A stretch of 64,000 nt of DNA, taken from Streptacidiphilus jiangxiensis (GTDB taxonomy: Bacteria; Actinomycetota; Actinomycetes; Streptomycetales; Streptomycetaceae). A program made the translations under genes and the position numbers. Below, in pieces: positions 1-64,000 of the stretch. The DNA is taken from positions 124,001-188,000 of the forward strand of contig NZ_FOAZ01000018.1 in the NCBI RefSeq assembly GCF_900109465.1, read 5' to 3'. Every line of letters starts with the position of its first letter. The first letter of the stretch is position 1. The notes below the pieces were generated by a model. The model saw nothing but the letters and a program-made list of their open reading frames with translations, did not search any database and was not told the DNA's origin.

Positions 1-1730
1 TTGAGGTCGTTGCGGACCAGGTCGACGATCATCAGGTTCTCGGCGCGGTCCTTCTCGCTGTGCTCCAGCGAGCGACGGTGGCGCTCGTCCTCGGCCGGCG
101 TCCGCCCGCGCGGGCGGGTCCCCTTGATCGGCTTCGACTCGACGTTCCCCTGCGCGTCGACGGTCAGGAAGCGCTCGGGCGAGGCGCTCAGCACGGCGAC
201 CCCGGGGAAGTCCAGCAGCGCCCCGTACGGCACGGGGCTGATCCGGCGCAGGTCGGTGAAGACCCGCAGCGGGTCCACGTCGGCCCGCACGACCGCGGCG
301 TTGGACAGACAGATCTCGTAGGACTCGCCGTTGTTCAGCTCCTGCAGGCAGGACTCGACGAGCTCCAGGTACTCGCGCCGCGAGAAGCGCAGCTCCGGCT
401 GCGGTGCCGCAGCGGGGGCGAGCAGGAGGTCGTCCTCCTCCCCGCCGGAGCCGGTCAGGCCGGTGAGGCCGGTCAGCACAGGCAGGACGGGCAGGACGGG
501 CAGCACAGGCAGGTCGAGCAGCGCGGCGCCGGAGGCGTCCAGCCAGGCCTGTGTCTCCGGGTCGGCCTCGCCGCGACCGAGGCCCAGCAGGTAGCAGCAT
601 CCCTCGCTGTGGTCGATCACCAGGGCCCGGTCGGCGAAGACCATCGCGGCGTCGGGAGAGACGGCTCGACGGTCCGTCATGGATCCGGTCTCGGCCCGCA
701 GTTCGTATCCGAGGTAGCCGACGTAGCCGAGGTTGAAGCGGAACGGGAGGCTGTCGTCGGCAGGCGTGGCCCGCGCCCGCAGCTGGGCGTCGAGGTAGTC
801 GAGGAAGGAGGTGACGACGCGCTCCACCGGGCGCCCCCGACGGTGGATCTCCAGGGTCCGGTCCGCGACCCGGTAGCTCAGGAACTCGCCGAGCGGTCCG
901 GAGCCCGCGCCCATCACGGAGAACCTGGCCCCCTGGGCCGGCCCGCTGCTGCTGTCCAGCCAGAAGCCGGACGGTTCGGCGGAGAAGAGATGACGATAGG
1001 CCGTCAGGGCGTCCGGCTCGACCGGCAGTCGCCGCACGGAGACCTGGTACGCCGGCTCGGGCCGGACGACGGGCGCGGGCTCCGCCTCGGGAGTGGGCTC
1101 CGCCGCGGGCACGGGCTGGGCCGCGGCGCGGGCGGGCTCGGCCGAGACCCACCAGGCGCGGGTGAGGTCACGGAAGTTGGCGAGGAGCTCCCGACCGCCG
1201 TCACTGCAGATCGACTCCGGGTGGAACTGCACTCCCCAAATCGGGAGTTCGCGGTGCCGCAGGGCCATCAGCACCCCGTCCTCGGACCAGGCGACACCCT
1301 CGAGCGCGTCCGGCAGCGCACCGACGGCCAGCGAGTGGTAGCGCACCACCGAGAGCGGGGACGGCAGGCCCGCGAAGAGGTCCCGGCCCTGGTGGGTGAC
1401 CGCGGAGACGCGGCCGTGCCGGGGCTCCGGCGCGTGCCGGACCTCGCCGCCGAAGACGTGGCAGATGCCCTGGTGCCCCAGGCAGACGCCGAGGACCGGC
1501 AGCCGCCACTCCCGCAGCACCCGCGTGCTGACGCCGAAGTCCTTCTCCCGGTCGGGGCGCCCCGGCCCGGGCGAGATCACGACGTTGTCGTAGGCGGCCG
1601 GGTCGAGCGAGGCGAAGTCGACGTCGTTGCGGACCACCGTGGGTTCCTGGCCGTTCACCTCGGCCAGGAGTTGGTGCAGGTTGTAGGTGAAGGAGTCGTA
1701 GTTGTCGATCAGAAGAGTGCGCATGGCCAT
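1..1730 (-). CDS. pabAB: Aminodeoxychorismate synthase, fused PabA-PabB (3' end cut by window edge)
   Basis: The enzyme turns chorismate plus glutamine into 4-amino-4-deoxychorismate, the precursor of p-aminobenzoate. The N-terminal ~190 residues are a class I glutamine amidotransferase starting RTLLIDNYDSFTYNL. The rest is a chorismate-binding PabB domain, seen in IKGTRPRG and KDRAENLMIVDLVRNDL. The reading frame is still open at base 1, so roughly the last 100 residues lie outside the window. ATG at 1730 (GGGAA just upstream) is preferred over ATG at 1724. Between the two halves, about 445-515, is a low-complexity linker of four LPV then three LTG tripeptides. It lies 61 bases downstream of the DHPS gene on the same strand, so both probably form one transcript. 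No PabC lyase is visible. It could serve folate supply, a pABA-derived product, or target bypass. Confidence 0.93.
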   Translation of the reverse strand, partial: MAMRTLLIDNYDSFTYNLHQLLAEVNGQEPTVVRNDVDFASLDPAAYDNVVISPGPGRPDREKDFGVSTRVLREWRLPVLGVCLGHQGICHVFGGEVRHAPEPRHGRVSAVTHQGRDLFAGLPSPLSVVRYHSLAVGALPDALEGVAWSEDGVLMALRHRELPIWGVQFHPESICSDGGRELLANFRDLTRAWWVSAEPARAAAQPVPAAEPTPEAEPAPVVRPEPAYQVSVRRLPVEPDALTAYRHLFSAEPSGFWLDSSSGPAQGARFSVMGAGSGPLGEFLSYRVADRTLEIHRRGRPVERVVTSFLDYLDAQLRARATPADDSLPFRFNLGYVGYLGYELRAETGSMTDRRAVSPDAAMVFADRALVIDHSEGCCYLLGLGRGEADPETQAWLDASGAALLDLPVLPVLPVLPVLTGLTGLTGSGGEEDDLLLAPAAAPQPELRFSRREYLELVESCLQELNNGESYEICLSNAAVVRADVDPLRVFTDLRRISPVPYGALLDFPGVAVLSASPERFLTVDAQGNVESKPIKGTRPRGRTPAEDERHRRSLEHSEKDRAENLMIVDLVRNDL

Positions 1731-1791
1731 ATCGTTCCCGGGTCGTTCCGCTCGTCGGACACAGGTCGTCAACGCAGGTCCTCGACGCCCG

Positions 1792-2619
1792 TCAACGGCC
1801 GAGGAGCGCTCCTGCGTGCTCCTCGACCGCACCGAAGACGGTCAGCGCGTCGTGGAGCGCGCCGACGTCGTGCGTGCGGATGTAGTCCGCGCCCTGGAGT
1901 GCGGCGTGGATCTCGGCGGCGAGCGTGGCCGAGCCGCTGGCCTCGATGGAGCGGCCGGTGACCGTGCGCAGGAACGACTTGCGGGAGGCCGAGATCATGA
2001 CCGGCACGCCGAAGCTCGACTTCAGGCTCCGGACGCCGCCCAGCACGGCGAAGGAGGTCTCCGGATTGCTGCCGAGGAAGTAGCCCAGCCCCGGGTCGAT
2101 GACGACGCGGTCCCGGGAGATCCCCGCCGCCTCCAGCGCCGCCAGCCGCTCGGTGAAGAACTCCTCGATCCCCGCCCACACCTCGTCCGGCCGGGTGGCG
2201 ACCTTGGTGGCCGGGCCCGAACGCTGCACCGAGTGCATGACGACCAGGCGGCACGGCGAGTCGGCCAGCGCCTGGTACTCCTGCGGGTACGGGAAGCCCT
2301 GGATGTCGTTGAGGTAGGCGACCCCCCGGGCGGCCGCGTACCGCTGGGTCTCCGGCAGGAAGGTGTCGACCGAGAGCGGGACGCCCTCGGCGGCCAGCGC
2401 GCCCATGACCTCGTCCAGCCGCCGGCACTCCTCCTCCGCCTGTACCCGGGCGGAGTCCGGGTTGCTGGCCGCCGGGCCCAGTTCGACGACGTCGGCGCCC
2501 TGCTCGCGCAGATGTCGGGCGTGCCGCAGGGCGCTCTCGGCGTCCAGGTAGCGGCCACCGTCCGAGAAGGAGTCCTCGGTGATGTTGACGATGCCGACGA
2601 TCAGCGGACGGTGGGCCAT
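1792..2619 (-). CDS. folP: Dihydropteroate synthase, Sul (sulfonamide-resistance)-like
   Basis: DHPS condenses p-aminobenzoate with dihydropterin pyrophosphate. The 275-residue protein has the pterin-binding TIM-barrel motifs GIVNITEDSFSDGGRYL, a VELGPAASNPD stretch, DPGLGYFLG and SRKSFLR. From memory, several stretches match the mobile Sul1/Sul2 enzymes far better than E. coli or streptomycete FolP: GPAASNPD, ETQRYA, YLNDIQGFP, CRLVVMHSVQ, SRKSFLRTVTGR and ADYIRTHD. No alignment was run. ATG 2619 was chosen because GGAG lies 7 bases upstream; a TTG at 2631 is an in-frame alternative. It sits between a P450 and pabAB on the same strand. Housekeeping folP normally sits with folE/folB/folK, none of which is here. 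Its likely role is antifolate self-resistance (inference). Confidence 0.9.
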   Translation of the reverse strand: MAHRPLIVGIVNITEDSFSDGGRYLDAESALRHARHLREQGADVVELGPAASNPDSARVQAEEECRRLDEVMGALAAEGVPLSVDTFLPETQRYAAARGVAYLNDIQGFPYPQEYQALADSPCRLVVMHSVQRSGPATKVATRPDEVWAGIEEFFTERLAALEAAGISRDRVVIDPGLGYFLGSNPETSFAVLGGVRSLKSSFGVPVMISASRKSFLRTVTGRSIEASGSATLAAEIHAALQGADYIRTHDVGALHDALTVFGAVEEHAGALLGR

Positions 2620-2738
2620 GCGACTCTCCAACGGAACAGGGCGGGCGACGATCCGACCGAAAGATTAGCGGCCTTTTGGCGGTGGCGCGACAAAATCTCT
2701 CTCCGGGCTCGAATCAGAGCGCAAGAATTGCTGCCGGA

Positions 2739-3944
2739 TCAGAGGATGACCGGAACGGTCTCGGGCCGCAGGGTGATGTGGCCACCCCGCCACGCGACCT
2801 CCTCCGGCGCGACCGCCAGCGCGAGCTGCGGGACGCGGCGGGCCAGCGTCCCAAGCGCGACCTGGACCTCCATCCGGGCGACGCCGGCCGCCGGGCAGTG
2901 GTGCGGGCCGTAACCGAAGACCAGGTGCCGGTTGCCGGTGCGGGTGATGTCGAAGCGCTCGGGCTCGGCGAAGTGACGCTCGTCGCGCGCGGCGGCGTGC
3001 ATCAGCGGGATCACGCCCTCGCCCTTGCGGATCGCCGTGCCGGCGAGGTCGAAGTCCTCCAGGGCCACCCGGATCAGGCCGGCGTCGGAGGGCGGCGCAT
3101 AGCGGAACACCTCCTCGGTGGCCGAGTCCGTCAGCTCCTGCGGACGCGCGGTCAGCAGCTCCCACTGGTCGCGGTGGCGCAGCAGCTGGAAGATGCCGCG
3201 GCCGAGGGTGTTGACGGTGGTGTCGTGGCCCGCGAGCAGCAGCTCCGCGCCGAGCCAGGTCAGTTCCGCCTCGGACAGGCGGTCGTCCTCGTCGCGGGCC
3301 TGCACCAGGATGCTCAGCAGGTCGTCCTGCGGCTCCGCGCGGCGGGCGGCGACGAGGCCGCGCACGTAGCCGCCGAAGGCCTCGCGGGCCTCCAGGCGCC
3401 GCTCGTTGGAACCGACGCTCATCAGCGTCTCGGTCCACTCCTTGATCTGCTCCCGGTCCTCCACCGGGGCGCCGACGATCTCACAGACCACCCAGATCGG
3501 CAGCAGGGCGCAGAACTCGGCGTAGACGTCCACCGGCTGGGGCAGCTGGAGCAGTCGGTCGACGAGCTCGTCGGCGATCTCCTGGACCCGCGGGCGCAGC
3601 ACCTCGGCACGCCGCGGCGAGAACGCCTGGGCGATCATCCGGCGCAGTCGCGCGTGGTCCGCGCCCTCGAGGTTGAACAGGCTGTAGGGGTTGTCGCCGA
3701 AGTCCGGGCCCTTGACCATGCGGACCGCACCCGGCTCCCGCAGCGCCGCGCGCGAGAGCCGCTGCTCCGACAGCGCCGAGCTCACCTCGTCGTAGCCGGT
3801 GACCACCCAGGCCTCGTCGCCGCTGGGCAGGGTCACCCTGCTCACGGGGCACTTGGCCCGCAGCTCCGAGAGCTCGACCGGCGGCTCACCCAGCGGGCCG
3901 ACAGCAAACGGGAAGGTCTCGGGGAACTCGGCCTCGCTGCTCAC
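2739..3944 (-). CDS. Cytochrome P450
   Basis: This is a 401-residue soluble bacterial class I P450. It has the I-helix oxygen-activation motif AGHDTT (about 238-243), the K-helix ExxR as EEVFR (277-281) and the heme loop FGYGPHHCPAAG with Cys350. The usual Gly after the Cys is replaced by an Ala/Pro context (CPAAG), a common variant. Two consecutive GTG codons, 3947 and 3944, could start the protein; 3944 has the better spacing (7) to GGAG. An upstream extension to 4181 would use an unrelated Cys-rich leader and was rejected. No ferredoxin gene is visible nearby. It is the first gene of a minus-strand operon with DHPS and pabAB and is divergent from the building-block operon. The substrate is unknown. 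Confidence 0.93.
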   Translation of the reverse strand: MSSEAEFPETFPFAVGPLGEPPVELSELRAKCPVSRVTLPSGDEAWVVTGYDEVSSALSEQRLSRAALREPGAVRMVKGPDFGDNPYSLFNLEGADHARLRRMIAQAFSPRRAEVLRPRVQEIADELVDRLLQLPQPVDVYAEFCALLPIWVVCEIVGAPVEDREQIKEWTETLMSVGSNERRLEAREAFGGYVRGLVAARRAEPQDDLLSILVQARDEDDRLSEAELTWLGAELLLAGHDTTVNTLGRGIFQLLRHRDQWELLTARPQELTDSATEEVFRYAPPSDAGLIRVALEDFDLAGTAIRKGEGVIPLMHAAARDERHFAEPERFDITRTGNRHLVFGYGPHHCPAAGVARMEVQVALGTLARRVPQLALAVAPEEVAWRGGHITLRPETVPVIL

Positions 3945-4168
3945 CACATGACTCCATTTCAGTTCATTTCCGCGCAGAACCGCGACACCGGTCCAGTCTG
4001 CTGACGCGTCGGCCTGCCGTCTTCGGGACCGGGACGAGCTCGCGCGCCGCGAAAGCCAGACCCAGGTCGGGGTTGGGATCTGGTCAACGGTCGGAAGCGG
4101 ACCTGCCACCGGCTCCCGCAATCTGCTCAAGGAAGCGCAGCAGCACCCGACATGACAGGAACACCGAT
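3945..4168. promoter_or_regulatory. Divergent promoter region between the P450 and A-domain operons
   Basis: These 224 bases separate two divergent operons and must hold both promoters. I find no convincing -35/-10 pair by eye. The plus-strand gene is preceded by ACAGGA 8 bases before a TTG codon. The minus-strand P450 is preceded by TGGAG. No clear long inverted repeat was seen. Confidence 0.5.
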
Positions 4169-5650
4169 TTGTCGAGAGCACTGGCGGCCCCGATCCTCGC
4201 CGACGCCCGGCGCCGTCCCGGAGCCCCCGCCCTGATCTGGTACGGCGCCACCGACTGTGGGCAGCAGACGATCGGCTACGGCGAGTTGGCCGAGCTCGCG
4301 GACCGGGTCGGTCGTGACGTCGAGGCCCGGTACGGCCAGGAGCCGGGCCCGTTGGCCCTGGTCGCCGTCAAGTCCACCCTCTCGATCGCCACCGTCCTGG
4401 CCTGCCTGGCGAACGGCCGGCCCCTGCTGCTCCTCTCCCCCGAGCTGGGCGAGGACACCCGGGCCGCCCTGGTCCTCCGGGCGGGGGCACGGGCCGTGCT
4501 GACGCCGACCGGGACCGAGCTGACCCACGGCCCGCTGCTGCCCCGGGACGAGACCGCCGGGACACCGCCCGCCGACACCGCACTGATCCTGACCACCTCG
4601 GGCTCCACCGGCCTGCCCAAGCTCGTGCCGCTCCCGGCATCGGCGCTGGAGGCCTTCACCGCCTGGGCCGGCGAGGCGTTCACCCTCGACCGCGACACCC
4701 GGGTGCTCAACTACGCGCCGCTCAACTTCGACCTGTGCCTGCTGGACATCTGGGCCACGCTGCGCCACGGCGGCTGCGTGGTGCCGGTCCCCGCCGACCG
4801 GGCCGTGGACGGCGCGTTCCTGGACACGCTCCTGCGGGAGACCAGGCCCCACGTGGTGCAGGCGGTCCCGCTCTTCTTCCGACTGCTGCTGGACGCCGCC
4901 GAAGCGCCGCTGACGGGCGTCCGGGACGTGCTGCTGACCGGCGACCACGTCCCACGCAACGTCCGGGCCCGGCTGCCGGAGCTCTTCCCGCAGGCGCGGC
5001 TGCACAACGTCTACGGCTGCACCGAGACCAACGACTCCATGGTCCACACCTTCGGACCGGACGAGGCCGCCGAGGCCGACGTGCTGCCCCTGGGCCGACC
5101 GCTGCCGGGCGTCTCCGTGCGGCTGCTGGGCCCGGACGGGGAGACTGCGGTCGAGGGGGTCGGGGCCGAGGGGGTCGAGGCCGTCGGCGAACTGGTCGTC
5201 TCGACGCCGTTCCAGACCCACGGCTACCTGGCGGACGACCGGTCCGCGGAGCGCTTCGAGCGCCGGGGCGACCACGTCTGGTACCGCACCGGGGACCTCG
5301 TCCGGCGCGACGCCGACGGGCTGGTCCGGCTGGTGGGCCGCACCGACTTCCAGGTCAAGGTGCGCGGGGTGCGCGTCAACCTGGAGGAGGTCGAACGCGT
5401 ACTGGGCGGCCACGCGGACGTGGCCGAGGCCGCCGTCGTCGCACTGCCGGACGACGAGGCCGGCAAGGTCCTGCACGCGTTCGTACGCCCCGCCGCGGCC
5501 GGCCTGACCGGGCTGGGTCTGCGCACCCACTGTGCCGCCCGACTGAACCGACTGGCCATTCCCGCCAGGTTCCACCTGGTGGACGAGCCCCTGCCGGTCG
5601 GCCCGACCGGCAAGACCGACCGCCGCCGCCTTGAGGAGAGGCTCACATGA
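4169..5650 (+). CDS. Free-standing adenylation domain (AMP-forming amino acid/acid ligase)
   Basis: This protein of about 493 residues activates a carboxylic or amino acid as its adenylate and should load the carrier protein encoded next. It has the ATP loop TTSGSTGLPK, a YGCTETN A5 motif, YRTGDLV (A7), GRTDFQVKVRGVRVNLEEVE (A8) and the catalytic lysine in GPTGKTDRR (A10). There is no C-terminal carrier domain. Pocket residues read by eye are D L L Q L T V D S plus Lys. The DLL opening recalls proline-type domains but the rest does not, so the substrate is not predicted. TTG at 4169, with ACAGGA 8 bases upstream, is the preferred start; the frame is open back to 4073. Its stop overlaps the ACP start (ATGA), which implies coupled translation. 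Confidence 0.85.
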   Translation: MSRALAAPILADARRRPGAPALIWYGATDCGQQTIGYGELAELADRVGRDVEARYGQEPGPLALVAVKSTLSIATVLACLANGRPLLLLSPELGEDTRAALVLRAGARAVLTPTGTELTHGPLLPRDETAGTPPADTALILTTSGSTGLPKLVPLPASALEAFTAWAGEAFTLDRDTRVLNYAPLNFDLCLLDIWATLRHGGCVVPVPADRAVDGAFLDTLLRETRPHVVQAVPLFFRLLLDAAEAPLTGVRDVLLTGDHVPRNVRARLPELFPQARLHNVYGCTETNDSMVHTFGPDEAAEADVLPLGRPLPGVSVRLLGPDGETAVEGVGAEGVEAVGELVVSTPFQTHGYLADDRSAERFERRGDHVWYRTGDLVRRDADGLVRLVGRTDFQVKVRGVRVNLEEVERVLGGHADVAEAAVVALPDDEAGKVLHAFVRPAAAGLTGLGLRTHCAARLNRLAIPARFHLVDEPLPVGPTGKTDRRRLEERLT

Positions 5651-5904
5651 CGCTGCAGCGCGAGATCACCCAGCACATCGTCTCCGAGTACCTGCCGGAC
5701 ACGCCCGCCGAGGAACTGGCGGCGGACTACGACCTGATCGCCACCGGGGTGGTGACCAGCCTTCAGCTGCTCCGCCTGATCGGCTGGCTGGGGGACCGCT
5801 ACGACATCCCGTTCGGCGACCTCGACATCGCGCCCGACGACTTCCGTTCCGTGGCCGCGATCGCGGAGCTGGTCTCCCGGCACCGTCCCGTCGCGGCCAA
5901 CTGA
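5647..5904 (+). CDS. Carrier protein (phosphopantetheine-binding)
   Basis: This 85-residue free-standing carrier is the probable partner of the A domain that overlaps it by 4 bases. The attachment serine is Ser38 in ATGVVTSLQLL, where the usual Asp before Ser is Thr. The flanking helix pattern LLRLIGWLGDRYDI fits the carrier fold. In this operon the loaded substrate could be oxidised by the ACAD-fold enzyme and transferred by the transglutaminase-like protein, a logic known for prolyl-PCP oxidation and for AdmF in andrimid biosynthesis. That assignment is inference from gene order. Confidence 0.85.
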   Translation: MTLQREITQHIVSEYLPDTPAEELAADYDLIATGVVTSLQLLRLIGWLGDRYDIPFGDLDIAPDDFRSVAAIAELVSRHRPVAAN

Positions 5905-5970
5905 ACCGCACACCCACCTGATCGTCCACCCGATCGCCCACCCGCGATCCGAACACCTGGGGGCCACCAC

Positions 5971-6348
5971 ATGTTCGCCCGTGAGAGAGACAAGACCGAG
6001 CCGGTCCACTGGGGCAACGGTCTGAGCTACCGACTGCTCGTCGAGACCGACCAGATGGGCTTCACCGTCTGCCACACCGTGGTCGAGGCGGGCACCAAGT
6101 CCCGTCTGGAGTACCGGCGCCACCTCGAGGCGTGCTACTGCATCAAGGGCTCCGGCCGGGTCGAGGCCGCCGACGGCAGCGCCGTCATCGACGTGGTGCC
6201 GGGCGTGCTGTACGCCCTGGACGAGCACGACGCCCACTTCCTGATCGCCTCGCCCGACGAGGACCTGGAGCTGATCAGCGTGTTCAACCCGCCGCTGCGC
6301 GGCGACGAGCGCCACTCGCTGGACTCCGACGGTTTCTCCCAGTACTGA
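5971..6348 (+). CDS. Ectoine synthase-like cupin (EctC family)
   Basis: This 125-residue cupin aligns well with EctC, which closes a cyclic amidine ring by dehydration of N-acetyl-diaminobutyrate. The three metal ligands described for EctC (Glu57, Tyr85, His93) are matched with identical spacing at Glu53 (HLEACYC), Tyr81 and His89 (YALDEHDAH). The C-terminal VFNPPLRGDE is also typical. No EctA or EctB lies in the window, so the role is not osmolyte synthesis. EctC is known to cyclise glutamine slowly to a five-ring amidine, so a related ring closure on an amino acid or carrier-bound substrate is plausible. It lies 66 bases after the carrier gene and 11 before the ACAD gene. Confidence 0.85.
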   Translation: MFARERDKTEPVHWGNGLSYRLLVETDQMGFTVCHTVVEAGTKSRLEYRRHLEACYCIKGSGRVEAADGSAVIDVVPGVLYALDEHDAHFLIASPDEDLELISVFNPPLRGDERHSLDSDGFSQY

Positions 6349-6359
6349 GGCGGCAGACG

Positions 6360-7520
6360 GTGATTCACTGGACCCCGGAGCAGCAGGAGCTGCGTGCGGC
6401 GATCGGCGCGGTCGCCGCCGAGCTCGGCAAGGACCACCTCGAACGCGACGCGGCCGGCATCTTCGACGAGGAGGGCTGGCGCAGGCTCCGGGACATGGGG
6501 CTGTTCTCCCTGCCGTTCGACCCCGCCCACGGTGGCCTCGGCAAGGATCTGCTGACCACGCTGTACGTGCTCGAGGAGCTCGGGTACCGCTGTCCTGACG
6601 CCGGGTTGGGCTTCTCGGTCTCCACCCACATGGTGAGCACCGGCGTGGCCCTGCAGCGCTTCGGCTCGAAGGCACTCAAGGAGCACTACCTGCCGCAGGT
6701 CTGCGCGGGCACGGTGATCGGCGCCCACGCCATCACCGAGCCCGCCGGCGGCTCGGACGCGATGTCCATGCGGACCACCGCGGTGGCCGACGGCGACGCG
6801 TTCGTACTGAACGGCAGCAAGTCGTTCGTCAGCAACGGGCCCATCGCCGACGTGATCGTCGTCTACGCCCGCACCGGCGCGCCCGGCGAGGTCGGCGGAA
6901 TCACCACCTTCCTGGTGCGCAGCGACACCCCCGGGCTCTCGGTCGGGCGCCCGGTGGCCAAGATGGGGCTGCGCACCTCGCCGCTGGCGGAGCTGTTCCT
7001 CGACGACGTCCGCATCCCGCGGGACCACGTCGTCGGCGGGGTCGGCGCCGGGTTCCTGGTGCTGGACCACGTGATGAAGTGGGAGATCCTCTGCGGCTTC
7101 GCCATCACCGCGGGCGAGATGCGGCGGCGGCTGGAGAGCTGCGTGGAGTACGTCCGGACCCGGACCGCGTTCGGCGCGACCATCGGGGCCAACCAGTCGA
7201 TCGCCAACCGCATCGTCGAGATGCGGATCGACACCGAGAACGCCCACAAGTGGCTCTTCGACACCGCCGAGAAGCTGCAGGCCAAGGCCGACGTCGCCGC
7301 CGACATCGCGATGACCAAGCTCGTCGTGAGCGAGGGCAACGTGCGCTCGGCCCTCTCCGCGGTGCAGATCTTCGGCGGTTACGGCTACACGGCCGAGTAC
7401 GGCGTCGAGAAGCAGTTGCGCGACGCCGTCGGCGGCACGATCTACTCCGGCACCTCGGAGATCCAGCGTCAGCGTCTGGCCTCGCTCATGGGCCTGGACC
7501 GTCCCGTCAAGCGCGCCTAG
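6360..7520 (+). CDS. Acyl-CoA dehydrogenase-fold flavoenzyme
   Basis: The 386-residue protein spans the full ACAD fold. It starts at GTG 6360 with GAGG 9 bases upstream. It shows the FAD/substrate motifs HAITEPAGGSDAMSM and GFAITAGEMRRRLE, and the C-terminal GGYGYTAEYGVEKQLRDA block. The position that holds the catalytic Glu in many ACADs (IYEGTSE) reads IYSGTSE, so the base is missing there. Either a residue elsewhere serves, as in IVD-type enzymes, or the chemistry differs. By context it may oxidise an aminoacyl group on the ACP at 5647, as PltE/RedW-type enzymes do with prolyl-PCP. An acyl-CoA substrate is the alternative. Confidence 0.85.
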   Translation: MIHWTPEQQELRAAIGAVAAELGKDHLERDAAGIFDEEGWRRLRDMGLFSLPFDPAHGGLGKDLLTTLYVLEELGYRCPDAGLGFSVSTHMVSTGVALQRFGSKALKEHYLPQVCAGTVIGAHAITEPAGGSDAMSMRTTAVADGDAFVLNGSKSFVSNGPIADVIVVYARTGAPGEVGGITTFLVRSDTPGLSVGRPVAKMGLRTSPLAELFLDDVRIPRDHVVGGVGAGFLVLDHVMKWEILCGFAITAGEMRRRLESCVEYVRTRTAFGATIGANQSIANRIVEMRIDTENAHKWLFDTAEKLQAKADVAADIAMTKLVVSEGNVRSALSAVQIFGGYGYTAEYGVEKQLRDAVGGTIYSGTSEIQRQRLASLMGLDRPVKRA

Positions 7521-7548
7521 GACCAGCGCACAGAAGATGAGGAGAAGC

Positions 7549-8250
7549 ATGTCAGCCGAGCTCGACGCCCTGCGGGCACCGACCGGGTTCCTCGACCACG
7601 AATCCCCCGCCGTACGGGCCTTCGTCGACAAGGCCCTGGCCAAGGCGGGCCTGACCGACGCGCCCGCCGGCCCCGAGGGGGACATCGCGAAGGCGGTGGC
7701 GCTCTACTACGCCGTCCGCGACGGCATCCCCTACGAGGTGTACGGCGCGGACCTGTCCCACCGGGGGCTGAGCGCGAGCGGGGTGCTGGAGCACGGCCTG
7801 GGCTTCTGCGTCCACAAGTCGATCCTCTACGCCGCCGCGGTCCGGGCGGTGGGCGTCCCGAGCCGGCTGTACTACGGGGACGTCCGCAACCACCTGGCCT
7901 CGCCCCGGCTGCGGGAGCTGGTGGGCGGCGACGTCTTCCGCTTCCACAGCCTGGCCGTGGTCCACCTCGACGGCCGCTGGGTCAAGGCCACCCCGGTCTT
8001 CAACAAGATGCTCTGCAAGCTCTACGGCATCACCCCGCTCGACTTCGACGGCCGTTCGGACAGCCTGTACCACCCGTTCGACTCGGACGGCCGCCGGCAC
8101 ATGGAGTTCCTGCATGTGCACGGCGAGTTCGACGACGTCCCGTACGACCTCGTGGTCGACGGGATCAAGACCGCCCATCCGCGCCTCTTCGCCAGTGCGC
8201 ACACCACCACGTCCGGATCGCTGGTCGCCGAGGCGACCTCGGCCGTCTGA
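7549..8250 (+). CDS. Transglutaminase-like protein, possible amide synthase
   Basis: This protein of about 233 residues has the transglutaminase core: a nucleophile Cys in LGFCVHKSILYAAAVRAVGVPSR and a His in FRFHSLAVVHLDGRWVKATP. The third triad position, normally Asp in WxxxDPT, reads Thr (WVKATPV). Members of this superfamily catalyse amide formation between carrier-bound substrates in andrimid assembly (AdmF). Here, next to a free A domain and ACP, a similar acyl transfer is the best guess. ATG 7549 is preferred over ATG 7537 because GAGGAG lies directly before it. It is followed 15 bases later by the TrpB-like gene, so it belongs to the same operon. Confidence 0.8.
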   Translation: MSAELDALRAPTGFLDHESPAVRAFVDKALAKAGLTDAPAGPEGDIAKAVALYYAVRDGIPYEVYGADLSHRGLSASGVLEHGLGFCVHKSILYAAAVRAVGVPSRLYYGDVRNHLASPRLRELVGGDVFRFHSLAVVHLDGRWVKATPVFNKMLCKLYGITPLDFDGRSDSLYHPFDSDGRRHMEFLHVHGEFDDVPYDLVVDGIKTAHPRLFASAHTTTSGSLVAEATSAV

Positions 8251-8265
8251 CAGGGAAGGACCCCC

Positions 8266-9633
8266 ATGGAGAGGATCCGGTTCTCGCTCAGCGAGAGCGA
8301 AGCCCCGACCACCTGGTACAACATCGCGGCCGATCTGCCGGGCCCGGCGCTCGCGCCGGCGCTCAACCCCGAGACGATGCAGCCGCTGACCCGCGCCGAG
8401 ATGGCGCACACCATGCCCGAGCAGCTGATCGAGCAGGAGCTCAGCACCGAGCGGGAGATCGAGATCCCGGAGGAGGTCCGTCGCATCTACGCGATGTGGC
8501 GGCCCTCCCCGCTGTTCCGCGCCCGCCGCCTGGAGCGCGAGCTCGGTACCCCGGCCCGGATCTACTACAAGTACGAGGGCGGCGCGCCGACCGGCAGCCA
8601 CAAGCCCAACACGGCCATCCCGCAGGCCTACTACAACAAGCTCGCGGGCAAGACCGGTCTGGTCACCGAGACCGGCGCCGGCCAGTGGGGCAGTGCCACC
8701 GCCCTCGCGGCCTCCTTCTTCGAGATGACCGCCAAGGTCTACATGGTCAAGGTCAGCTTCGAGCAGAAGCCGTACCGCCGTGCGCTGATGGAGACCTACG
8801 GCGCGACGTGCGTGCCGAGCCCGAGCAACGAGACCGAGGTCGGCCGCACCATCCTCAAGAACGACCCGGACTGCCCCGGCAGCCTCGGCATCGCCACCTC
8901 GGAGGCGCTGGAGGCGTTCGCGCAGGACCCGTCGCTCGGTTACGTGCTGGGCAGCGCCGCCAACCACGTGCTGCTGCACCAGACGATCATCGGCCAGGAG
9001 GCCCTGCGCCAGATGGAGCTGGCCGAGGACTACCCGGACCTGGTGATCGGGTGCTCCGGCGGCGGCAGCAACCTGGCCGGCCTGACCTTCCCGTTCCTGG
9101 GGGAGCAGCTGCGCGGCGGCCGCCCGGTGCGCGTGATCGCCGTCGAGCCGGCCGCGTGCCCCACCCTGACCCGCGGCACCGTCGCGTACGACTACGCCGA
9201 CACGGGCCGGCTCGGTCCGCTGTTCCGGATGCACACCCTCGGCCACGAGTTCGTGCCGCCGGCCGTGCACGCGGGCGGCCTGCGCGCCCACGGCATCGGT
9301 CCGCTGATCAGCCGCTGCGTGGAGGACGGCCTGATCGAGGCCACCGCCGTCGCGCAGACCGCCTGCTTCGAGGCGGGCGTCCAGTTCGCCCGCAGCGAGG
9401 GCATCGTGCCGGCCCCCGAGTCCACCCACGCCATTCGCGTCGCCATCGACGAGGCGCTGCGCTGCCGCGAGGAGGGCACCTCCAAGGCGATCCTCTTCGG
9501 TCTGTCCGGGCACGGGCACTTCGACCTGGCCGCGTACGACAAGTACTTCGCCGGGACGCTGGCCGACGACAACCCGGACGACGAGCTGCTGGCGCGCGCC
9601 GCCTCCGGCATCCCGCAGGTCGACCAGGCATGA
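8266..9633 (+). CDS. TrpB2-like PLP-dependent beta-synthase
   Basis: This 455-residue enzyme belongs to the tryptophan synthase beta family, long TrpB2 type. It has the PLP lysine Lys113 in GSHKPNTA, the catalytic Glu135 in ETGAGQWG and the phosphate loop GCSGGGSN. No trpA or other trp gene is present. A free-standing role joining serine, or an activated serine, to a nucleophile other than indole is therefore likely, giving a non-protein amino acid. GGAAGGA precedes ATG 8266. Its last codons overlap the following ATP-grasp gene (ATGA), so the two are translationally coupled and probably act in consecutive steps. Confidence 0.88.
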   Translation: MERIRFSLSESEAPTTWYNIAADLPGPALAPALNPETMQPLTRAEMAHTMPEQLIEQELSTEREIEIPEEVRRIYAMWRPSPLFRARRLERELGTPARIYYKYEGGAPTGSHKPNTAIPQAYYNKLAGKTGLVTETGAGQWGSATALAASFFEMTAKVYMVKVSFEQKPYRRALMETYGATCVPSPSNETEVGRTILKNDPDCPGSLGIATSEALEAFAQDPSLGYVLGSAANHVLLHQTIIGQEALRQMELAEDYPDLVIGCSGGGSNLAGLTFPFLGEQLRGGRPVRVIAVEPAACPTLTRGTVAYDYADTGRLGPLFRMHTLGHEFVPPAVHAGGLRAHGIGPLISRCVEDGLIEATAVAQTACFEAGVQFARSEGIVPAPESTHAIRVAIDEALRCREEGTSKAILFGLSGHGHFDLAAYDKYFAGTLADDNPDDELLARAASGIPQVDQA

Positions 9634-10877
9634 CCCCGCCGCTGATCGTCGCGATCGTCGACGCGGACGGCATCGGCGCGCACCTGCCCGCCGCGCTGGC
9701 CCGTCACGGGGCCCGCAGCATCCACGTCAGGTCCGACGCGCCGAACGTCCACTTCTCCCGCCGCCCGGCCGACCTCGACATCGAGGTGGTCCACCGCGGG
9801 GACCTGGTGGAGACCGCCACCGCCCTGCGCGGGCACGGGGTGGGCTTCGTGGTGGCCGGCACGGAGTCCGGGGTGCTGCTCGCCGACGCCCTGTCGGCGC
9901 AGCTCCGCACCCCGGGCAACGGGATGACCCGGCCCGGGGCCCGGCGGGACAAGCACGAGATGGTCCAGGCGGTCGCCGCGGTCGGACTGGCCACCGCCTC
10001 GTCGGTGGTCACCGACTCGCTCGACGAGCTGCTCACCTGGGCAGAGCAGCTGGGGACCTGGCCGGTGGTGCTCAAGCCGCCGGCCAGCGCGGCCAGCGAC
10101 CACGTGCTGTTCTGCCGGTCCGAGGCGGAGCTGCGCTCCGCCTTCGCCGCGGTGCTGGGGGCGGACGATCGCTACGGTCGGCGCAACGGGGCGGTGATCG
10201 GCCAGGAGTTCCTGGCCGGCGAGGAGTACTTCGTCAACACCGTGAGCCGGGGCGGCTCCCACCACGTCGTGGAGGTGTGGCGCTACCAGAAGCGGCTGGT
10301 CGACGGCGGCCGGCCGATGTACGACTACGAGGAGCCGGTGGCCCCGGACGACCCGGCCGTGGCCGTGGTGTCCGCGTACGCCCTCGCCGTGCTCGACGCC
10401 CTGGAGATCCGCAACGGGGCGGCGCACACGGAGGTCATGCTGACGCCGGACGGACCGGTGCTGGTCGAGTCCGCGGCCCGACCCGGCGGCTCGCACGAGC
10501 CGGCGGTCGTCTCCGGCTGCCTCGGCACCGACCAGATCGACTGCCTCGCACGGGCGATCGTCCGGCCCGAGGAGCTGCATGCCGGCCGGCTGCCGCGCTA
10601 CCGGCCGCAGGCCGCGCTGCGCTACGTGACGCTGCTCAGCCCCACCGACGGCCAGATGCCGTCGGAGGAGGGGCTGGCCCCGGTGCGGGAGCTGGAGTCG
10701 TGCCTCGAGGTGGTCCTCGCCGCCGCGCCCGGCTCCCCGGTCAAGCGCACCGTCGACCTGGGCACCTCCCCCGGCTACGTCTACCTGACCGCGGCCACGC
10801 ACGGCGAGGTCGAGGAGGACTACCACCGGCTCCGGCAGCTGGAGGAGTCCGGCCTCTACCGCACCCCGACCCACTGA
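9630..10877 (+). CDS. ATP-grasp carboxylate-amine ligase
   Basis: This 415-residue ATP-grasp protein resembles L-amino acid ligases such as BacD, which form a peptide bond through an acyl phosphate. Visible parts are the nucleotide-binding WPVVLKPPASAASD, the flexible-loop region GQEFLAGEEYFVNTVS and the Mg/ATP-binding stretch HTEVMLTPDGPVLVESAARPGG. It is coupled to the TrpB-like gene by a 4-base overlap. It may join the non-protein amino acid made there to another amino acid or acid. The substrates cannot be deduced from sequence. Confidence 0.85.
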   Translation: MTPPLIVAIVDADGIGAHLPAALARHGARSIHVRSDAPNVHFSRRPADLDIEVVHRGDLVETATALRGHGVGFVVAGTESGVLLADALSAQLRTPGNGMTRPGARRDKHEMVQAVAAVGLATASSVVTDSLDELLTWAEQLGTWPVVLKPPASAASDHVLFCRSEAELRSAFAAVLGADDRYGRRNGAVIGQEFLAGEEYFVNTVSRGGSHHVVEVWRYQKRLVDGGRPMYDYEEPVAPDDPAVAVVSAYALAVLDALEIRNGAAHTEVMLTPDGPVLVESAARPGGSHEPAVVSGCLGTDQIDCLARAIVRPEELHAGRLPRYRPQAALRYVTLLSPTDGQMPSEEGLAPVRELESCLEVVLAAAPGSPVKRTVDLGTSPGYVYLTAATHGEVEEDYHRLRQLEESGLYRTPTH

Positions 10878-10905
10878 ACCAACCGACGTACCCAAGGAGT
10901 TCACC

Positions 10906-11418
10906 ATGACCACGCAGACCGTCGCCAACCTCGACGAGCTGGCCGAGTACCCGGCCGACTGGCAGCACACCGAGAAGCGGATCCACCCGGGCGAGAACCT
11001 GAGCCTGCCGGACGCCTACCTGAAGTGGTACGACATCCGCACCGCCGACCAGGACGCCACCCCCGAGGTCAGCGACGAGGCCCGGGAGTTCCTGCGGACC
11101 GAGGCGGCCGAGGGCCGGGTGGAGTTCCGCAAGGAGTTCGGTCACGTGCTGCTGCACCGCTGCGACGAGAAGTACTTCATGATCGTCTGCGTGTGGCGCA
11201 ACAAGAACGAGATGTGCCAGACGATCTACTACAAGGACGACGCGGGCTTCCTGCCCTACGTCGGCGCCCCGGGCACCCTGCGCGCCACCCAGGAGGTCGT
11301 CGAGCTGGACGCCACCTCCCACGAGCGCCGCGCCTGGTCGCGCTACCTCCTCTCGGACCGCAGCGCCGCCGCCAAGCAGGCCTACATCGACGACGCCTGC
11401 ACGGGTCAGCTCATCTAG
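10906..11418 (+). CDS. Unrecognised 170-residue protein
   Basis: I do not recognise this family. The protein is soluble, with no signal peptide or membrane segment, and is rich in aromatic and charged residues. A central block EFGHVLLHRCDEKYFMIVCVWRN reads as two beta strands with His and Cys. It is followed by CQTIYYKDDAGFLPY and a helical C-terminus. AAGGAG lies 5 bases before ATG 10906. It sits between an ATP-grasp ligase and glutamate mutase in one operon, so it probably acts in the building-block pathway, either as a small enzyme with a barrel-like fold or as a partner protein. Confidence 0.8.
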   Translation: MTTQTVANLDELAEYPADWQHTEKRIHPGENLSLPDAYLKWYDIRTADQDATPEVSDEAREFLRTEAAEGRVEFRKEFGHVLLHRCDEKYFMIVCVWRNKNEMCQTIYYKDDAGFLPYVGAPGTLRATQEVVELDATSHERRAWSRYLLSDRSAAAKQAYIDDACTGQLI

Positions 11419-11463
11419 GCCCGGTCCGCCCTCGCCTCCCGACAGCCCGAGAAAGGAGCGGCC

Positions 11464-11946
11464 GTGATACGACATGTAGTGGAGCCCGACCCGCAGGAGA
11501 CCGACACCGACGCGCGCGTGGTGATCCTGGGGGTTGCGGCCAGCGACGCCCACGCGGTGGCCAACCACCTCATCGCGCACGGCCTGCGCGAGCTCGGCTT
11601 CCACGTGGTGAACCTCGGCACCTGCACGTCGGTCGCCGAGTTCGCCGCCGCCTGCTCCGAGTATCCGCAGGCCGAGGCGGTCCTCGTGGGGAGCCTCAAC
11701 GGGCACATCCACGAGGACCTGCGGGACCTCCCCGCGGCGCGGGCCGCGGGCGAGATCACCTGCCCGGTGATCGTCGGCGGCAACCTCTCCGTGGGCAGCC
11801 ACAAGGACACCTCGGCGCACGAGCGGCTCTACGCGCTCGGGGTCGACCGGATCCTCGGCGACGCCGACGAACTGCCGCGTGTGCTCGATGAGTTGATCGC
11901 CGCCAGGCGCGACGCGGATGCGGACGCGCGCCGCGGTGTCTCGTGA
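11464..11946 (+). CDS. glmS: Glutamate (methylaspartate) mutase, S subunit, B12-binding
   Basis: This 160-residue protein is the cobalamin-binding subunit of glutamate mutase, which converts L-glutamate to (2S,3S)-3-methylaspartate. The B12 signature DxHxxG appears as D28-A-H30-A-V-A33, with His30 the expected lower cobalt ligand. The usual Gly is Ala. A later SLNGH and the VGGNLSVG loop complete the Rossmann-like B12 pocket. It starts at GTG 11464 behind AAAGGAG. Its end overlaps glmE (GTGA), as expected for an obligate complex. In NRPS clusters such as friulimicin's, this enzyme supplies 3-methylaspartate. No methylaspartate ammonia-lyase is nearby, so degradation is unlikely. Confidence 0.92.
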   Translation: MIRHVVEPDPQETDTDARVVILGVAASDAHAVANHLIAHGLRELGFHVVNLGTCTSVAEFAAACSEYPQAEAVLVGSLNGHIHEDLRDLPAARAAGEITCPVIVGGNLSVGSHKDTSAHERLYALGVDRILGDADELPRVLDELIAARRDADADARRGVS

Positions 11947-13331
11947 CGGGCTGGCGTCCGATGGACAGCGACACCCGCCTGCGCGGCAACGCGCTGCCGA
12001 AGCTCGCGGAGTCGGCGGCGTACATCACCTCGCTCGGCAAGCCGACGGCCGCGGAGGTGCTGGACCGGACGCGTGAGCGGGGCCGGGTGGCCATCCAGCC
12101 CCGCTGCGGCGTCGGCGGACACGCCGAGATGCTGCGGCTGCTGCGCACCCTCGAGGCCGAGGCGGCGCCCGACATCCTCACCGTCACCATCGACTCCCAC
12201 ACCCGGCTGCGCCGCTTCCAGCAGGCGCTGCGCGCGCTCAACCAGAACCCCGCGGACCTGAACGGATATCCGCTGGTCACCCATGGTTGGCGGCGCGGCC
12301 GGGAGTTGAACGAGGCGGTGGCGGCCCCCCTGGAGATCCGGCACGGCTCGCCCGACGCCGAGCTGCTGTTCGGGGTCTCGGTGGCGGCGGGCATCACCTC
12401 CTTCGAGGGCGGCGGGATCTCCTACAACCTGCCCTACTCCAAGGACGTGCCGCTGGCCGAGTCGCTGGCGGCCTGGACCACCGTGGACCGGGTCTGCGGC
12501 GAGCTGGCCGAGCTCGGCATCGTGATCGACCGGGAGCTGTTCGGCACGCTCACCGCGGTCCTGGTGCCCCCGTCGATCAGTCTGGCGATCAGCGTCCTGG
12601 AGGCGGTCCTGGCCGCCCGCGCGGGAGTGCGGTGCATCTCCGTCGCCTACCCGCAGGGCGGCCACCTCGCCCAGGACGTGGCCGCGCTGCGCGCGATCCC
12701 GCTGCTGGCCACGCGCTACCTGCCGGCCGGGGTGACCACCCACGCGGTCCTGCACGAGTTCATGGGGGTGTTCCCCCGCCGGCGGGGCGACGCGGAGGAC
12801 CTCATCCTCTACGGCGCCCTCGTCGCGCGTCTCGGCGGCGCCACCAAGATCATCACCAAGACCCACCAGGAGGCGGCCGGCATCCCGGACACCCAGGCCA
12901 ACGTCGAGGGCCTGCGGCTGGCCGACCGCGCCAACTCGCCGCTGCTGGACTTCCTCTCGGTCGACGAGGCCCGGGTCCAGGAGGAGCTCGAGTGGATCCT
13001 CGCCGAGGTCGACGAGATCGTCGGCCCGGTGCTGGACCGCGGTGAGGACCTGGCCGCAGCCGTCGTCGAGGCCTTCGCCGACGGCACGCTGGACATCCCC
13101 TTCAGCGCCAGCCGGCACGCCCGCTCCGAGGTCATCCCCGCGCGCGACAAGCAGGGGGCCATCCGCTATCTCTCCGCCGGCCGGCTGCCGCTCTCACCGC
13201 GTTCCACCGAGCGCCACCGCGAGCTGCTCGGGGACGACGGCTCCGGCCGCGCCGGCATGGGCAGCCTGCTCGCCTCGCTGACCGCGGACGTCAACTACTT
13301 TCCACGGCTGTTCGAGGAGTACCACCGGTGA
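11943..13331 (+). CDS. glmE: Glutamate (methylaspartate) mutase, E subunit
   Basis: This 462-residue protein is the catalytic TIM-barrel subunit that binds glutamate and pairs with GlmS. Typical stretches are QPRCGVGGHAEMLRLLRTLE, TVTIDSHTRL, GYPLVTHGWRRGRELNE and GISYNLPYSKDVPLAES. Length is slightly below the ~480 of clostridial GlmE but the fold is complete. It starts at GTG overlapping the glmS stop and ends in GTGA overlap with the MFS gene, so glmS, glmE and the exporter are translated as one coupled unit. Confidence 0.93.
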   Translation: MTGWRPMDSDTRLRGNALPKLAESAAYITSLGKPTAAEVLDRTRERGRVAIQPRCGVGGHAEMLRLLRTLEAEAAPDILTVTIDSHTRLRRFQQALRALNQNPADLNGYPLVTHGWRRGRELNEAVAAPLEIRHGSPDAELLFGVSVAAGITSFEGGGISYNLPYSKDVPLAESLAAWTTVDRVCGELAELGIVIDRELFGTLTAVLVPPSISLAISVLEAVLAARAGVRCISVAYPQGGHLAQDVAALRAIPLLATRYLPAGVTTHAVLHEFMGVFPRRRGDAEDLILYGALVARLGGATKIITKTHQEAAGIPDTQANVEGLRLADRANSPLLDFLSVDEARVQEELEWILAEVDEIVGPVLDRGEDLAAAVVEAFADGTLDIPFSASRHARSEVIPARDKQGAIRYLSAGRLPLSPRSTERHRELLGDDGSGRAGMGSLLASLTADVNYFPRLFEEYHR

Positions 13332-14629
13332 CCGCCCTGTCGACCGCGCTGCACACCCGGTGGCAGCGCTCCGTGATCCGCCGCTCGCCGCAGCTGACGA
13401 CCCTGACGCTGAGCTCGATCTTCTCGGAGACCGCCTCGCAGTTCGTCGGCGTGGCCCTGATCTGGGTCGTGCTGGTCACCACCCACTCCCCGGCCGACGC
13501 CGGCCTCGTGGTGCTCTGCCGCAGGATTCCCGAGATCATCTCCGGCCCGCTGCTCGGGCCGTGGTTCGACCGCTACGCGCCCGTGCCGCTCACCGCGCTG
13601 GGCTACCTGGTCCGGGGCGGCACGGTGGCCGCCATCGCGGTCCTGTCCGCCGTCCACCTGCTCAGTCTGCCCCTGCTGCTGGTGCTGTGCCTCTTCATGG
13701 GCATCACCAACCCGTTGGCGTCCGTGGGCAGTCGGGTCCTCATCCCGCGGATCGTCTCCACCGAGGACCGCCAGGTGGCCAACGGTGTGCTGAGCATCAG
13801 CGACCAGTTCCCCTACCTGGTCGGCCCCGCCATGGGTGGGGCGATGGCGGGCTTCGCGGGCACCTGGGCGCTGCTCGTGCCGGCCGGGATGTGCCTGGTG
13901 GCGCTGCTGCTGCTGATCCCGCTGCGGGCGGCGGGGGTCCGCGAGACGCCCAGCGGCGCCGACTCCACGCCGCCGCCGTCCGGCCGGTCCTCCTGGTTCG
14001 GCTTCAAGCCGATGGTGACGACGCCCGTGGTCCGCGCCATGATGCTGCTGACCATCCTCTACTACATCTCCTACGGACCGCTGCTGACGGCCATTCCGGT
14101 CTTCGCGAGCACCAACCTGCACAGCGGCGGCGCCGGCTACGGCGCCATGTGGTCCGCAATGGGCCTGGGCGCACTGGGCGGTCTGGTGTCGATCCCGCGG
14201 CTGGCCAAGCGGCGCCCCGCGGTGGTCAACTCGGTCGGCGCGGCTCTGTGGGGCGTGGCGCTGCTCCCGCTGGTGGTGATCCACTCCCTGCCGGCCGCCC
14301 TCGTGGTCATGTTCGTCGGCGGCCTCGTCTGGGCGCCCTACGCCTCGACGGAGATCGGCGTCATCCAGCACTCCGTCCCCGAGGACCAGCACGGCGCCGT
14401 CTTCGGCGCGCGGCGCTCGGTCATCGTCTCCTCCTCCCCCACCGGCGCGGCCCTCGGTGGCGTCCTGCTGGAGCACATGACCGCGGTCCACGTGATCGGG
14501 CTGTCCGCCGTGTCCTGCGTGGCCGGCGGTCTGATCTGCCTGGCCCTGCCCTCCGTGCGCAAGACTCCCCCGCTGAACCCGGCCCCGGACGCCGCCCCGG
14601 CGGAGGAGCCGGCGACCGTGGCCGACTGA
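13328..14629 (+). CDS. MFS transporter
   Basis: This 433-residue integral membrane protein has about 12 hydrophobic helices and the MFS-3 style drug-exporter organisation, with RRIPEIISGPLLGPWFDRY in the first cytoplasmic loop region. It is coupled to glmE by a GTGA overlap. It is the only transporter of the building-block operon and may export product or intermediate. Substrate and direction cannot be read from sequence. Confidence 0.85.
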   Translation: MTALSTALHTRWQRSVIRRSPQLTTLTLSSIFSETASQFVGVALIWVVLVTTHSPADAGLVVLCRRIPEIISGPLLGPWFDRYAPVPLTALGYLVRGGTVAAIAVLSAVHLLSLPLLLVLCLFMGITNPLASVGSRVLIPRIVSTEDRQVANGVLSISDQFPYLVGPAMGGAMAGFAGTWALLVPAGMCLVALLLLIPLRAAGVRETPSGADSTPPPSGRSSWFGFKPMVTTPVVRAMMLLTILYYISYGPLLTAIPVFASTNLHSGGAGYGAMWSAMGLGALGGLVSIPRLAKRRPAVVNSVGAALWGVALLPLVVIHSLPAALVVMFVGGLVWAPYASTEIGVIQHSVPEDQHGAVFGARRSVIVSSSPTGAALGGVLLEHMTAVHVIGLSAVSCVAGGLICLALPSVRKTPPLNPAPDAAPAEEPATVAD

Positions 14630-14660
14630 CCCTGCCCACCCCTCGAGAGAGACCCGAGCC

Positions 14661-15914
14661 ATGACCTCCACGCAGACCTCCACCCAGCGCCTGCTGCTCG
14701 TCGGCGGCTCCACCGGCCATCTGCGCAAGGCCCACGCCACCGGCGCGCAGGTCGTCTGGTGTCAGCAGCCCGCCGACATCCGGCCCGAGCACGCCGAACT
14801 CGCCGCTGAGATCATCCCGGTGGACTACACCGACTGGGAGCAGCTGCGCCCCGCCGTGCTGCGGGCGCACGAGCAGGCGCCCTTCGCGGCGGCGGTGTCG
14901 CTGACCGAGCCCGGCCTGGACCCGGTGGCCCTGGTCAACGACCTGCTGGGCCTGGGCGGTACGAGCTACGAGGTGAGCCACCTGTTCACCGACAAGTGGC
15001 TGATGCGGGAGCGACTGCGCGAGGCCGCCGCCACCGACGGCTCCATCGTGGTGGCCGCGGCGCTGCTCGGCGACCGGGACAGCCTGGACGCGTTCGGTAC
15101 GGCCCACGGCTACCCGTTCATCGTCAAGCCGACCAGCGGCACGGCCAGCTTCGGCGTGATGAAGGTCAACAGCCCCGCGGAGCTGGACGCGACCTGGCAG
15201 GAGGTCAGCCGGCTGCGCGACTCCGACCACCCGCTCATCGGCGACTACGACATCGACGCGTTCATCATGGAGGAGTTCGTCGAGGGGACGCTCTGCAGCG
15301 CCGAGACGTTCAGCTGCGACGGCCACCACGTGGTGATGTCCATCACCGAGGGGATCACCGACGAGCGCAACCACGTCCAGGCCGGCCACGTCGCCCCGGC
15401 CCGGATCACCCCCGAACAGGAGGCCGCCGTCCACCGCATGGCGTGCGACTTCCTCGACGCCGTGGGGCTGCGCAACGGGCCGACGCACACCGAGTTCATG
15501 ATGAGCCCGCGCGGACCGGTGATCATCGAGTCGCAGAACCGGGTGGGCGGCGGCCTCATCGGCAAGCTGGCCGAGGTGGTCTACGGGACGGATCCGCAGC
15601 TGCTGGCCCTCACCTGGGCACTGCGTCAGGTACCGTCGCTGACCGAACGGGCGGCCGGCAACGGTGCGGCGGCGAGCTGGATCATCGAGGCCGAACCTGG
15701 CCGGATCCAGGAGATCCGCGGGCTCGACGAGGTCCACGCGCTCCCCTCCACCGCGGCCGTGGACCTCTGGGTCGGGCCGGGCGACGTCGTCCGCCCGTTC
15801 AAGGGCCAGTGGGACGGGCTCGGCCACGTTGCCGTCCGGGCGGAGAACGCCGACGAGGCGATCCGGGTCTGCCGGAAGACGCTGGGTCTGCTGCAGATCG
15901 TCACCGAGGGCTGA
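14661..15914 (+). CDS. ATP-grasp ligase, second copy
   Basis: This 417-residue ATP-grasp protein is distinct from the one at 9630. It has YPFIVKPTSGTASFGVMKV (nucleotide binding), IMEEFVEGTLCSAETFS and HTEFMMSPRGPVIIESQNRVGGG (metal and ATP ligands). It is the last gene of the plus-strand operon and ends before a strong hairpin shared with the convergent regulator gene. Two separate ATP-grasp ligases in one operon suggest two amide or carboxyl-activation steps. Acceptors are unknown. Confidence 0.85.
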   Translation: MTSTQTSTQRLLLVGGSTGHLRKAHATGAQVVWCQQPADIRPEHAELAAEIIPVDYTDWEQLRPAVLRAHEQAPFAAAVSLTEPGLDPVALVNDLLGLGGTSYEVSHLFTDKWLMRERLREAAATDGSIVVAAALLGDRDSLDAFGTAHGYPFIVKPTSGTASFGVMKVNSPAELDATWQEVSRLRDSDHPLIGDYDIDAFIMEEFVEGTLCSAETFSCDGHHVVMSITEGITDERNHVQAGHVAPARITPEQEAAVHRMACDFLDAVGLRNGPTHTEFMMSPRGPVIIESQNRVGGGLIGKLAEVVYGTDPQLLALTWALRQVPSLTERAAGNGAAASWIIEAEPGRIQEIRGLDEVHALPSTAAVDLWVGPGDVVRPFKGQWDGLGHVAVRAENADEAIRVCRKTLGLLQIVTEG

Positions 15915-15930
15915 CCCGGGGACCAGGCCG

Positions 15931-15956
15931 GGGGCCCGCCGGAATCAGCGGGCCCC
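15931..15956. terminator. Convergent hairpin terminator
   Basis: A perfect 9-base-pair GC stem GGGGCCCGC / GCGGGCCCC (15931-15939 and 15948-15956) encloses an 8-base loop. The loop contains the stop codon of the minus-strand regulator, and the stem begins 17 bases after the stop of the ATP-grasp gene. There is no U-run, which is common for actinomycete terminators. It probably ends both converging transcripts. Confidence 0.7.
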
Positions 15957-16673
15957 GAGCAGGTAGTTGTCGCGCGCGTAGACGATCGCCTGGGTACGGT
16001 TCCGCACACCCAACTTGCGGAGCAGGTTGGAGACATGGAACTTCACGGTCTTCTCGCTGAGCACGAGCGACTGGGCCACCTCCTGGTTGGACATCCCGGT
16101 GGCGATGAGTTCGAAGATCTCATGCTCCCTGGCCGTCAGCCCGGACATCTGGTCCGGGCCCGGCTGGACCGGCAGATGAACGCCCATCAGGTCGACCAGC
16201 TTGCGGGCGAGCGGCGGTGGGACCACGGCGTGGCCCTGCGCCACCGCCCGAACCGCGGCGGCCACGTCGTCGAGCGCGCCGTCGTTGGGCACCAGTGCGT
16301 CAGCGCCGGCCCGCAGATAGGACAGCGCGTCGTCGGTCGCGGTGGACTCCGCGAGGATGACCACGCCGACGCGGTCGCGCCGACCGCCACCCACCCGTTC
16401 CTCACGGACCCGGCGGACCACCGCGAGCGTGTCCCAGGCGGGGTCGGCGTCGTCGATCAGTACGGTCTGGCACTCCCGCGCCGACAGGGCGTGGTCCAGC
16501 TGGTAGGCCGTCGTCGCCTCCGCGACCTCCCCGATGTCCGGACAGCCGGCCAGCGCGGTGCGCAGGGCGGCGCGGATCAGTGGACGGCTGGCCAGGATGA
16601 CCACGCCGATGCGAATGTGGTCACGCTCAGTCATCGAATCAAGCGAATAGGACGGGGACTTCTGTGCAAGCAC
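15945..16673 (-). CDS. Atypical NarL/LuxR-family response regulator
   Basis: The 242-residue protein has an N-terminal receiver-like domain (about 20-150) and a C-terminal LuxR helix-turn-helix, seen in LTAREHEIFELIATGMSNQEVAQSL and SEKTVKFHVSNLLRKLGVRNR. The receiver is degenerate. The acidic pair that binds Mg is absent (VVILASRPL), and the conserved Lys of the signalling loop reads Asn (ALVPND). An Asp remains in VLIDDADP. Control by phosphorylation is therefore doubtful. GTG 16673 has AAGGG 6 bases upstream; ATG 16634 is the alternative but lacks a ribosome site. No sensor kinase is adjacent. As the only regulator in the window it is the likely pathway activator. Confidence 0.88.
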   Translation of the reverse strand: MLAQKSPSYSLDSMTERDHIRIGVVILASRPLIRAALRTALAGCPDIGEVAEATTAYQLDHALSARECQTVLIDDADPAWDTLAVVRRVREERVGGGRRDRVGVVILAESTATDDALSYLRAGADALVPNDGALDDVAAAVRAVAQGHAVVPPPLARKLVDLMGVHLPVQPGPDQMSGLTAREHEIFELIATGMSNQEVAQSLVLSEKTVKFHVSNLLRKLGVRNRTQAIVYARDNYLLGAR

Positions 16674-17169
16674 TGGGTTCCCTTACCCCCCTGTGCCGGG
16701 TCGGCACTCACGGGTCGTTGTGTGTTCGTCGTCTACTCTGCCCGCGGCTGCTCTTGTGGAACGGGCCGTAGGAGATCAACCAAGGTCGCGGGTCATGCCT
16801 GACAGATGCATGGCAGACAGTAAGCGACGCCGGGTCCGTTTGTCACGCAACAATTTTCTGCCCACACGTCAATTTGCCGTAATTCTTACGGTGAAGGGGC
16901 AAATCCACGCGCATGCCAAAACCGCCGAGCAGTCAGCGCTCGGCTTGCGGGACGTACCTGGGAAAGCTCTGTTCGCCGGCGGTCAGCAACCTCTGCCGAA
17001 GCGTGTGCCCGAATCCGCGTATGGTCGGATGTCCATGTCCAATACCCCCGTATCGACTGTTCGTGCTGCCCAGGAGGGTGTCCCCGCTCCGGCGGCAGCG
17101 TCTCGAGTCTAGTCACCCACCGTCATGCCGTCGTCATAATGTGGCCCAGATCATGTCCACGGCACAAAT
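16674..17169. other. 496-bp intergenic region upstream of the regulator
   Basis: This is the largest gene-free stretch in the window. It must hold the regulator's promoter (minus strand) and receives the 3' end of the long NRPS operon. The part around 16840-16900 is visibly more AT-rich than the rest and contains a second inverted repeat, CCGTAA-TTC-TTACGG, at 16877-16891. Short open frames here (for example 16693-17112 plus) have no ribosome site and no recognisable protein features. I see no RNA gene. Confidence 0.6.
16693..16707. promoter_or_regulatory. Inverted repeat upstream of the regulator gene
   Basis: GTGCCG-GGT-CGGCAC is a perfect 6-base inverted repeat with a 3-base spacer, 20 bases upstream of the regulator's GTG start and just outside its ribosome site. 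Position and symmetry fit an operator for a dimeric protein, possibly the regulator itself. No function has been shown. Confidence 0.5.
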
Positions 17170-18606
17170 CTACGCGCGCACCCACACGGGAGGCTTCCGT
17201 TCCGCCCAGGGCCGGGCCGCCTCCAACTGGGCGGAAAGCGAAATCAGGGTGCCTTCGTCACCGTAACGCCCGCCCAGCATCACGCCCACGGGCAGTCCGT
17301 CCACCGTCCAGTGCAGCGGCAGCGTCACCGCCGGACGGCCGGTGACGTTGTAGAGCGCCGTGAAGGGCGACCAGGCCACCATGCCGGCCAACTCCGCGGC
17401 CGGGTCCGCGTCGTTGCGCAGCTCACCGACGGCCAGGGGAGGTTGGGCCAGGGTGGGGGTGAGGATGACGTCGTGATCGGCGAACGCTGCAGCCAGACGC
17501 TCACCGACGACTCGGAACCCGCGGACACCCTCGGCGAACTCGTGACCGGTGAATCCCGCCCCGGCTCGGCGCAGATGCCTGGTGAGCGGCATCAACTCGG
17601 CCTCGGCCCCCGGCGGCACCCGGTGCAGGGTCGCCAGGACGGACCACACCACCGGGAAGACCCGACCCAGCAACCCGTCCTTCGGCAGTTCCGCGGGCAC
17701 CACCTCGTGGCCCAGTTCGCTCAGCAGGGCGGCCGTCGCCAGGACGGCCGCCGTGCAGTCCGGATGCACCTCGACGCCCGGGACCGCCGGAGTGGTGACC
17801 AGGGCCACCCGGAGCCGTCCCGGTGCGCGGGACGCCGCGCCGAGGAAACCGCCGTCCGGTGGGGCCGGCGCGGCGAACGGCGCGCCCGGAGCCTCACCCG
17901 TCATCACGTCGAGCAGCGCGGCGGCGTCGGCGACCGTGCGTGCCAGCGGCCCACTCGTCGTCAGCCCGCTCACGTCGTGGTGGTCCGGGCCGGTGCTGAC
18001 CCGCCCTCGGCTCGGCTTGATCCCGTAAAGCCCGCAGACGGACGCCGGGATCCGGATCGAGCCGGCCGAGTCGCTGCCGTGGGCGACCGGGGCGAGCCCG
18101 GAGGCAACGGCCGCGGCCGCACCCCCGCTGGAGCCGCCGGCGGAACGGTTCAGGTCCCACGGGGTCCTGGCGATCGGCGCGACCCGGTTCTCCGTGTAGC
18201 TGCTGAGCTCGAACTCCGGTGTGTTCGTGCGGCCGAGCAGGACCGTGCCCGCCTGCCGGAGCCGGCTCACGACGTCCGCGTCATGCGTGGGTACGTGTCC
18301 GCCGTGCACCCCCGAGCCGTACGTGGTCCGGACTCCCGCGACCGCGACGGAGTCCTTCACCGGCACCGGGACCCCGTGCAGCGGGGACAGCACCCGCCCC
18401 TCCCGCCGGGCCGCGGCGGCGGCACGCCCGGCGGCCGCCGCCTGGGCGCGCGCGAGCTCCGCGGTCACCGTGACATAGGCCCCCACCACCTCGTTGAGCC
18501 GCTCGACCCGGTCGAGGTAGTGCTCCGTCAGCTCCGGAGGAGTCAGCTCCCCACGGGCGATCAGCGCTCCCTGCTCCAGGGCCGTCAGGTCGTGCAGATC
18601 GGTCAT
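17170..18606 (-). CDS. Amidase (amidase signature family)
   Basis: This 478-residue hydrolase has the Ser-cisSer-Lys amidase signature: the Lys in VPVKDS and the GGSSGG glycine-serine motif followed by HGSDSAGSIRIPASVCGLYGIKP. Family members hydrolyse amides or esters, including removal of protecting acyl groups from natural products. It is the last gene of the long minus-strand operon, 36 bases after an MFS gene. An extracellular prodrug-cleavage role is not supported because no signal peptide is visible. It may instead tailor the product in the cytoplasm. Confidence 0.88.
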   Translation of the reverse strand: MTDLHDLTALEQGALIARGELTPPELTEHYLDRVERLNEVVGAYVTVTAELARAQAAAAGRAAAAARREGRVLSPLHGVPVPVKDSVAVAGVRTTYGSGVHGGHVPTHDADVVSRLRQAGTVLLGRTNTPEFELSSYTENRVAPIARTPWDLNRSAGGSSGGAAAAVASGLAPVAHGSDSAGSIRIPASVCGLYGIKPSRGRVSTGPDHHDVSGLTTSGPLARTVADAAALLDVMTGEAPGAPFAAPAPPDGGFLGAASRAPGRLRVALVTTPAVPGVEVHPDCTAAVLATAALLSELGHEVVPAELPKDGLLGRVFPVVWSVLATLHRVPPGAEAELMPLTRHLRRAGAGFTGHEFAEGVRGFRVVGERLAAAFADHDVILTPTLAQPPLAVGELRNDADPAAELAGMVAWSPFTALYNVTGRPAVTLPLHWTVDGLPVGVMLGGRYGDEGTLISLSAQLEAARPWAERKPPVWVRA

Positions 18607-18642
18607 CAGGTCATTCCTCCTCGTGTCGCGTCTCGGCGGCGC

Positions 18643-19827
18643 TCAGACGGACCTGGGCTGCAGGGCCCTGCGGCCCGCCAGGTGAAGGGCCGCCGCCAGC
18701 GAGATCGCGGCCATCACGGATCCCGCCACGACGTACGCGGTGGCCAGGCCGAAGCGGGAGACCAGCGGCTGTGTGAGCACCGGTGAGCAGAACTGGCCGA
18801 GGAAGGTGCAGAACACCCGGGTGCCGATCACCCGCCCCTTCACGTGGGGCGGCGTGAGCGCCAGCAGCCAGGCGTTCAGATTGGTGATCGACAGGGCGAG
18901 GCCCGCACCCATCAGCACCAGCGCGACCACCACGAGGGACGTGCCGCGGGCCAGGCCGAGCAGCACGTTGGCCGCGCCGAGCAGCACGAAGGCCAGGACC
19001 AGGATCTGCTGATGGCCCAGGCGACGCTCGATCCGCTGGTACTGGGTCGAGGACAGCGCCCACACCAGGCCCACCAGGGAGAGCAGGCCGCCTGCCTGCG
19101 CGCTGTTGCTGCCGCTGAACGTCCGCAGGTAGAAGGGCAGGTTCACCGGCACCATGAAGTAGATGACCATGTTCAGGAAGAGGAGGACGTAGACGACCGT
19201 CATCACGCCCACCGGGGCCCGCTCGGCGCGCTCTCCTCCCCCGCCGGCAGCCCTTCCTGACGGTCCCTCCGGTTCGCGCATCAACAGCACCACGCCCGGC
19301 ACCAGCAGGAAGCCGACCGCGTAGATCAGGAAGGGCCAACGCCAGCCCTGCAGCGCCATCAGGCCGCCCAGGAAGACGAAGACCACGTTGCCCAGCGCCA
19401 TGAACAGGGACTGCCGTCCCATGGAGGCCCCGATCCGGCCCTTGCTCGTGTAGTCGGCGATCAGGGCGGTGGCGCAGGTGGCGACACCGGAGACGGCCAC
19501 CCCGAGAACCAGCCGGGAGGCCAGGATGGCGTACAGGGAGGGCAGGACGAACCCGGCGCAGCCGGCGGTTCCGTACAGCAGCAGGGCCGCGACGAACAGC
19601 CTCCTGCGCCCGAAGCGGTCGACGATGGCGCCCATGACCGGAGCGCAGAGACCCGCCGACAGCGCCGGCAGGGTCAGCGCCAGCCGCACCAGGAAGCGCC
19701 CGTCGGGTGTCGCCCGGAAGGCGTCACCCATCTGCGGGAGCCCGGCGGCGATCGCCGTGGTGCCGATGATGGTGATCGAACTGGCGATCATGAGTGTCAG
19801 ATCTCTGAGTTTCGTGCGGTAATCCAT
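18643..19827 (-). CDS. MFS transporter
   Basis: This is a 394-residue membrane protein with about 12 helices and MFS motifs, including DRFGRRRLF after helix 2 and motif C-like GVAVSGVATCATALIADY. It lies between the Cys-type hydrolase and the amidase at the end of the NRPS operon, which suits a product exporter. A 16-bp hairpin directly upstream (19853-19892) may reduce its expression relative to the NRPS genes or give it separate control. Confidence 0.87.
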   Translation of the reverse strand: MDYRTKLRDLTLMIASSITIIGTTAIAAGLPQMGDAFRATPDGRFLVRLALTLPALSAGLCAPVMGAIVDRFGRRRLFVAALLLYGTAGCAGFVLPSLYAILASRLVLGVAVSGVATCATALIADYTSKGRIGASMGRQSLFMALGNVVFVFLGGLMALQGWRWPFLIYAVGFLLVPGVVLLMREPEGPSGRAAGGGGERAERAPVGVMTVVYVLLFLNMVIYFMVPVNLPFYLRTFSGSNSAQAGGLLSLVGLVWALSSTQYQRIERRLGHQQILVLAFVLLGAANVLLGLARGTSLVVVALVLMGAGLALSITNLNAWLLALTPPHVKGRVIGTRVFCTFLGQFCSPVLTQPLVSRFGLATAYVVAGSVMAAISLAAALHLAGRRALQPRSV

Positions 19828-19852
19828 TCCCGTACTCCCGGTGGTCGGATGC

Positions 19853-19892
19853 GCGGCAGGGACGGGCGGCTCACTGCGCCCGTCCCTGCCGC
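19853..19892 (-). terminator. Long perfect hairpin (terminator or attenuator)
   Basis: Sixteen perfect base pairs (19853-19868 with 19877-19892) enclose an 8-base loop. On the minus strand the hairpin begins 18 bases after the hydrolase stop and ends 25 bases before the MFS start. It lacks a U-run. It could terminate most NRPS transcripts or protect their 3' end. Confidence 0.65.
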
Positions 19893-19910
19893 CTGGTTGG
19901 TCCCGTCAGG

Positions 19911-20801
19911 TCAGATGCCGGCCACGAAGCCGGTGACCAGCGCAGCCAGGGTCTCCGGCATCGCGAACTGGACGGCGTGCGGCGCGTCGAGGAAGTGGAT
20001 CACCGGCGGGATCCCGGTCACCTGCTCCTGCAGCATCGCGGCGACCTTCTCGTTGTCGACCAACCGGTCCTCGGCGCCGAACACGGCGAGCACCGGGATG
20101 TCACCGAGGTCGGAGAGCACCGCCCGGGAGCGGTCCGCGAGCTGGTTCCACACGTCGACGGTGCTCTGGGTGACCCGCCGCAGCTTCAGCTCGTCGTCCG
20201 TGGCGAACCGCAGCCACGCCTCGTCGGTGGTGAAGTCGATCGGCTGCAGCGGTACCGGGACGAAGGCCAGGTCCCGGGCGGGGTTCACCCCGAGCTCCTC
20301 GACCACCTCGGCCACGGCCTGCATGCTCAGCCGCAGCACGTCGCCGTACCGCTCGGTGAAGACGAAGCCGGGCGCCACCATGATCAGGCTGGAGATCACG
20401 CCCTGACCGGCCAGCTCGGCGGCGATGATCGAGGCGATCTGCCCGCCGAAGCACCAGCCCGCGAGGTGGACCCTGCGGTAGGTGGCGGCGAGGGAGCGCA
20501 GGAACGAGACCACGTCCTCCACCTCGCGTGCCTCCGACGGCAGGTGGCCCCGGCTCTCCTGGTTGAGGCCGGAGCCGCGTCGGTCCAGCGCGACGAAGGA
20601 CAGGTCCGAGGTCTCCACCACGGCCTTCGCGAGCGGGGCCTGCCAGCCCGAGTGGCTGACGCCACCGTGCAGGATCACCACCACGTCGCCGCCCGCGGGG
20701 CTGCCCCACAGGCGGTAGTGCGACAGGTAGCCGTCGGACTGCTCGTGGGTGCCGATCACGACCTCGGTGGTCCGTGTCAGGTCGGTCGTCGTCCCGGTCA
20801 T
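19911..20801 (-). CDS. Alpha/beta hydrolase with cysteine nucleophile, candidate chain-release enzyme
   Basis: This 296-residue alpha/beta hydrolase has a nucleophile elbow reading GWCFGG, with Cys117 in place of the usual Ser. The rest of the triad is intact: Asp245 in FGAEDRLVD and His275 in DAPHAVQ. The oxyanion motif is VILHGG. Cys nucleophiles are known in dienelactone hydrolase and in NRPS thioesterases that make strained or amide products (for example obafluorin and sulfazecin). It is encoded 29 bases downstream of the C-A-T-C-T-C NRPS, which has no thioesterase of its own. That makes it a good candidate for off-loading. An editing or tailoring role is the alternative. Confidence 0.85.
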   Translation of the reverse strand: MTGTTTDLTRTTEVVIGTHEQSDGYLSHYRLWGSPAGGDVVVILHGGVSHSGWQAPLAKAVVETSDLSFVALDRRGSGLNQESRGHLPSEAREVEDVVSFLRSLAATYRRVHLAGWCFGGQIASIIAAELAGQGVISSLIMVAPGFVFTERYGDVLRLSMQAVAEVVEELGVNPARDLAFVPVPLQPIDFTTDEAWLRFATDDELKLRRVTQSTVDVWNQLADRSRAVLSDLGDIPVLAVFGAEDRLVDNEKVAAMLQEQVTGIPPVIHFLDAPHAVQFAMPETLAALVTGFVAGI

Positions 20802-20830
20802 CTTGGGGTTCCTTTCGAGGGTGGTGCTGT

Positions 20831-27004
<6,174 letters not shown>

Positions 27005-27044
27005 GTTCACTTGCCCTAGGGATAGTTGCGTGTGCGCGCGGGAC

Positions 27045-28802
27045 TCAGCCGCGGGCGGAGACGATGGCGTCGATCCGGCGGAGCCGGAAGAGCTCGGTCG
27101 GCTTGATCACGATCCCGAGCTTCTTGGCCTTGGCGATCATGAGCAGCCCGGCCATGGAGTTGCCGCCGAGCTCGAAGAAGTCGTCGTCGACTCCCACCGA
27201 GGGGACCGCCAGCACCTCCGCCCAGAGCTCGAGGAGCCGCTGCTCGGTCTCGTTGCGTGCGGCGCGGCCGGTCGGGCCGGCCGTCAGCTCGACGGCCGAG
27301 GCCCGGGCGAGAGCGGCCCGATCGAGCTTTCCGTGGGCGCTGAGCGGGAACGACGGCAGCGTCCGGAAGACGGCGGGCACCATGTAGGCGGGGAGGCGGG
27401 CCGCGAGGTGCTCGCGCAGCTCCCGCACGTCCAGGCCGGCCGGGTCCGCCGCCAGGTAGGCGGCCAGCCGGTCGCCGCCGGCCAGGGGGTTCGGTTCGGC
27501 CACCACGGCCGCGTCACGGACACCGGGCAGCCCGCGCAGGTGTGTCTCGATCTCGCCCAGCTCGACCCGGTAGCCCTGGATCTTGATCTGGTCGTCGACC
27601 CGGCCGAGGAACTCGAAGACACCGTCGGGGTGCTGACGCACCAGGTCGCCGGTCCGGTAGGTGCGCAGGGTCCGCCCTGCCTCGTCCTGACGGGTGGCGA
27701 AGCGCTCGGTGGTCCGCTCCGGATTCGCCAGGTAGCCGCGGGCCACCGCCACACCACCGATGTGCAGCTCCCCGACCTGTCCCGTGGGGACCGGCGCACC
27801 GGCCGGGTCGAGCACCAGCGCGGTCACGTTGTCGACGGGAAGGCCGATCGGCACGAAGTCCCGGGTCTCGTCCGGGCGGCAGGTCCAGGTGAGCACCTGC
27901 ACGGAGGTCTCGGTCGGACCGTAGAGGTTGTGCAGCGGCACCGGCAGCGCCGCATGGCAGCGCTCCTGGAGCTCACGCGGCAGCGCTTCTCCTCCGCTGA
28001 AGACGTGCCGGAGCGACCGCGCCGCGCGCAGGGCCGGCTCGTCGAGGACGAGCCTCAGCATCGAGGGGACGAGTTGGAGCGTGGTGATGTCATGGTCCCG
28101 CACCGCCTGGGCCAGGTACTGCGGGTCCTGGTGCCCGCCCGGCTCGGCGAGGACGACGGTGCCTCCGGTGACGAGCGGGAGGTAGAGCTCCCACACCGAC
28201 GCGTCGAAGGTGTACGGCGTCTTCTGCAACACCCGGTCCGCCCCGGTGAAGGAGTACGCGCGGGCCATCCAGTCGAGAAGGTTGGAGATCCCGCCGTGCT
28301 CCAGCACGACCCCCTTGGGGTTGCCGGTCGTACCCGAGGTGTAGAGCACGTAGACGGCGTCGTCGGCGCTCACCGCGACGTCGGGCGCGGAGGTCGGCCG
28401 GTGTGCCAGCGCCTCGGCCCGGGCCAGGTCGAGCACCGGGACCCCGACGGGGGCCGCAGGGGTGTCCGGGGCGGCGGACGTGGAGTCGACCACGAGAAGT
28501 CCGGCCCCGGACTCGCCGAGCACGAAGTCACGGCGCGAGGCGGGGGACGCCGGGTCGACGGGCACGTAGGCGGCGCCCGCCTTCATCACGCCCAGGAGCG
28601 CGACCAACAGGGCCGGGCCGCGCTCCATCTGGATCGCCACCAGGTCGCCGCGACCCAGTCCACGGCCCAGGAGCGCGTGGGCGAACTGGTTGGCCCGCTC
28701 GTCGAGCAGGCGGTAGCTGAGGTGTTCCTCCTTGAACGTGACGGCCGTCGCCTCCGGGGTCAGCAAGGCCTGGCGGGATATCAGGTGGTGGACGGGTGCC
28801 AT
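27045..28802 (-). CDS. NRPS, A(Gln-like)-T
   Basis: This ~585-residue two-domain protein has an adenylation domain (1-500, YTSGTTGNPKGV, YRTGDLV, SAHGKLDRA) and a carrier whose site reads FFELGGNSMAG. Pocket residues read D A W Q F G L V Q K, close to the glutamine code DAWQFGLIDK but with Gln instead of Asp at the ninth position. Glutamine is therefore only tentatively predicted. It lacks a condensation domain. It could be a loading module, or it could present its amino acid to the C-terminal condensation domain of the neighbouring 2057-residue NRPS. ATG 28802 was chosen; a TTG at 28811 is closer to a GAGAG site and cannot be excluded. Confidence 0.93.
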   Translation of the reverse strand: MAPVHHLISRQALLTPEATAVTFKEEHLSYRLLDERANQFAHALLGRGLGRGDLVAIQMERGPALLVALLGVMKAGAAYVPVDPASPASRRDFVLGESGAGLLVVDSTSAAPDTPAAPVGVPVLDLARAEALAHRPTSAPDVAVSADDAVYVLYTSGTTGNPKGVVLEHGGISNLLDWMARAYSFTGADRVLQKTPYTFDASVWELYLPLVTGGTVVLAEPGGHQDPQYLAQAVRDHDITTLQLVPSMLRLVLDEPALRAARSLRHVFSGGEALPRELQERCHAALPVPLHNLYGPTETSVQVLTWTCRPDETRDFVPIGLPVDNVTALVLDPAGAPVPTGQVGELHIGGVAVARGYLANPERTTERFATRQDEAGRTLRTYRTGDLVRQHPDGVFEFLGRVDDQIKIQGYRVELGEIETHLRGLPGVRDAAVVAEPNPLAGGDRLAAYLAADPAGLDVRELREHLAARLPAYMVPAVFRTLPSFPLSAHGKLDRAALARASAVELTAGPTGRAARNETEQRLLELWAEVLAVPSVGVDDDFFELGGNSMAGLLMIAKAKKLGIVIKPTELFRLRRIDAIVSARG

Positions 28803-28860
28803 GGTGTGCAATGAACTCTCTTGCAGGAGTGGTGCGATGACGTGTGCCCGGGTGACCGGG

Positions 28861-31269
<2,409 letters not shown>

Positions 31270-31297
31270 GGATCGCGTCGACCCTCTCCGTCGTGCT

Positions 31298-31329
31298 CGG
31301 TGGTGCTTCGGTGGTGCTTCGGTGGTTCT
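31298..31329. repeat. Short tandem repeat, 11-bp unit
   Basis: Two perfect copies of CGGTGGTGCTT and a degenerate third lie directly after the PKS stop codon, in the 59-base gap before the thioesterase-A gene. The repeat has no evident function and may be slippage-prone. Confidence 0.6.
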
Positions 31330-34300
31330 CAGCGGGTGGTGGCGGCCAGCAGCCGTTCCACGTGGGCGATCTGGGCCCCGAACGTCGGGTTCTCCAGGAC
31401 GTCCTGCAGGCTGAGCTCCACCCCGTGCTCGCGCCGGACCAGGCCGATCAGCCGGACGGACAGCAGCGAGTCGCCGCCCAGGTCGAAGAAGTCCGTCTCC
31501 GCGGCGGCCGGGGCCGTGCCGAGGAGCCGCTGCCAGGCCGCCTCCAGGGAGGTCCGCACGGTCGGCGGCCCCTCGTTCCCGGCCGGGGCCGCCACCGGGT
31601 CCGCCGCCGGGTCCGTCATCGGGTCCGTCACGGACCCCGCCGCCGGTTCTGCTGCCGCCACCGCTCGCGGCGGCGCGGCGGGCTCGAGCCAGAACCTGCG
31701 GCGCTGGAACGGGTAGGCCGGCAGCGGGACGCGGCGGCCGCCGTCCGGCGCGAAGGACCGCCAGTCGACCTCCGCCCCGGCGGTCCAGGCCGTTCCGACC
31801 GCCGCCAGCAGAGTCTCGTGGGCGGCCCGGCGCTCGCCCGCGCGCGGCATGGTGGCCACGCAGCAGGGGTCGGTGTCGCCGTCCTGGGAGCGGGCCAGGC
31901 TGGTCAGCGCCTGGCCGGGGCCGACCTCCAGCAGTACCGGGGCGGTACCGCCGAGCATCCGGCCCAGTCCGGCCGCGAAGCGGACCGGCTGCCGCAGGTG
32001 GGCGGTCCAGTAGTCGGCGGAGTACTCCTTGACGACGTCGCCGGTCAGGTTGGACAGGACCCGGGTGCGCGGCCGACGGTACGTCACCTGTGCCGCGATC
32101 CGTCGGAACTCGTCGAGCACCGGGTCCATCATCGCGCTGTGGAACGCGTGCGAGACGTGCAGCGGACGGGCGTCGATCCCGCGCTCGCCCAACTCCCGCG
32201 CGAACGCGGCAACCGCCCCCTCCGGCCCCGACACGACGACCGCCTGCGGGCCGTTGACGGCCGCCACGGACAGTTCGGCGGGCAGCAGCGCGGCCACCGT
32301 CTCCTCCGCGGCCAGCACCGCGAGCATGGCACCCCCCGGCAGCGCGGCCATGAGCCGGGCGCGGGCGGTGACCAGGCGCAGGGCGTCCGGCAGGGCGACG
32401 GCCTGCGCCAGTGCGGCGGCGGCGTACTCGCCCACGCTGTGGCCCAGCATCATCCGTGGCCGCAGCCCCCAGGCCGCCAGCTGGCGGCCGAGGGCGTACT
32501 CCGTGACGAACAGCGCGGGTTGGGCCAGCCCGGTGTCGCGCAGCAGCGCGGCGGCGGCCTCGTCGCCCGCTCCGGCCCCGGCACCGGAGCCGAGCAGCAG
32601 TGGGCGCAGGTCCGGTCCCGACTGGGAGTCGAGCAGGTCGCAGCAGTCGTCGAAAGCCTGCCGGAAGGCGGGGAGCGCCCGGTGGAGCCCGGCCGCCATG
32701 CCCGGGTACTGCGCGCCCTGGCCGGGGAAGAGGTAGCCGAGGCCGACGCCGCGGGCCGCCTTCCGCAGCACGGCGTTCTCGAGCCGGTCGCCGAGCTCGG
32801 CCGCGCCCGTGCCGGCGACCGCGACCCGCCACGGCAGGACCGCCCGGCCGACCCGGAGGGTGTGCGCGACGTCCGTGAGCTCCGCGTCGTCGGTGGTGGC
32901 GCGGACCCGGTCCGCAAGCGACCGGGTGGCGGAGCGCAGCGCCTGCTCCGAGTGGGCGGACACGACCACCACCCGGGATCCGGCGCCGTCCTCCGACGCC
33001 GCGTCGGGCTCGGGGCGGGGTGCCTGCTCGACGACGACGTGGACGTTCGTGCCGCCCAGGCCGAACGCGCTCACCGCGGCGCGGCGCGGCCCCGCGGTGA
33101 CGGGCCACGGCCGCGCCTCGGTGTTCACGAAGAAGGGGGAGTTCTCCCAGTCGATCTGCGGGTTGGGCTGCTCGCAGTTGATGCTCGGCGGCACGACACC
33201 CTCGCGCACCGCGAGCACCGTCTTGATCAGCCCGGTCACGCCCGCGGCCGCGTCCAGGTGGCCGACGTTCGCCTTGACGCTGCCCAGGGCGCAGTAGCCG
33301 GTGGCGTCCGTGGACTCGCGGTAGGCCTCGGTCAGCGCGGAGACCTCGATGCCGTCGCCCAGTTCGGTGCCGGTGCCGTGCGCCTCGACGTACCCGATGC
33401 CGGCCGCGTCCACTCCGGCGGCGCGCAGCGCCGCCGTCACGACCTCGGTCTGCCCGGCGGCGCTCGGCGCGGTGTAGCCGATCTTGCGGGAGCCGTCGTT
33501 GTTGAGTGCGGACCCGCGGATCACCGCGTGCACCCGGTCCCCGTCGGCGAGGGCCTCGTCGAGCCGCTTGAGGACGACCAGGCCGACACCGCTGCCGACG
33601 ACGGTGCCGTGCGCCTCGCGGTCGAACGGGCGGCAGTGCCCGTCCGGCGACAGGATGCCGTGCGGGCTGTACAGGTACCCGGCCTCCTGCGGCAGTTGCA
33701 CCGAGGCGCCGCCGGCGAGCGCCAGGTCGCACTCGCCGCGCAGCAGGCTCTGACAGGCCAGGTGGACCGCGACCAGGGAGGTCGAGCAGGCCGTCTGGAC
33801 CGTCAGGGCGGGGCCGCGCAGGCCCAGCTTGTAGGCGATGCGCGTGGCGGCGTGGTCCTTCTCGTTGCCGAGCGCCACCTGCAGGATCTCGGCCGGGTCG
33901 GGGCCGCCCGGCCGGGCCAGGACGTGACGCAGCAGGTATCCGTTGGCACCGGTCCCGGCGAACACGCCGGCGCGCCCGTCGTAGCCGCCGTGGCCGGCGT
34001 CGTCGAGGGCCTCCCAGGCGCACTCCAGCAGCAGGCGCTGCTGGGGGTCGGTCAGTTCGGCCTCGCGCGCGGAGTAGCCGAACAGCTCGGCGTCGAAGAG
34101 GTCGGCCCCGTCGAGGATGCCGCGGACCGGCACGTAGTCGGGGTCGGCCCGGTCCTCGTCCGGGACGCCCGCGGCGGCGAGCTGCTCGCCCGTCAGGCGG
34201 GTCAGCGACTCCCGGCCGGCGAGCAGGCCGGCCCACAGGTCGGCGACACCGGGTGCGCCGGGGAACCGTCCCGCCATACCGACCACCGCGACGGGCTGCT

Positions 34301-34340
34301 CCCACTGATCGGAGCCGACCCGCTGAGCAGAGGTCACCAT
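31329..34340 (-). CDS. Type I polyketide synthase, KS-AT(malonyl)-ACP
   Basis: This is a 1003-residue single PKS module with no reducing domains. The ketosynthase (about 15-440) has Cys185 in QTACSTSLVA and the two histidines in EAHGTGT and NVGHLDAAAG. The acyltransferase (about 530-840) has GHSVGEYAA and the HAFHS signature of malonyl-CoA specificity. The carrier (about 925-1000) has DLGGDSLLSVRL. It should add one malonyl unit and leave a beta-keto group. Its start overlaps the preceding NRPS stop by 7 bases, so the T-C-A-T NRPS is the likely upstream partner that hands over an aminoacyl or peptidyl chain. Confidence 0.95.
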   Translation of the reverse strand: MVTSAQRVGSDQWEQPVAVVGMAGRFPGAPGVADLWAGLLAGRESLTRLTGEQLAAAGVPDEDRADPDYVPVRGILDGADLFDAELFGYSAREAELTDPQQRLLLECAWEALDDAGHGGYDGRAGVFAGTGANGYLLRHVLARPGGPDPAEILQVALGNEKDHAATRIAYKLGLRGPALTVQTACSTSLVAVHLACQSLLRGECDLALAGGASVQLPQEAGYLYSPHGILSPDGHCRPFDREAHGTVVGSGVGLVVLKRLDEALADGDRVHAVIRGSALNNDGSRKIGYTAPSAAGQTEVVTAALRAAGVDAAGIGYVEAHGTGTELGDGIEVSALTEAYRESTDATGYCALGSVKANVGHLDAAAGVTGLIKTVLAVREGVVPPSINCEQPNPQIDWENSPFFVNTEARPWPVTAGPRRAAVSAFGLGGTNVHVVVEQAPRPEPDAASEDGAGSRVVVVSAHSEQALRSATRSLADRVRATTDDAELTDVAHTLRVGRAVLPWRVAVAGTGAAELGDRLENAVLRKAARGVGLGYLFPGQGAQYPGMAAGLHRALPAFRQAFDDCCDLLDSQSGPDLRPLLLGSGAGAGAGDEAAAALLRDTGLAQPALFVTEYALGRQLAAWGLRPRMMLGHSVGEYAAAALAQAVALPDALRLVTARARLMAALPGGAMLAVLAAEETVAALLPAELSVAAVNGPQAVVVSGPEGAVAAFARELGERGIDARPLHVSHAFHSAMMDPVLDEFRRIAAQVTYRRPRTRVLSNLTGDVVKEYSADYWTAHLRQPVRFAAGLGRMLGGTAPVLLEVGPGQALTSLARSQDGDTDPCCVATMPRAGERRAAHETLLAAVGTAWTAGAEVDWRSFAPDGGRRVPLPAYPFQRRRFWLEPAAPPRAVAAAEPAAGSVTDPMTDPAADPVAAPAGNEGPPTVRTSLEAAWQRLLGTAPAAAETDFFDLGGDSLLSVRLIGLVRREHGVELSLQDVLENPTFGAQIAHVERLLAATTR

Positions 34341-37300
34341 GCCTGGTCCTTCATCTTCTTGTGGAGGAACACCGCCAGCTCGGCGATGGTGGGACAGCGG
34401 AACAGCTCGACCAGCTTGATCGGGCAGCCGGGGTAGGCGGCCACCAGCCCGTCGCGGACCGACGGGATGCGCAGCGAGTCGCCGCCGACGTCCGCGAAGC
34501 GGTCGTGGTAACCGAAGTCGTCGGTGCCGAGGACCTTCTCCCAGATCTCCGCGACGGTGTCCTCGATCTCCTCGAGCGGCGGCACGCCCCGCTCCGCGGC
34601 TTCCGAAGCCCGGCCCGCATCGCCGTCGTCGGCGGCTGCGTCGGCGGCGTCGGCGCCGAGGGCCAGCACGGTCAGGGCCGCGACGTCGACCTTGCCGTTC
34701 GCCGTCATCGGCAGCGCGGAGCAGAGGGCCCACAGCGCCGGAACGGCGTGTCCGGGGAGCCGTTCCGCGGCCAGCGCGCGCAGTCGGGCGAGGTCGGGGC
34801 TGCCGTCACGGACCACCACGCCGGCGACCAGCCGCGTCTCGCCCTGGTCGTCGGCGGCCGCGACGACGGTCGCGTCGGCCACCCCGGGCAGGCCGCCCAG
34901 GACCGCGCCGACACCCTCGAGTTCGATCCGGAAGCCGCGGATCTTGACCTGCCGGTCCCGGCGGCCCAGGATCCGCAGGTTCCCGTCCGCGTCCCAGCGG
35001 ACCAGGTCTCCGGTGCGGTAGTGGCGCCCGCCCTCGGCGTCCTGCCGGAAGGCCCGGTCCGTCGCCTCGGGGTCGTTCAGGTAGTCGAGCGCGAGGCCGG
35101 CCCCGGACGCGCACAGCTCACCGACCGCCCCGTACGGCACCGGCAGCCCGTTCTCGTCCCGGACGGTGACCCCGGTGCCCGTGATCGGGCGCCCGATCGG
35201 CACGGTCGCGCCGACCTCGGCGGCGTCGTCGAGGTGGTGGACGGTCGTGAAGGTGGTGTTCTCCGTGGGCCCGTACCCGTTGGTGACCCGCAGGCCGGGG
35301 CAGTGCTCCAGGACCCGGCGCACCTGGGCGGCCGGGACGGTGTCCCCGCCGGTGAGCAGCTGGTCCACCCGGCCGAAGGCGTGCGGCGCGTGGTCGGCCA
35401 CCAGCCGGAACAGGCCGGCGGTGAGCCACAGGCCGGTGACCTGGTGCGCGGAGAGGAACTGCGCGAGCGAACTCGGGGTCGGTACCTGGTCCGGGTGGAC
35501 GACGACGGTGCCGCCCGCCGCCAGCGGGGCGAACAGCTCCAGCGTCGACGCGTCGAAGGAGAGCGGCGCGAACCGCAGGAAGCGCCAAGCGGCGGACCCG
35601 CGCACCACGCCCTCGTCCGCGACCAGGCGGCACACCGCCCGGTGCGGCACCCGGACGGCCTTGGGCCGCCCGGTCGAGCCGGAGGTGAAGGCGATGTAGG
35701 CGACCCGCTCCGGGTCGGGCGCGGCGGCCGGGGTCGGGGTGACCGGCTCGGCCCGCCCCCACGGGTCGAGCGGCTCCAGCACGTTCACCCGCAGGCCCGC
35801 CTGCCGCAGCTCGTCCGCCCGACCGCTGTCGGCCAGGACCGACGACGGCTCGGCCTGCTCGAAGACGTGGCGCAGGAAGGTGGCGGGCAGTCCGGGCTCC
35901 AGGCCGATGTAGGCGGCACCGGCGCGCAGCACCGCGAGGACGGCGACGACCTCACGGGCGGAGCGCGGCACCGCGACGACGACCCGGTCCCCGGGCTCCA
36001 CCCCGGCGGCCCGCAACGCGGCAGCCTGCGCCTCCACGCGCCGCACCAGCTCCGCGTAGGTCAGCGGCGCGGCTCCGGGTTCGAGCACGGCCGGCTCGTC
36101 GGGGCGGCCGAGGGCGACCGACTCGACCAGCTGCCACACGTCCGTGGGCTCGCAGACGTCCGCGGGCCCGTCGGCCTCCACGGGTTCCGGGTCCGGGGTC
36201 CGCCGCTCCAGCAACTCGCGCAGCGGACGGTCCCGGTTCGCCTCGTCGAGCAGTGCGGCCAGCACGGCGCGGAAGTCGGCGACGAGCGCGGCCGCCTCCC
36301 AGGGCGCCAGCGCGGACGTGGCGTACTCGACGCACAGGCGCGGCCGGTCCCCCCAACGCTGCACGTAAAGCAGCGCGTCGAAGACGGCGCCGCCGCAGTG
36401 ACCCTCGTGGATCTCCACCTCGAGCCCGGGGACGTCGACGCGGCCGGGCACCATCTCGTCATGGGCCGCGAAGGCCACCTGGACCAGGGCGTTCTGTGCG
36501 GTGTCGGTGACCACGCCGAGGCCGCTGCTGAGCCGCTCGAACGGCACCTGCCGCGCGCCGAGCGCCGAGCGGACGGCGTCGCCGACGCCCGCGACGTGCT
36601 CCCGCACGGTCGCCTCGGTGCCGATCGCGCAGCGCACCGGCAGCAGGGTGGTGACCAGCCCGACCGTGTCCTGCTCGCGTGCGCCGGTCCGGCCCGCCCA
36701 GGACAGGCCCAGCAGCAGGTCGTCGACGCCGGCGCGGCGGGCGCAGGCGAGGGACCACGCCGCGAGCAGGACGGCGTTGCGGGTGACGCCACTGTCGGTC
36801 GCCAGGCCAAGGCAGCGGTCCCGGGTGGGCGCGTCGAGCTCGACGGGCAGCCGCGTGCCGCGGTGGTCGAAGTACTCCTCGCGGGCCAGGTCGCTCGGGA
36901 ACCGGACGATCCGCGGGGCGTCCGCCAGCTCGGCGATCCGCCGGGCGGCCGCCTCCTCGACCGCGTCGGGCGCGGCGGGCACCAGGGACGGCGCGTCGCC
37001 CTGCGGGCCCTCGCCCCGGTAGTGGTCGAAGAGTTCACGCCAGATCACGCCGATGCTCCAGCCGTCCGCGACGACGTGGTGGACCAGCAGGCTGAGGACG
37101 TGGCGGTCAGCGGCGGCGCGGGTCAGCACGAAGACGACGGGCGGCCGTTCGAAGGGCGCCAGCAGCCGCACGGAGGAGGGGCGCAGCGCGGCGTGGAGCA
37201 GGTCCGCACCGGCGGCGCCGTCGGGCAGCTCGAGCTCCTGCCGCAGCAGCCGGGCCCGCCAGCCGGGCACGACGCGTGCGCGCAGGCCCTCCGGGCGGCG

Positions 37301-37741
37301 GTGGAAGACGGTCCGCAGGGCGTCGTGCCGGTCCGTCACGGCCTGCACCGCCGCGGTGAGCCGGTCGACGTCCAGGGCGCCTCGCAGGTCCGCGCTGAAC
37401 AGCAGGTGCCAGGCCGTCTCCGCGCCCGCCTCCTCGCTGAGCAGCATGGACGCCTCGGCCGGCGTGGCCGCGCGCTCCGTCGGGCGGTGCGCCTCGGGCT
37501 CCTGCCGCGGGGCGGGCGCGCAGGGGCGGCCCTGGGCCAGCACCGCGGCCAGCGGTTCGGGCCCCAGCAGTCGCACCAGGTCCAGGGCGGTGCCCGCCCG
37601 TTCGGCGCGGGCCACCAGGTCGACGGCGCGCAGGGAGGTGCCGCCGAGGGCGACGAAAGAGGCTCCGGCCGCCTCGGCCTCCAGCGCGTCCGCCGTGCGG
37701 CCGAGCACCCGTGCCGCCAGCGTCGTCACATCCGCGTCCAT
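34334..37741 (-). CDS. NRPS, T-C-A(Val-like)-T
   Basis: The protein has 1135 residues. Domains: carrier (1-75, Ser36 in LGGTSLRA); condensation (95-480, HHVVADG at about 221); adenylation (500-1020, FTSGSTGRPKAV, YRTGDLV, TANGKVDVA); carrier (1050-1130, DVGGDSLRI). Pocket residues read D A L W L G G T F K, close to the valine code DAFWIGGTFK, so an aliphatic residue is likely. The N-terminal carrier has no A domain before it, so its starter must arrive from a trans ligase. The PaaK-like protein and the free A domain are candidates. It is coupled to the MFS upstream (TGATG) and the PKS downstream. Confidence 0.94.
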   Translation of the reverse strand: MDADVTTLAARVLGRTADALEAEAAGASFVALGGTSLRAVDLVARAERAGTALDLVRLLGPEPLAAVLAQGRPCAPAPRQEPEAHRPTERAATPAEASMLLSEEAGAETAWHLLFSADLRGALDVDRLTAAVQAVTDRHDALRTVFHRRPEGLRARVVPGWRARLLRQELELPDGAAGADLLHAALRPSSVRLLAPFERPPVVFVLTRAAADRHVLSLLVHHVVADGWSIGVIWRELFDHYRGEGPQGDAPSLVPAAPDAVEEAAARRIAELADAPRIVRFPSDLAREEYFDHRGTRLPVELDAPTRDRCLGLATDSGVTRNAVLLAAWSLACARRAGVDDLLLGLSWAGRTGAREQDTVGLVTTLLPVRCAIGTEATVREHVAGVGDAVRSALGARQVPFERLSSGLGVVTDTAQNALVQVAFAAHDEMVPGRVDVPGLEVEIHEGHCGGAVFDALLYVQRWGDRPRLCVEYATSALAPWEAAALVADFRAVLAALLDEANRDRPLRELLERRTPDPEPVEADGPADVCEPTDVWQLVESVALGRPDEPAVLEPGAAPLTYAELVRRVEAQAAALRAAGVEPGDRVVVAVPRSAREVVAVLAVLRAGAAYIGLEPGLPATFLRHVFEQAEPSSVLADSGRADELRQAGLRVNVLEPLDPWGRAEPVTPTPAAAPDPERVAYIAFTSGSTGRPKAVRVPHRAVCRLVADEGVVRGSAAWRFLRFAPLSFDASTLELFAPLAAGGTVVVHPDQVPTPSSLAQFLSAHQVTGLWLTAGLFRLVADHAPHAFGRVDQLLTGGDTVPAAQVRRVLEHCPGLRVTNGYGPTENTTFTTVHHLDDAAEVGATVPIGRPITGTGVTVRDENGLPVPYGAVGELCASGAGLALDYLNDPEATDRAFRQDAEGGRHYRTGDLVRWDADGNLRILGRRDRQVKIRGFRIELEGVGAVLGGLPGVADATVVAAADDQGETRLVAGVVVRDGSPDLARLRALAAERLPGHAVPALWALCSALPMTANGKVDVAALTVLALGADAADAAADDGDAGRASEAAERGVPPLEEIEDTVAEIWEKVLGTDDFGYHDRFADVGGDSLRIPSVRDGLVAAYPGCPIKLVELFRCPTIAELAVFLHKKMKDQAW

Positions 37742-39072
37742 CAGTCCCGACCTTCCTCCGCCGTGCCGACGAGGCACGCTGATCCCGACTCCTGCTGCTG
37801 CGGCGCCGGCTCCTCCCCGGCCGCCGGCCGCGACCCGCGGGTCCGCTCGGCCCAGCCGACCACGGGTGCGTTCACCACCAGGCCGGCCAGGAACAACCCC
37901 GCCAGCGCCAGCCATCCGCCGAGCAGGAACCGGGTGGTCACGAACGTGACCAGGACCGGCGCGGCGGCCGTCGGCAGGGAGCCGCTGAGCACGAACATGC
38001 CGCTGTAGGCGCCCTGCCGCTCCGGGTCCGCGAACCCGTACCGGAACGCCCAGTTGGCGCTCTCGCCCCACAGCTCGCCGAGGGTCAGCAGGGCGACGCA
38101 CAGCAGCAGCGCGCCGACCGCGACGGGCGTCGCGGAGCCCCGCGTCGCCGCGGCCGCCACACAGGCGAGGGCCAGCACCGCGAAGGCGCCGCGCTGCATC
38201 CGGGCCGCGCCCGCGGTCGTCTCGCTCCCCTTGGCGACCCGCACCTGCAGCAGGATGACCAGGGCGGTGTTGCCCAGGATCATCCACGCGGCGAGCGGCC
38301 TGGGGATGCTCGTCTCGGTGACGATCCACAGCGGCAGGCCGACGGTGAGGACGGTGTTCCCGATCAGGGTCGTGCTGCTGACGAACGACACGGCCATGTA
38401 GGGGAGGTCGTACCGGAACCGCTCGCGGGGCCCGCCCGGTGTCCGGGCGGCGGTCGTGGGCGCGATGCGCGGCAGACGCAGGATCGACAGCGCCACCAGG
38501 AAGGTGGTCACCGCCATGCCGAGGACCAGGGACGAGTACGCGGCCCGGGTGCCGACGCCGATGGCGGTACCGGCCAGCAGCACCCCCAGCGAGAAGCCGA
38601 TGTTGGTCAGCACCCGGGTGATCGCCGACAGGCGCACCCGGTCCTCCTTCGGCAGGATCGAGCCGGTCACGGCTCCCCGGGCCACGTTGAGGCCCGTCTC
38701 GGTGCAGCCGAGGCCGACGATCACCGGCAGGAACGCCACGAAGGAGCGCACCGAGGACGCCGTGGCCAGCAGGGCGATCTGCAGCGCGCAGAACCCGAGG
38801 AAGACCTCGCGCGGTCCGAGGCGGTCGGCCAGCCGGCCGACCCGGACGCTGAGCAGCAGCCCGGCCAGCCCGCCCAGCGAGAAGCCGAGGCCGACCTGGG
38901 CCGCCGACAGGCCGGCCACCTTCACGAAGAACAGGGCGCTGCCGGAGGTGTAGAGGCCGTAGCCGGTGCTGCCGATGAGGGTGTTCGTCTGCAGCACCCG
39001 GATCGGCCCGGGCGGCGGGACCGCCCGCGCGATCCGGTCGCGCAGCGGCCGCAGCGTCATGGTGCCTGACAC
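37741..39072 (-). CDS. MFS transporter
   Basis: This is a membrane protein of up to 443 residues with about 12 helices and the MFS loop motif GRLADRLGPREVF. GTG 39072 and ATG 39060 are both possible starts; neither has a strong ribosome site. Its stop shares one base with the NRPS start (TGATG). Placement inside the assembly-line operon favours export of the product. An Arg/Lys/Gly-rich hydrophilic tail of about 25 residues follows the last helix. Confidence 0.87.
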   Translation of the reverse strand: MSGTMTLRPLRDRIARAVPPPGPIRVLQTNTLIGSTGYGLYTSGSALFFVKVAGLSAAQVGLGFSLGGLAGLLLSVRVGRLADRLGPREVFLGFCALQIALLATASSVRSFVAFLPVIVGLGCTETGLNVARGAVTGSILPKEDRVRLSAITRVLTNIGFSLGVLLAGTAIGVGTRAAYSSLVLGMAVTTFLVALSILRLPRIAPTTAARTPGGPRERFRYDLPYMAVSFVSSTTLIGNTVLTVGLPLWIVTETSIPRPLAAWMILGNTALVILLQVRVAKGSETTAGAARMQRGAFAVLALACVAAAATRGSATPVAVGALLLCVALLTLGELWGESANWAFRYGFADPERQGAYSGMFVLSGSLPTAAAPVLVTFVTTRFLLGGWLALAGLFLAGLVVNAPVVGWAERTRGSRPAAGEEPAPQQQESGSACLVGTAEEGRD

Positions 39073-39076
39073 GTCG

Positions 39077-40399
39077 TCACCGCTCCCAGGTGTCGAGCTC
39101 GCGCGCCCACGTCCCGAGGGTGCGCTCGACGGCCGCCCACAGTGCCTCGACGGCGGGCGCCGGATACCAGTCGACCCGGTGGTGGGCGACGACGGAGATG
39201 CCGGACGGGGTCTCGATCGGCAGCACGGCGAGGGCCGCGTCCAGGGTGAGTCCGGGGGCCGCCACCGGCTCGACGGCGCAGTCCGTGAAGCCGAGGTCGT
39301 CGAAGAGCCGGTTGAGGCTCAACGGCTGCGGGTTGAACGAGAAGTAGGGCCCGCTGCTGGGCGCGCCGAACGCGTCCGGCTCCATCCGCTCGATGATGCT
39401 GCCCCACGGGACCGCGGAGCTGACGTCGAGGGCGCGGATCGCCGCCCGGTTGAAGTGCGGCAGGAACGTCCCGGCGCTGCCGGACGCCGACCGCTCGGTG
39501 GCGATGACCACCCGGCCGGACAGGAAGCCCACCGTCCTGCGCACGTCGTAGGCCTCACGGTTGGCGGTGACCAGCGTGGTGCCGACGGCCTCCTGGTCGC
39601 CGAGCTCGTACAGCGCCCGGTGCACCGCCGCGTGGATCCAGCTCCACTTGCTCATCCGGGTCCTGCGGGCCCCGTCGGTCACCGCGGCGACCAGCTCGGC
39701 GGGCATCGCGGTGCGGAACACGCCCGGGTTCGCGTAGCCGGCCGTGGGAGCCCCGGTGAACCCGTCGAAGCGCAGCCCGGGGATCGGGCCCACCTGCCCC
39801 AACTGCTCCGCCAGGCGCGTCAGCAGCGCCCGGCCGGCGTCGGACGCCAGGTGGGCGTTCTGCTCCCGCACGTGCTGCGGGAAGGCGAGCGAGTCGTCGG
39901 CCGGCAGCTCGACCGACTCGCCGAGTTCCTGGCGGTAACAGGCGGTGAGGTCCTCCATGAGGACGTTGACCGACCACAGGTCGCTGACGAGATGGTCCGT
40001 GACGAGTCCGAAGAGGAGGCCGTCGCCGGTCTCGGCCAGGAGCAGTCGGGCCAACGGGCCGTGCTCCAGGTCGAAGGGGGCGTCGGTCGCCTCGTGGAGC
40101 AGCCGCACCGGGTCCGCCGCAGCGGGCAGCACGGTCACCGGGGTCGGCTCGGCCGGGCGGTCCAGCCGCCACCGGCCGGTGCCCGGTTCGAACCCGCACC
40201 GCAGCACGTGGTGGCGGAGCTGGAGCCGCTGCCAGGCCCGCTCCAGCGCGGCGACGTCCAGCGGTCCGCGCACCCGCAGCAGCGCCGCCGGGTGGCTGGG
40301 CCGGTTGACCCCGGCCGCCACGTCACCGGCGATCTGGCCCAGCCGGTGACGCTGCGCCCAGGACGGCTCCTGGGCCTGGTACATCTCGTCGGTTCCCAT
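39077..40399 (-). CDS. Free-standing condensation-domain protein
   Basis: The 440-residue protein has the condensation/acyltransferase fold. The active motif reads DHLVSDLWS, keeping the His and Asp of HHxxxDG but replacing the first His with Asp and the Gly with Leu. Other landmarks are PFDLEHGPLARLLL and the C-terminal FSFNPQPLSL. Such stand-alone proteins (for example SgcC5 or PapA types) form esters or amides between a carrier-bound acyl group and a soluble or second carrier-bound acceptor. The PCP at 46238, the PaaK-like ligase and the aryl pathway are possible partners. It may also act on the NRPS starter. Confidence 0.85.
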   Translation of the reverse strand: MGTDEMYQAQEPSWAQRHRLGQIAGDVAAGVNRPSHPAALLRVRGPLDVAALERAWQRLQLRHHVLRCGFEPGTGRWRLDRPAEPTPVTVLPAAADPVRLLHEATDAPFDLEHGPLARLLLAETGDGLLFGLVTDHLVSDLWSVNVLMEDLTACYRQELGESVELPADDSLAFPQHVREQNAHLASDAGRALLTRLAEQLGQVGPIPGLRFDGFTGAPTAGYANPGVFRTAMPAELVAAVTDGARRTRMSKWSWIHAAVHRALYELGDQEAVGTTLVTANREAYDVRRTVGFLSGRVVIATERSASGSAGTFLPHFNRAAIRALDVSSAVPWGSIIERMEPDAFGAPSSGPYFSFNPQPLSLNRLFDDLGFTDCAVEPVAAPGLTLDAALAVLPIETPSGISVVAHHRVDWYPAPAVEALWAAVERTLGTWARELDTWER

Positions 40400-40408
40400 C
40401 AGCGCCTC

Positions 40409-41104
40409 TCAGTACCAGCCCTGGAGCGCCGTCTTGAAGCCGTCGAAGTCCTCGTTGTGGACGACGTGGCCGGTGTCGGGCACGGTGCGCACCTCGAACC
40501 CGAGGGCACGCAGTTCCTCGGCCCGCTGCGGCGGGATGTTGTGGCTCGGGTCGGCGAGGACCAGCAGCGACGGCTCGGCCGGCTTGTCCGGGGTGAGGCC
40601 GGCGAACCCGTCGAACGACTCCAGGGTGGTGTCGTCCCAGTGGGCGAGCGAGGTGAGCTTGTTCTGCTGGGCCTGCGCCTCCCAGCGGGGCAGCACCTGC
40701 TGGATCCGCTCCAGGTCCCAGTCCTTCTGCGAGCGCAGGGCCGCGGCCATGGCGCCGCCGTCCGGAGGCGCCGCCGCCCAGGCCGGGTCGACGTAGACGG
40801 CCTTCCCGGGCTGCAGCCGGTCCACGACCTGGGCCAGCAGCAGCGCACCGAGGGAGTGGCCGACGGCCAGCGCGGGGCGCGCGGGAACCGCCTCGGCCAC
40901 CGCGTCCGCCATGGCCTGCAGGGTGTAGGAGTCCCACCGCTCGCTCAGTCCGTGACCGGGCAGGTCGGGGGCCAGCACCCGGTAGCCCTGGCTCGCGAGC
41001 TCCGGACCGGTACGCCACCAACTGGACGAGTCGGCCGTGATCCCGTGCACCAGGACCGCCACGCGATCCCCACTGCCCCACTCCTCCACGTGCAACCGCG
41101 ACAC
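40409..41104 (-). CDS. Alpha/beta hydrolase
   Basis: The protein has about 231 residues and a classical Ser nucleophile in VGHSLGA, an oxyanion motif VLVHGIT and a C-terminal His in DTGHVVHN. GTG 41104 is chosen because AAAGGAG lies 9 bases upstream. The frame is open to GTG 41152, but that start has no ribosome site. It follows the amidotransferase gene by 51 bases in the same operon. Function could be editing thioesterase, esterase or tailoring hydrolase. Confidence 0.8.
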   Translation of the reverse strand: MSRLHVEEWGSGDRVAVLVHGITADSSSWWRTGPELASQGYRVLAPDLPGHGLSERWDSYTLQAMADAVAEAVPARPALAVGHSLGALLLAQVVDRLQPGKAVYVDPAWAAAPPDGGAMAAALRSQKDWDLERIQQVLPRWEAQAQQNKLTSLAHWDDTTLESFDGFAGLTPDKPAEPSLLVLADPSHNIPPQRAEELRALGFEVRTVPDTGHVVHNEDFDGFKTALQGWY

Positions 41105-41155
41105 CGCAGCGTTCTCCTTTGCTTCTCTTACGAATGATTGACGGTTCGTCACTTG

Positions 41156-42973
41156 CTACAGCACGACCGAGACGCCGTACTCGCGCAGCCACTGGTCGAG
41201 CTGGATGACCCGGGGCAGCCACGGCGGCGGGGTGAACTTGCCGTTGAACCAGGCGTCGCTGTCCACCATCGCGCGGACCGCGGCCTCGTTGACGAGGCCG
41301 CGCACCGGGGAGGACGGCTCGTCGATGATCTGCCGCACCGACTGCCGCACCGCCTCCAGGTATTGCGGGCTCTGCCCGAACGGGAAGCCGCTCTTGGGCC
41401 GGTTGACCACCTGCTCGGGGAGCAGGTCGGCCACGGCGGCGCGCAGCAGGCCCTTCTCCTGTCCGCCGGCGCGCTTGTACTCCCAGGGGACGTTCCACAG
41501 GTACTCGACCAGGCGGTGGTCGCAGAACGGCACCCGGACCTCGAGCCCGTTGGCGCGGCTCATCCGGTCCTTGCGGTCGAGCAGGAACGGCAGGAACCGG
41601 GTGAGCTGGAGGTGGAACACCTCGCGCAGCCGCCGGTCCGGGCCGGTCTCGCCGTCCAGGTGCGGCACCTCCGCCAGGGCGTCCGCGTAGGCGTCCGCGA
41701 CGTACCCCTCCAGGTCCAGCACCGCCCGCAGTTCGGGCGAGAGCTGGGCGTTGCGGTCGGTCACCCCGGCCGACCAGGGGAAGTTGGCCGTGGCCTGCCC
41801 GGCCTCGCCCAGGAACCAGGGGTAGCCGCCGAAGATGTCGTCGGCGCCCTCCCCCGACAGCGCCACCTCGGCCTGCTTGCGGACCTCACGGAACAGCAGC
41901 AGCAGGGAGGCGTCGAGGTCGCCCACGCCCGGCATGTCCCTGGCACGGAGAGTGTTGCCCAACTCGTCGGTGAGGGCCGGCGCCTGGACGACGACCTCGC
42001 TGTGCCGGGTCCCCACGTGGTCGACGACGGCGCGCACGAACGGCGCGTCCCGGCTGACGTGCAGCGCGTCCGCCTTGAAGTCGCGCTCGCCGTCGGCGAA
42101 GTCGAGGGAGTACGTGGCGAGCTTGCCGCCGTCCGGGGTGAGCGCCTCGGCGGCCAGGCCGACGATCGCGCTGGAGTCGATACCGCCCGACAGCAGCGCC
42201 ACGAGCGGCACCTCCGACTGCGACTGCTCACCCACCGCCTGCCCGAGCAGGCGGCGCACCTCGGCCACCGTGGTGGGCAGGTCGTCGGTGTGCGGGGCGG
42301 TCCGCAGGCTCCAGTACCGGTGCTCGCGGGCGCCCCCCTGGCCGACGCGGACGAGGTGGCCGGGGCGCACCTCGCGCAGGTTGCGGTAGACGCCGACGCC
42401 CGGGGGCTTGATCGCCACGGTGAACAGGGCGGCCAGGCCCTCGGCGTCCACCTCGGCGGGAAAGCGCGGGTGGGCGAGGACCGCGCGGGGCGCGGTGCCG
42501 AAGAGCACGCCCTCGCCGCAGCGGGCCCAGTACAGCGGCTTGATGCCGAGCCGGTCGCGGACCAGCAGCAGCCGCTCGTCGCGGCCGTCCCAGACGGCCA
42601 GGGCGTACATGCCGACCAGTCGGTCGAACGCCGCCTCGTCCCACTCCAGGAAGGCCCAGCGCACCAGCTCGCGGTCGGACCCGCCGCGCGGCCGGCAGCC
42701 GCGGCGCTCGAGCTCCGCCCGCAGCTCGGCCCGGTTGTACAGCTCGCCGTCGAAGGCGACGACGACCTGCTCGGCGGCGTCCGCCGTCCCGCGGCCCGCG
42801 CCGTCCTCGCCGCCCTCGCCGCGCCCGCACCAGGCCAGCGCGGCGTGCGCGGCGAGCCGGCTCCTGGTGGAGTCAGCGGCGCCACAGCCCAGCGTGGCCG
42901 CCATGGCGGCCACGGTCCGGCCCTCGTCGGCCAAGGACCGGCTCCAGTCGGCCCAGCCGGTGATCCCGCACAT
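41156..42973 (-). CDS. asnB: Glutamine-dependent asparagine synthetase-like amidotransferase
   Basis: The 605-residue protein begins MCGITGW, so Cys2 of the Ntn glutaminase domain is present and ammonia can be released from glutamine. The C-terminal synthetase domain has the PP-loop SGGIDSSAI and the acidic GEGADDIFGGY. AsnB paralogues in NRPS clusters amidate carboxyl groups of precursors or products. The retained Cys2 argues against a beta-lactam-synthetase role, since those enzymes lose glutaminase function. Start and stop are coupled to the PaaK-like gene upstream (TGATG). Confidence 0.92.
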   Translation of the reverse strand: MCGITGWADWSRSLADEGRTVAAMAATLGCGAADSTRSRLAAHAALAWCGRGEGGEDGAGRGTADAAEQVVVAFDGELYNRAELRAELERRGCRPRGGSDRELVRWAFLEWDEAAFDRLVGMYALAVWDGRDERLLLVRDRLGIKPLYWARCGEGVLFGTAPRAVLAHPRFPAEVDAEGLAALFTVAIKPPGVGVYRNLREVRPGHLVRVGQGGAREHRYWSLRTAPHTDDLPTTVAEVRRLLGQAVGEQSQSEVPLVALLSGGIDSSAIVGLAAEALTPDGGKLATYSLDFADGERDFKADALHVSRDAPFVRAVVDHVGTRHSEVVVQAPALTDELGNTLRARDMPGVGDLDASLLLLFREVRKQAEVALSGEGADDIFGGYPWFLGEAGQATANFPWSAGVTDRNAQLSPELRAVLDLEGYVADAYADALAEVPHLDGETGPDRRLREVFHLQLTRFLPFLLDRKDRMSRANGLEVRVPFCDHRLVEYLWNVPWEYKRAGGQEKGLLRAAVADLLPEQVVNRPKSGFPFGQSPQYLEAVRQSVRQIIDEPSSPVRGLVNEAAVRAMVDSDAWFNGKFTPPPWLPRVIQLDQWLREYGVSVVL

Positions 42974-44418
42974 CAGCAGGCCCCTTCGGAGTCCAGCTGG
43001 CGCAGCGACTCGGCGACCAGGGTGTTGATCGGCTCCGGCAGGCGGGCCCAGTTGGCCTCGTCGTTGAGGTCCAGCACCCGGGAGAGCTTCCAGCCCAGGT
43101 ACTGGCCCAGGGAGGCGAGCGGCGGCAGGGTCTCCACGGCGCGCACCGTCACCGTCATGGACTCGAAGAGCGGCGTGAACCGCTCGGCGGCGTCCCGGCA
43201 CCAGGCCTCGTCGGGCTCGCCGTCGGTCGTCACCAGCAGCACGATCGAGCGGTCCCGCACCACGAGCATGTAGTTGAAGACCGTGTAGCGCGGCAGCGGC
43301 GCCGACCACAGCGCGGCCTCCAGGTCGTTCTGCCGGATGCCGTTGCCGGAGAGCGTCACCACGTCCTGCCCCCGGCCGAGGGTCCGCAGGACCGGCGTGC
43401 GCGCCCCGCAGGGGCAGTCGGTGCCGACGATCTCGACCTGGTCGCCCGTCCGGTAGCGCAGCAGCGGCCGGGCGGGGAGGTCGAGGGTGGTGACCACCAG
43501 CTCGCCGCGGTCCGGCGAGCCGTCGATCGGCCTGGTGCCGCTCTCGTCGGTGAGCTCCAGGAGGTAACTGTGCGTCTGCAGGTGCAGGTTGCGCTCCGCG
43601 CAGGTCACCGCGGTGGTCCCGGTCTCCGACGAGCCGTACGAGGAGACGTAGGCGGTCGCGCCGGTCTGCCGCTCCAGGTGCCGGACGAAGGCCGGGCCGG
43701 TCTGCTCGGCCATCAGGAAGAGCCGGTCGAAGCGCGGCGCGGGCAGACCGTTGCGGTGGGCGTACTGCAGCAGCTCCAGCAGCCGGGAGGGCGGGCCGAC
43801 GAACACGTTGGCGTGCAGCTCGTCGATCAGCCGCAGCACCCGGTGGTAGTTGCCGGTGATGTTGTCCACCCAGGGGCGGAAGGACATCACCCCGAGGTAC
43901 TCCAGGACCTTCTCGAACTGGTAGGCCGCCGGCGCGAAGGGGGCGTTGATGAGGATCAGCGCCACGTCGTCGGGCTGCAGGATCTGCGCCCACAGCGCGC
44001 CGATGTTGATGGTGTTGACCACCAGGTCGTCGATCGCCTTGGGCGCCGCGACGGGGTTGCCGGTGGTCCCGGAGGACTCGTAGTAGTGCAGGAACTCCGC
44101 GAGCGGGCGGGTGAACGCGGAGCCGCCGGAGGCCGCCAGGGCGCCCTTGGCCAGCAACGGCAGCCCGGGGAAGACCTCGTGCAGCACCACGTCGGGGTCG
44201 ACACCGCCTGGCCCCGCCAGGACGTCGCGCAACTTCTCGTCGTAGGAGTCCTGGTAGAGCGGGCAGTCGACGGCCGCCCGCAGGGTGGCGACCAGCTTGG
44301 CGGCATGCACGGCGGACAGGTCGGCCGTACCGCGGTGGTTCTCCTCGACCAGGGTCGCGTGCTCGTCGGCGAGTCGGCCAACCTCCGCCCTGGTGGCGGC
44401 GTCACGCAGAAGCAACAT
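42973..44418 (-). CDS. PaaK-like AMP-forming ligase
   Basis: The protein has about 481 residues and belongs to the phenylacetate-CoA ligase/CapK branch of adenylating enzymes. It has YYESSGTTGNPVAAPK (ATP loop), SSYGSSETG, YRTGDQVEI and the PaaK-type Cys motif CPCGARTP. ATG 44418 is used; the open frame to 44481 overlaps the MIO gene and adds nothing recognisable. The MIO enzyme is encoded directly upstream with a 17-base overlap, so an aryl-acrylate or beta-aryl amino acid is the natural substrate guess. It could be transferred to the lone PCP (46238) or to the N-terminal carrier of the T-C-A-T NRPS. Confidence 0.85.
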   Translation of the reverse strand: MLLLRDAATRAEVGRLADEHATLVEENHRGTADLSAVHAAKLVATLRAAVDCPLYQDSYDEKLRDVLAGPGGVDPDVVLHEVFPGLPLLAKGALAASGGSAFTRPLAEFLHYYESSGTTGNPVAAPKAIDDLVVNTINIGALWAQILQPDDVALILINAPFAPAAYQFEKVLEYLGVMSFRPWVDNITGNYHRVLRLIDELHANVFVGPPSRLLELLQYAHRNGLPAPRFDRLFLMAEQTGPAFVRHLERQTGATAYVSSYGSSETGTTAVTCAERNLHLQTHSYLLELTDESGTRPIDGSPDRGELVVTTLDLPARPLLRYRTGDQVEIVGTDCPCGARTPVLRTLGRGQDVVTLSGNGIRQNDLEAALWSAPLPRYTVFNYMLVVRDRSIVLLVTTDGEPDEAWCRDAAERFTPLFESMTVTVRAVETLPPLASLGQYLGWKLSRVLDLNDEANWARLPEPINTLVAESLRQLDSEGAC

Positions 44419-46072
44419 CGTCAAGCCTCCGTCCAGCCACGAAGTCGGCGTCGGCCAGACCGGCGGCGCGCCGCAGCGCACCGCTCTCGATCAGGCCGAT
44501 CACCGCCTTCACGTCACAGTCGAGTCGGCGGTCGCGGTCCACGAACGGGGAGTGTTCGCGGATCAGCGCGTGCACCGAGCGGATCGCGGGCGACGCCAGG
44601 TCGATCCCGCGCAGGTCGATCGCCTGGGCCAGGGCGAGCAGATGGATCGCGGCCACCTCGCGCACCAGACCGCTCACGGTCCGGGCGTCGCGGGCCGCGA
44701 TCGTGCCCATGCTGACCTTGTCCTGGTTGTGCGCCTCGGTGGAGCGGGAGAAGACCGAGGCCGGGTTGGACTGCTTGAGCGCCTCGGCGGTGATCGCCGA
44801 GGCGGCGATCTGCATCCCCTTGAAGCCGTGGTGCAGCCCGGCCTGGGGGTCGTCCGGGTCCCGGGCGACGATCAGGTTGGGGGACAGCCCGTTGTTGAAC
44901 TTCTCGTCGACCACCAGCGCCAGCTGACGGTCCAGCAGGTCCGCCAGGCCCGCGACGGTGACCTTCAGGGCGTCCATCGCGTGGCCGACGTGGCCCGCGT
45001 AGAAGTTCCCGCCGAGGTGCAGACCGCCCTCCTCGGCGTCGAACAGGGGGTTGTCGCTGGAGGAGTTGATCTCGGTGCCGAGCCAGCGCTCGACCCACTC
45101 CAGCGTGTCGTGGACGATGCCGATGATCTGCGGGGCGCAGCGCACCGAGTACTTCTCCTGGACCGGCTCCCGCAGCTGCACGAACCCGCGCCCGGACAGA
45201 CGCTCCCGGCGCAGCAGGATGTCCTCGAAGGACGTCGCCAGCTTGGAGCCGTCCAGCAGGGTGCGGACGGTCCGCGCGCTCTCCACCTGGCCCGGGTGCG
45301 GCTTGTTGTCGTGCACGAACGCGTGCATCGCCGAGGCGTTGCCGCGCAGGGCCTCCAGCGTCATGGCCGTGGCCAGCTCCGCGACGAACGCCAACTCCTG
45401 GGCGTCCCAAGCCGCCAGCGCGCCGTAGGCGGCAGTGAAGCTGGTGCCGTTGATCAGCGCGATGCCCTCCTTGGGCTCGAGCCGGACCGGCTCCAGACCC
45501 TCCTCCGCGAGAGCGTCCAGGGCCGGCCGCACCGTGCCGCGGTGGCTCACCTCGCCCTCGCCGATCAGCGCCGCCGCGAGGTAGCACAGCGGGACCAGGT
45601 CGCCGCTCGCCCCGAGCGAACCGCGCTCGGGGATCAGCGGGAGCACGTCCCGGCCCAGGTGCGCCAGCAGCGTCTCCACGACCTCGGGACGGATCGCGGA
45701 CGGCCCACGGGACAGGGCGTTGGCGCGGATCAGCATGGTCGCCCGGGCGACCTCGCGGACCGCCGCCGGGCCGGTCCCGTTGAGGTGGTAGAGCACCAGG
45801 TTGCGCTGGAGCTCGGCCGCCTTGTCCGGGGAGATCTGCCGGCTGCAGCTGTCGCCGAAGCCGGTGGTGACCCCGTAGATCGGGATCTCCTGCTCCAGCA
45901 GCGTGTGCTTGAGGGCCACGGAAGCCCGCATCCTGACGCGGGACTCCTCGCTGAGGCGCACCGGGTTGGCTGCGGCGTCTCCGCGCGCGCTCCAGGCGAC
46001 CTCGCGCGAGGACAGCGACCGTCCGTCGAGCGTGATGCCCTGCGGCGGGAGGGAATTGGCTGGGCCCGTCAC
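44402..46072 (-). CDS. MIO-dependent aromatic amino acid ammonia-lyase or 2,3-aminomutase
   Basis: This 556-residue enzyme forms the MIO cofactor from Ala155-Ser156-Gly157 in GSLGASGDLVPL. It has the catalytic Tyr66 in IPIYGVTTGFG and the conserved QEKYSVRCAPQ and DNPLF segments. The selectivity switch reads His96-Leu97 (LYHLNGTG), the pair associated with tyrosine in bacterial tyrosine ammonia-lyases. The product would be p-coumarate or beta-tyrosine; sequence alone does not separate lyase from mutase. GTG 46072 follows GGAAAGG. It is the first gene of the ~29 kb minus-strand operon. Confidence 0.9.
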   Translation of the reverse strand: MTGPANSLPPQGITLDGRSLSSREVAWSARGDAAANPVRLSEESRVRMRASVALKHTLLEQEIPIYGVTTGFGDSCSRQISPDKAAELQRNLVLYHLNGTGPAAVREVARATMLIRANALSRGPSAIRPEVVETLLAHLGRDVLPLIPERGSLGASGDLVPLCYLAAALIGEGEVSHRGTVRPALDALAEEGLEPVRLEPKEGIALINGTSFTAAYGALAAWDAQELAFVAELATAMTLEALRGNASAMHAFVHDNKPHPGQVESARTVRTLLDGSKLATSFEDILLRRERLSGRGFVQLREPVQEKYSVRCAPQIIGIVHDTLEWVERWLGTEINSSSDNPLFDAEEGGLHLGGNFYAGHVGHAMDALKVTVAGLADLLDRQLALVVDEKFNNGLSPNLIVARDPDDPQAGLHHGFKGMQIAASAITAEALKQSNPASVFSRSTEAHNQDKVSMGTIAARDARTVSGLVREVAAIHLLALAQAIDLRGIDLASPAIRSVHALIREHSPFVDRDRRLDCDVKAVIGLIESGALRRAAGLADADFVAGRRLDDVASA

Positions 46073-46237
46073 CTGGTGACCTTTCCGGCGGGGTTGGGGA
46101 CTGTCCCTCAGCCTTCTCCACCGGGACGTCACGTGCTTCGGCCCTACGGCCGGTCTGCAACCCGTCCTTGGGACGGGCACGTCGGACCGGGGGCGACGCA
46201 TACGATCCGACTCGCGCACCCGAAAGGACTGAGGACC
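46073..46237. promoter_or_regulatory. Divergent promoter region with inverted repeat
   Basis: These 165 bases separate the long NRPS operon (minus) from the PCP gene (plus). An inverted repeat CCCGTCC-TTG-GGACGGG lies at 46161-46177. A TACGAT at 46201-46206 could be the -10 box of the plus-strand promoter, but no good -35 is seen. This is the most likely place for cluster-wide control of the assembly-line operon. Confidence 0.5.
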
Positions 46238-46495
46238 ATGACCGCTGCCGTGCAACCGATCGACGAGGCGCTGGAGACCCTGCGCCGGATCTGGGAGGAG
46301 GTCCTGGACGTGCCGGTGACCTCGCCCGAGGAGAACTTCTTCGAACTCGGCGGCGACTCCATGCTCGCGCTCATCGTCGCCAGCCGGGCGGGCAAGGCGG
46401 GCCTGGCGATGCCGCCGTCCGGCGTGCTGCGGCAGCCGACCCTGCGCGGACTGGCCGAGGCGGTCCTGGACCCTGCCCTCTTCGAGAACTGGTAG
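46238..46495 (+). CDS. Stand-alone peptidyl carrier protein
   Basis: The 85-residue carrier has Ser41 in NFFELGGDSMLALI. ATG 46238 follows GAAAGGACTGAGG. It is encoded divergently from the MIO enzyme. In enediyne pathways a free PCP (SgcC2) holds beta-tyrosine while an ACAD-unrelated or related flavin hydroxylase modifies it. Here the flavin hydroxylase at 48707 and the free condensation protein complete an analogous set. That analogy is inference. Confidence 0.88.
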   Translation: MTAAVQPIDEALETLRRIWEEVLDVPVTSPEENFFELGGDSMLALIVASRAGKAGLAMPPSGVLRQPTLRGLAEAVLDPALFENW

Positions 46496-46501
46496 CCGCC
46501 G

Positions 46502-47299
46502 GTGCCGACCGCCTCCGCACGGCTCCACCACGTCCTGGCCGGCCCGGCGGACGCTCCGCTGCTGGTCCTGGGACCGTCCCTGGGTACCTCGACCAAGGTC
46601 TGGGAGCCGCATCTGCAGGCCCTCGGTCTCGGTTTCCGGACCCTCTGCTTCGATCTGCCCGGGCACGGACGGTCCCCGTCCGAGGTCGTACCGCACCCGG
46701 AGCCCGGCCGCACCACCATGGTCGACCTGGCGCGCCTGGTCCTCGATCTGGTGGACCTGCACGGGCACGACCGATTCCACTACGCCGGCATCTCGATCGG
46801 CGGGGCGATCGGCGGCCTGCTGGCCGCGCGCCATCCCGAGCGGGTCGCCTCCCTCGCGATGGTCGCCGGCGCCGCGCGGTTCGGCGACCCGGACCGCTGG
46901 ACGCAGCGGGCCGCCCAGGTGCGTCGTGAGGGCACCGGCTGGCTGCTGGAGGCGGCTCCGGGCCGCTGGTTCGGCGACCCCGACACGGCCACCACGCCGC
47001 GCGGGGCCGCCCTGCTCGGCGATCTGGTCGCCGCGGCGCCCGAGGGCTACGCCGCCTGCTGCGACGCCATCGCGGGGTACGACCTGCGCCCGGAGCTGGG
47101 GCGGATCGCCGCCCCGACGCTCGTCGTCGCCGGCTCGCGGGACACGGCCACGCCGCCGGGCGCCGCCGAGGAGCTTCTCGCCGGCATCCCCGGCGCCGTC
47201 CCCGCCGTCGTCGACGCGGGCCACATCGCCGCGACCGACGAGGCCCCCGCCCTCACGGCCCGGCTGCTCGACCACCTGAGCGCCGCGGCTGCGGTCTGA
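46502..47299 (+). CDS. Alpha/beta hydrolase (enol-lactonase-like)
   Basis: The protein has 265 residues with Ser98 in AGISIGG, the DLPGHGRS loop and a C-terminal His in DAGHIAA. It most resembles 3-oxoadipate enol-lactonase type hydrolases. GTG 46502 lies 6 bases after the PCP stop, so the two are one transcription unit. It may hydrolyse or proofread the PCP-bound thioester. It ends 7 bases from the convergent thioesterase gene. Confidence 0.83.
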   Translation: MPTASARLHHVLAGPADAPLLVLGPSLGTSTKVWEPHLQALGLGFRTLCFDLPGHGRSPSEVVPHPEPGRTTMVDLARLVLDLVDLHGHDRFHYAGISIGGAIGGLLAARHPERVASLAMVAGAARFGDPDRWTQRAAQVRREGTGWLLEAAPGRWFGDPDTATTPRGAALLGDLVAAAPEGYAACCDAIAGYDLRPELGRIAAPTLVVAGSRDTATPPGAAEELLAGIPGAVPAVVDAGHIAATDEAPALTARLLDHLSAAAAV

Positions 47300-47306
47300 C
47301 GCTCCG

Positions 47307-48074
47307 TCACTGCCGTTCGGCGGCCTCGGCCCGCACGGTCCGGCTCGCCACGGCGGCCGTGATGTACCGGGCGAGGTCGTCGCGGTGGGACCGCAGGTAG
47401 AAGTGGTCCCCCTGGTAGCGGTGCACCCCGAGGAACTCCTCGGTGTGCTCGGCCCACTCGGCCAGACCGGCGGCGTCGACGACCACGTCGTCGACGCCGC
47501 CGAAGGCGGTCAGCGGGACCGGCAGCCGCACGAACGGCTCCCGCGGGCGCCAGGAGTCGACGAGACGGAAGTCGTTGCGGAAGAGCGGCCCGAAGAACCG
47601 CCACAGACCCTCGTCCTCCAACAGCCGCTCCGCGTTGCCCCCGATCCTGCGCAGCAGCTCCTTGAGCTCCGGGTCCGGGAGCAGGTCCCGGCGGACGGCG
47701 GGCCCCTGCGGGGCCCGCGGCGCGCCGAAGGCGGACACCCCGAGCCAGCACGGCAGCGCCTCGCCCCGGTCCAGCAGGACCCGGGTCAGCTCGTAGGCGA
47801 GCAGGGCGCCCATGCTGTGGCCGTAGAAGGCGAACGGCCGGTCGCTCAGCGGAGCCACGGCGCCCCGGAACAGCTCCACCAGCTCCGCGCAGTCCGACAC
47901 CGGCGGCTTCGCGGCCGACTCGGCGCGGCCGGGCGCCGCGAGCAGGCAGAGCTCCCAGTCCGGCGGGAAGGCGGCGGCCCACCCCCGGTAGAGCAGGTGG
48001 GAGCCGCCGGCGTGATGGAACAGGAAGAGGCGGACGGCCGGGTCCGGGACCGGCCGCGGACGGACCACCAGCAC
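47307..48074 (-). CDS. Type II thioesterase
   Basis: This 255-residue GrsT/TEII-family hydrolase has FHHAGGS (oxyanion), Ser87 in YGHSMGA, and the terminal His in QGDHFYL. Such enzymes remove stalled or misprimed groups from carrier domains of NRPS and PKS. It starts at GTG one base after the FMN reductase gene and ends the type II PKS operon. Confidence 0.92.
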   Translation of the reverse strand: MLVVRPRPVPDPAVRLFLFHHAGGSHLLYRGWAAAFPPDWELCLLAAPGRAESAAKPPVSDCAELVELFRGAVAPLSDRPFAFYGHSMGALLAYELTRVLLDRGEALPCWLGVSAFGAPRAPQGPAVRRDLLPDPELKELLRRIGGNAERLLEDEGLWRFFGPLFRNDFRLVDSWRPREPFVRLPVPLTAFGGVDDVVVDAAGLAEWAEHTEEFLGVHRYQGDHFYLRSHRDDLARYITAAVASRTVRAEAAERQ

Positions 48075-48075
48075 G

Positions 48076-48681
48076 TCAGCCCGCCAACCGGAAGACCGGC
48101 TCGGCCGCCCGCGAGCGCAGCCGGGCGAACTCCACCACCTGCCCCGCCATCAGGGCCAACTGGGCCCGCAGGTGCGGGTCCGTGCAGTGGCCGTCCTGGT
48201 CGAACCCGGCGACGGCGGTGTTGACCGCCACGCCGAGCGGGGTGGGCCAGCCGCGCAGGGCGTGCACCACGTCGCGCAGCGCCGCGAGCGTGGACGACGC
48301 GCCCTGCCGGCCCTGGGCGACGCTCACGCAGCCGACGGCCCGGTCGGTGAGGTAGGGCCGCGCGTCGTCGCGCAGTTCCTCGAGATGGTCCAGCGCGTTC
48401 TTCACCAGCCCGGAGACGCTGCCGTGGTAGGCGGGGCCGGCCAGCACGATCCCGTCCGCCGAGGCGACCTCGGCGACCAGGCGCCTGGCCTTCGGCGAGC
48501 GCCGTGCCTCGCGGGGATCGTAGAGCGGCAGGACCAGCTGGTCCCCGGAGACCACGGTGACCTGCGCGCCGAGCCGGCCCGCCTCGGCCAGCACCGCGCG
48601 AAGCGCCCGCTCCGCCGTCCCGTCCGGGCGGGCGGACCCGCCGATCCCGACCAGCTTCACGGTCTGCTGCATCTGTCTCAC
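48076..48681 (-). CDS. NAD(P)H-dependent FMN reductase
   Basis: The protein has 201 residues with the flavodoxin-like fold: GIGGSARPDGTAERAL (phosphate binding), YDPREARRSP and LAGPAYHGSVSGLVKNALDHLE (flavin binding). It lies 25 bases downstream of the flavin hydroxylase gene and should supply reduced FMN to it as a two-component system. GTG 48681 with AGGA 5 bases upstream is used; ATG 48672 is possible. Confidence 0.9.
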   Translation of the reverse strand: MRQMQQTVKLVGIGGSARPDGTAERALRAVLAEAGRLGAQVTVVSGDQLVLPLYDPREARRSPKARRLVAEVASADGIVLAGPAYHGSVSGLVKNALDHLEELRDDARPYLTDRAVGCVSVAQGRQGASSTLAALRDVVHALRGWPTPLGVAVNTAVAGFDQDGHCTDPHLRAQLALMAGQVVEFARLRSRAAEPVFRLAG

Positions 48682-48706
48682 TCGATTCCTGACCGGCGGG
48701 GCCGGC

Positions 48707-49864
48707 CTACTCCGGCAGGCCCAGGGCGAACGGGTTCTGCGGCTTGCCGCCCAGCAGGACGGCCCCCGCCGACTGCAGGATCTGGTCCTGGACGGTGGCG
48801 TGCTGGCACATCGTGGTGACGTCGCGCAGCCAGCGGTCCAGCGGCGACGGACGGTAGACGGCCGTCGTCGTCATCAGGTCGAACAGCGAGGACAGCAGGG
48901 AGCGCACCGTGCGGAAGGCGTTGACCCGGGCCAGCGCCACGGCGACCTGGGCGTCGGCCGTCAGCTCCGCACCCCCCTGCAGCAGCTCCCACTGGTCGCG
49001 CAGGCTGCCGTAGACCGCCTGCCGGGCCACGGTCAGGTCCATCTCGGCCTGAGCGAGGGCCATCTGCACGCGGTAGCTCTCCGACCACGGCGTCTGGGTG
49101 AGCCGGTCCACCCGGGACGCGGCCAGTTCGCGCACGTGGTCCAGGGCGGCCCGACCCACCCCGAGCGCCACGCCCGGCATGGTGCGCAGGATCGCGTCCG
49201 GAGTGGTCCAGGGGCCGGGGTTGGCCGGATTGGCGAAGCTGAAGGTGTGCTCCTCCGGCACGAACAGGCCGGCGGTGCGGTAGTCGCAGCTGCCACTCCC
49301 GGCGAGACCGGAGGTGAACCAGTTGTCCACGATCTCGAAGTCCGCGGGCCGGGCCAGGATCATGCGCCAGTGGGCACGCCCGCCACGGGGGTTGGGATTG
49401 GCCTCCGGCTTGCCGTCCTGGAAGACCAGGCAGCCGGCCACCACCCAGTCGCAGTGGGTGATGCCGCTGCCGAACTGCCACTCGCCGGTGACGTTGAAGC
49501 CGCCCGGCACCCGCTCGGCCCGGCCGCGCGGCGGGATGGCGCCGGCGGTGATCACGTCCAGATCCGGGAAGAGCTCCCGGCCCACCGACTCGTCCAGGCA
49601 GCGGGCGTACAGGCCGGTGTCCATGCCCACCATGGCGCACCAGGCCGCGGAGGCGTCGCCGGTGGCCAGCGCCTCGATCACCTCGGTCTGCTGCATCGGC
49701 GTCATGGCCGGGCCGCCCCAGGCCTCGGGAAAGCCCATCCGGAACACGCCGGTGGCCCGCAGCGCCTCGACGACGTCGGCGGGGAGCCGTCGGGACTCCT
49801 CGATCTCGTCGGACCGCTTGGCCAGTTCCGGGGCCAGGGCCCGGGCCCGGTCGAGGATCTCCAT
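48707..49864 (-). CDS. ACAD-fold flavin-dependent monooxygenase
   Basis: The 385-residue protein belongs to the group D (acyl-CoA-dehydrogenase-fold) monooxygenases such as HpaH/HsaA. Visible features are GFPEAWGGPAMTP, WQFGSGITHCDW and the helical C-terminal bundle. It lacks the GTSEI end typical of true dehydrogenases. Its flavin reductase is encoded next. Relatives hydroxylate phenols or N-oxygenate amines, often on carrier proteins. ATG 49864 was chosen; ATG 49882 adds six residues. A phenolic group from the MIO/PaaK pathway or a pABA-type amine is a plausible substrate (inference). Confidence 0.87.
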   Translation of the reverse strand: MEILDRARALAPELAKRSDEIEESRRLPADVVEALRATGVFRMGFPEAWGGPAMTPMQQTEVIEALATGDASAAWCAMVGMDTGLYARCLDESVGRELFPDLDVITAGAIPPRGRAERVPGGFNVTGEWQFGSGITHCDWVVAGCLVFQDGKPEANPNPRGGRAHWRMILARPADFEIVDNWFTSGLAGSGSCDYRTAGLFVPEEHTFSFANPANPGPWTTPDAILRTMPGVALGVGRAALDHVRELAASRVDRLTQTPWSESYRVQMALAQAEMDLTVARQAVYGSLRDQWELLQGGAELTADAQVAVALARVNAFRTVRSLLSSLFDLMTTTAVYRPSPLDRWLRDVTTMCQHATVQDQILQSAGAVLLGGKPQNPFALGLPE

Positions 49865-49890
49865 GGCTGCTCGCTCTCTCATTCGCACCG

Positions 49891-50649
49891 TCAGATCACC
49901 AGACCGCCGTCGATGCCGATGACCTGGCCGTTGATGTAACCCGCCCGGTCCGAGGCCAGGAACGCCACCAGGTCCGCGACCTCCTCCGCGGCGCCGAAAC
50001 GGCGCAGCGGGATCTGGCCCAGGTACTTCTCCCGGGTCCGCTCCCCCACCCCGGCCGTCATGTCGGTGGTGACGAAGCCCGGCGCCACGACGTTGGCCCG
50101 GACGCCGAACCGGCCGTACTCCTTGGCCACCGAGCGGGTGAAGCCGATGATGCCCGCCTTGGAGGCCGCGTAGTTCGTCTGGGAGGCGCTGCCGTACACG
50201 CCGGCGACGGAGGACAGCGCCACCAGGCAGCCGGTCCGCCGCTTGATGAACGACTGCAGCACGGCCCGGCTGATGTGGAAGGTCCCGTCCAGGTTGGTGG
50301 CCATGACGTCGCGCCACATGGCGTCGTCCATCTGGACCAGCGGCTTGTCGCGGGTGATACCCGCGGCCGTGACCGCCACGTCGACCGGGCCGAGCTCCTG
50401 CTCGGCGGCGGTGACGAAGTCCTGGCACGCGGCCGGGTCGGAGACGTCGACCTTTCGGGCGAGGACCCGGGCGCCGGCCCGGGTCGCCTCCTCCGCGGCC
50501 TCGGCGGCGGCCTCGGCACGGGAGTGGTAGCAGAACGCGATGTCGTGCCCGTCCTGGGCCAGGCGGACCACCACCGCCCGGCCGATGCCCCGGGAGCCAC
50601 CGCTGACCAGGGCGACCCGGCGGGGCTCGGAGGTGTGCGCCCCGGTCAC
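49891..50649 (-). CDS. fabG: 3-oxoacyl-ACP reductase, SDR family
   Basis: The protein has 252 residues with the NADPH site SGGSRGIG, catalytic Ser in LSSVAGVYG, the Tyr/Lys pair in NYAASKAG and the C-terminal GQVIGIDGG. It reduces the beta-keto group made by the ketosynthase encoded upstream. It starts at GTG overlapping the ACP stop (GTGA). No dehydratase is encoded in this operon, so the hydroxyl may be kept unless the hotdog protein at 58059 or another enzyme acts. Confidence 0.92.
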   Translation of the reverse strand: MTGAHTSEPRRVALVSGGSRGIGRAVVVRLAQDGHDIAFCYHSRAEAAAEAAEEATRAGARVLARKVDVSDPAACQDFVTAAEQELGPVDVAVTAAGITRDKPLVQMDDAMWRDVMATNLDGTFHISRAVLQSFIKRRTGCLVALSSVAGVYGSASQTNYAASKAGIIGFTRSVAKEYGRFGVRANVVAPGFVTTDMTAGVGERTREKYLGQIPLRRFGAAEEVADLVAFLASDRAGYINGQVIGIDGGLVI

Positions 50650-50903
50650 GCCGCGGACCGTTCCTCGATCTTGGCCGCGACCAGGTCGTGCAGCTGGACC
50701 AGCGTCCGCGCCTGCGCGAAGTCGGTGTCGCGGATGGTGATGGCGTAGCGGGACTCCAGGTTGGAGGCGATCTCCAGCGACATCAGGGAGTCCATCTCCA
50801 GCTCCTCGGTGAAGTGGGACTCGTCACCGATCTCGGCGAGCGGGAGCTCCAACGTCTGCGCCAGCATCGCGCGCAGGTCCTCGATGTCCAGGTTCTCAGC
50901 CAT
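50646..50903 (-). CDS. Acyl carrier protein of the type II PKS
   Basis: The 85-residue ACP has Ser39 in ELEMDSLMSLEI. It is encoded between the Cys-less ketosynthase partner and the ketoreductase and is translationally coupled to the latter. It should carry the growing chain for the KS pair, while a second ACP fused to the AMP ligase loads the starter. Confidence 0.92.
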   Translation of the reverse strand: MAENLDIEDLRAMLAQTLELPLAEIGDESHFTEELEMDSLMSLEIASNLESRYAITIRDTDFAQARTLVQLHDLVAAKIEERSAA

Positions 50904-50941
50904 GGTGGTGCCTCTCTGTGGGGTGGGTGGGGTGTGCGGGA

Positions 50942-51844
50942 TCAGTGGCCGCAGGCCGTGAGGACCAGCGCGGCGGCCGCGTCGTCCTCGGGGGCGCCGC
51001 CGGTGGTCGCCAGGACGGGGCCTCGCCCGCCGCCGGACAGGTGCGCGGCTGCCGCTGCCACCTGCAGCACGCCGAGCGCGCCGGAGCAGGGGCCGAGCCG
51101 CGCCTCGAGGTCGGCCCCGGTGAGCCGCAGGCCGATCGCCTCGGCACCGCCGGTCGCGGCCGCCACGGCGCCCGCGAGGTCCGCGGTCCGGGCGTACCGG
51201 CCGATCGTCGCGCGGCCGTCCGCCGCGCGGGCGGCCGCGGTCCGGGCGGGCTCCAGCACCAGGGCGGCGGCCACGTCCGTGCTCGGCCGGCCCAGCATCC
51301 GGGTGACGGCCTCGTTGGCCGGCTCCACACCGACCACGACCGCCGCGCCGGCGCGTCCGGCCGCGATCAGGTTCCGCGCCCAGTACAGCGCGTCCAGGCC
51401 GCTGGTGGCGCCGTTGCACACGGTCAGGTTGGGGCCGCGCAGGCCGTAGCGGATGGCCACCCAGCCGGCGACCACGTTGCTGGAGGTGCCGGGCAGGCCC
51501 AGCGGGCTGAGGCCGACGACGGTCTGCTCGGCGATCGTGTCGACGGCCTGGCACAGACCTTCCAGCGTCCCCAGGTTGGAGCTGACCACCACGGCGGTGG
51601 TGTCGCGGTCGCCGGTGTAGCCGTCCGCGTCGACCAGGCCGGCGTCGCGCAGCGCGGTGTGGGCGCAGTGCAGGGCCAGTCGCGAGGCGCGGTCCTTGTT
51701 GCGCATCTCGCGTCCGGTCAGGCCCGTCGCGGGATCGAAGCCGTCCGTGCCGGACGGCGCGCCGAGCAGGTCGGCGGCCCCGCCCAGTCCCGGGACGGCG
51801 AGCCCCACGCCGGTGATGACGATGTCGTCGGATGTCGCGGTCAT
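50942..51844 (-). CDS. Ketosynthase-like protein lacking the active-site Cys (chain-length-factor type)
   Basis: The 300-residue thiolase-fold protein is related to ketosynthases, but the catalytic Cys position is Ala146 (CNGATSGLDAL aligned to NACSASLYAL of its neighbour). It is also about 80 residues shorter than the KS. This pattern fits a KS-beta/CLF partner that forms a heterodimer with the catalytic KS encoded upstream. The genes overlap by ATGA. The short C-terminus, with no obvious second His motif, is unusual even for a CLF. Confidence 0.85.
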   Translation of the reverse strand: MTATSDDIVITGVGLAVPGLGGAADLLGAPSGTDGFDPATGLTGREMRNKDRASRLALHCAHTALRDAGLVDADGYTGDRDTTAVVVSSNLGTLEGLCQAVDTIAEQTVVGLSPLGLPGTSSNVVAGWVAIRYGLRGPNLTVCNGATSGLDALYWARNLIAAGRAGAAVVVGVEPANEAVTRMLGRPSTDVAAALVLEPARTAAARAADGRATIGRYARTADLAGAVAAATGGAEAIGLRLTGADLEARLGPCSGALGVLQVAAAAAHLSGGGRGPVLATTGGAPEDDAAAALVLTACGH

Positions 51845-52974
51845 CGGGTCGCCTCCAGGATCGCCACGGCGTTGATGCCGCCGAAGCCGAACGCGTCGAT
51901 CTGCGCGGTCCTCGGCTCGGCCGCGACCGTCTCGTGCCGCACCAGGCGCAGACCGGCCGCCTGCTTGATCGGATCGGTCAGCCCCAGCACCGGTGGCACG
52001 CGCCGCTGTTCGAACGCGATGACGGCCATGACCAGACTCAGCAGGCCCGAACCGCCGAGCGTGTGCCCGGTCATGGACTTGATCGCGGTCATCAGCGGAC
52101 CGGCTCCGGCGTCGGCGAAGACCTCCGCCAGCACGCCCGCCTCGGTCTCGTCGTTGCGCGGGGTCCCGCTGCCGTGCAGCATGACCAGGTCGATGTCCTC
52201 GGCCCGGACCCCGGCGCGCCGGTGGGCGTCGCGGACCGCGCGGGTGATGCCGTCGTGGTCGGGTGCGGTGGCATGGTGGGCGTCGCAGTTCATCCCCACC
52301 CCGCGCAGCCGGGCCCGGGCCCGCCCCGCCGTGCCGGCGCGCTGCAGGACGACGGCGACCGCTCCCTCGCCCATCAGCATGCCCAGATGCGACTCGTCGA
52401 AGGGCCGCAGCGCCCGCGGGGTCTCCGCCTGCACCTTGTCGAGGGTTCCGAAGGCGCTCTCGGTCATCGAGTCGGCGCCGGCCACCACGACGGTGTCGGC
52501 CATGTCCGTCTCGATCAGGTCCGCGGCCATGCCCAGCGCGTAGAGGCTCGCCGAGCAGGCGTTGGCGAAGGTGTAGGTGTTCCGCGCACCGAAGGCCCGC
52601 CGCAGCGGGGTGCCGAAGTGCAGGTCGGCCGGCCCGATCCCGGCGCCGTCGCGCCACCAGAGTTCGGCGCTGCGCTGCTCCCGCATGGTCGTGCCGACCA
52701 GCACCGGCACGTCGGTCAGGTCGTCGCCGAGCCCGGCGTCGGCCAGGGCGTCGGCCACCACGGAGGTCAACCAGCGGGAGGCCCGCAGCGGTTCGTCCCG
52801 GCCGGGCTCGGCCCGGTCGTCGATCTCGTAGGCGTACTGCGCGCGGTACTTGGCGGCGTCGAAGGCACGCAGCGGGGTTCTGGTCTCCTGTCCCGCGCAG
52901 AGCGACTCGAAGACCGCCTCGGGGGTGGCGCCCAGGTTGGCCACCGCGCCCATCCCGGTGATGTCCCAGCTCAT
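51841..52974 (-). CDS. Ketosynthase, FabF/KS-alpha type
   Basis: The 377-residue condensing enzyme has a complete triad: Cys140 in FANACSASLYAL, His267 in LHGSGTPRND and His304 in KSMTGHTLGGSG. With the Cys-less partner, ACP and FabG it forms a small type II PKS. ATG 52974 overlaps the stop of the ACP-ligase gene (ATGA). Highly reducing type II systems with KS/CLF pairs are known in actinomycetes (for example ishigamide). This one lacks an obvious dehydratase. Confidence 0.92.
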   Translation of the reverse strand: MSWDITGMGAVANLGATPEAVFESLCAGQETRTPLRAFDAAKYRAQYAYEIDDRAEPGRDEPLRASRWLTSVVADALADAGLGDDLTDVPVLVGTTMREQRSAELWWRDGAGIGPADLHFGTPLRRAFGARNTYTFANACSASLYALGMAADLIETDMADTVVVAGADSMTESAFGTLDKVQAETPRALRPFDESHLGMLMGEGAVAVVLQRAGTAGRARARLRGVGMNCDAHHATAPDHDGITRAVRDAHRRAGVRAEDIDLVMLHGSGTPRNDETEAGVLAEVFADAGAGPLMTAIKSMTGHTLGGSGLLSLVMAVIAFEQRRVPPVLGLTDPIKQAAGLRLVRHETVAAEPRTAQIDAFGFGGINAVAILEATR

Positions 52975-54767
52975 GCCTGGACCGCCTGGGTGCGGAGCCG
53001 GTAGGTGGCCAGCTTGCCGGTGGAGGTGGTGGGCAAGCGGTCGAGGAATTCGACCCGGGCCGGCCTCTTGAAGGAGGCGAGCGCCCCGCGCATCGCCGCG
53101 AGCACGGCCCGCCGGACCTGGCCGGGGTCGGCCTCCTCGGCCGCCACCAGATACAGCACCGCTTCCTCCAGGCCGTTCCCGTCGTGGGCGGCGACGACGG
53201 CGCACTCGCGCACGCCCGCCACCGCCCGCACCACGGACTCGATCTCGCTCGGGGCGACCTTGTAGCCGCCGAGGTTCAGCAGGTCGTCGGCGCGGCACAG
53301 GTACTCGAACGAGCCGTGCTCGGTGCGCCGGACGATGTCGCCGGTGTAGAGGCCCCCGTCGGCGAAGGCCTTGCGGGCCGCGTCGGCGCGGCCGATGTAG
53401 CCGAGCGCCACGGTGGGGCCGGCGATGTGGAGCCGTCCCTCGGCGCCCGCGGGGAGGAGCTGACCCTCCTGGCCGCGCACGGTCGCGGTGACGCCGGGGA
53501 CCGCCGTGCCGATGCCGGTCACCGTCGGGTCGTCCGACGGCGTCGCGACCACGATGTAGAGCGCCTCGGTGGCGCCCAGGCCGTTGACCAGCTCGGCGCC
53601 GAACTCGCCCCGGATCCGTCGGGCCAGCGCCGGCGGGCAGTTCTCACCGGCCGACAGGCACAGCCGCAGCTTCCGCAGCGCCGGGATCTCGCTCGCCTTC
53701 CCGCCGTCCAGCAGCGCGGCGTACATCCGCGGGACGGAGCAGAGCACCGTCGGCCGGTGGCGCTCCACGGCCGCGCTCACCGCATGCAGGTCGGCGACGC
53801 CACGGATGAGGACCACCGTGGCCCCGGCCGCGAGCGGCAGCAGCACCGAACTGCCGAAGCCGTAGCCGAACGACATGCGGGCGCTGGACAGCACCACGTC
53901 GTCCTGACGCAGGCCCAGGAGCGAGCCGAAGCCGTCGACCACGGCCTCGAGCGCCCCGGCGCGGTGACGAACTCCCTTGGGCACACCGGTGGTTCCCGAG
54001 GTGTACTGCACCAGTGCCTCGTCGTCGGCAGCCCGCCCGGCGGGCTCTGACGCCTCGTCCGGCCGGGAGGCCGGGGTCGGCGTGCCCGTGCGCAGCGCCT
54101 CGCGGACGTCGTCCCCGGTCAGCTGCGGGACGGCGGCGAACATCGTGGCGAGCGCCTGCTGTCGCTTCGGGGCGGCGTCCAGGTGGAGCAGGGCGGGCCC
54201 GAAGTCGTCGCAGATGTGCCGCAGTTCGGCGTCGCTGAGCATCGGGCTGACGATCGCCGGGACGCAGCCGTGCCACCAGAGCCCGAGTGCCGCGACCACG
54301 GTCGCCAACGAGTCCTCGGCGATGACCAGGCCGCGCGAGCCGGGCGTGACGCCGGCCGCCCGCAGCGCGCCGGCGTAGCCGCGTGCCGCGCCGTGGAGCC
54401 GCCGGTAGTCGACCTCGCCGAGGTCGGGGTCGACCACGGCGGTGCACCCGCCACGGCCCGCCGCCAACTGACGGCCGACCAGGCGATCCACCAGGTCGGT
54501 CGCCGTCGCGGTGGCCGCCAGGGCCGCCACCGCGTCCGCGGCACAGCGGATCGCCGCCGCCTGTTCGGCGGACAGTTTGACGCCGAACTCGGCCTCGACG
54601 CGGGTGGTGATCTCGACCTTCTCCAGCGAGTCGACACCGAGGTCCTCGTAGAAGAGGTCCGTTTCGGAGACTTCCGTGACATCGACGTCCAGAACCTCGG
54701 CCACTATTGCACGGATTCTTCCGGATGCCGTTCCAGGAAAATCAGACACGGGACTCCCAGTATTCAT
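52971..54767 (-). CDS. Fused acyl carrier protein-AMP ligase (self-loading starter enzyme)
   Basis: The 598-residue protein has an N-terminal carrier domain (1-80, LGVDSLEKVEI) followed by a benzoate-CoA-ligase-like adenylating domain (115-590): QYTSGTTGVPKGV, GATEALY, GGYKVAPSEIE and the lysine in TSTGKLATY. The fusion suggests it activates a free acid and loads it on its own ACP as the starter for the KS encoded next. ATG 54767 begins the carrier; the frame runs on to 54875 through promoter sequence and was not used. An aryl acid is a reasonable guess from family, not proven. Confidence 0.88.
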   Translation of the reverse strand: MNTGSPVSDFPGTASGRIRAIVAEVLDVDVTEVSETDLFYEDLGVDSLEKVEITTRVEAEFGVKLSAEQAAAIRCAADAVAALAATATATDLVDRLVGRQLAAGRGGCTAVVDPDLGEVDYRRLHGAARGYAGALRAAGVTPGSRGLVIAEDSLATVVAALGLWWHGCVPAIVSPMLSDAELRHICDDFGPALLHLDAAPKRQQALATMFAAVPQLTGDDVREALRTGTPTPASRPDEASEPAGRAADDEALVQYTSGTTGVPKGVRHRAGALEAVVDGFGSLLGLRQDDVVLSSARMSFGYGFGSSVLLPLAAGATVVLIRGVADLHAVSAAVERHRPTVLCSVPRMYAALLDGGKASEIPALRKLRLCLSAGENCPPALARRIRGEFGAELVNGLGATEALYIVVATPSDDPTVTGIGTAVPGVTATVRGQEGQLLPAGAEGRLHIAGPTVALGYIGRADAARKAFADGGLYTGDIVRRTEHGSFEYLCRADDLLNLGGYKVAPSEIESVVRAVAGVRECAVVAAHDGNGLEEAVLYLVAAEEADPGQVRRAVLAAMRGALASFKRPARVEFLDRLPTTSTGKLATYRLRTQAVQA

Positions 54768-55097
54768 CCCAGGACGCCGTCGGCGCCCGAACGGATCTTG
54801 GCCCGGACGGTGTCTCAGTTCACGACCTGAGCGGCCAGACCGAATGTTCGGACGGTAGCTCATCATACTTGACACGAGCGCGCCAGGGCTACCAGGATTG
54901 TTGATCGCCTGCCCGGACAGGCTGGTCAGGTCGCCTGCGACCGGTCGTACAACTCCGGCGGACCTCAGCAGGGTTGGCTGGGCCGCAGCTGATCGGTCGC
55001 ACGTACGGGCCGTCGTCCGGCCCGCGCTTCGTGCTGCCCTCGCGGCCTCCCCCGCCTGCCCGCGGGAACCACTCCATTTCTCGAGGGAGCATGCTCC
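54768..55097. promoter_or_regulatory. Divergent promoter region and structured leader
   Basis: This 330-base gap holds two back-to-back promoters. On the plus strand TTGACA (54869-54874) and CAGGAT (54893-54898) are 18 bases apart, close to the actinomycete vegetative consensus. On the minus strand TATGAT lies at 54867-54862, with a poor -35. A CCGAA-TG-TTCGG repeat at 54840-54851 sits near the predicted minus-strand transcription start. The plus-strand leader of about 190 bases contains hairpins at 54907-54922 and 55006-55024. Confidence 0.6.
55086..55097 (+). promoter_or_regulatory. Palindrome over the ribosome binding site
   Basis: GGAGCATGCTCC is a perfect 12-base palindrome that includes part of the GAGGGAG ribosome site and ends immediately before the GTG start at 55098. 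It could act as an operator. A hairpin this short is weak but could also influence initiation. Confidence 0.45.
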
Positions 55098-56795
55098 GTG
55101 CCGAAACCGTCACCCTTCACCGAATCCACACTTCGCCCCTCCGCCGCACGCGAAGAACTCGCCGGGCGCCGATTCGGCGGCGGCAATGCGTGGCGCGTCG
55201 CCCTGGAGACGAGTGACAATCCCGAAGCCACGGCCCTGGTCGTCGACCGCCCGTTGCTGGACGCGGCGGGAGAGGAACGGGAGTTCTTCAGCCTGGCCGG
55301 GCTCAACGCGCTGGCCGAGGCCTGGTCGGCCTGGTACCACGCCCAGGGCGTGCGCCCGCGCGACCGGGTCGTGGTCTGGCTCGAGGACACCTTCGAGGAC
55401 CAGGTCCACCTGACCGCGCTCGCCCAGATCGGTGCGATCGCCGTCCTGCTCAACGGGCGCATGGTGCCCGAGTTCGCGCTCGCCCTGATCGAGCGCGCGG
55501 CGCCGGTCGGCCTCTACACCGACAGTGCGCACCTGGAGCTGCTGCAGGGCCGCCACGAGCGCACCGCAAGCCTGCGCTGGACCACGACGCGCCGTCAGAT
55601 CGGCGCGCTCACCGCGCCCGCGCTGCCCGCCGAGGCCTGGTACGCGCACCAGGACGAGGACCCGGTGGTCCTGTGCCACACCTCGGGCACCACCGGCGTG
55701 CCCAAGCTGGTGGTGTGGACCCACCGACAGAGCGTCGCGGGCGCCCGCTTCCGACTGGCCAGCCACCCGGAGCCGGCCGACTCGGTGATGCTGTCGGCGA
55801 TCGCGCAGTCCCACTCCGGCGCGATCGCGTTCACCTACTACGCGCTGCTCGCGGGCCTGCCGTTGATCTCCGTCGCCGACCGCAGCCCGGCGGGGGTCAC
55901 CAAGTCCGTTGCCGCCTACCGGCCGACGACCGTCCTGGCGTTCCACCAGACGTTCGCCGCCCTGGTCGAGTCCGACCCCGACCCGGCCGACTTCGCCTCC
56001 GTGGCCGACTGGATGAACACCGGCGACTCCGCCCACGACGCGCACATCCGCGAACTGATCAAGCTGGGTCGCCGGACCGTGGAGGGCAAGGAGGTCCTCG
56101 GCTCGGTCTTCGGCGACGCGCTGGGCGCCTCCGAGCTCGGCTGGGCGGCCCTGCGCCGCGTCGTCACCGGCGACTCCCCGCAGAGCCCGCGCTACCTCGG
56201 CAAGCCGGTCGCCCTCGCGGAGGTCGCCGTGCTGCGGGAGGACGGCTCCCCCGCGGCCGACAGCGAGGTCGGCCTGCTCGCCGTGCGCAGCGAGTCGCTC
56301 TCCCCCGGATACTGGAACGACTCCGACACCTACTACCGGGGCCGGCTGGGCGGTTGGAAGCTCACCGGCGACCTGGCCTACCGGACCGGGGACGACGACT
56401 TCTTCCACGTGGACCGCGAGATCGACCGGATCCGCACCCGCGACGGCGACGGCTACTCGGTGCTGATGGAGGAGACGCTGCTGCTGGCCCTCCCCGAGAT
56501 CTCCGACTGCGCCGTGGCGGCCGGGCAGGACGGCGAGCTGACCGTGCCGGTGGCGATCGTCCGGCCGCGGCGGACCGAGGTCGACCCGCAGGAGTTGCTC
56601 GCCCGGGCCAACCAGGCCCTCGCGGAGCAGGGCCAGCCGTCGCTCGCCCTGCTGGAGCTCGCCTCGGAGACCGCCGACATCCCGGTGGGACCGACCGAGA
56701 AGGTGCTCAAGCGTCAACTGCGGGAGCGGTACGTCGATCTGCGCGGTTACGCCGCGACCCGCCCGAGTCGGCACGTCGCCATGAGCGGCCAGTAG
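55098..56795 (+). CDS. AMP-forming acyl/aryl ligase
   Basis: This 565-residue adenylating enzyme has CHTSGTTGVPKLVVWTH, a divergent A5 region (GSVFGDALGASELGW), KLTGDLAYR and the catalytic lysine in PVGPTEKVLKRQL. It differs from the ACP-fused ligase next door and from the NRPS A domains. GTG 55098 follows GAGGGAG. It forms a two-gene operon with an MFS transporter. It could activate a starter acid or modify an imported or exported acid. I do not recognise a specific orthologue. Confidence 0.87.
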   Translation: MPKPSPFTESTLRPSAAREELAGRRFGGGNAWRVALETSDNPEATALVVDRPLLDAAGEEREFFSLAGLNALAEAWSAWYHAQGVRPRDRVVVWLEDTFEDQVHLTALAQIGAIAVLLNGRMVPEFALALIERAAPVGLYTDSAHLELLQGRHERTASLRWTTTRRQIGALTAPALPAEAWYAHQDEDPVVLCHTSGTTGVPKLVVWTHRQSVAGARFRLASHPEPADSVMLSAIAQSHSGAIAFTYYALLAGLPLISVADRSPAGVTKSVAAYRPTTVLAFHQTFAALVESDPDPADFASVADWMNTGDSAHDAHIRELIKLGRRTVEGKEVLGSVFGDALGASELGWAALRRVVTGDSPQSPRYLGKPVALAEVAVLREDGSPAADSEVGLLAVRSESLSPGYWNDSDTYYRGRLGGWKLTGDLAYRTGDDDFFHVDREIDRIRTRDGDGYSVLMEETLLLALPEISDCAVAAGQDGELTVPVAIVRPRRTEVDPQELLARANQALAEQGQPSLALLELASETADIPVGPTEKVLKRQLRERYVDLRGYAATRPSRHVAMSGQ

Positions 56796-56818
56796 TCACG
56801 CAGAGCCAGGAGAGACAC

Positions 56819-58084
56819 ATGGGTGTACGGGGAATAGCGGCCACGCTGCCCAGCGGCGCGGCCCGTCGGCCGGTGCTGCTGATGGCGCTCGGATCCTTCA
56901 CGCTGGGCACGGACGCCTTCGTGATCAGCGGAGTGCTGCCGTCCGTGGGCAAGGACCTCGGCGTGGGCGTGGCCACCGCCGGACTGCTGATCACGGTGTT
57001 CGCGGCGGTCTACGCCCTGGCCGCGCCGGTCCTGGCGGTCGGCACCGGCAGCCTGGACCGGCGGAGGGTGCTGGTCGGTTCGCTGGGCGGCTTCGTGGCC
57101 GCGAACCTGATGGCGGCGCTGGCGCCGGACTACACGGTCATGATGATCGCCCGGGTGCTGGCGGCCTTCTCGGCCGCCCTCTACATGCCGGCGGCCTCCG
57201 CCAGCGCGGCGGCGATCGTCGAACCCGCGGAGCGGGGCCGGGCGTTGACCGCCGTCCTCGGCGGCCTGACCCTCGCCAGCGCCCTCGGTGTGCCGATCGG
57301 CACGACCATCGGCAGCCTCGCCGACTGGCGTGCGACGTTCGTCTTCGTCGCCGCGCTGAGCCTGGTCGCGCTGGCCGGCATCGCCCGCGCGCTGCCGGCG
57401 GTCCCCTCCGCCGGGGTCGCCTCGCTGCGCGACCGCGCCAAGGCCGCGGCCCTGCCCGGGATCCCGGGCATCCTGCTCGGCAGTGTGCTGACCTTCTGCG
57501 CCATGTTCGTGCTCTACGCCTACCTGGCGTGGTTCGCCCAGCACACCGCCGGGATCCAGGGCGGCGCGGTCACCTGGGTCTACCTGGTCTACGGCGTCTG
57601 CGGCGTGGTGTCCAACCAGGCGGCCGGCTGGCTGATCGACCGCTATCCGCCACAGCGGGTCGCCATGGCCGCCACCGCGCTGCTCGTGCCGGTGCTCGGC
57701 CTCGCGGTGGTGCTGGCCCGCACCGGCGGAACGGGCCTCGTCCCGGCCGCGCTGCTGTACCTGGTCGTGGTGCTGTGGTCGTTGATCGGTTGGACCGTCA
57801 ATCCCGCCCAGCAGAAGCGGCTGATCAACGCGGGCGGACAGCACGCGCCGGTGGTGCTCTCCCTCAGCGGGTCCGCCGTCTACTCCGGCCAGGCGCTCGG
57901 CAGTCTCGTCGGCGGCCTGATGCTCGTGCACGGCGCCACCCCGCTGGCGGTGGCCGCGCTGGCCCTCCAGGTCCTGACGCTCGCGGTGATGGCGCTCTCC
58001 GTCCGTTCCCGGCGGGCCGGGGCCGCGGCCGCGCCGGAGAGCGCCCAGCATGACTCGGTCAGAGCGGGCGGATCGCGCAGCTGA
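56819..58084 (+). CDS. MFS transporter
   Basis: The 421-residue protein has about 12 helices and resembles arabinose/chloramphenicol-type (Cmx/AraJ) exporters: FTLGTDAFVISGVLPSVGKDL at helix 1 and DRRRVLVGSLGGFV. It is 23 bases after the ligase gene, with AGGAGAG before its ATG. Its 3' end overlaps the convergent hotdog thioesterase gene by 26 bases. Confidence 0.88.
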   Translation: MGVRGIAATLPSGAARRPVLLMALGSFTLGTDAFVISGVLPSVGKDLGVGVATAGLLITVFAAVYALAAPVLAVGTGSLDRRRVLVGSLGGFVAANLMAALAPDYTVMMIARVLAAFSAALYMPAASASAAAIVEPAERGRALTAVLGGLTLASALGVPIGTTIGSLADWRATFVFVAALSLVALAGIARALPAVPSAGVASLRDRAKAAALPGIPGILLGSVLTFCAMFVLYAYLAWFAQHTAGIQGGAVTWVYLVYGVCGVVSNQAAGWLIDRYPPQRVAMAATALLVPVLGLAVVLARTGGTGLVPAALLYLVVVLWSLIGWTVNPAQQKRLINAGGQHAPVVLSLSGSAVYSGQALGSLVGGLMLVHGATPLAVAALALQVLTLAVMALSVRSRRAGAAAAPESAQHDSVRAGGSRS

Positions 58085-58532
58085 CCCGGACCGTGCACAG
58101 GCGCCGCTGCCTGGCGTCCTTGATCAGTACCTCGTACGTGGCCGTGGTCGGCCCCAGGTGGATCGCCGTCGCCTCACCGTGCACCAGCCCCGAACGGGCG
58201 GGCCGGTGGTGCGTCGCGCTCACCTCGGCGCCGACCGCCACGCGGGTGCGTCCCGCGTGCAGGATGGCCGCGATGGACGCCAGCGTCTCGGCGAACGCCA
58301 GCGACGCCCCGCCGTGCAGCAGCCGGTAGGGCTGGGTGTTGCCCTCCACCGGCATCGTGCCGCTCGCCCGCTCCGCGGTGGCCTCGGTGATCCGCATCCC
58401 GAGCTTCTCGTAGAGCGTGTCCGGGCTGCACCCGCGCTCCTGCAGCAACTCGACGAGCGCGGCCGGCAGATGGTCGGGGAACTCCTCGGTGGTCTCCTCG
58501 TGCCGCGTCTCGACGGTCACTGCCTCGGTCAC
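58059..58532 (-). CDS. Hotdog-fold thioesterase, PaaI family
   Basis: The protein has about 157 residues and the PaaI-type motif QPYRLLHGGASLAFAETLAS, with the later VGAEVSATHHRPAR strand. These enzymes hydrolyse aryl- or acyl-CoA thioesters. GTG 58532 overlaps the stop of the FAD-oxidoreductase gene (GTGA) and is preferred over ATG 58565, which would overlap it by 37 bases. It is the last gene of the hydroxyproline-like operon. Confidence 0.87.
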   Translation of the reverse strand: MTEAVTVETRHEETTEEFPDHLPAALVELLQERGCSPDTLYEKLGMRITEATAERASGTMPVEGNTQPYRLLHGGASLAFAETLASIAAILHAGRTRVAVGAEVSATHHRPARSGLVHGEATAIHLGPTTATYEVLIKDARQRRLCTVRVSCAIRPL

Positions 58533-59992
58533 GCCCCACCCCTGTTCGCTCGCTGTGTCCCGCACGGTTCGACGGGCTTCATCCTATGTGCTGATGTACT
58601 GTCAACCAGCTCCACGGCCACCGGCTCCGAGGCGAGGTCGCCGAGCCGGACGGGCACGGCGACCGGGCGGTGGTCACCGGCGCCTTCGACGCCGAGCAGT
58701 TCCTCGACCGTCCGACCGCAGACGCGGCCCTGGCACATCCCCAGCCCGGCCCGGGTGGTCAGCCTCAGAGAGCGCATCCCCGCGGACCCGGTCGCCGCGG
58801 CCACCTCCCGCAGCGTGCCCACGGTGACCCCCTCGCAGCGGCAGACGGTCGTGGCGTCGTCGAGCCAGCCCCTCCAGCCGGGCCGGACCGCGTGGGCGGC
58901 CTCGAGCCGACGCGCGAAGGCCGCGTGGACCCGGCGCAGCCGCCGGATCCCGCGCAGCCCCGGGTCCGCGACGTCGCCACCGGCGGCGCAGTGCCCGGCC
59001 ACGGCGCCCTCGGCGAGCGCCAGGTGCGCCCCGCCGGTGCCGGTGATCTCACCGGCCGCGTAGACGCCGGGGACGCTGGTGCGCTGGGCCGCGTCCACCA
59101 GGACGGCGCGCCCGGATGCGATCCGGCACCCCGCGGCGACCGCCAGCTCCAGGCGCGGCGTGAACCCGTGGCTGACGCAGACGGCGTCGACCTCCAGCTC
59201 GCGCCCGGTACCGGGCACCGGTGCCCACTCCGCGTCCAGGGCGGCGACGGTGACGGACTCGACCCGCTGCGCGCCGTGCGCGGCCACCACGGCGGAGGCG
59301 GTGCGGTAGGGGATGCGGTGCCGCGCGTGGGCGAGGGCGTAGCGGCCGAGTTCGAGGGTCTTGCCCAGGGCGCCGGCCGACTCCCAGGGGCGCGACAGGT
59401 AGCCGTCGGCCAGTCGGCCGAGCGAGGCGGCCTCGTGGACGCCGACGACACGCGCCCCGGCTGCCGCCAGCGAGACGGCCGCGGGGAGCAGGAACGGGCC
59501 CGCACCGGCGACCAGCACGCGCCGCCCGACCGGGAGGCCCTCGCCCTTGGCCAGCGTCTGCGCCGCGCCCGCCGTGAACACCCCCGGGAGGTCCCACCCC
59601 GGGAACGGCAGGGTCCGGTCGTGCGCGCCGGTGGCCAGCACCAGTGCCTGCGGGGCCAGTACCAGCCGCCGGTTCTCCCCGTCCGGGCTCTCCTGCAGCA
59701 GGTGCACCTCGGGTGGCAGCCCCGGTCGCTGCTCCAGCGCCCAGACCTGGGTGCCCGTCAGCACCCGGCAGCCGGGGTCGGCGGCCAGGCGTTCCCGCAG
59801 GACGGCGAAGCGGCGCGCGTCGTTGCCGGGGAGCGGCCCGTCGCCGCCGGGGCCCTCCGGCGGCCGTCGCCAGTACTGGCCGCCCACCTGGGCCATCGCG
59901 TCCACCAGCACGACCTCGGCGCCTCGGCCGCGGGCGCGGACGGCGGCCGCCAGGCCCGCCGGGCCCGCGCCGATCACCACGACCTGCGTCAT
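58529..59992 (-). CDS. FAD/NAD(P)-dependent oxidoreductase with 2Fe-2S-type Cys domain (LhpE/HcnB-like subunit)
   Basis: The 487-residue flavoprotein has an N-terminal VVVIGAGPAGLAAA dinucleotide fold, a second one in RRVLVAGAGPFLLPAA, and a C-terminal Cys domain, CRCEGVTVGT to CQGRVCG. This is the architecture of the larger subunit of heteromeric amine dehydrogenases: D-hydroxyproline dehydrogenase, opine oxidase and cyanide synthase HcnB. With the small 2Fe-2S protein and the FAD oxidase encoded upstream, it makes a complete three-component enzyme. All three genes overlap by 4 bases. Confidence 0.88.
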   Translation of the reverse strand: MTQVVVIGAGPAGLAAAVRARGRGAEVVLVDAMAQVGGQYWRRPPEGPGGDGPLPGNDARRFAVLRERLAADPGCRVLTGTQVWALEQRPGLPPEVHLLQESPDGENRRLVLAPQALVLATGAHDRTLPFPGWDLPGVFTAGAAQTLAKGEGLPVGRRVLVAGAGPFLLPAAVSLAAAGARVVGVHEAASLGRLADGYLSRPWESAGALGKTLELGRYALAHARHRIPYRTASAVVAAHGAQRVESVTVAALDAEWAPVPGTGRELEVDAVCVSHGFTPRLELAVAAGCRIASGRAVLVDAAQRTSVPGVYAAGEITGTGGAHLALAEGAVAGHCAAGGDVADPGLRGIRRLRRVHAAFARRLEAAHAVRPGWRGWLDDATTVCRCEGVTVGTLREVAAATGSAGMRSLRLTTRAGLGMCQGRVCGRTVEELLGVEGAGDHRPVAVPVRLGDLASEPVAVELVDSTSAHRMKPVEPCGTQRANRGGA

Positions 59993-60216
59993 GGCCGCTC
60001 CCCTTCCCGGCCGCCCTGCACGGCCACCACGTCGCCCTCGCGCGCGGGGCGTTGACAGGCGCGCACGTCCGGCACGCCGTTGACGGTGACGAGGCAGCCG
60101 AAGCAGATGCCGATGCCGCAGAACACGCCGCACGGCTCGCCCGCGGCGAGCAGCACGCCCGCGATCGTCTGGCCGGGCCGCCCTTCCAGGAGTCGTCCGT
60201 CGAACTCGATCGTCAT
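59989..60216 (-). CDS. Small 2Fe-2S subunit (LhpF/HcnA-like)
   Basis: The 75-residue protein has the ferredoxin-like cysteines CGVFCGIGICFGC and a distal Cys in RACQ. It lies between two FAD subunits with ATGA overlaps on both sides. It corresponds to the electron-transfer subunit of heteromeric D-hydroxyproline dehydrogenase-type enzymes. Confidence 0.88.
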   Translation of the reverse strand: MTIEFDGRLLEGRPGQTIAGVLLAAGEPCGVFCGIGICFGCLVTVNGVPDVRACQRPAREGDVVAVQGGREGERP

Positions 60217-61436
60217 CCGTGTTCCGTCCCTGCGGCGGTGGGCGGTGCGGTGGAGGTGAGGACGTACCGGTCGACGGCGAACGGCGTGGCCGCGAGCGTC
60301 GGGGTCCGGTCCAGCAGCAGGTCGCGCAGCAGCTCCGCGGTGGCGGCCGACAGCCCGATGCCGGCCCCCTCGTGCCCGGTCGCATGCCACAGGCCCGGCA
60401 GCCGCGGGTCGGGGCCGATCACGGGCAGGTGGTCCGGCGTGTACGGGCGGAAGCCTCCGTAGGCCCGCTGCACGGGCACGTCCGCGAGGAAGGGGAAGAG
60501 CCGCAGCGCCCTGGCGGCGAGCTCGCGCAGCACGCGGACCCGCAGCGTCGCGTCGAACCCGACGTGCTCGCGGGAGGAGCCGATCAGGACCGTGCCGGCC
60601 GGTGTGGACTCCACGACGCCGGAGGTCTGCAGGTCCTCGGCGCCGGAGGCGACCGCCCCGACGTAGTCGGCGTCGTAGACCTTGTGGAACACCCGCTGCG
60701 GCATCCGCGCGGTCACCAGCACCACGCCGCGTCGCGGCAGCACCGGCAGGTCCACCCCGAGACGGGCGGCGACCTCGCCGGACCACGGTCCGGCCGCGAC
60801 GACCACCTGGTCCGCCGCGATGTCGCCGCCCGTGGTGCGCAGGCCGACGAGCCGCCCACGGGCCACGACCGGCCCGAGGACCTCGCAGCCGACGCGTAGC
60901 CGTGCGCCGTGGAGGCGGGCCGACGCGAGCAGGGCCTCGGTGGCGACGACCGGCTGGATCTGGGCGTCCTCCGGATAGTGCACGACCGCGGCCGGATCCG
61001 GCGTCAGCCAGGGCTCCAGCGCCAGGGCCTGGTCCGCCGACAGCTCCGTCGCGAGCACACCCGCGTCGCGCTGCGCGGCGGCGAAACCGGTCAGGCCGGC
61101 CGCGCCCTCGGCGGTCGTCGCCACCACCAGACCGCCCTTGGGCTCGTACTCCAGCGCGGGAAAGCGGGGGCCGAGCTCCTCGGTGAGCTCGGCGGCCAGC
61201 GCGGGCCAGAGGCCCGCCGAGTGCCGCGCGAGCTCCAGCTCCGGTCCCGGCGCCTTGTCGGAGACGAGGATGTTGCCCTCGCCGCTCGCCGAGGTCCCGC
61301 ACGCGGCCGGGCCGCGGTCGAGGACCGTCACGCCGACCCCCGCCAGGGCGAGCGCCCGGGCCACGGCGGCGCCGACGATCCCGGCGCCCACGACCACCAC
61401 CTCGGCGCCGGGAGTCATCGCGGCACCGGGAGTCAT
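60213..61436 (-). CDS. FAD-dependent D-amino acid oxidase-fold subunit (LhpB/HcnC-like)
   Basis: The 407-residue DAO-family protein has VVVVGAGIVGAAVARALA at the N-terminus and the C-terminal GHEGAGIGLSAATAELL. In hydroxyproline catabolism this subunit oxidises cis-4-hydroxy-D-proline to pyrroline-4-hydroxy-2-carboxylate. The first 12 residues are a direct repeat, MTPGAAMTPGAE, encoded by two near-identical 18-base units, so initiation could occur at 61436 or 61418. It is coupled by ATGA to the MFS gene upstream. Confidence 0.87.
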   Translation of the reverse strand: MTPGAAMTPGAEVVVVGAGIVGAAVARALALAGVGVTVLDRGPAACGTSASGEGNILVSDKAPGPELELARHSAGLWPALAAELTEELGPRFPALEYEPKGGLVVATTAEGAAGLTGFAAAQRDAGVLATELSADQALALEPWLTPDPAAVVHYPEDAQIQPVVATEALLASARLHGARLRVGCEVLGPVVARGRLVGLRTTGGDIAADQVVVAAGPWSGEVAARLGVDLPVLPRRGVVLVTARMPQRVFHKVYDADYVGAVASGAEDLQTSGVVESTPAGTVLIGSSREHVGFDATLRVRVLRELAARALRLFPFLADVPVQRAYGGFRPYTPDHLPVIGPDPRLPGLWHATGHEGAGIGLSAATAELLRDLLLDRTPTLAATPFAVDRYVLTSTAPPTAAGTEHG

Positions 61437-62704
61437 CGCGACACCGGCACGGCCTGCTCGGCCGCGGGCTCGGGCGTGCGGGACAGGGTGCGCAGGGGGC
61501 TGCGCCACAGCCAGAAGGCGCCGGAGAGCGAGCCGAGCCCGGCGAGCAGGATCGTCTCGCGGACGCCCAGGCGGGTACCGAGCAGTCCGCCGAGCATCGC
61601 GCCCAGCGGCATCCCGCCCCAGACCACCCAGCGGAACGTGGCGTTCATCCGGCCCTGCAGCTCCGGCGGGCACATCTGCTGCCGCAGGCTGATCGCCGCC
61701 GTGTTGAAGACGACGACCCCGGCGAAGCCGGCGAAGCCGACCGCGCCCGCGACGAGCAGTCCCCAGCCGGGCGTGGCGCAGGGCAGCAGGGCGAAGGCCC
61801 CGCTGAACCAGAGCTTGGCGTGGAGGATCACCCGGGCGTTGCCGAACCGCCGGACGAGCCGCGGCGCGAGGACGCCGCCCAGGACCCCGCCCACCCCTCC
61901 GGCGGCCTGCACGACGCCGACCACGGTCGGCGCGCCGTGCAGGTCACGCACCAGGAAGAGCACGAACAGCGCGCTGGTCATGGTGGAGAAGAGCACCGAG
62001 GTGCCGCCGTTCAGCAGCAGGGCGCGCAGGATCCGGTCGCGCCAGATGACCCGCAGGCCCTCGGCGATGTCCTCGCGCACCGAGAGGCGGGCCGTCCGGG
62101 CCGCGGGGCGGCGCATGTCGCCGCGGACCCCGACCAGGCTCGCGCAGCTGACGACGAACGAGCACGCGTCGACGACCACGGCCCCGACCGCGCCCAGGGC
62201 CGCGAGCAGCACGCCGCCCACGCTCGCACCGGTGATCTGGGCCACCGAGGTGGAGATCTGCAGCTTGCTGTTGCCGTCCGCGAGCTGCGCCGGCTCCACC
62301 AGAGCGGGGACCAGGGTCGGGTAGGCGATGCCGAAGAGCACGCTCAGCACCCCCGACACCGTGGCGACGAGGTACAGCTGCGGCATGCCGAGCGCGTGCA
62401 TCCCTGCCGCGAGGGGCACCGTGAGCAGCACCAGCGCCCGGGCCAGATCCGTCCAGATCATCACCCGGCGCTTGGAGGCGCGCTCGATCAACGCCCCGGC
62501 GGGCAGCGCGAACAGGATGAACGGCAGGGTGGCGAACACCTGCAGCGCCGCGACCTCGAGGGTGCTGCGGTGGAGGGTGACGACGGCGAGGTAGGGCAGC
62601 GCGAAGGTCGTGACGGCGGTGCCGGCCTCGCTGACGGTCTGCCCACCCCAGAGCAGCACGAAGTTCCGGTTGCGCCACAGGCTCGGCCCGCCGGGCGGGG
62701 TCAT
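61433..62704 (-). CDS. MFS transporter
   Basis: The 423-residue protein is an MFS-3 (enterobactin-exporter-like) permease with about 12 helices. It starts WRNRNFVLLWGGQTVSEAGTAV and has RASKRRVMIWTDLARA in the first cytoplasmic loop. It overlaps the PhyH stop and the oxidase start by 4 bases each. In this operon it may move an imino acid or the final product. Direction is unknown. Confidence 0.87.
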   Translation of the reverse strand: MTPPGGPSLWRNRNFVLLWGGQTVSEAGTAVTTFALPYLAVVTLHRSTLEVAALQVFATLPFILFALPAGALIERASKRRVMIWTDLARALVLLTVPLAAGMHALGMPQLYLVATVSGVLSVLFGIAYPTLVPALVEPAQLADGNSKLQISTSVAQITGASVGGVLLAALGAVGAVVVDACSFVVSCASLVGVRGDMRRPAARTARLSVREDIAEGLRVIWRDRILRALLLNGGTSVLFSTMTSALFVLFLVRDLHGAPTVVGVVQAAGGVGGVLGGVLAPRLVRRFGNARVILHAKLWFSGAFALLPCATPGWGLLVAGAVGFAGFAGVVVFNTAAISLRQQMCPPELQGRMNATFRWVVWGGMPLGAMLGGLLGTRLGVRETILLAGLGSLSGAFWLWRSPLRTLSRTPEPAAEQAVPVSR

Positions 62705-63528
62705 CCCGACTCCACGCCGAGGCGCGGGTCGTCCACGGGGGTGACCGGCTCGGTGTCACGACCGACCAGGAACGCCGGCCGGGTCGGCTGCGCCGGGGCG
62801 TTGTCGACGGCGTTGTAGGTGATGAGCAGCAGCGCGCGCCGGTCCGGGGACCGGTTGTTCGACGACGCGTGGACGATGCTCGGGTGGAAGGCGTGCACAC
62901 TGCCGGCCGGTCCGAGGATCGTCCGTCGTCCCATCCGTCGCTCCAGCTCCTCGGCGCGGTCGGTGCGGACGGTGTAGGCCAGGTCGGCGGAGACGTGGGA
63001 GCGCCAGTCGGCCCGCCCGTCCGGTTCGCCGTCGCGCTCGGGCAGGTCGAACAGGCCGAGTCGGTGCGTCCCGGGCAGGACCACCAGCGGCCCGTTGTCC
63101 GCGTGGACCTCGTCGAGCGGGACGGCGAGGTTGACCGCCCGGTCCGTCGGCATCCTGTCCTCCTCGCTCCAGAAGGCGAAGTCCTGGTGCCAGGGCCAGG
63201 CGGCGCCCTCACGGGCCTGCTTCAGGTTGACCTTGAACTGGTAGACGTACACCGGGCCGCCGACCAGTGTCTCGGCCAGCCCCAGCAGCAGCGGGTGGCG
63301 CACCAGCGCGGCGCACAACTCGTCGTAGGCGTGACAGCCGTGGATGCCGCGCACGGCTCCGCCGTCGCGCTCGTGGACGACCTCCGGCCGGTCCTCCTGA
63401 CAGAGCAGGTCGATGCGACGACGCAGCAGGTCCACGGCGTCGGGGCCGAACCGGAACGGGCTGCGGCACCACCCCTCGGTCGTGTAGGCGTCCTTCAGCT
63501 CGGCGCTCTCGGCGAGGAGCGTGGGCAT
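62701..63528 (-). CDS. PhyH-family Fe(II)/2-oxoglutarate dioxygenase (proline/ectoine hydroxylase-like)
   Basis: The 275-residue protein has the EctD-like core FKVNLKQAREGAAWPWHQD, with the iron ligands of HQD and a distal His in HAFHPSIVHASSNN, and NGPLVVLPGTHRLG between them. Relatives hydroxylate proline, leucine, ectoine or carrier-bound amino acids. Being next to a hydroxyproline-epimerase-family gene and a D-hydroxyproline-dehydrogenase-like complex, it may make 4-hydroxyproline. GGGGG lies 9 bases before ATG 63528. Confidence 0.88.
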   Translation of the reverse strand: MPTLLAESAELKDAYTTEGWCRSPFRFGPDAVDLLRRRIDLLCQEDRPEVVHERDGGAVRGIHGCHAYDELCAALVRHPLLLGLAETLVGGPVYVYQFKVNLKQAREGAAWPWHQDFAFWSEEDRMPTDRAVNLAVPLDEVHADNGPLVVLPGTHRLGLFDLPERDGEPDGRADWRSHVSADLAYTVRTDRAEELERRMGRRTILGPAGSVHAFHPSIVHASSNNRSPDRRALLLITYNAVDNAPAQPTRPAFLVGRDTEPVTPVDDPRLGVESG

Positions 63529-63579
63529 GGCGTGTTACCCCCGTTGGTCGATACGTCGATGCGGTCTGTGGTCGAGGCG

Positions 63580-64000
63580 TCAGAGCACGAAGCCGCGCGG
63601 GAACGGATCCGCGGGGTCCAGGACGTACTGCGCGGTCCCGGTGATCCAGGCGCGGCCCTCGATGGTGGGCGTGACCGCCGGCCGTCCGGCGATGCCGGTC
63701 TCCTCGATCAGCCGCCCGGTGAACCGGGTGCCCAGCAGCGACTCGTTGACGAAGTCCTGATGCAGCGACAGCTCGCCGCGTGCGTGCAACTGCGCCATGC
63801 GGGCCGAGGTTCCGGTCCCGCACGGCGAGCGGTCGAACCAGCCGGGATGGATCACCATCGCGTTGCGGCTGTCCGCACCGTCGGTACCGGGTGCCGTGAT
63901 CTGCACGTGCTTGCAGCCCGCGATGGCGGGATCCGCCACATGGACGGGCCTGCGCTGCTCGTTGACGGCGGCCATCAGCGCGAGCCCGGCCTCCAGCAGC
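63580..64000 (-). CDS. 4-hydroxyproline epimerase/proline racemase family (N-terminus beyond window)
   Basis: The C-terminal ~139 residues are present; the frame is open through base 64000. The second catalytic Cys is in DRSPCGTGTSARMAQLHARGEL. FVNESLLGTRFTGRL and GRAWITGTAQYVLDPADPFP are typical of 4-hydroxyproline 2-epimerases more than of trypanosomal proline racemase. The first catalytic residue lies outside. It should interconvert trans-4-hydroxy-L-proline and cis-4-hydroxy-D-proline, feeding the dehydrogenase downstream. Confidence 0.9.
   Translation of the reverse strand, partial: LLEAGLALMAAVNEQRRPVHVADPAIAGCKHVQITAPGTDGADSRNAMVIHPGWFDRSPCGTGTSARMAQLHARGELSLHQDFVNESLLGTRFTGRLIEETGIAGRPAVTPTIEGRAWITGTAQYVLDPADPFPRGFVL

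Follow-up and report, generated by a model that had tools for sequence, protein, structure and literature searches.

The closest described relative of the operon that we discuss here is the showdomycin pathway (sdm) of Streptomyces showdoensis. In the parts of the published account that we draw on, glutamine is cyclised, loaded, oxidised, released, and then C-glycosylated; the last steps are nonenzymatic; and the cyclase is named SdmE and, in those parts, is not termed EctC-like (PMC8724604).

We analyzed a window of 64,000 nucleotides from Streptacidiphilus jiangxiensis, which contains an operon of twelve genes. Genes 1 to 5 encode a predicted adenylating enzyme (A), carrier, cyclase, oxidase, and release enzyme, so the likeness to showdomycin lies in the functions described in those parts of the account. 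The rest of the operon is unlike it. At E ≤ 0.01, no gene of the twelve has a match to PF04227 or to any HAD family, which would indicate a C-glycosynthase or phosphatase; instead, the operon has TrpB2, U170, two ATP-grasp ligases, GlmSE, and an MFS exporter. The operon and its neighbors are:

1..1832, - strand: PabAB-like aminodeoxychorismate/anthranilate-type synthase (PF00117, PF00425); the reading frame extends about 483 bases left of the window
1792..2631, - strand: Sul-type dihydropteroate synthase (DHPS), an additional copy; Sul3 is its best relative in PDB
2739..4181, - strand: cytochrome P450, divergent neighbor (PF00067); its reading frame overlaps the start of gene A, its NCBIfam match begins at residue 103, and its true start is uncertain; S. 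griseofuscus has a homolog (L076, 78-80%)
4169..5650, + strand: A, stand-alone adenylating enzyme (PF00501, PF13193; TTG start from alignment of homologs)
5647..5904, + strand: ACP, carrier protein (PF00550, 22.5 bits against a cut-off of 20.8)
5971..6348, + strand: putative EctC-like cyclase (PF06339, 113.3 bits; aligns to ectoine synthases 5onn/5ono)
6360..7520, + strand: ACAD, putative flavin dehydrogenase of a carrier-bound ring (by its PDB relatives; GTG start at 6360)
7537..8250, + strand: TG-like cysteine enzyme (PF01841, Transglut_core, 55.2 bits)
8266..9633, + strand: TrpB2, PLP-dependent beta-substitution enzyme (NF009057, TIGR01415)
9630..10877, + strand: ATP-grasp ligase 1, DdaF-like with LAL_C2 (PRK07206, 331.1 bits against a cut-off of 302)
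10906..11418, + strand: U170, uncharacterised protein of 170 amino acids that marks TrpB2-type (class IV) loci
11464..11946, + strand: GlmS, B12-binding subunit of glutamate mutase (PF02310, 34.6 bits against a cut-off of 32.1)
11943..13331, + strand: GlmE, epsilon subunit of glutamate mutase, MutE-type (PF06368)
13328..14629, + strand: predicted MFS exporter (PF07690, 109.8 bits)
14661..15914, + strand: ATP-grasp ligase 2 with LAL_C2 (PF13535, PF18603)
15945..16673, - strand: LuxR-type regulator that closes the operon (PF00196); kept in two relatives (63-65% in L005 and L014)

As a preliminary description of this DNA had it, the twelve genes form an operon on one strand (+, 4169-15914). It also stated that many of them overlap by 4 bases, which is true of 4 of the 11 junctions (A/ACP, TrpB2/ATP-grasp 1, GlmS/GlmE, and GlmE/MFS); the other seven are gaps, of 8-66 bp with the starts as initially set. 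(ACAD probably starts at the GTG at 6360, not at the ACG at 6357, and the smallest gap is then 11 bp.) Profile matches from Pfam or NCBIfam bore out the families that it had named for 11 of the 12 proteins; the twelfth, U170, matches no family in either database at E ≤ 0.01. We retain its reading of a building-block operon in which GlmSE is predicted to supply 3-methylaspartate, and we retain as predicted activities beta-substitution by TrpB2, carrier-bound oxidation, and ligation by the ATP-grasp enzymes. It had also treated ring closure as separate from carrier-bound oxidation, but the EctC-like protein, A, ACP, and ACAD form one recurrent cassette. Finally, it had called the pathway undescribed. 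We found no description of the whole gene combination in the literature that we searched, but half of the pathway has a close characterised relative, because the functions of the cassette match the published pathway to the aminopyrrole of showdomycin.

We think it reasonably probable that the operon makes an amino acid that bears an aminopyrrole and then ligates it into a short peptide. The EctC-like enzyme would cyclise L-glutamine to 2-amino-1-pyrroline-5-carboxylate; the A protein would load this cyclic amidine onto ACP; ACAD would aromatise the loaded ring to 2-aminopyrrole-5-carboxyl-ACP; and the TG-like enzyme would release it from the carrier, although an amine, instead of water, could be the acceptor of the acyl group in this reaction. 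TrpB2 would then take the electron-rich aminopyrrole instead of indole and couple it, through C3, to the aminoacrylate that L-serine yields, which would give beta-(aminopyrrolyl)-L-alanine. U170 may perform or assist some step on this amino acid. GlmSE would turn glutamate into 3-methylaspartate, the two ATP-grasp enzymes would form amide bonds, and the MFS protein would export the peptide. The steps from glutamine to the released aminopyrrole carboxylate are the set of functions shared with showdomycin, and the assignment of genes to these steps is our own, by analogy; for the TrpB2 coupling and the steps with 3-methylaspartate and the ATP-grasp ligases, we infer the reactions from the class of each enzyme and from the conserved linkage of the genes. 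Autoxidation of an aminopyrrole to a maleimide is a detail of the end steps of showdomycin, and it might also provide a reactive group here.

The preliminary description had proposed searching genomes for co-occurrence of GlmES, the EctC-like protein, TrpB2, and the 170-residue protein. We scanned genomes with U170 as the seed, which gave 15 loci (U170 is present in these by construction). A, ACP, the EctC-like protein, ACAD, the TG-like protein, and TrpB2 are all present in 11 of the 15, so the grouping of the operon's genes is not due to chance. U170 is the only operon gene in three of the loci, and L019 has fragments.

A second survey, seeded with EctC, covered 394 genomes from the family of the window organism. 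Cluster-type EctC was found in 64 places (including the window) in 58 genomes. At 57 of the 63 other places, A, ACP, and ACAD accompany the EctC-like gene, and at 55 of the 63, the four genes are on the same strand and within 5 kb. The TG-like gene accompanies this block at 35 of the 63 places; it is absent from 24 of the 30 places that we call class III, so the cassette can occur without it.

The cassette was found with at least four different downstream gene sets, and to our knowledge, a product is known for the showdomycin type alone. In some genomes (L055-057, L205, and others), the block adjoins genes for a HAD phosphatase and a pseudouridine-phosphate glycosidase of the PsuG type, and with these it has the predicted functions that are published for showdomycin; the showdomycin-type cassettes beside PsuG are class I. 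In the 30 class III places, TrpD-, TrpA-, and TrpCF-like genes join the cassette instead, so routing of the ring into the chemistry of the tryptophan pathway would be recurrent. Class IV loci have 0, 1, or 2 ATP-grasp genes, which fits the expected series of amino acid, dipeptide, and tripeptide. Many class IV loci lack GlmSE and ATP-grasp ligase 2, so 3-methylaspartate would lie outside the core product; at L013, two ATP-grasp genes are present but GlmSE is not.

The best PDB matches of the A protein are the peptide synthetase LgrA (8xjz) and then the L-prolyl-carrier ligase 6o6e. Its pocket code, DLLQLTVDS, is nearly constant over 71 A proteins from the cassette and hardly differs between cassette architectures. 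The code DLLQ-x-T-x-DS is found in 7 of 7 A proteins of class I, as DLLQ(L/V/I)T(V/L)DS, so the cassettes beside PsuG and HAD share it with the window. In class IV, 13 of the 17 A proteins have DLLQ, and the other 4 have DLFQ.

The EctC-like protein passes the broad model NF009806/PRK13290 (131.4 bits against a cut-off of 128; Ectoine_synth/cupin), and there is no second EctC match in the organism's own genome. In a tree, a branch with support of 100/100 separates 78 cassette-type proteins from 15 further EctC proteins, which were counted as ordinary by identity alone. The window's protein thus does not group with these presumed ordinary ectoine synthases. Class IV is not a single clade in this tree (3 changes), and L013 groups with class III.

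ACAD is most similar in PDB to prolyl-ACP dehydrogenases (4irn and 6cxt) and a prolyl-PCP dehydrogenase (5zw0), and it scores below the equivalog cut-offs of NCBIfam for PigA/RedW (352.3 against 500 bits and 335.3 against 650 bits). In the TG-like family, a cysteine (in FCVHK) and a histidine (in FR-F/Y-H) are invariant in 12 of 12 aligned proteins. By analogy, we infer that A, ACP, and the EctC-like protein have the functions of SdmC, SdmD, and SdmE, respectively.

TrpB2 is above both of its cut-offs (NF009057, 680.6 against 366 bits; TIGR01415, 598 against 518.85 bits), and it is the sole match in the genome over the latter. Compared with 11 TrpB2 proteins from genomes outside the list of cassette genomes in the EctC survey, the cassette-linked TrpB2s (from 17 class IV and 3 class III places) form one clade (support 100/97). 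This links TrpB2 to the ring of the cassette and speaks against a building block of its own. The U170 family has 49 members, including the window's own. Its AF2 model is confident (pLDDT 90.9) and has no confident fold match in PDB. U170 was not detected beside the TrpB2-bearing Nonomuraea cassette (L208) or at the three class III loci with TrpB2, so it is not required wherever TrpB2 meets the cassette, and cluster-type EctC is missing nearby for 2 of 8 strong matches to U170. GlmE matches PF06368 at 415.2 bits (cut-off 26.6), and its residues 23-430 align to glutamate mutase 6h9e; 6h9e and 1cb7 are its only PDB relatives at E ≤ 0.001. Because it misses the equivalog cut-off of TIGR01503 (367 against 390.1 bits), it is GlmE-like in the strict sense.

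If the genes were instead unconnected blocks, the EctC-like enzyme would form an ectoine-type ring from a derivative of diaminobutyrate, A, ACP, and ACAD would convert proline to pyrrole, and TrpB2 would provide a third unit. The prolyl-carrier dehydrogenases and the L-prolyl ligase among the better relatives of ACAD and A favor this arrangement, but we find it extremely unlikely, given that the four genes occur together at 57 of 63 places and also in clusters with showdomycin functions, that the EctC-like clade is distinct, and that the near-constant A pocket differs in four residues from the proline code, DLLYLALVCK, with the more polar residue in the window's A protein each time. It is hardly credible that TrpB2 is a self-resistance tryptophan synthase that salvages indole while the product poisons tryptophan synthesis. 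TrpB2 is the most conserved protein of the operon in most class IV loci (76-88%; in L010 and L011 it is at 68-69% and is not the most conserved), which resembles a housekeeping-type copy, and another TrpB-family protein is encoded elsewhere in the genome; against this, the operon has no TrpA, and the cassette-linked TrpB2s are a clade of their own. Also, in class III, where TrpD-, TrpA-, and TrpCF-like proteins come with the cassette, L062 has TrpD- and TrpCF-like proteins that score below their NCBIfam cut-offs (its TrpA-like protein is above its own), which suggests changed substrates.

The neighboring genes raise other alternatives. The window's DHPS is closer to Sul3 (308 bits) than to the best ordinary DHPS in PDB (172 bits), and it scores below the NCBIfam cut-offs for Sul proteins (310.5 bits against 475 for Sul3, so it is not Sul3 itself). 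It has a two-residue insertion in the pABA region (GYFLGSNPETS, as against GF--AKTRED in the organism's housekeeping copy), which, among the proteins that we aligned, all 4 cluster homologs share and none of 4 other DHPS proteins has. In L005, L006, and L014, a DHPS homolog adjoins gene A, with a PabAB homolog (59%) beside it. The aminopyrrole carboxylate might not be the nucleophile for TrpB2: the TG-like enzyme or an ATP-grasp enzyme would acylate 3-methylaspartate, or an amino acid made by TrpB2, on its amine with the aminopyrrole-carbonyl group, and the amide, which would resemble p-aminobenzoyl-glutamate or a sulfonamide, would be an antifolate from which DHPS and PabAB protect the producer. 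We consider this unlikely. In its favor, gene A has the DHPS with the insertion and PabAB as neighbors not just in the window but also in S. griseofuscus, S. murinus, and S. hygroscopicus; of the 10 class IV genomes that we checked for DHPS, only the three that carry this gene have more than two matches; a PabAB-like gene also adjoins one showdomycin-type cassette (L146); and 2-aminopyrrole-5-carboxylate is probably similar in shape to PABA. But within the stretches examined, just 4 of the 14 different class IV genomes have the pair, which could serve a neighboring pathway; Sul-type DHPS looks common in databases (identity to the best 120 relatives is 63-100%, and "type 2" is the name given to many of them), so the origin of the insertion may have nothing to do with the operon's product; and a fourth DHPS-like protein encoded in the genome lacks the insertion. 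The specific form in which a PABA-mimicking aminopyrrole is ligated by ATP-grasp enzymes to 3-methylaspartate, as a mimic of glutamate, seems to us decidedly improbable. If true, it would be a natural counterpart to the synthetic sulfonamides, with the resistance gene inside the producer's cluster, and an antifolate would give Sul-type DHPS enzymes a natural setting. We think it very unlikely that the operon forms one part of a larger cluster (with the P450, PabAB, DHPS, a hydroxyamidotransferase-like protein, and an MIO aminomutase/lyase) whose product is a hydroxamate of an acid derived from PABA or tyrosine. The latter two proteins, encoded 25-30 kb downstream of the operon, have hydroxyamidotransferase 7ylz and tyrosine aminomutase as their best PDB matches, and one side of the operon in S. 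griseofuscus has homologs of the aromatic lyase (77%), the hydroxyamidotransferase-like protein (69%), an alpha/beta hydrolase (62%), and the P450 (80%). However, in the window, the lyase, hydroxyamidotransferase-like, and hydrolase genes belong to a distant NRPS/PKS region, and within the stretches examined, neither the lyase nor the hydroxyamidotransferase-like protein has a match in L007, L008, L013, L014, L136, or L137.

If the operon does make a peptide with an aminopyrrole amino acid, then TrpB2 would be a natural catalyst for heterocycles other than indole. For dozens of orphan clusters, the pathway also proposes glutamine as a specific, testable substrate and names the intermediate that would come first. 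Related operons appear to be common and chemically unexplored.

Several other known systems resemble parts of this operon. The pyrrole-forming sets of Red, Plt, Pig, Bmp, and anatoxin biosynthesis also combine a stand-alone A protein, a carrier, and an ACAD-type flavoenzyme; theirs oxidise carrier-bound proline, whereas the window adds an EctC-like cyclase and a polar A pocket. In the pathways of the dapdiamide and bacilysin type, L-amino-acid ligases related to DdaF/LAL_C2 likewise form the amides, but from other building blocks, and both of the window's ligases are under the cut-offs for DdaF and BacD (ligase 1 has 215.9 bits for DdaF, with a cut-off of 840). The friulimicin and vicenistatin clusters supply 3-methylaspartate for a lipopeptide and a macrolactam, and they share with the window a pair of glutamate mutase genes in a secondary-metabolite operon; unlike them, the window's operon has no NRPS condensation domains. 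Sul1-3, described in the parts of the source that we draw on as plasmid-borne dihydropteroate synthases (PMC10328974), are the closest solved relatives of the neighboring DHPS and have the two-residue insertion in common with it, but the window's DHPS is on a chromosomal contig beside a biosynthetic operon and has GYF where the Sul proteins have GFF. Class III loci, such as those on a plasmid of S. xanthii (L209) and in S. clavuligerus (L206), have enzymes similar to anthranilate phosphoribosyltransferase, isomerase/IGPS, and TrpA, lack U170, and mostly lack the TG-like protein; yet they have the same A-ACP-EctC-ACAD block, and at 3 of the 30 survey places there is also a TrpB2, in the same clade as that of the window. 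The cyclase type in 58 of the 394 genomes and the several gene sets beside the block suggest that the enzymes that make the ring of showdomycin are a general module.

The twelve genes that the preliminary description placed in a one-strand operon are indeed 12 consecutive open reading frames on the + strand, and lie on C52, one of the 93 contigs of their 9.5 Mb genome (G000). The overlaps of 4 bases that it ascribed to many of the genes are present at four of the 11 junctions; at the other seven there are gaps of 8-66 bp, with the starts as set for that measurement. A LuxR-type gene on the opposite strand closes the operon. To the left, moving outward, are a P450, a dihydropteroate synthase (DHPS), and a PabAB-like gene. 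We had considered the P450 as a core gene of the operon, but among the loci searched, its homolog is found in S. griseofuscus only, so we treat it as a neighbor. No known RNA family reaches its gathering score within the window.

Features of the window
4169-15914, +: operon, in the order adenylating enzyme (A), ACP, EctC-like protein, acyl-CoA-dehydrogenase-like protein (ACAD), transglutaminase-like cysteine enzyme (TG-like), TrpB2, ATP-grasp 1, a 170-residue protein (U170), GlmS, GlmE, MFS, ATP-grasp 2
1792-2631: DHPS
40409-46072, -: part of an NRPS/PKS region, with alpha/beta hydrolase, hydroxyamidotransferase-like, and tyrosine-aminomutase-like proteins
about 41.2-43.4 kb, -: the hydroxyamidotransferase-like protein (best PDB relative 7ylz, 454 bits)
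about 44.4-46.1 kb, -: aromatic amino acid lyase/mutase (tyrosine-aminomutase-like)

Given the combination of glutamate mutase and a pyrrole, we considered a 3-methylpyrrole of the coumermycin type, and dropped it when comparison of related clusters led elsewhere. Among 120 relatives of the EctC-like protein, those of the cluster type (46-77% identity) were from 12 genomes besides its own, while the others were mostly 31-39% identical and were counted, on identity, as ordinary ectoine synthases. There was no second EctC match in the operon's own genome. At most of the 12 loci, A, ACP, the EctC-like protein, and ACAD are encoded together, often with the TG-like protein, and without U170. We will call this the cassette.

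The cassette's neighbors differ, and we used them to define four classes (families were scanned in one locus per type, and other loci were assigned via BLAST). At loci L055-L057 (class I) they are a pseudouridine-5'-phosphate-glycosidase/IndA-type protein, a HAD phosphatase, and an MFS protein; at L059 and L060 (class II), an arylmalonate-decarboxylase/EutA-like protein, a DsbA-like protein, and SMR pumps; and at L061 and L062 (class III), TrpD-, TrpA-, and TrpCF-like proteins. Class IV, the window's type, has TrpB2 and U170.

In 394 sampled genomes of the same family, cluster-type EctC (E <= 1e-25) is present in 58, at 64 places. All 63 places outside the window were examined with about 8-10 kb per side, or less at contig ends. 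ACP and ACAD are found at 59 of the 63, and A as well at 57; at 55, all three share the strand of EctC and are no more than 5 kb away. The TG-like gene is present at 35 of the 63: at all class I, II, and IV places, at 6/30 of class III, and at 1/5 of the others. (As the classes are defined by companions, TrpD in 30/30 class III places and U170 in all of class IV are true by definition.)

Classes of the 64 places, including the window
Class I: 4
Class II: 19 (L054, L059, L060, L141-L143, L145, L152, L153, L156, L160, L165, L167, L168, L172-L175, L177)
Class III: 30 (L061, L062, L140, L144, L147-L151, L154, L155, L157-L159, L161-L164, L166, L169-L171, L176, L179-L185); also the named loci L206 (S. 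clavuligerus pCLA1) and L209 (S. xanthii)
Class IV: 6
Other: 5

Class III is a widespread orphan cluster type. Its Trp-like enzymes may produce an indole analogue with a fused bicyclic ring system, and since TrpB2 is also present in 3/30, the product is possibly a tryptophan analogue. Class II is a second orphan type, with the DsbA-like protein in 11 places and SMR pumps in 18; a cassette with an arylmalonate-decarboxylase/EutA-like protein is also found on a Vibrio plasmid (L204).

In a tree of EctC-like proteins (124 columns; many inner forks are unresolved), the cassette type splits from 15 others at 100/100. Each of the four classes requires 2-4 changes on this tree, so cassettes have been swapped between cluster types, or converted.

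U170 is the only protein of the operon without a family. Our initial search placed it among 49 related proteins, its own sequence included, and scanning named genome contigs with their alignment gave 15 loci. At 11 of these (L005-L015, from Streptomyces, Kitasatospora, Streptantibioticus, Amycolatopsis, and Pseudonocardiaceae), A, ACP, EctC-like, ACAD, TG-like, and TrpB2 are all present, with the set divided between two strands in L013. ATP-grasp 1 is found at nine of the 11 (not L010 or L011). ATP-grasp 2 is found at five (L005, L007, L008, L013, and L014; the contig of L006 stops short of that position), as is GlmE (L005, L006, where it is partial at the contig end, L007, L008, and L014). 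A close MFS is found only at L013. Given this distribution, A-ACP-EctC-ACAD-TG-TrpB2-U170 form the core, with the ligases and glutamate mutase as accessories. At L016-L018, U170 is the sole match to the operon, and L019 (S. samsunensis) is a remnant in which A, ATP-grasp 1, U170, and GlmS survive as fragments.

Strong matches to U170 (E <= 1e-40) occur in 8 of the 394 genomes. In six of the eight, a cluster-type EctC lies at a distance of about 2.5-6.2 kb; L187 and L188 have none nearby, though an A-like match is present in L187. Adding the named loci brings class IV to 17 rows, which represent 14 distinct genomes, since each of the pairs L007/L137, L009/L134, and L011/L053 is one contig, judged by length. 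On plasmids, there was no copy of U170 at E <= 1e-5. The wider superfamily has over 1,500 proteins at E <= 0.001, and none of the 120 listed has a Pfam domain. Relatives outside the cassette are found in Streptomyces, Anaerolineae, and Ktedonobacteria, and five weak relatives that we examined (from the weak matches, L086-L107) share the motif (H/F)ER(D/E)AWV.

TrpB2 is the only protein in its genome above the TIGR01415 cut-off. In a tree of 31 TrpB2 proteins, 17 from class IV and 3 from class III form one clade (100/97), apart from 11 free TrpB2s, which were taken from genomes outside the 58 with cluster-type EctC and some of which are on long branches. Also, Nonomuraea locus L208 has the cassette with TrpB2 (67% identity), and a search for U170 there detected none. 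The clade and L208 imply that TrpB2 meets the cassette in at least two settings, one of them beside TrpD/A/CF-like enzymes.

Class IV loci also differ in their ligases. Within the stretches examined, L010 (which has an EamA exporter) and L011/L053 have no ATP-grasp; L009/L134, L012, L015, and L135 have ATP-grasp 1 with a BBE-type FAD oxidase and an EamA exporter; and the window, L005, L007/L137, L008, L014, and L136 have two ATP-grasps and GlmSE. L013 has two ATP-grasps without GlmSE, and L006 is truncated by the contig end. We read zero, one, or two ATP-grasps as a series from amino acid to dipeptide to tripeptide.

The adjacent folate genes raise the possibility that the product is an antifolate. 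Among solved relatives, the window's DHPS is closest to Sul3 (308 bits), Sul2 (276), and Sul1 (253), and the best ordinary DHPS scores 172. It has a two-residue insertion that the genome's housekeeping copy lacks. The DHPS homologs next to gene A in L075 (S. griseofuscus, the genome of L005), L006, and L014 share the insertion, while four other DHPS lack it, and PabAB adjoins the Sul-type DHPS in these three as well (59% identity). At that site in Sul enzymes, a Phe-Gly sequence discriminates against sulfonamides (PMC10328974). DHPS matches number four in the window's genome, three each in those of L005 and L014, and two each in seven other class IV genomes. In the 394 genomes, with no more than six candidates scored in each, only the window's own has a DHPS this close to the Sul-type copy (E <= 1e-50). 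The fourth DHPS-like protein of the window's genome, encoded on the contig that also carries the Sul-type copy (G000:C52:190382-191194, some 2.4 kb to the right of the window), lacks the insertion.

We had viewed the insertion as strong proof of self-resistance, but this is weakened because close relatives are common. A protein collection contains 4,347 relatives at E <= 1e-60, of which the best 120 are 63-100% identical and include few Streptomyces. The DHPS/PabAB pair was seen in 4/14 class IV genomes. Also, a PabAB-like gene (3-1184, -; 49% identity over 412 amino acids, cut by the locus edge) adjoins a showdomycin-type cassette at the left edge of class I locus L146, whose genome has no DHPS at E <= 1e-50. 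For these three reasons, an antifolate is a possibility and not a conclusion.

In S. griseofuscus, homologs of the P450 and of the hydrolase, hydroxyamidotransferase-like, and aminomutase-like trio adjoin the operon. A hydroxyamidotransferase of the TsnB9 type is reported to place a hydroxamate on benzoic acid (PMC13418202). The region L003:7731-11801 (G000:C52), located approximately 12 to 8 kb to the left of the window, encodes another, more diverged member of the MutE family (TIGR01503, 141 bits). Its gene adjoins those for an ATP-grasp protein and for a 502-residue protein that has no family in Pfam or NCBIfam; asparagine-synthetase-A-like and alkanesulfonate-monooxygenase-like genes are nearby.

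What does the cassette act on? In an alignment of 71 A proteins, the pocket is DLLQ, a hydrophobic residue, T (once S), V/I/L, and DS in nearly all, across classes: 7/7 of class I, 17/18 of class II (one is gapped), 27/28 of class III (one DVLQ), 13/17 of class IV (four DLFQ), and one other. This pocket resembles the code for proline (DLLYLALVCK), with four more polar residues. A more polar pocket would suit a cyclic amidine. The best solved relatives of ACAD include oxidases of carrier-bound proline. The EctC-like protein keeps Glu, Tyr, and His at the positions aligned to the metal-binding residues of ectoine synthase.

The genes of L055-L057 match the functions of showdomycin biosynthesis. 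The annotated order on Burkholderia stagnalis plasmid L205 is AMP-binding, ACP, ectoine synthase, acyl-CoA dehydrogenase, transglutaminase-like, pseudouridine-5'-phosphate glycosidase, HAD, and MFS. According to a review of the pathway, the cyclase SdmE converts L-glutamine to 2-amino-1-pyrroline-5-carboxylate, which SdmC activates and SdmD carries; oxidation and hydrolysis follow. SdmA is the C-glycosynthase and SdmB the phosphatase of the late steps, which finish nonenzymatically (PMC8724604). On the simplest reading, the ring, or a bicycle derived from it, would be the nucleophile for TrpB2. An aminopyrrole would attack the aminoacrylate of TrpB2, by a logic parallel to C-glycosylation in showdomycin.

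In the open-access literature that we searched, the whole gene combination is not described, which is a weak absence given incomplete coverage of broad queries. The preliminary description, which had the operon making and joining non-protein amino acids, was correct in half of its interpretation. The best reading is that the operon belongs to the showdomycin-type aminopyrrole family as a peptide-forming branch, with a proposed coupling by TrpB2 and with the uncharacterized U170 at its heart.
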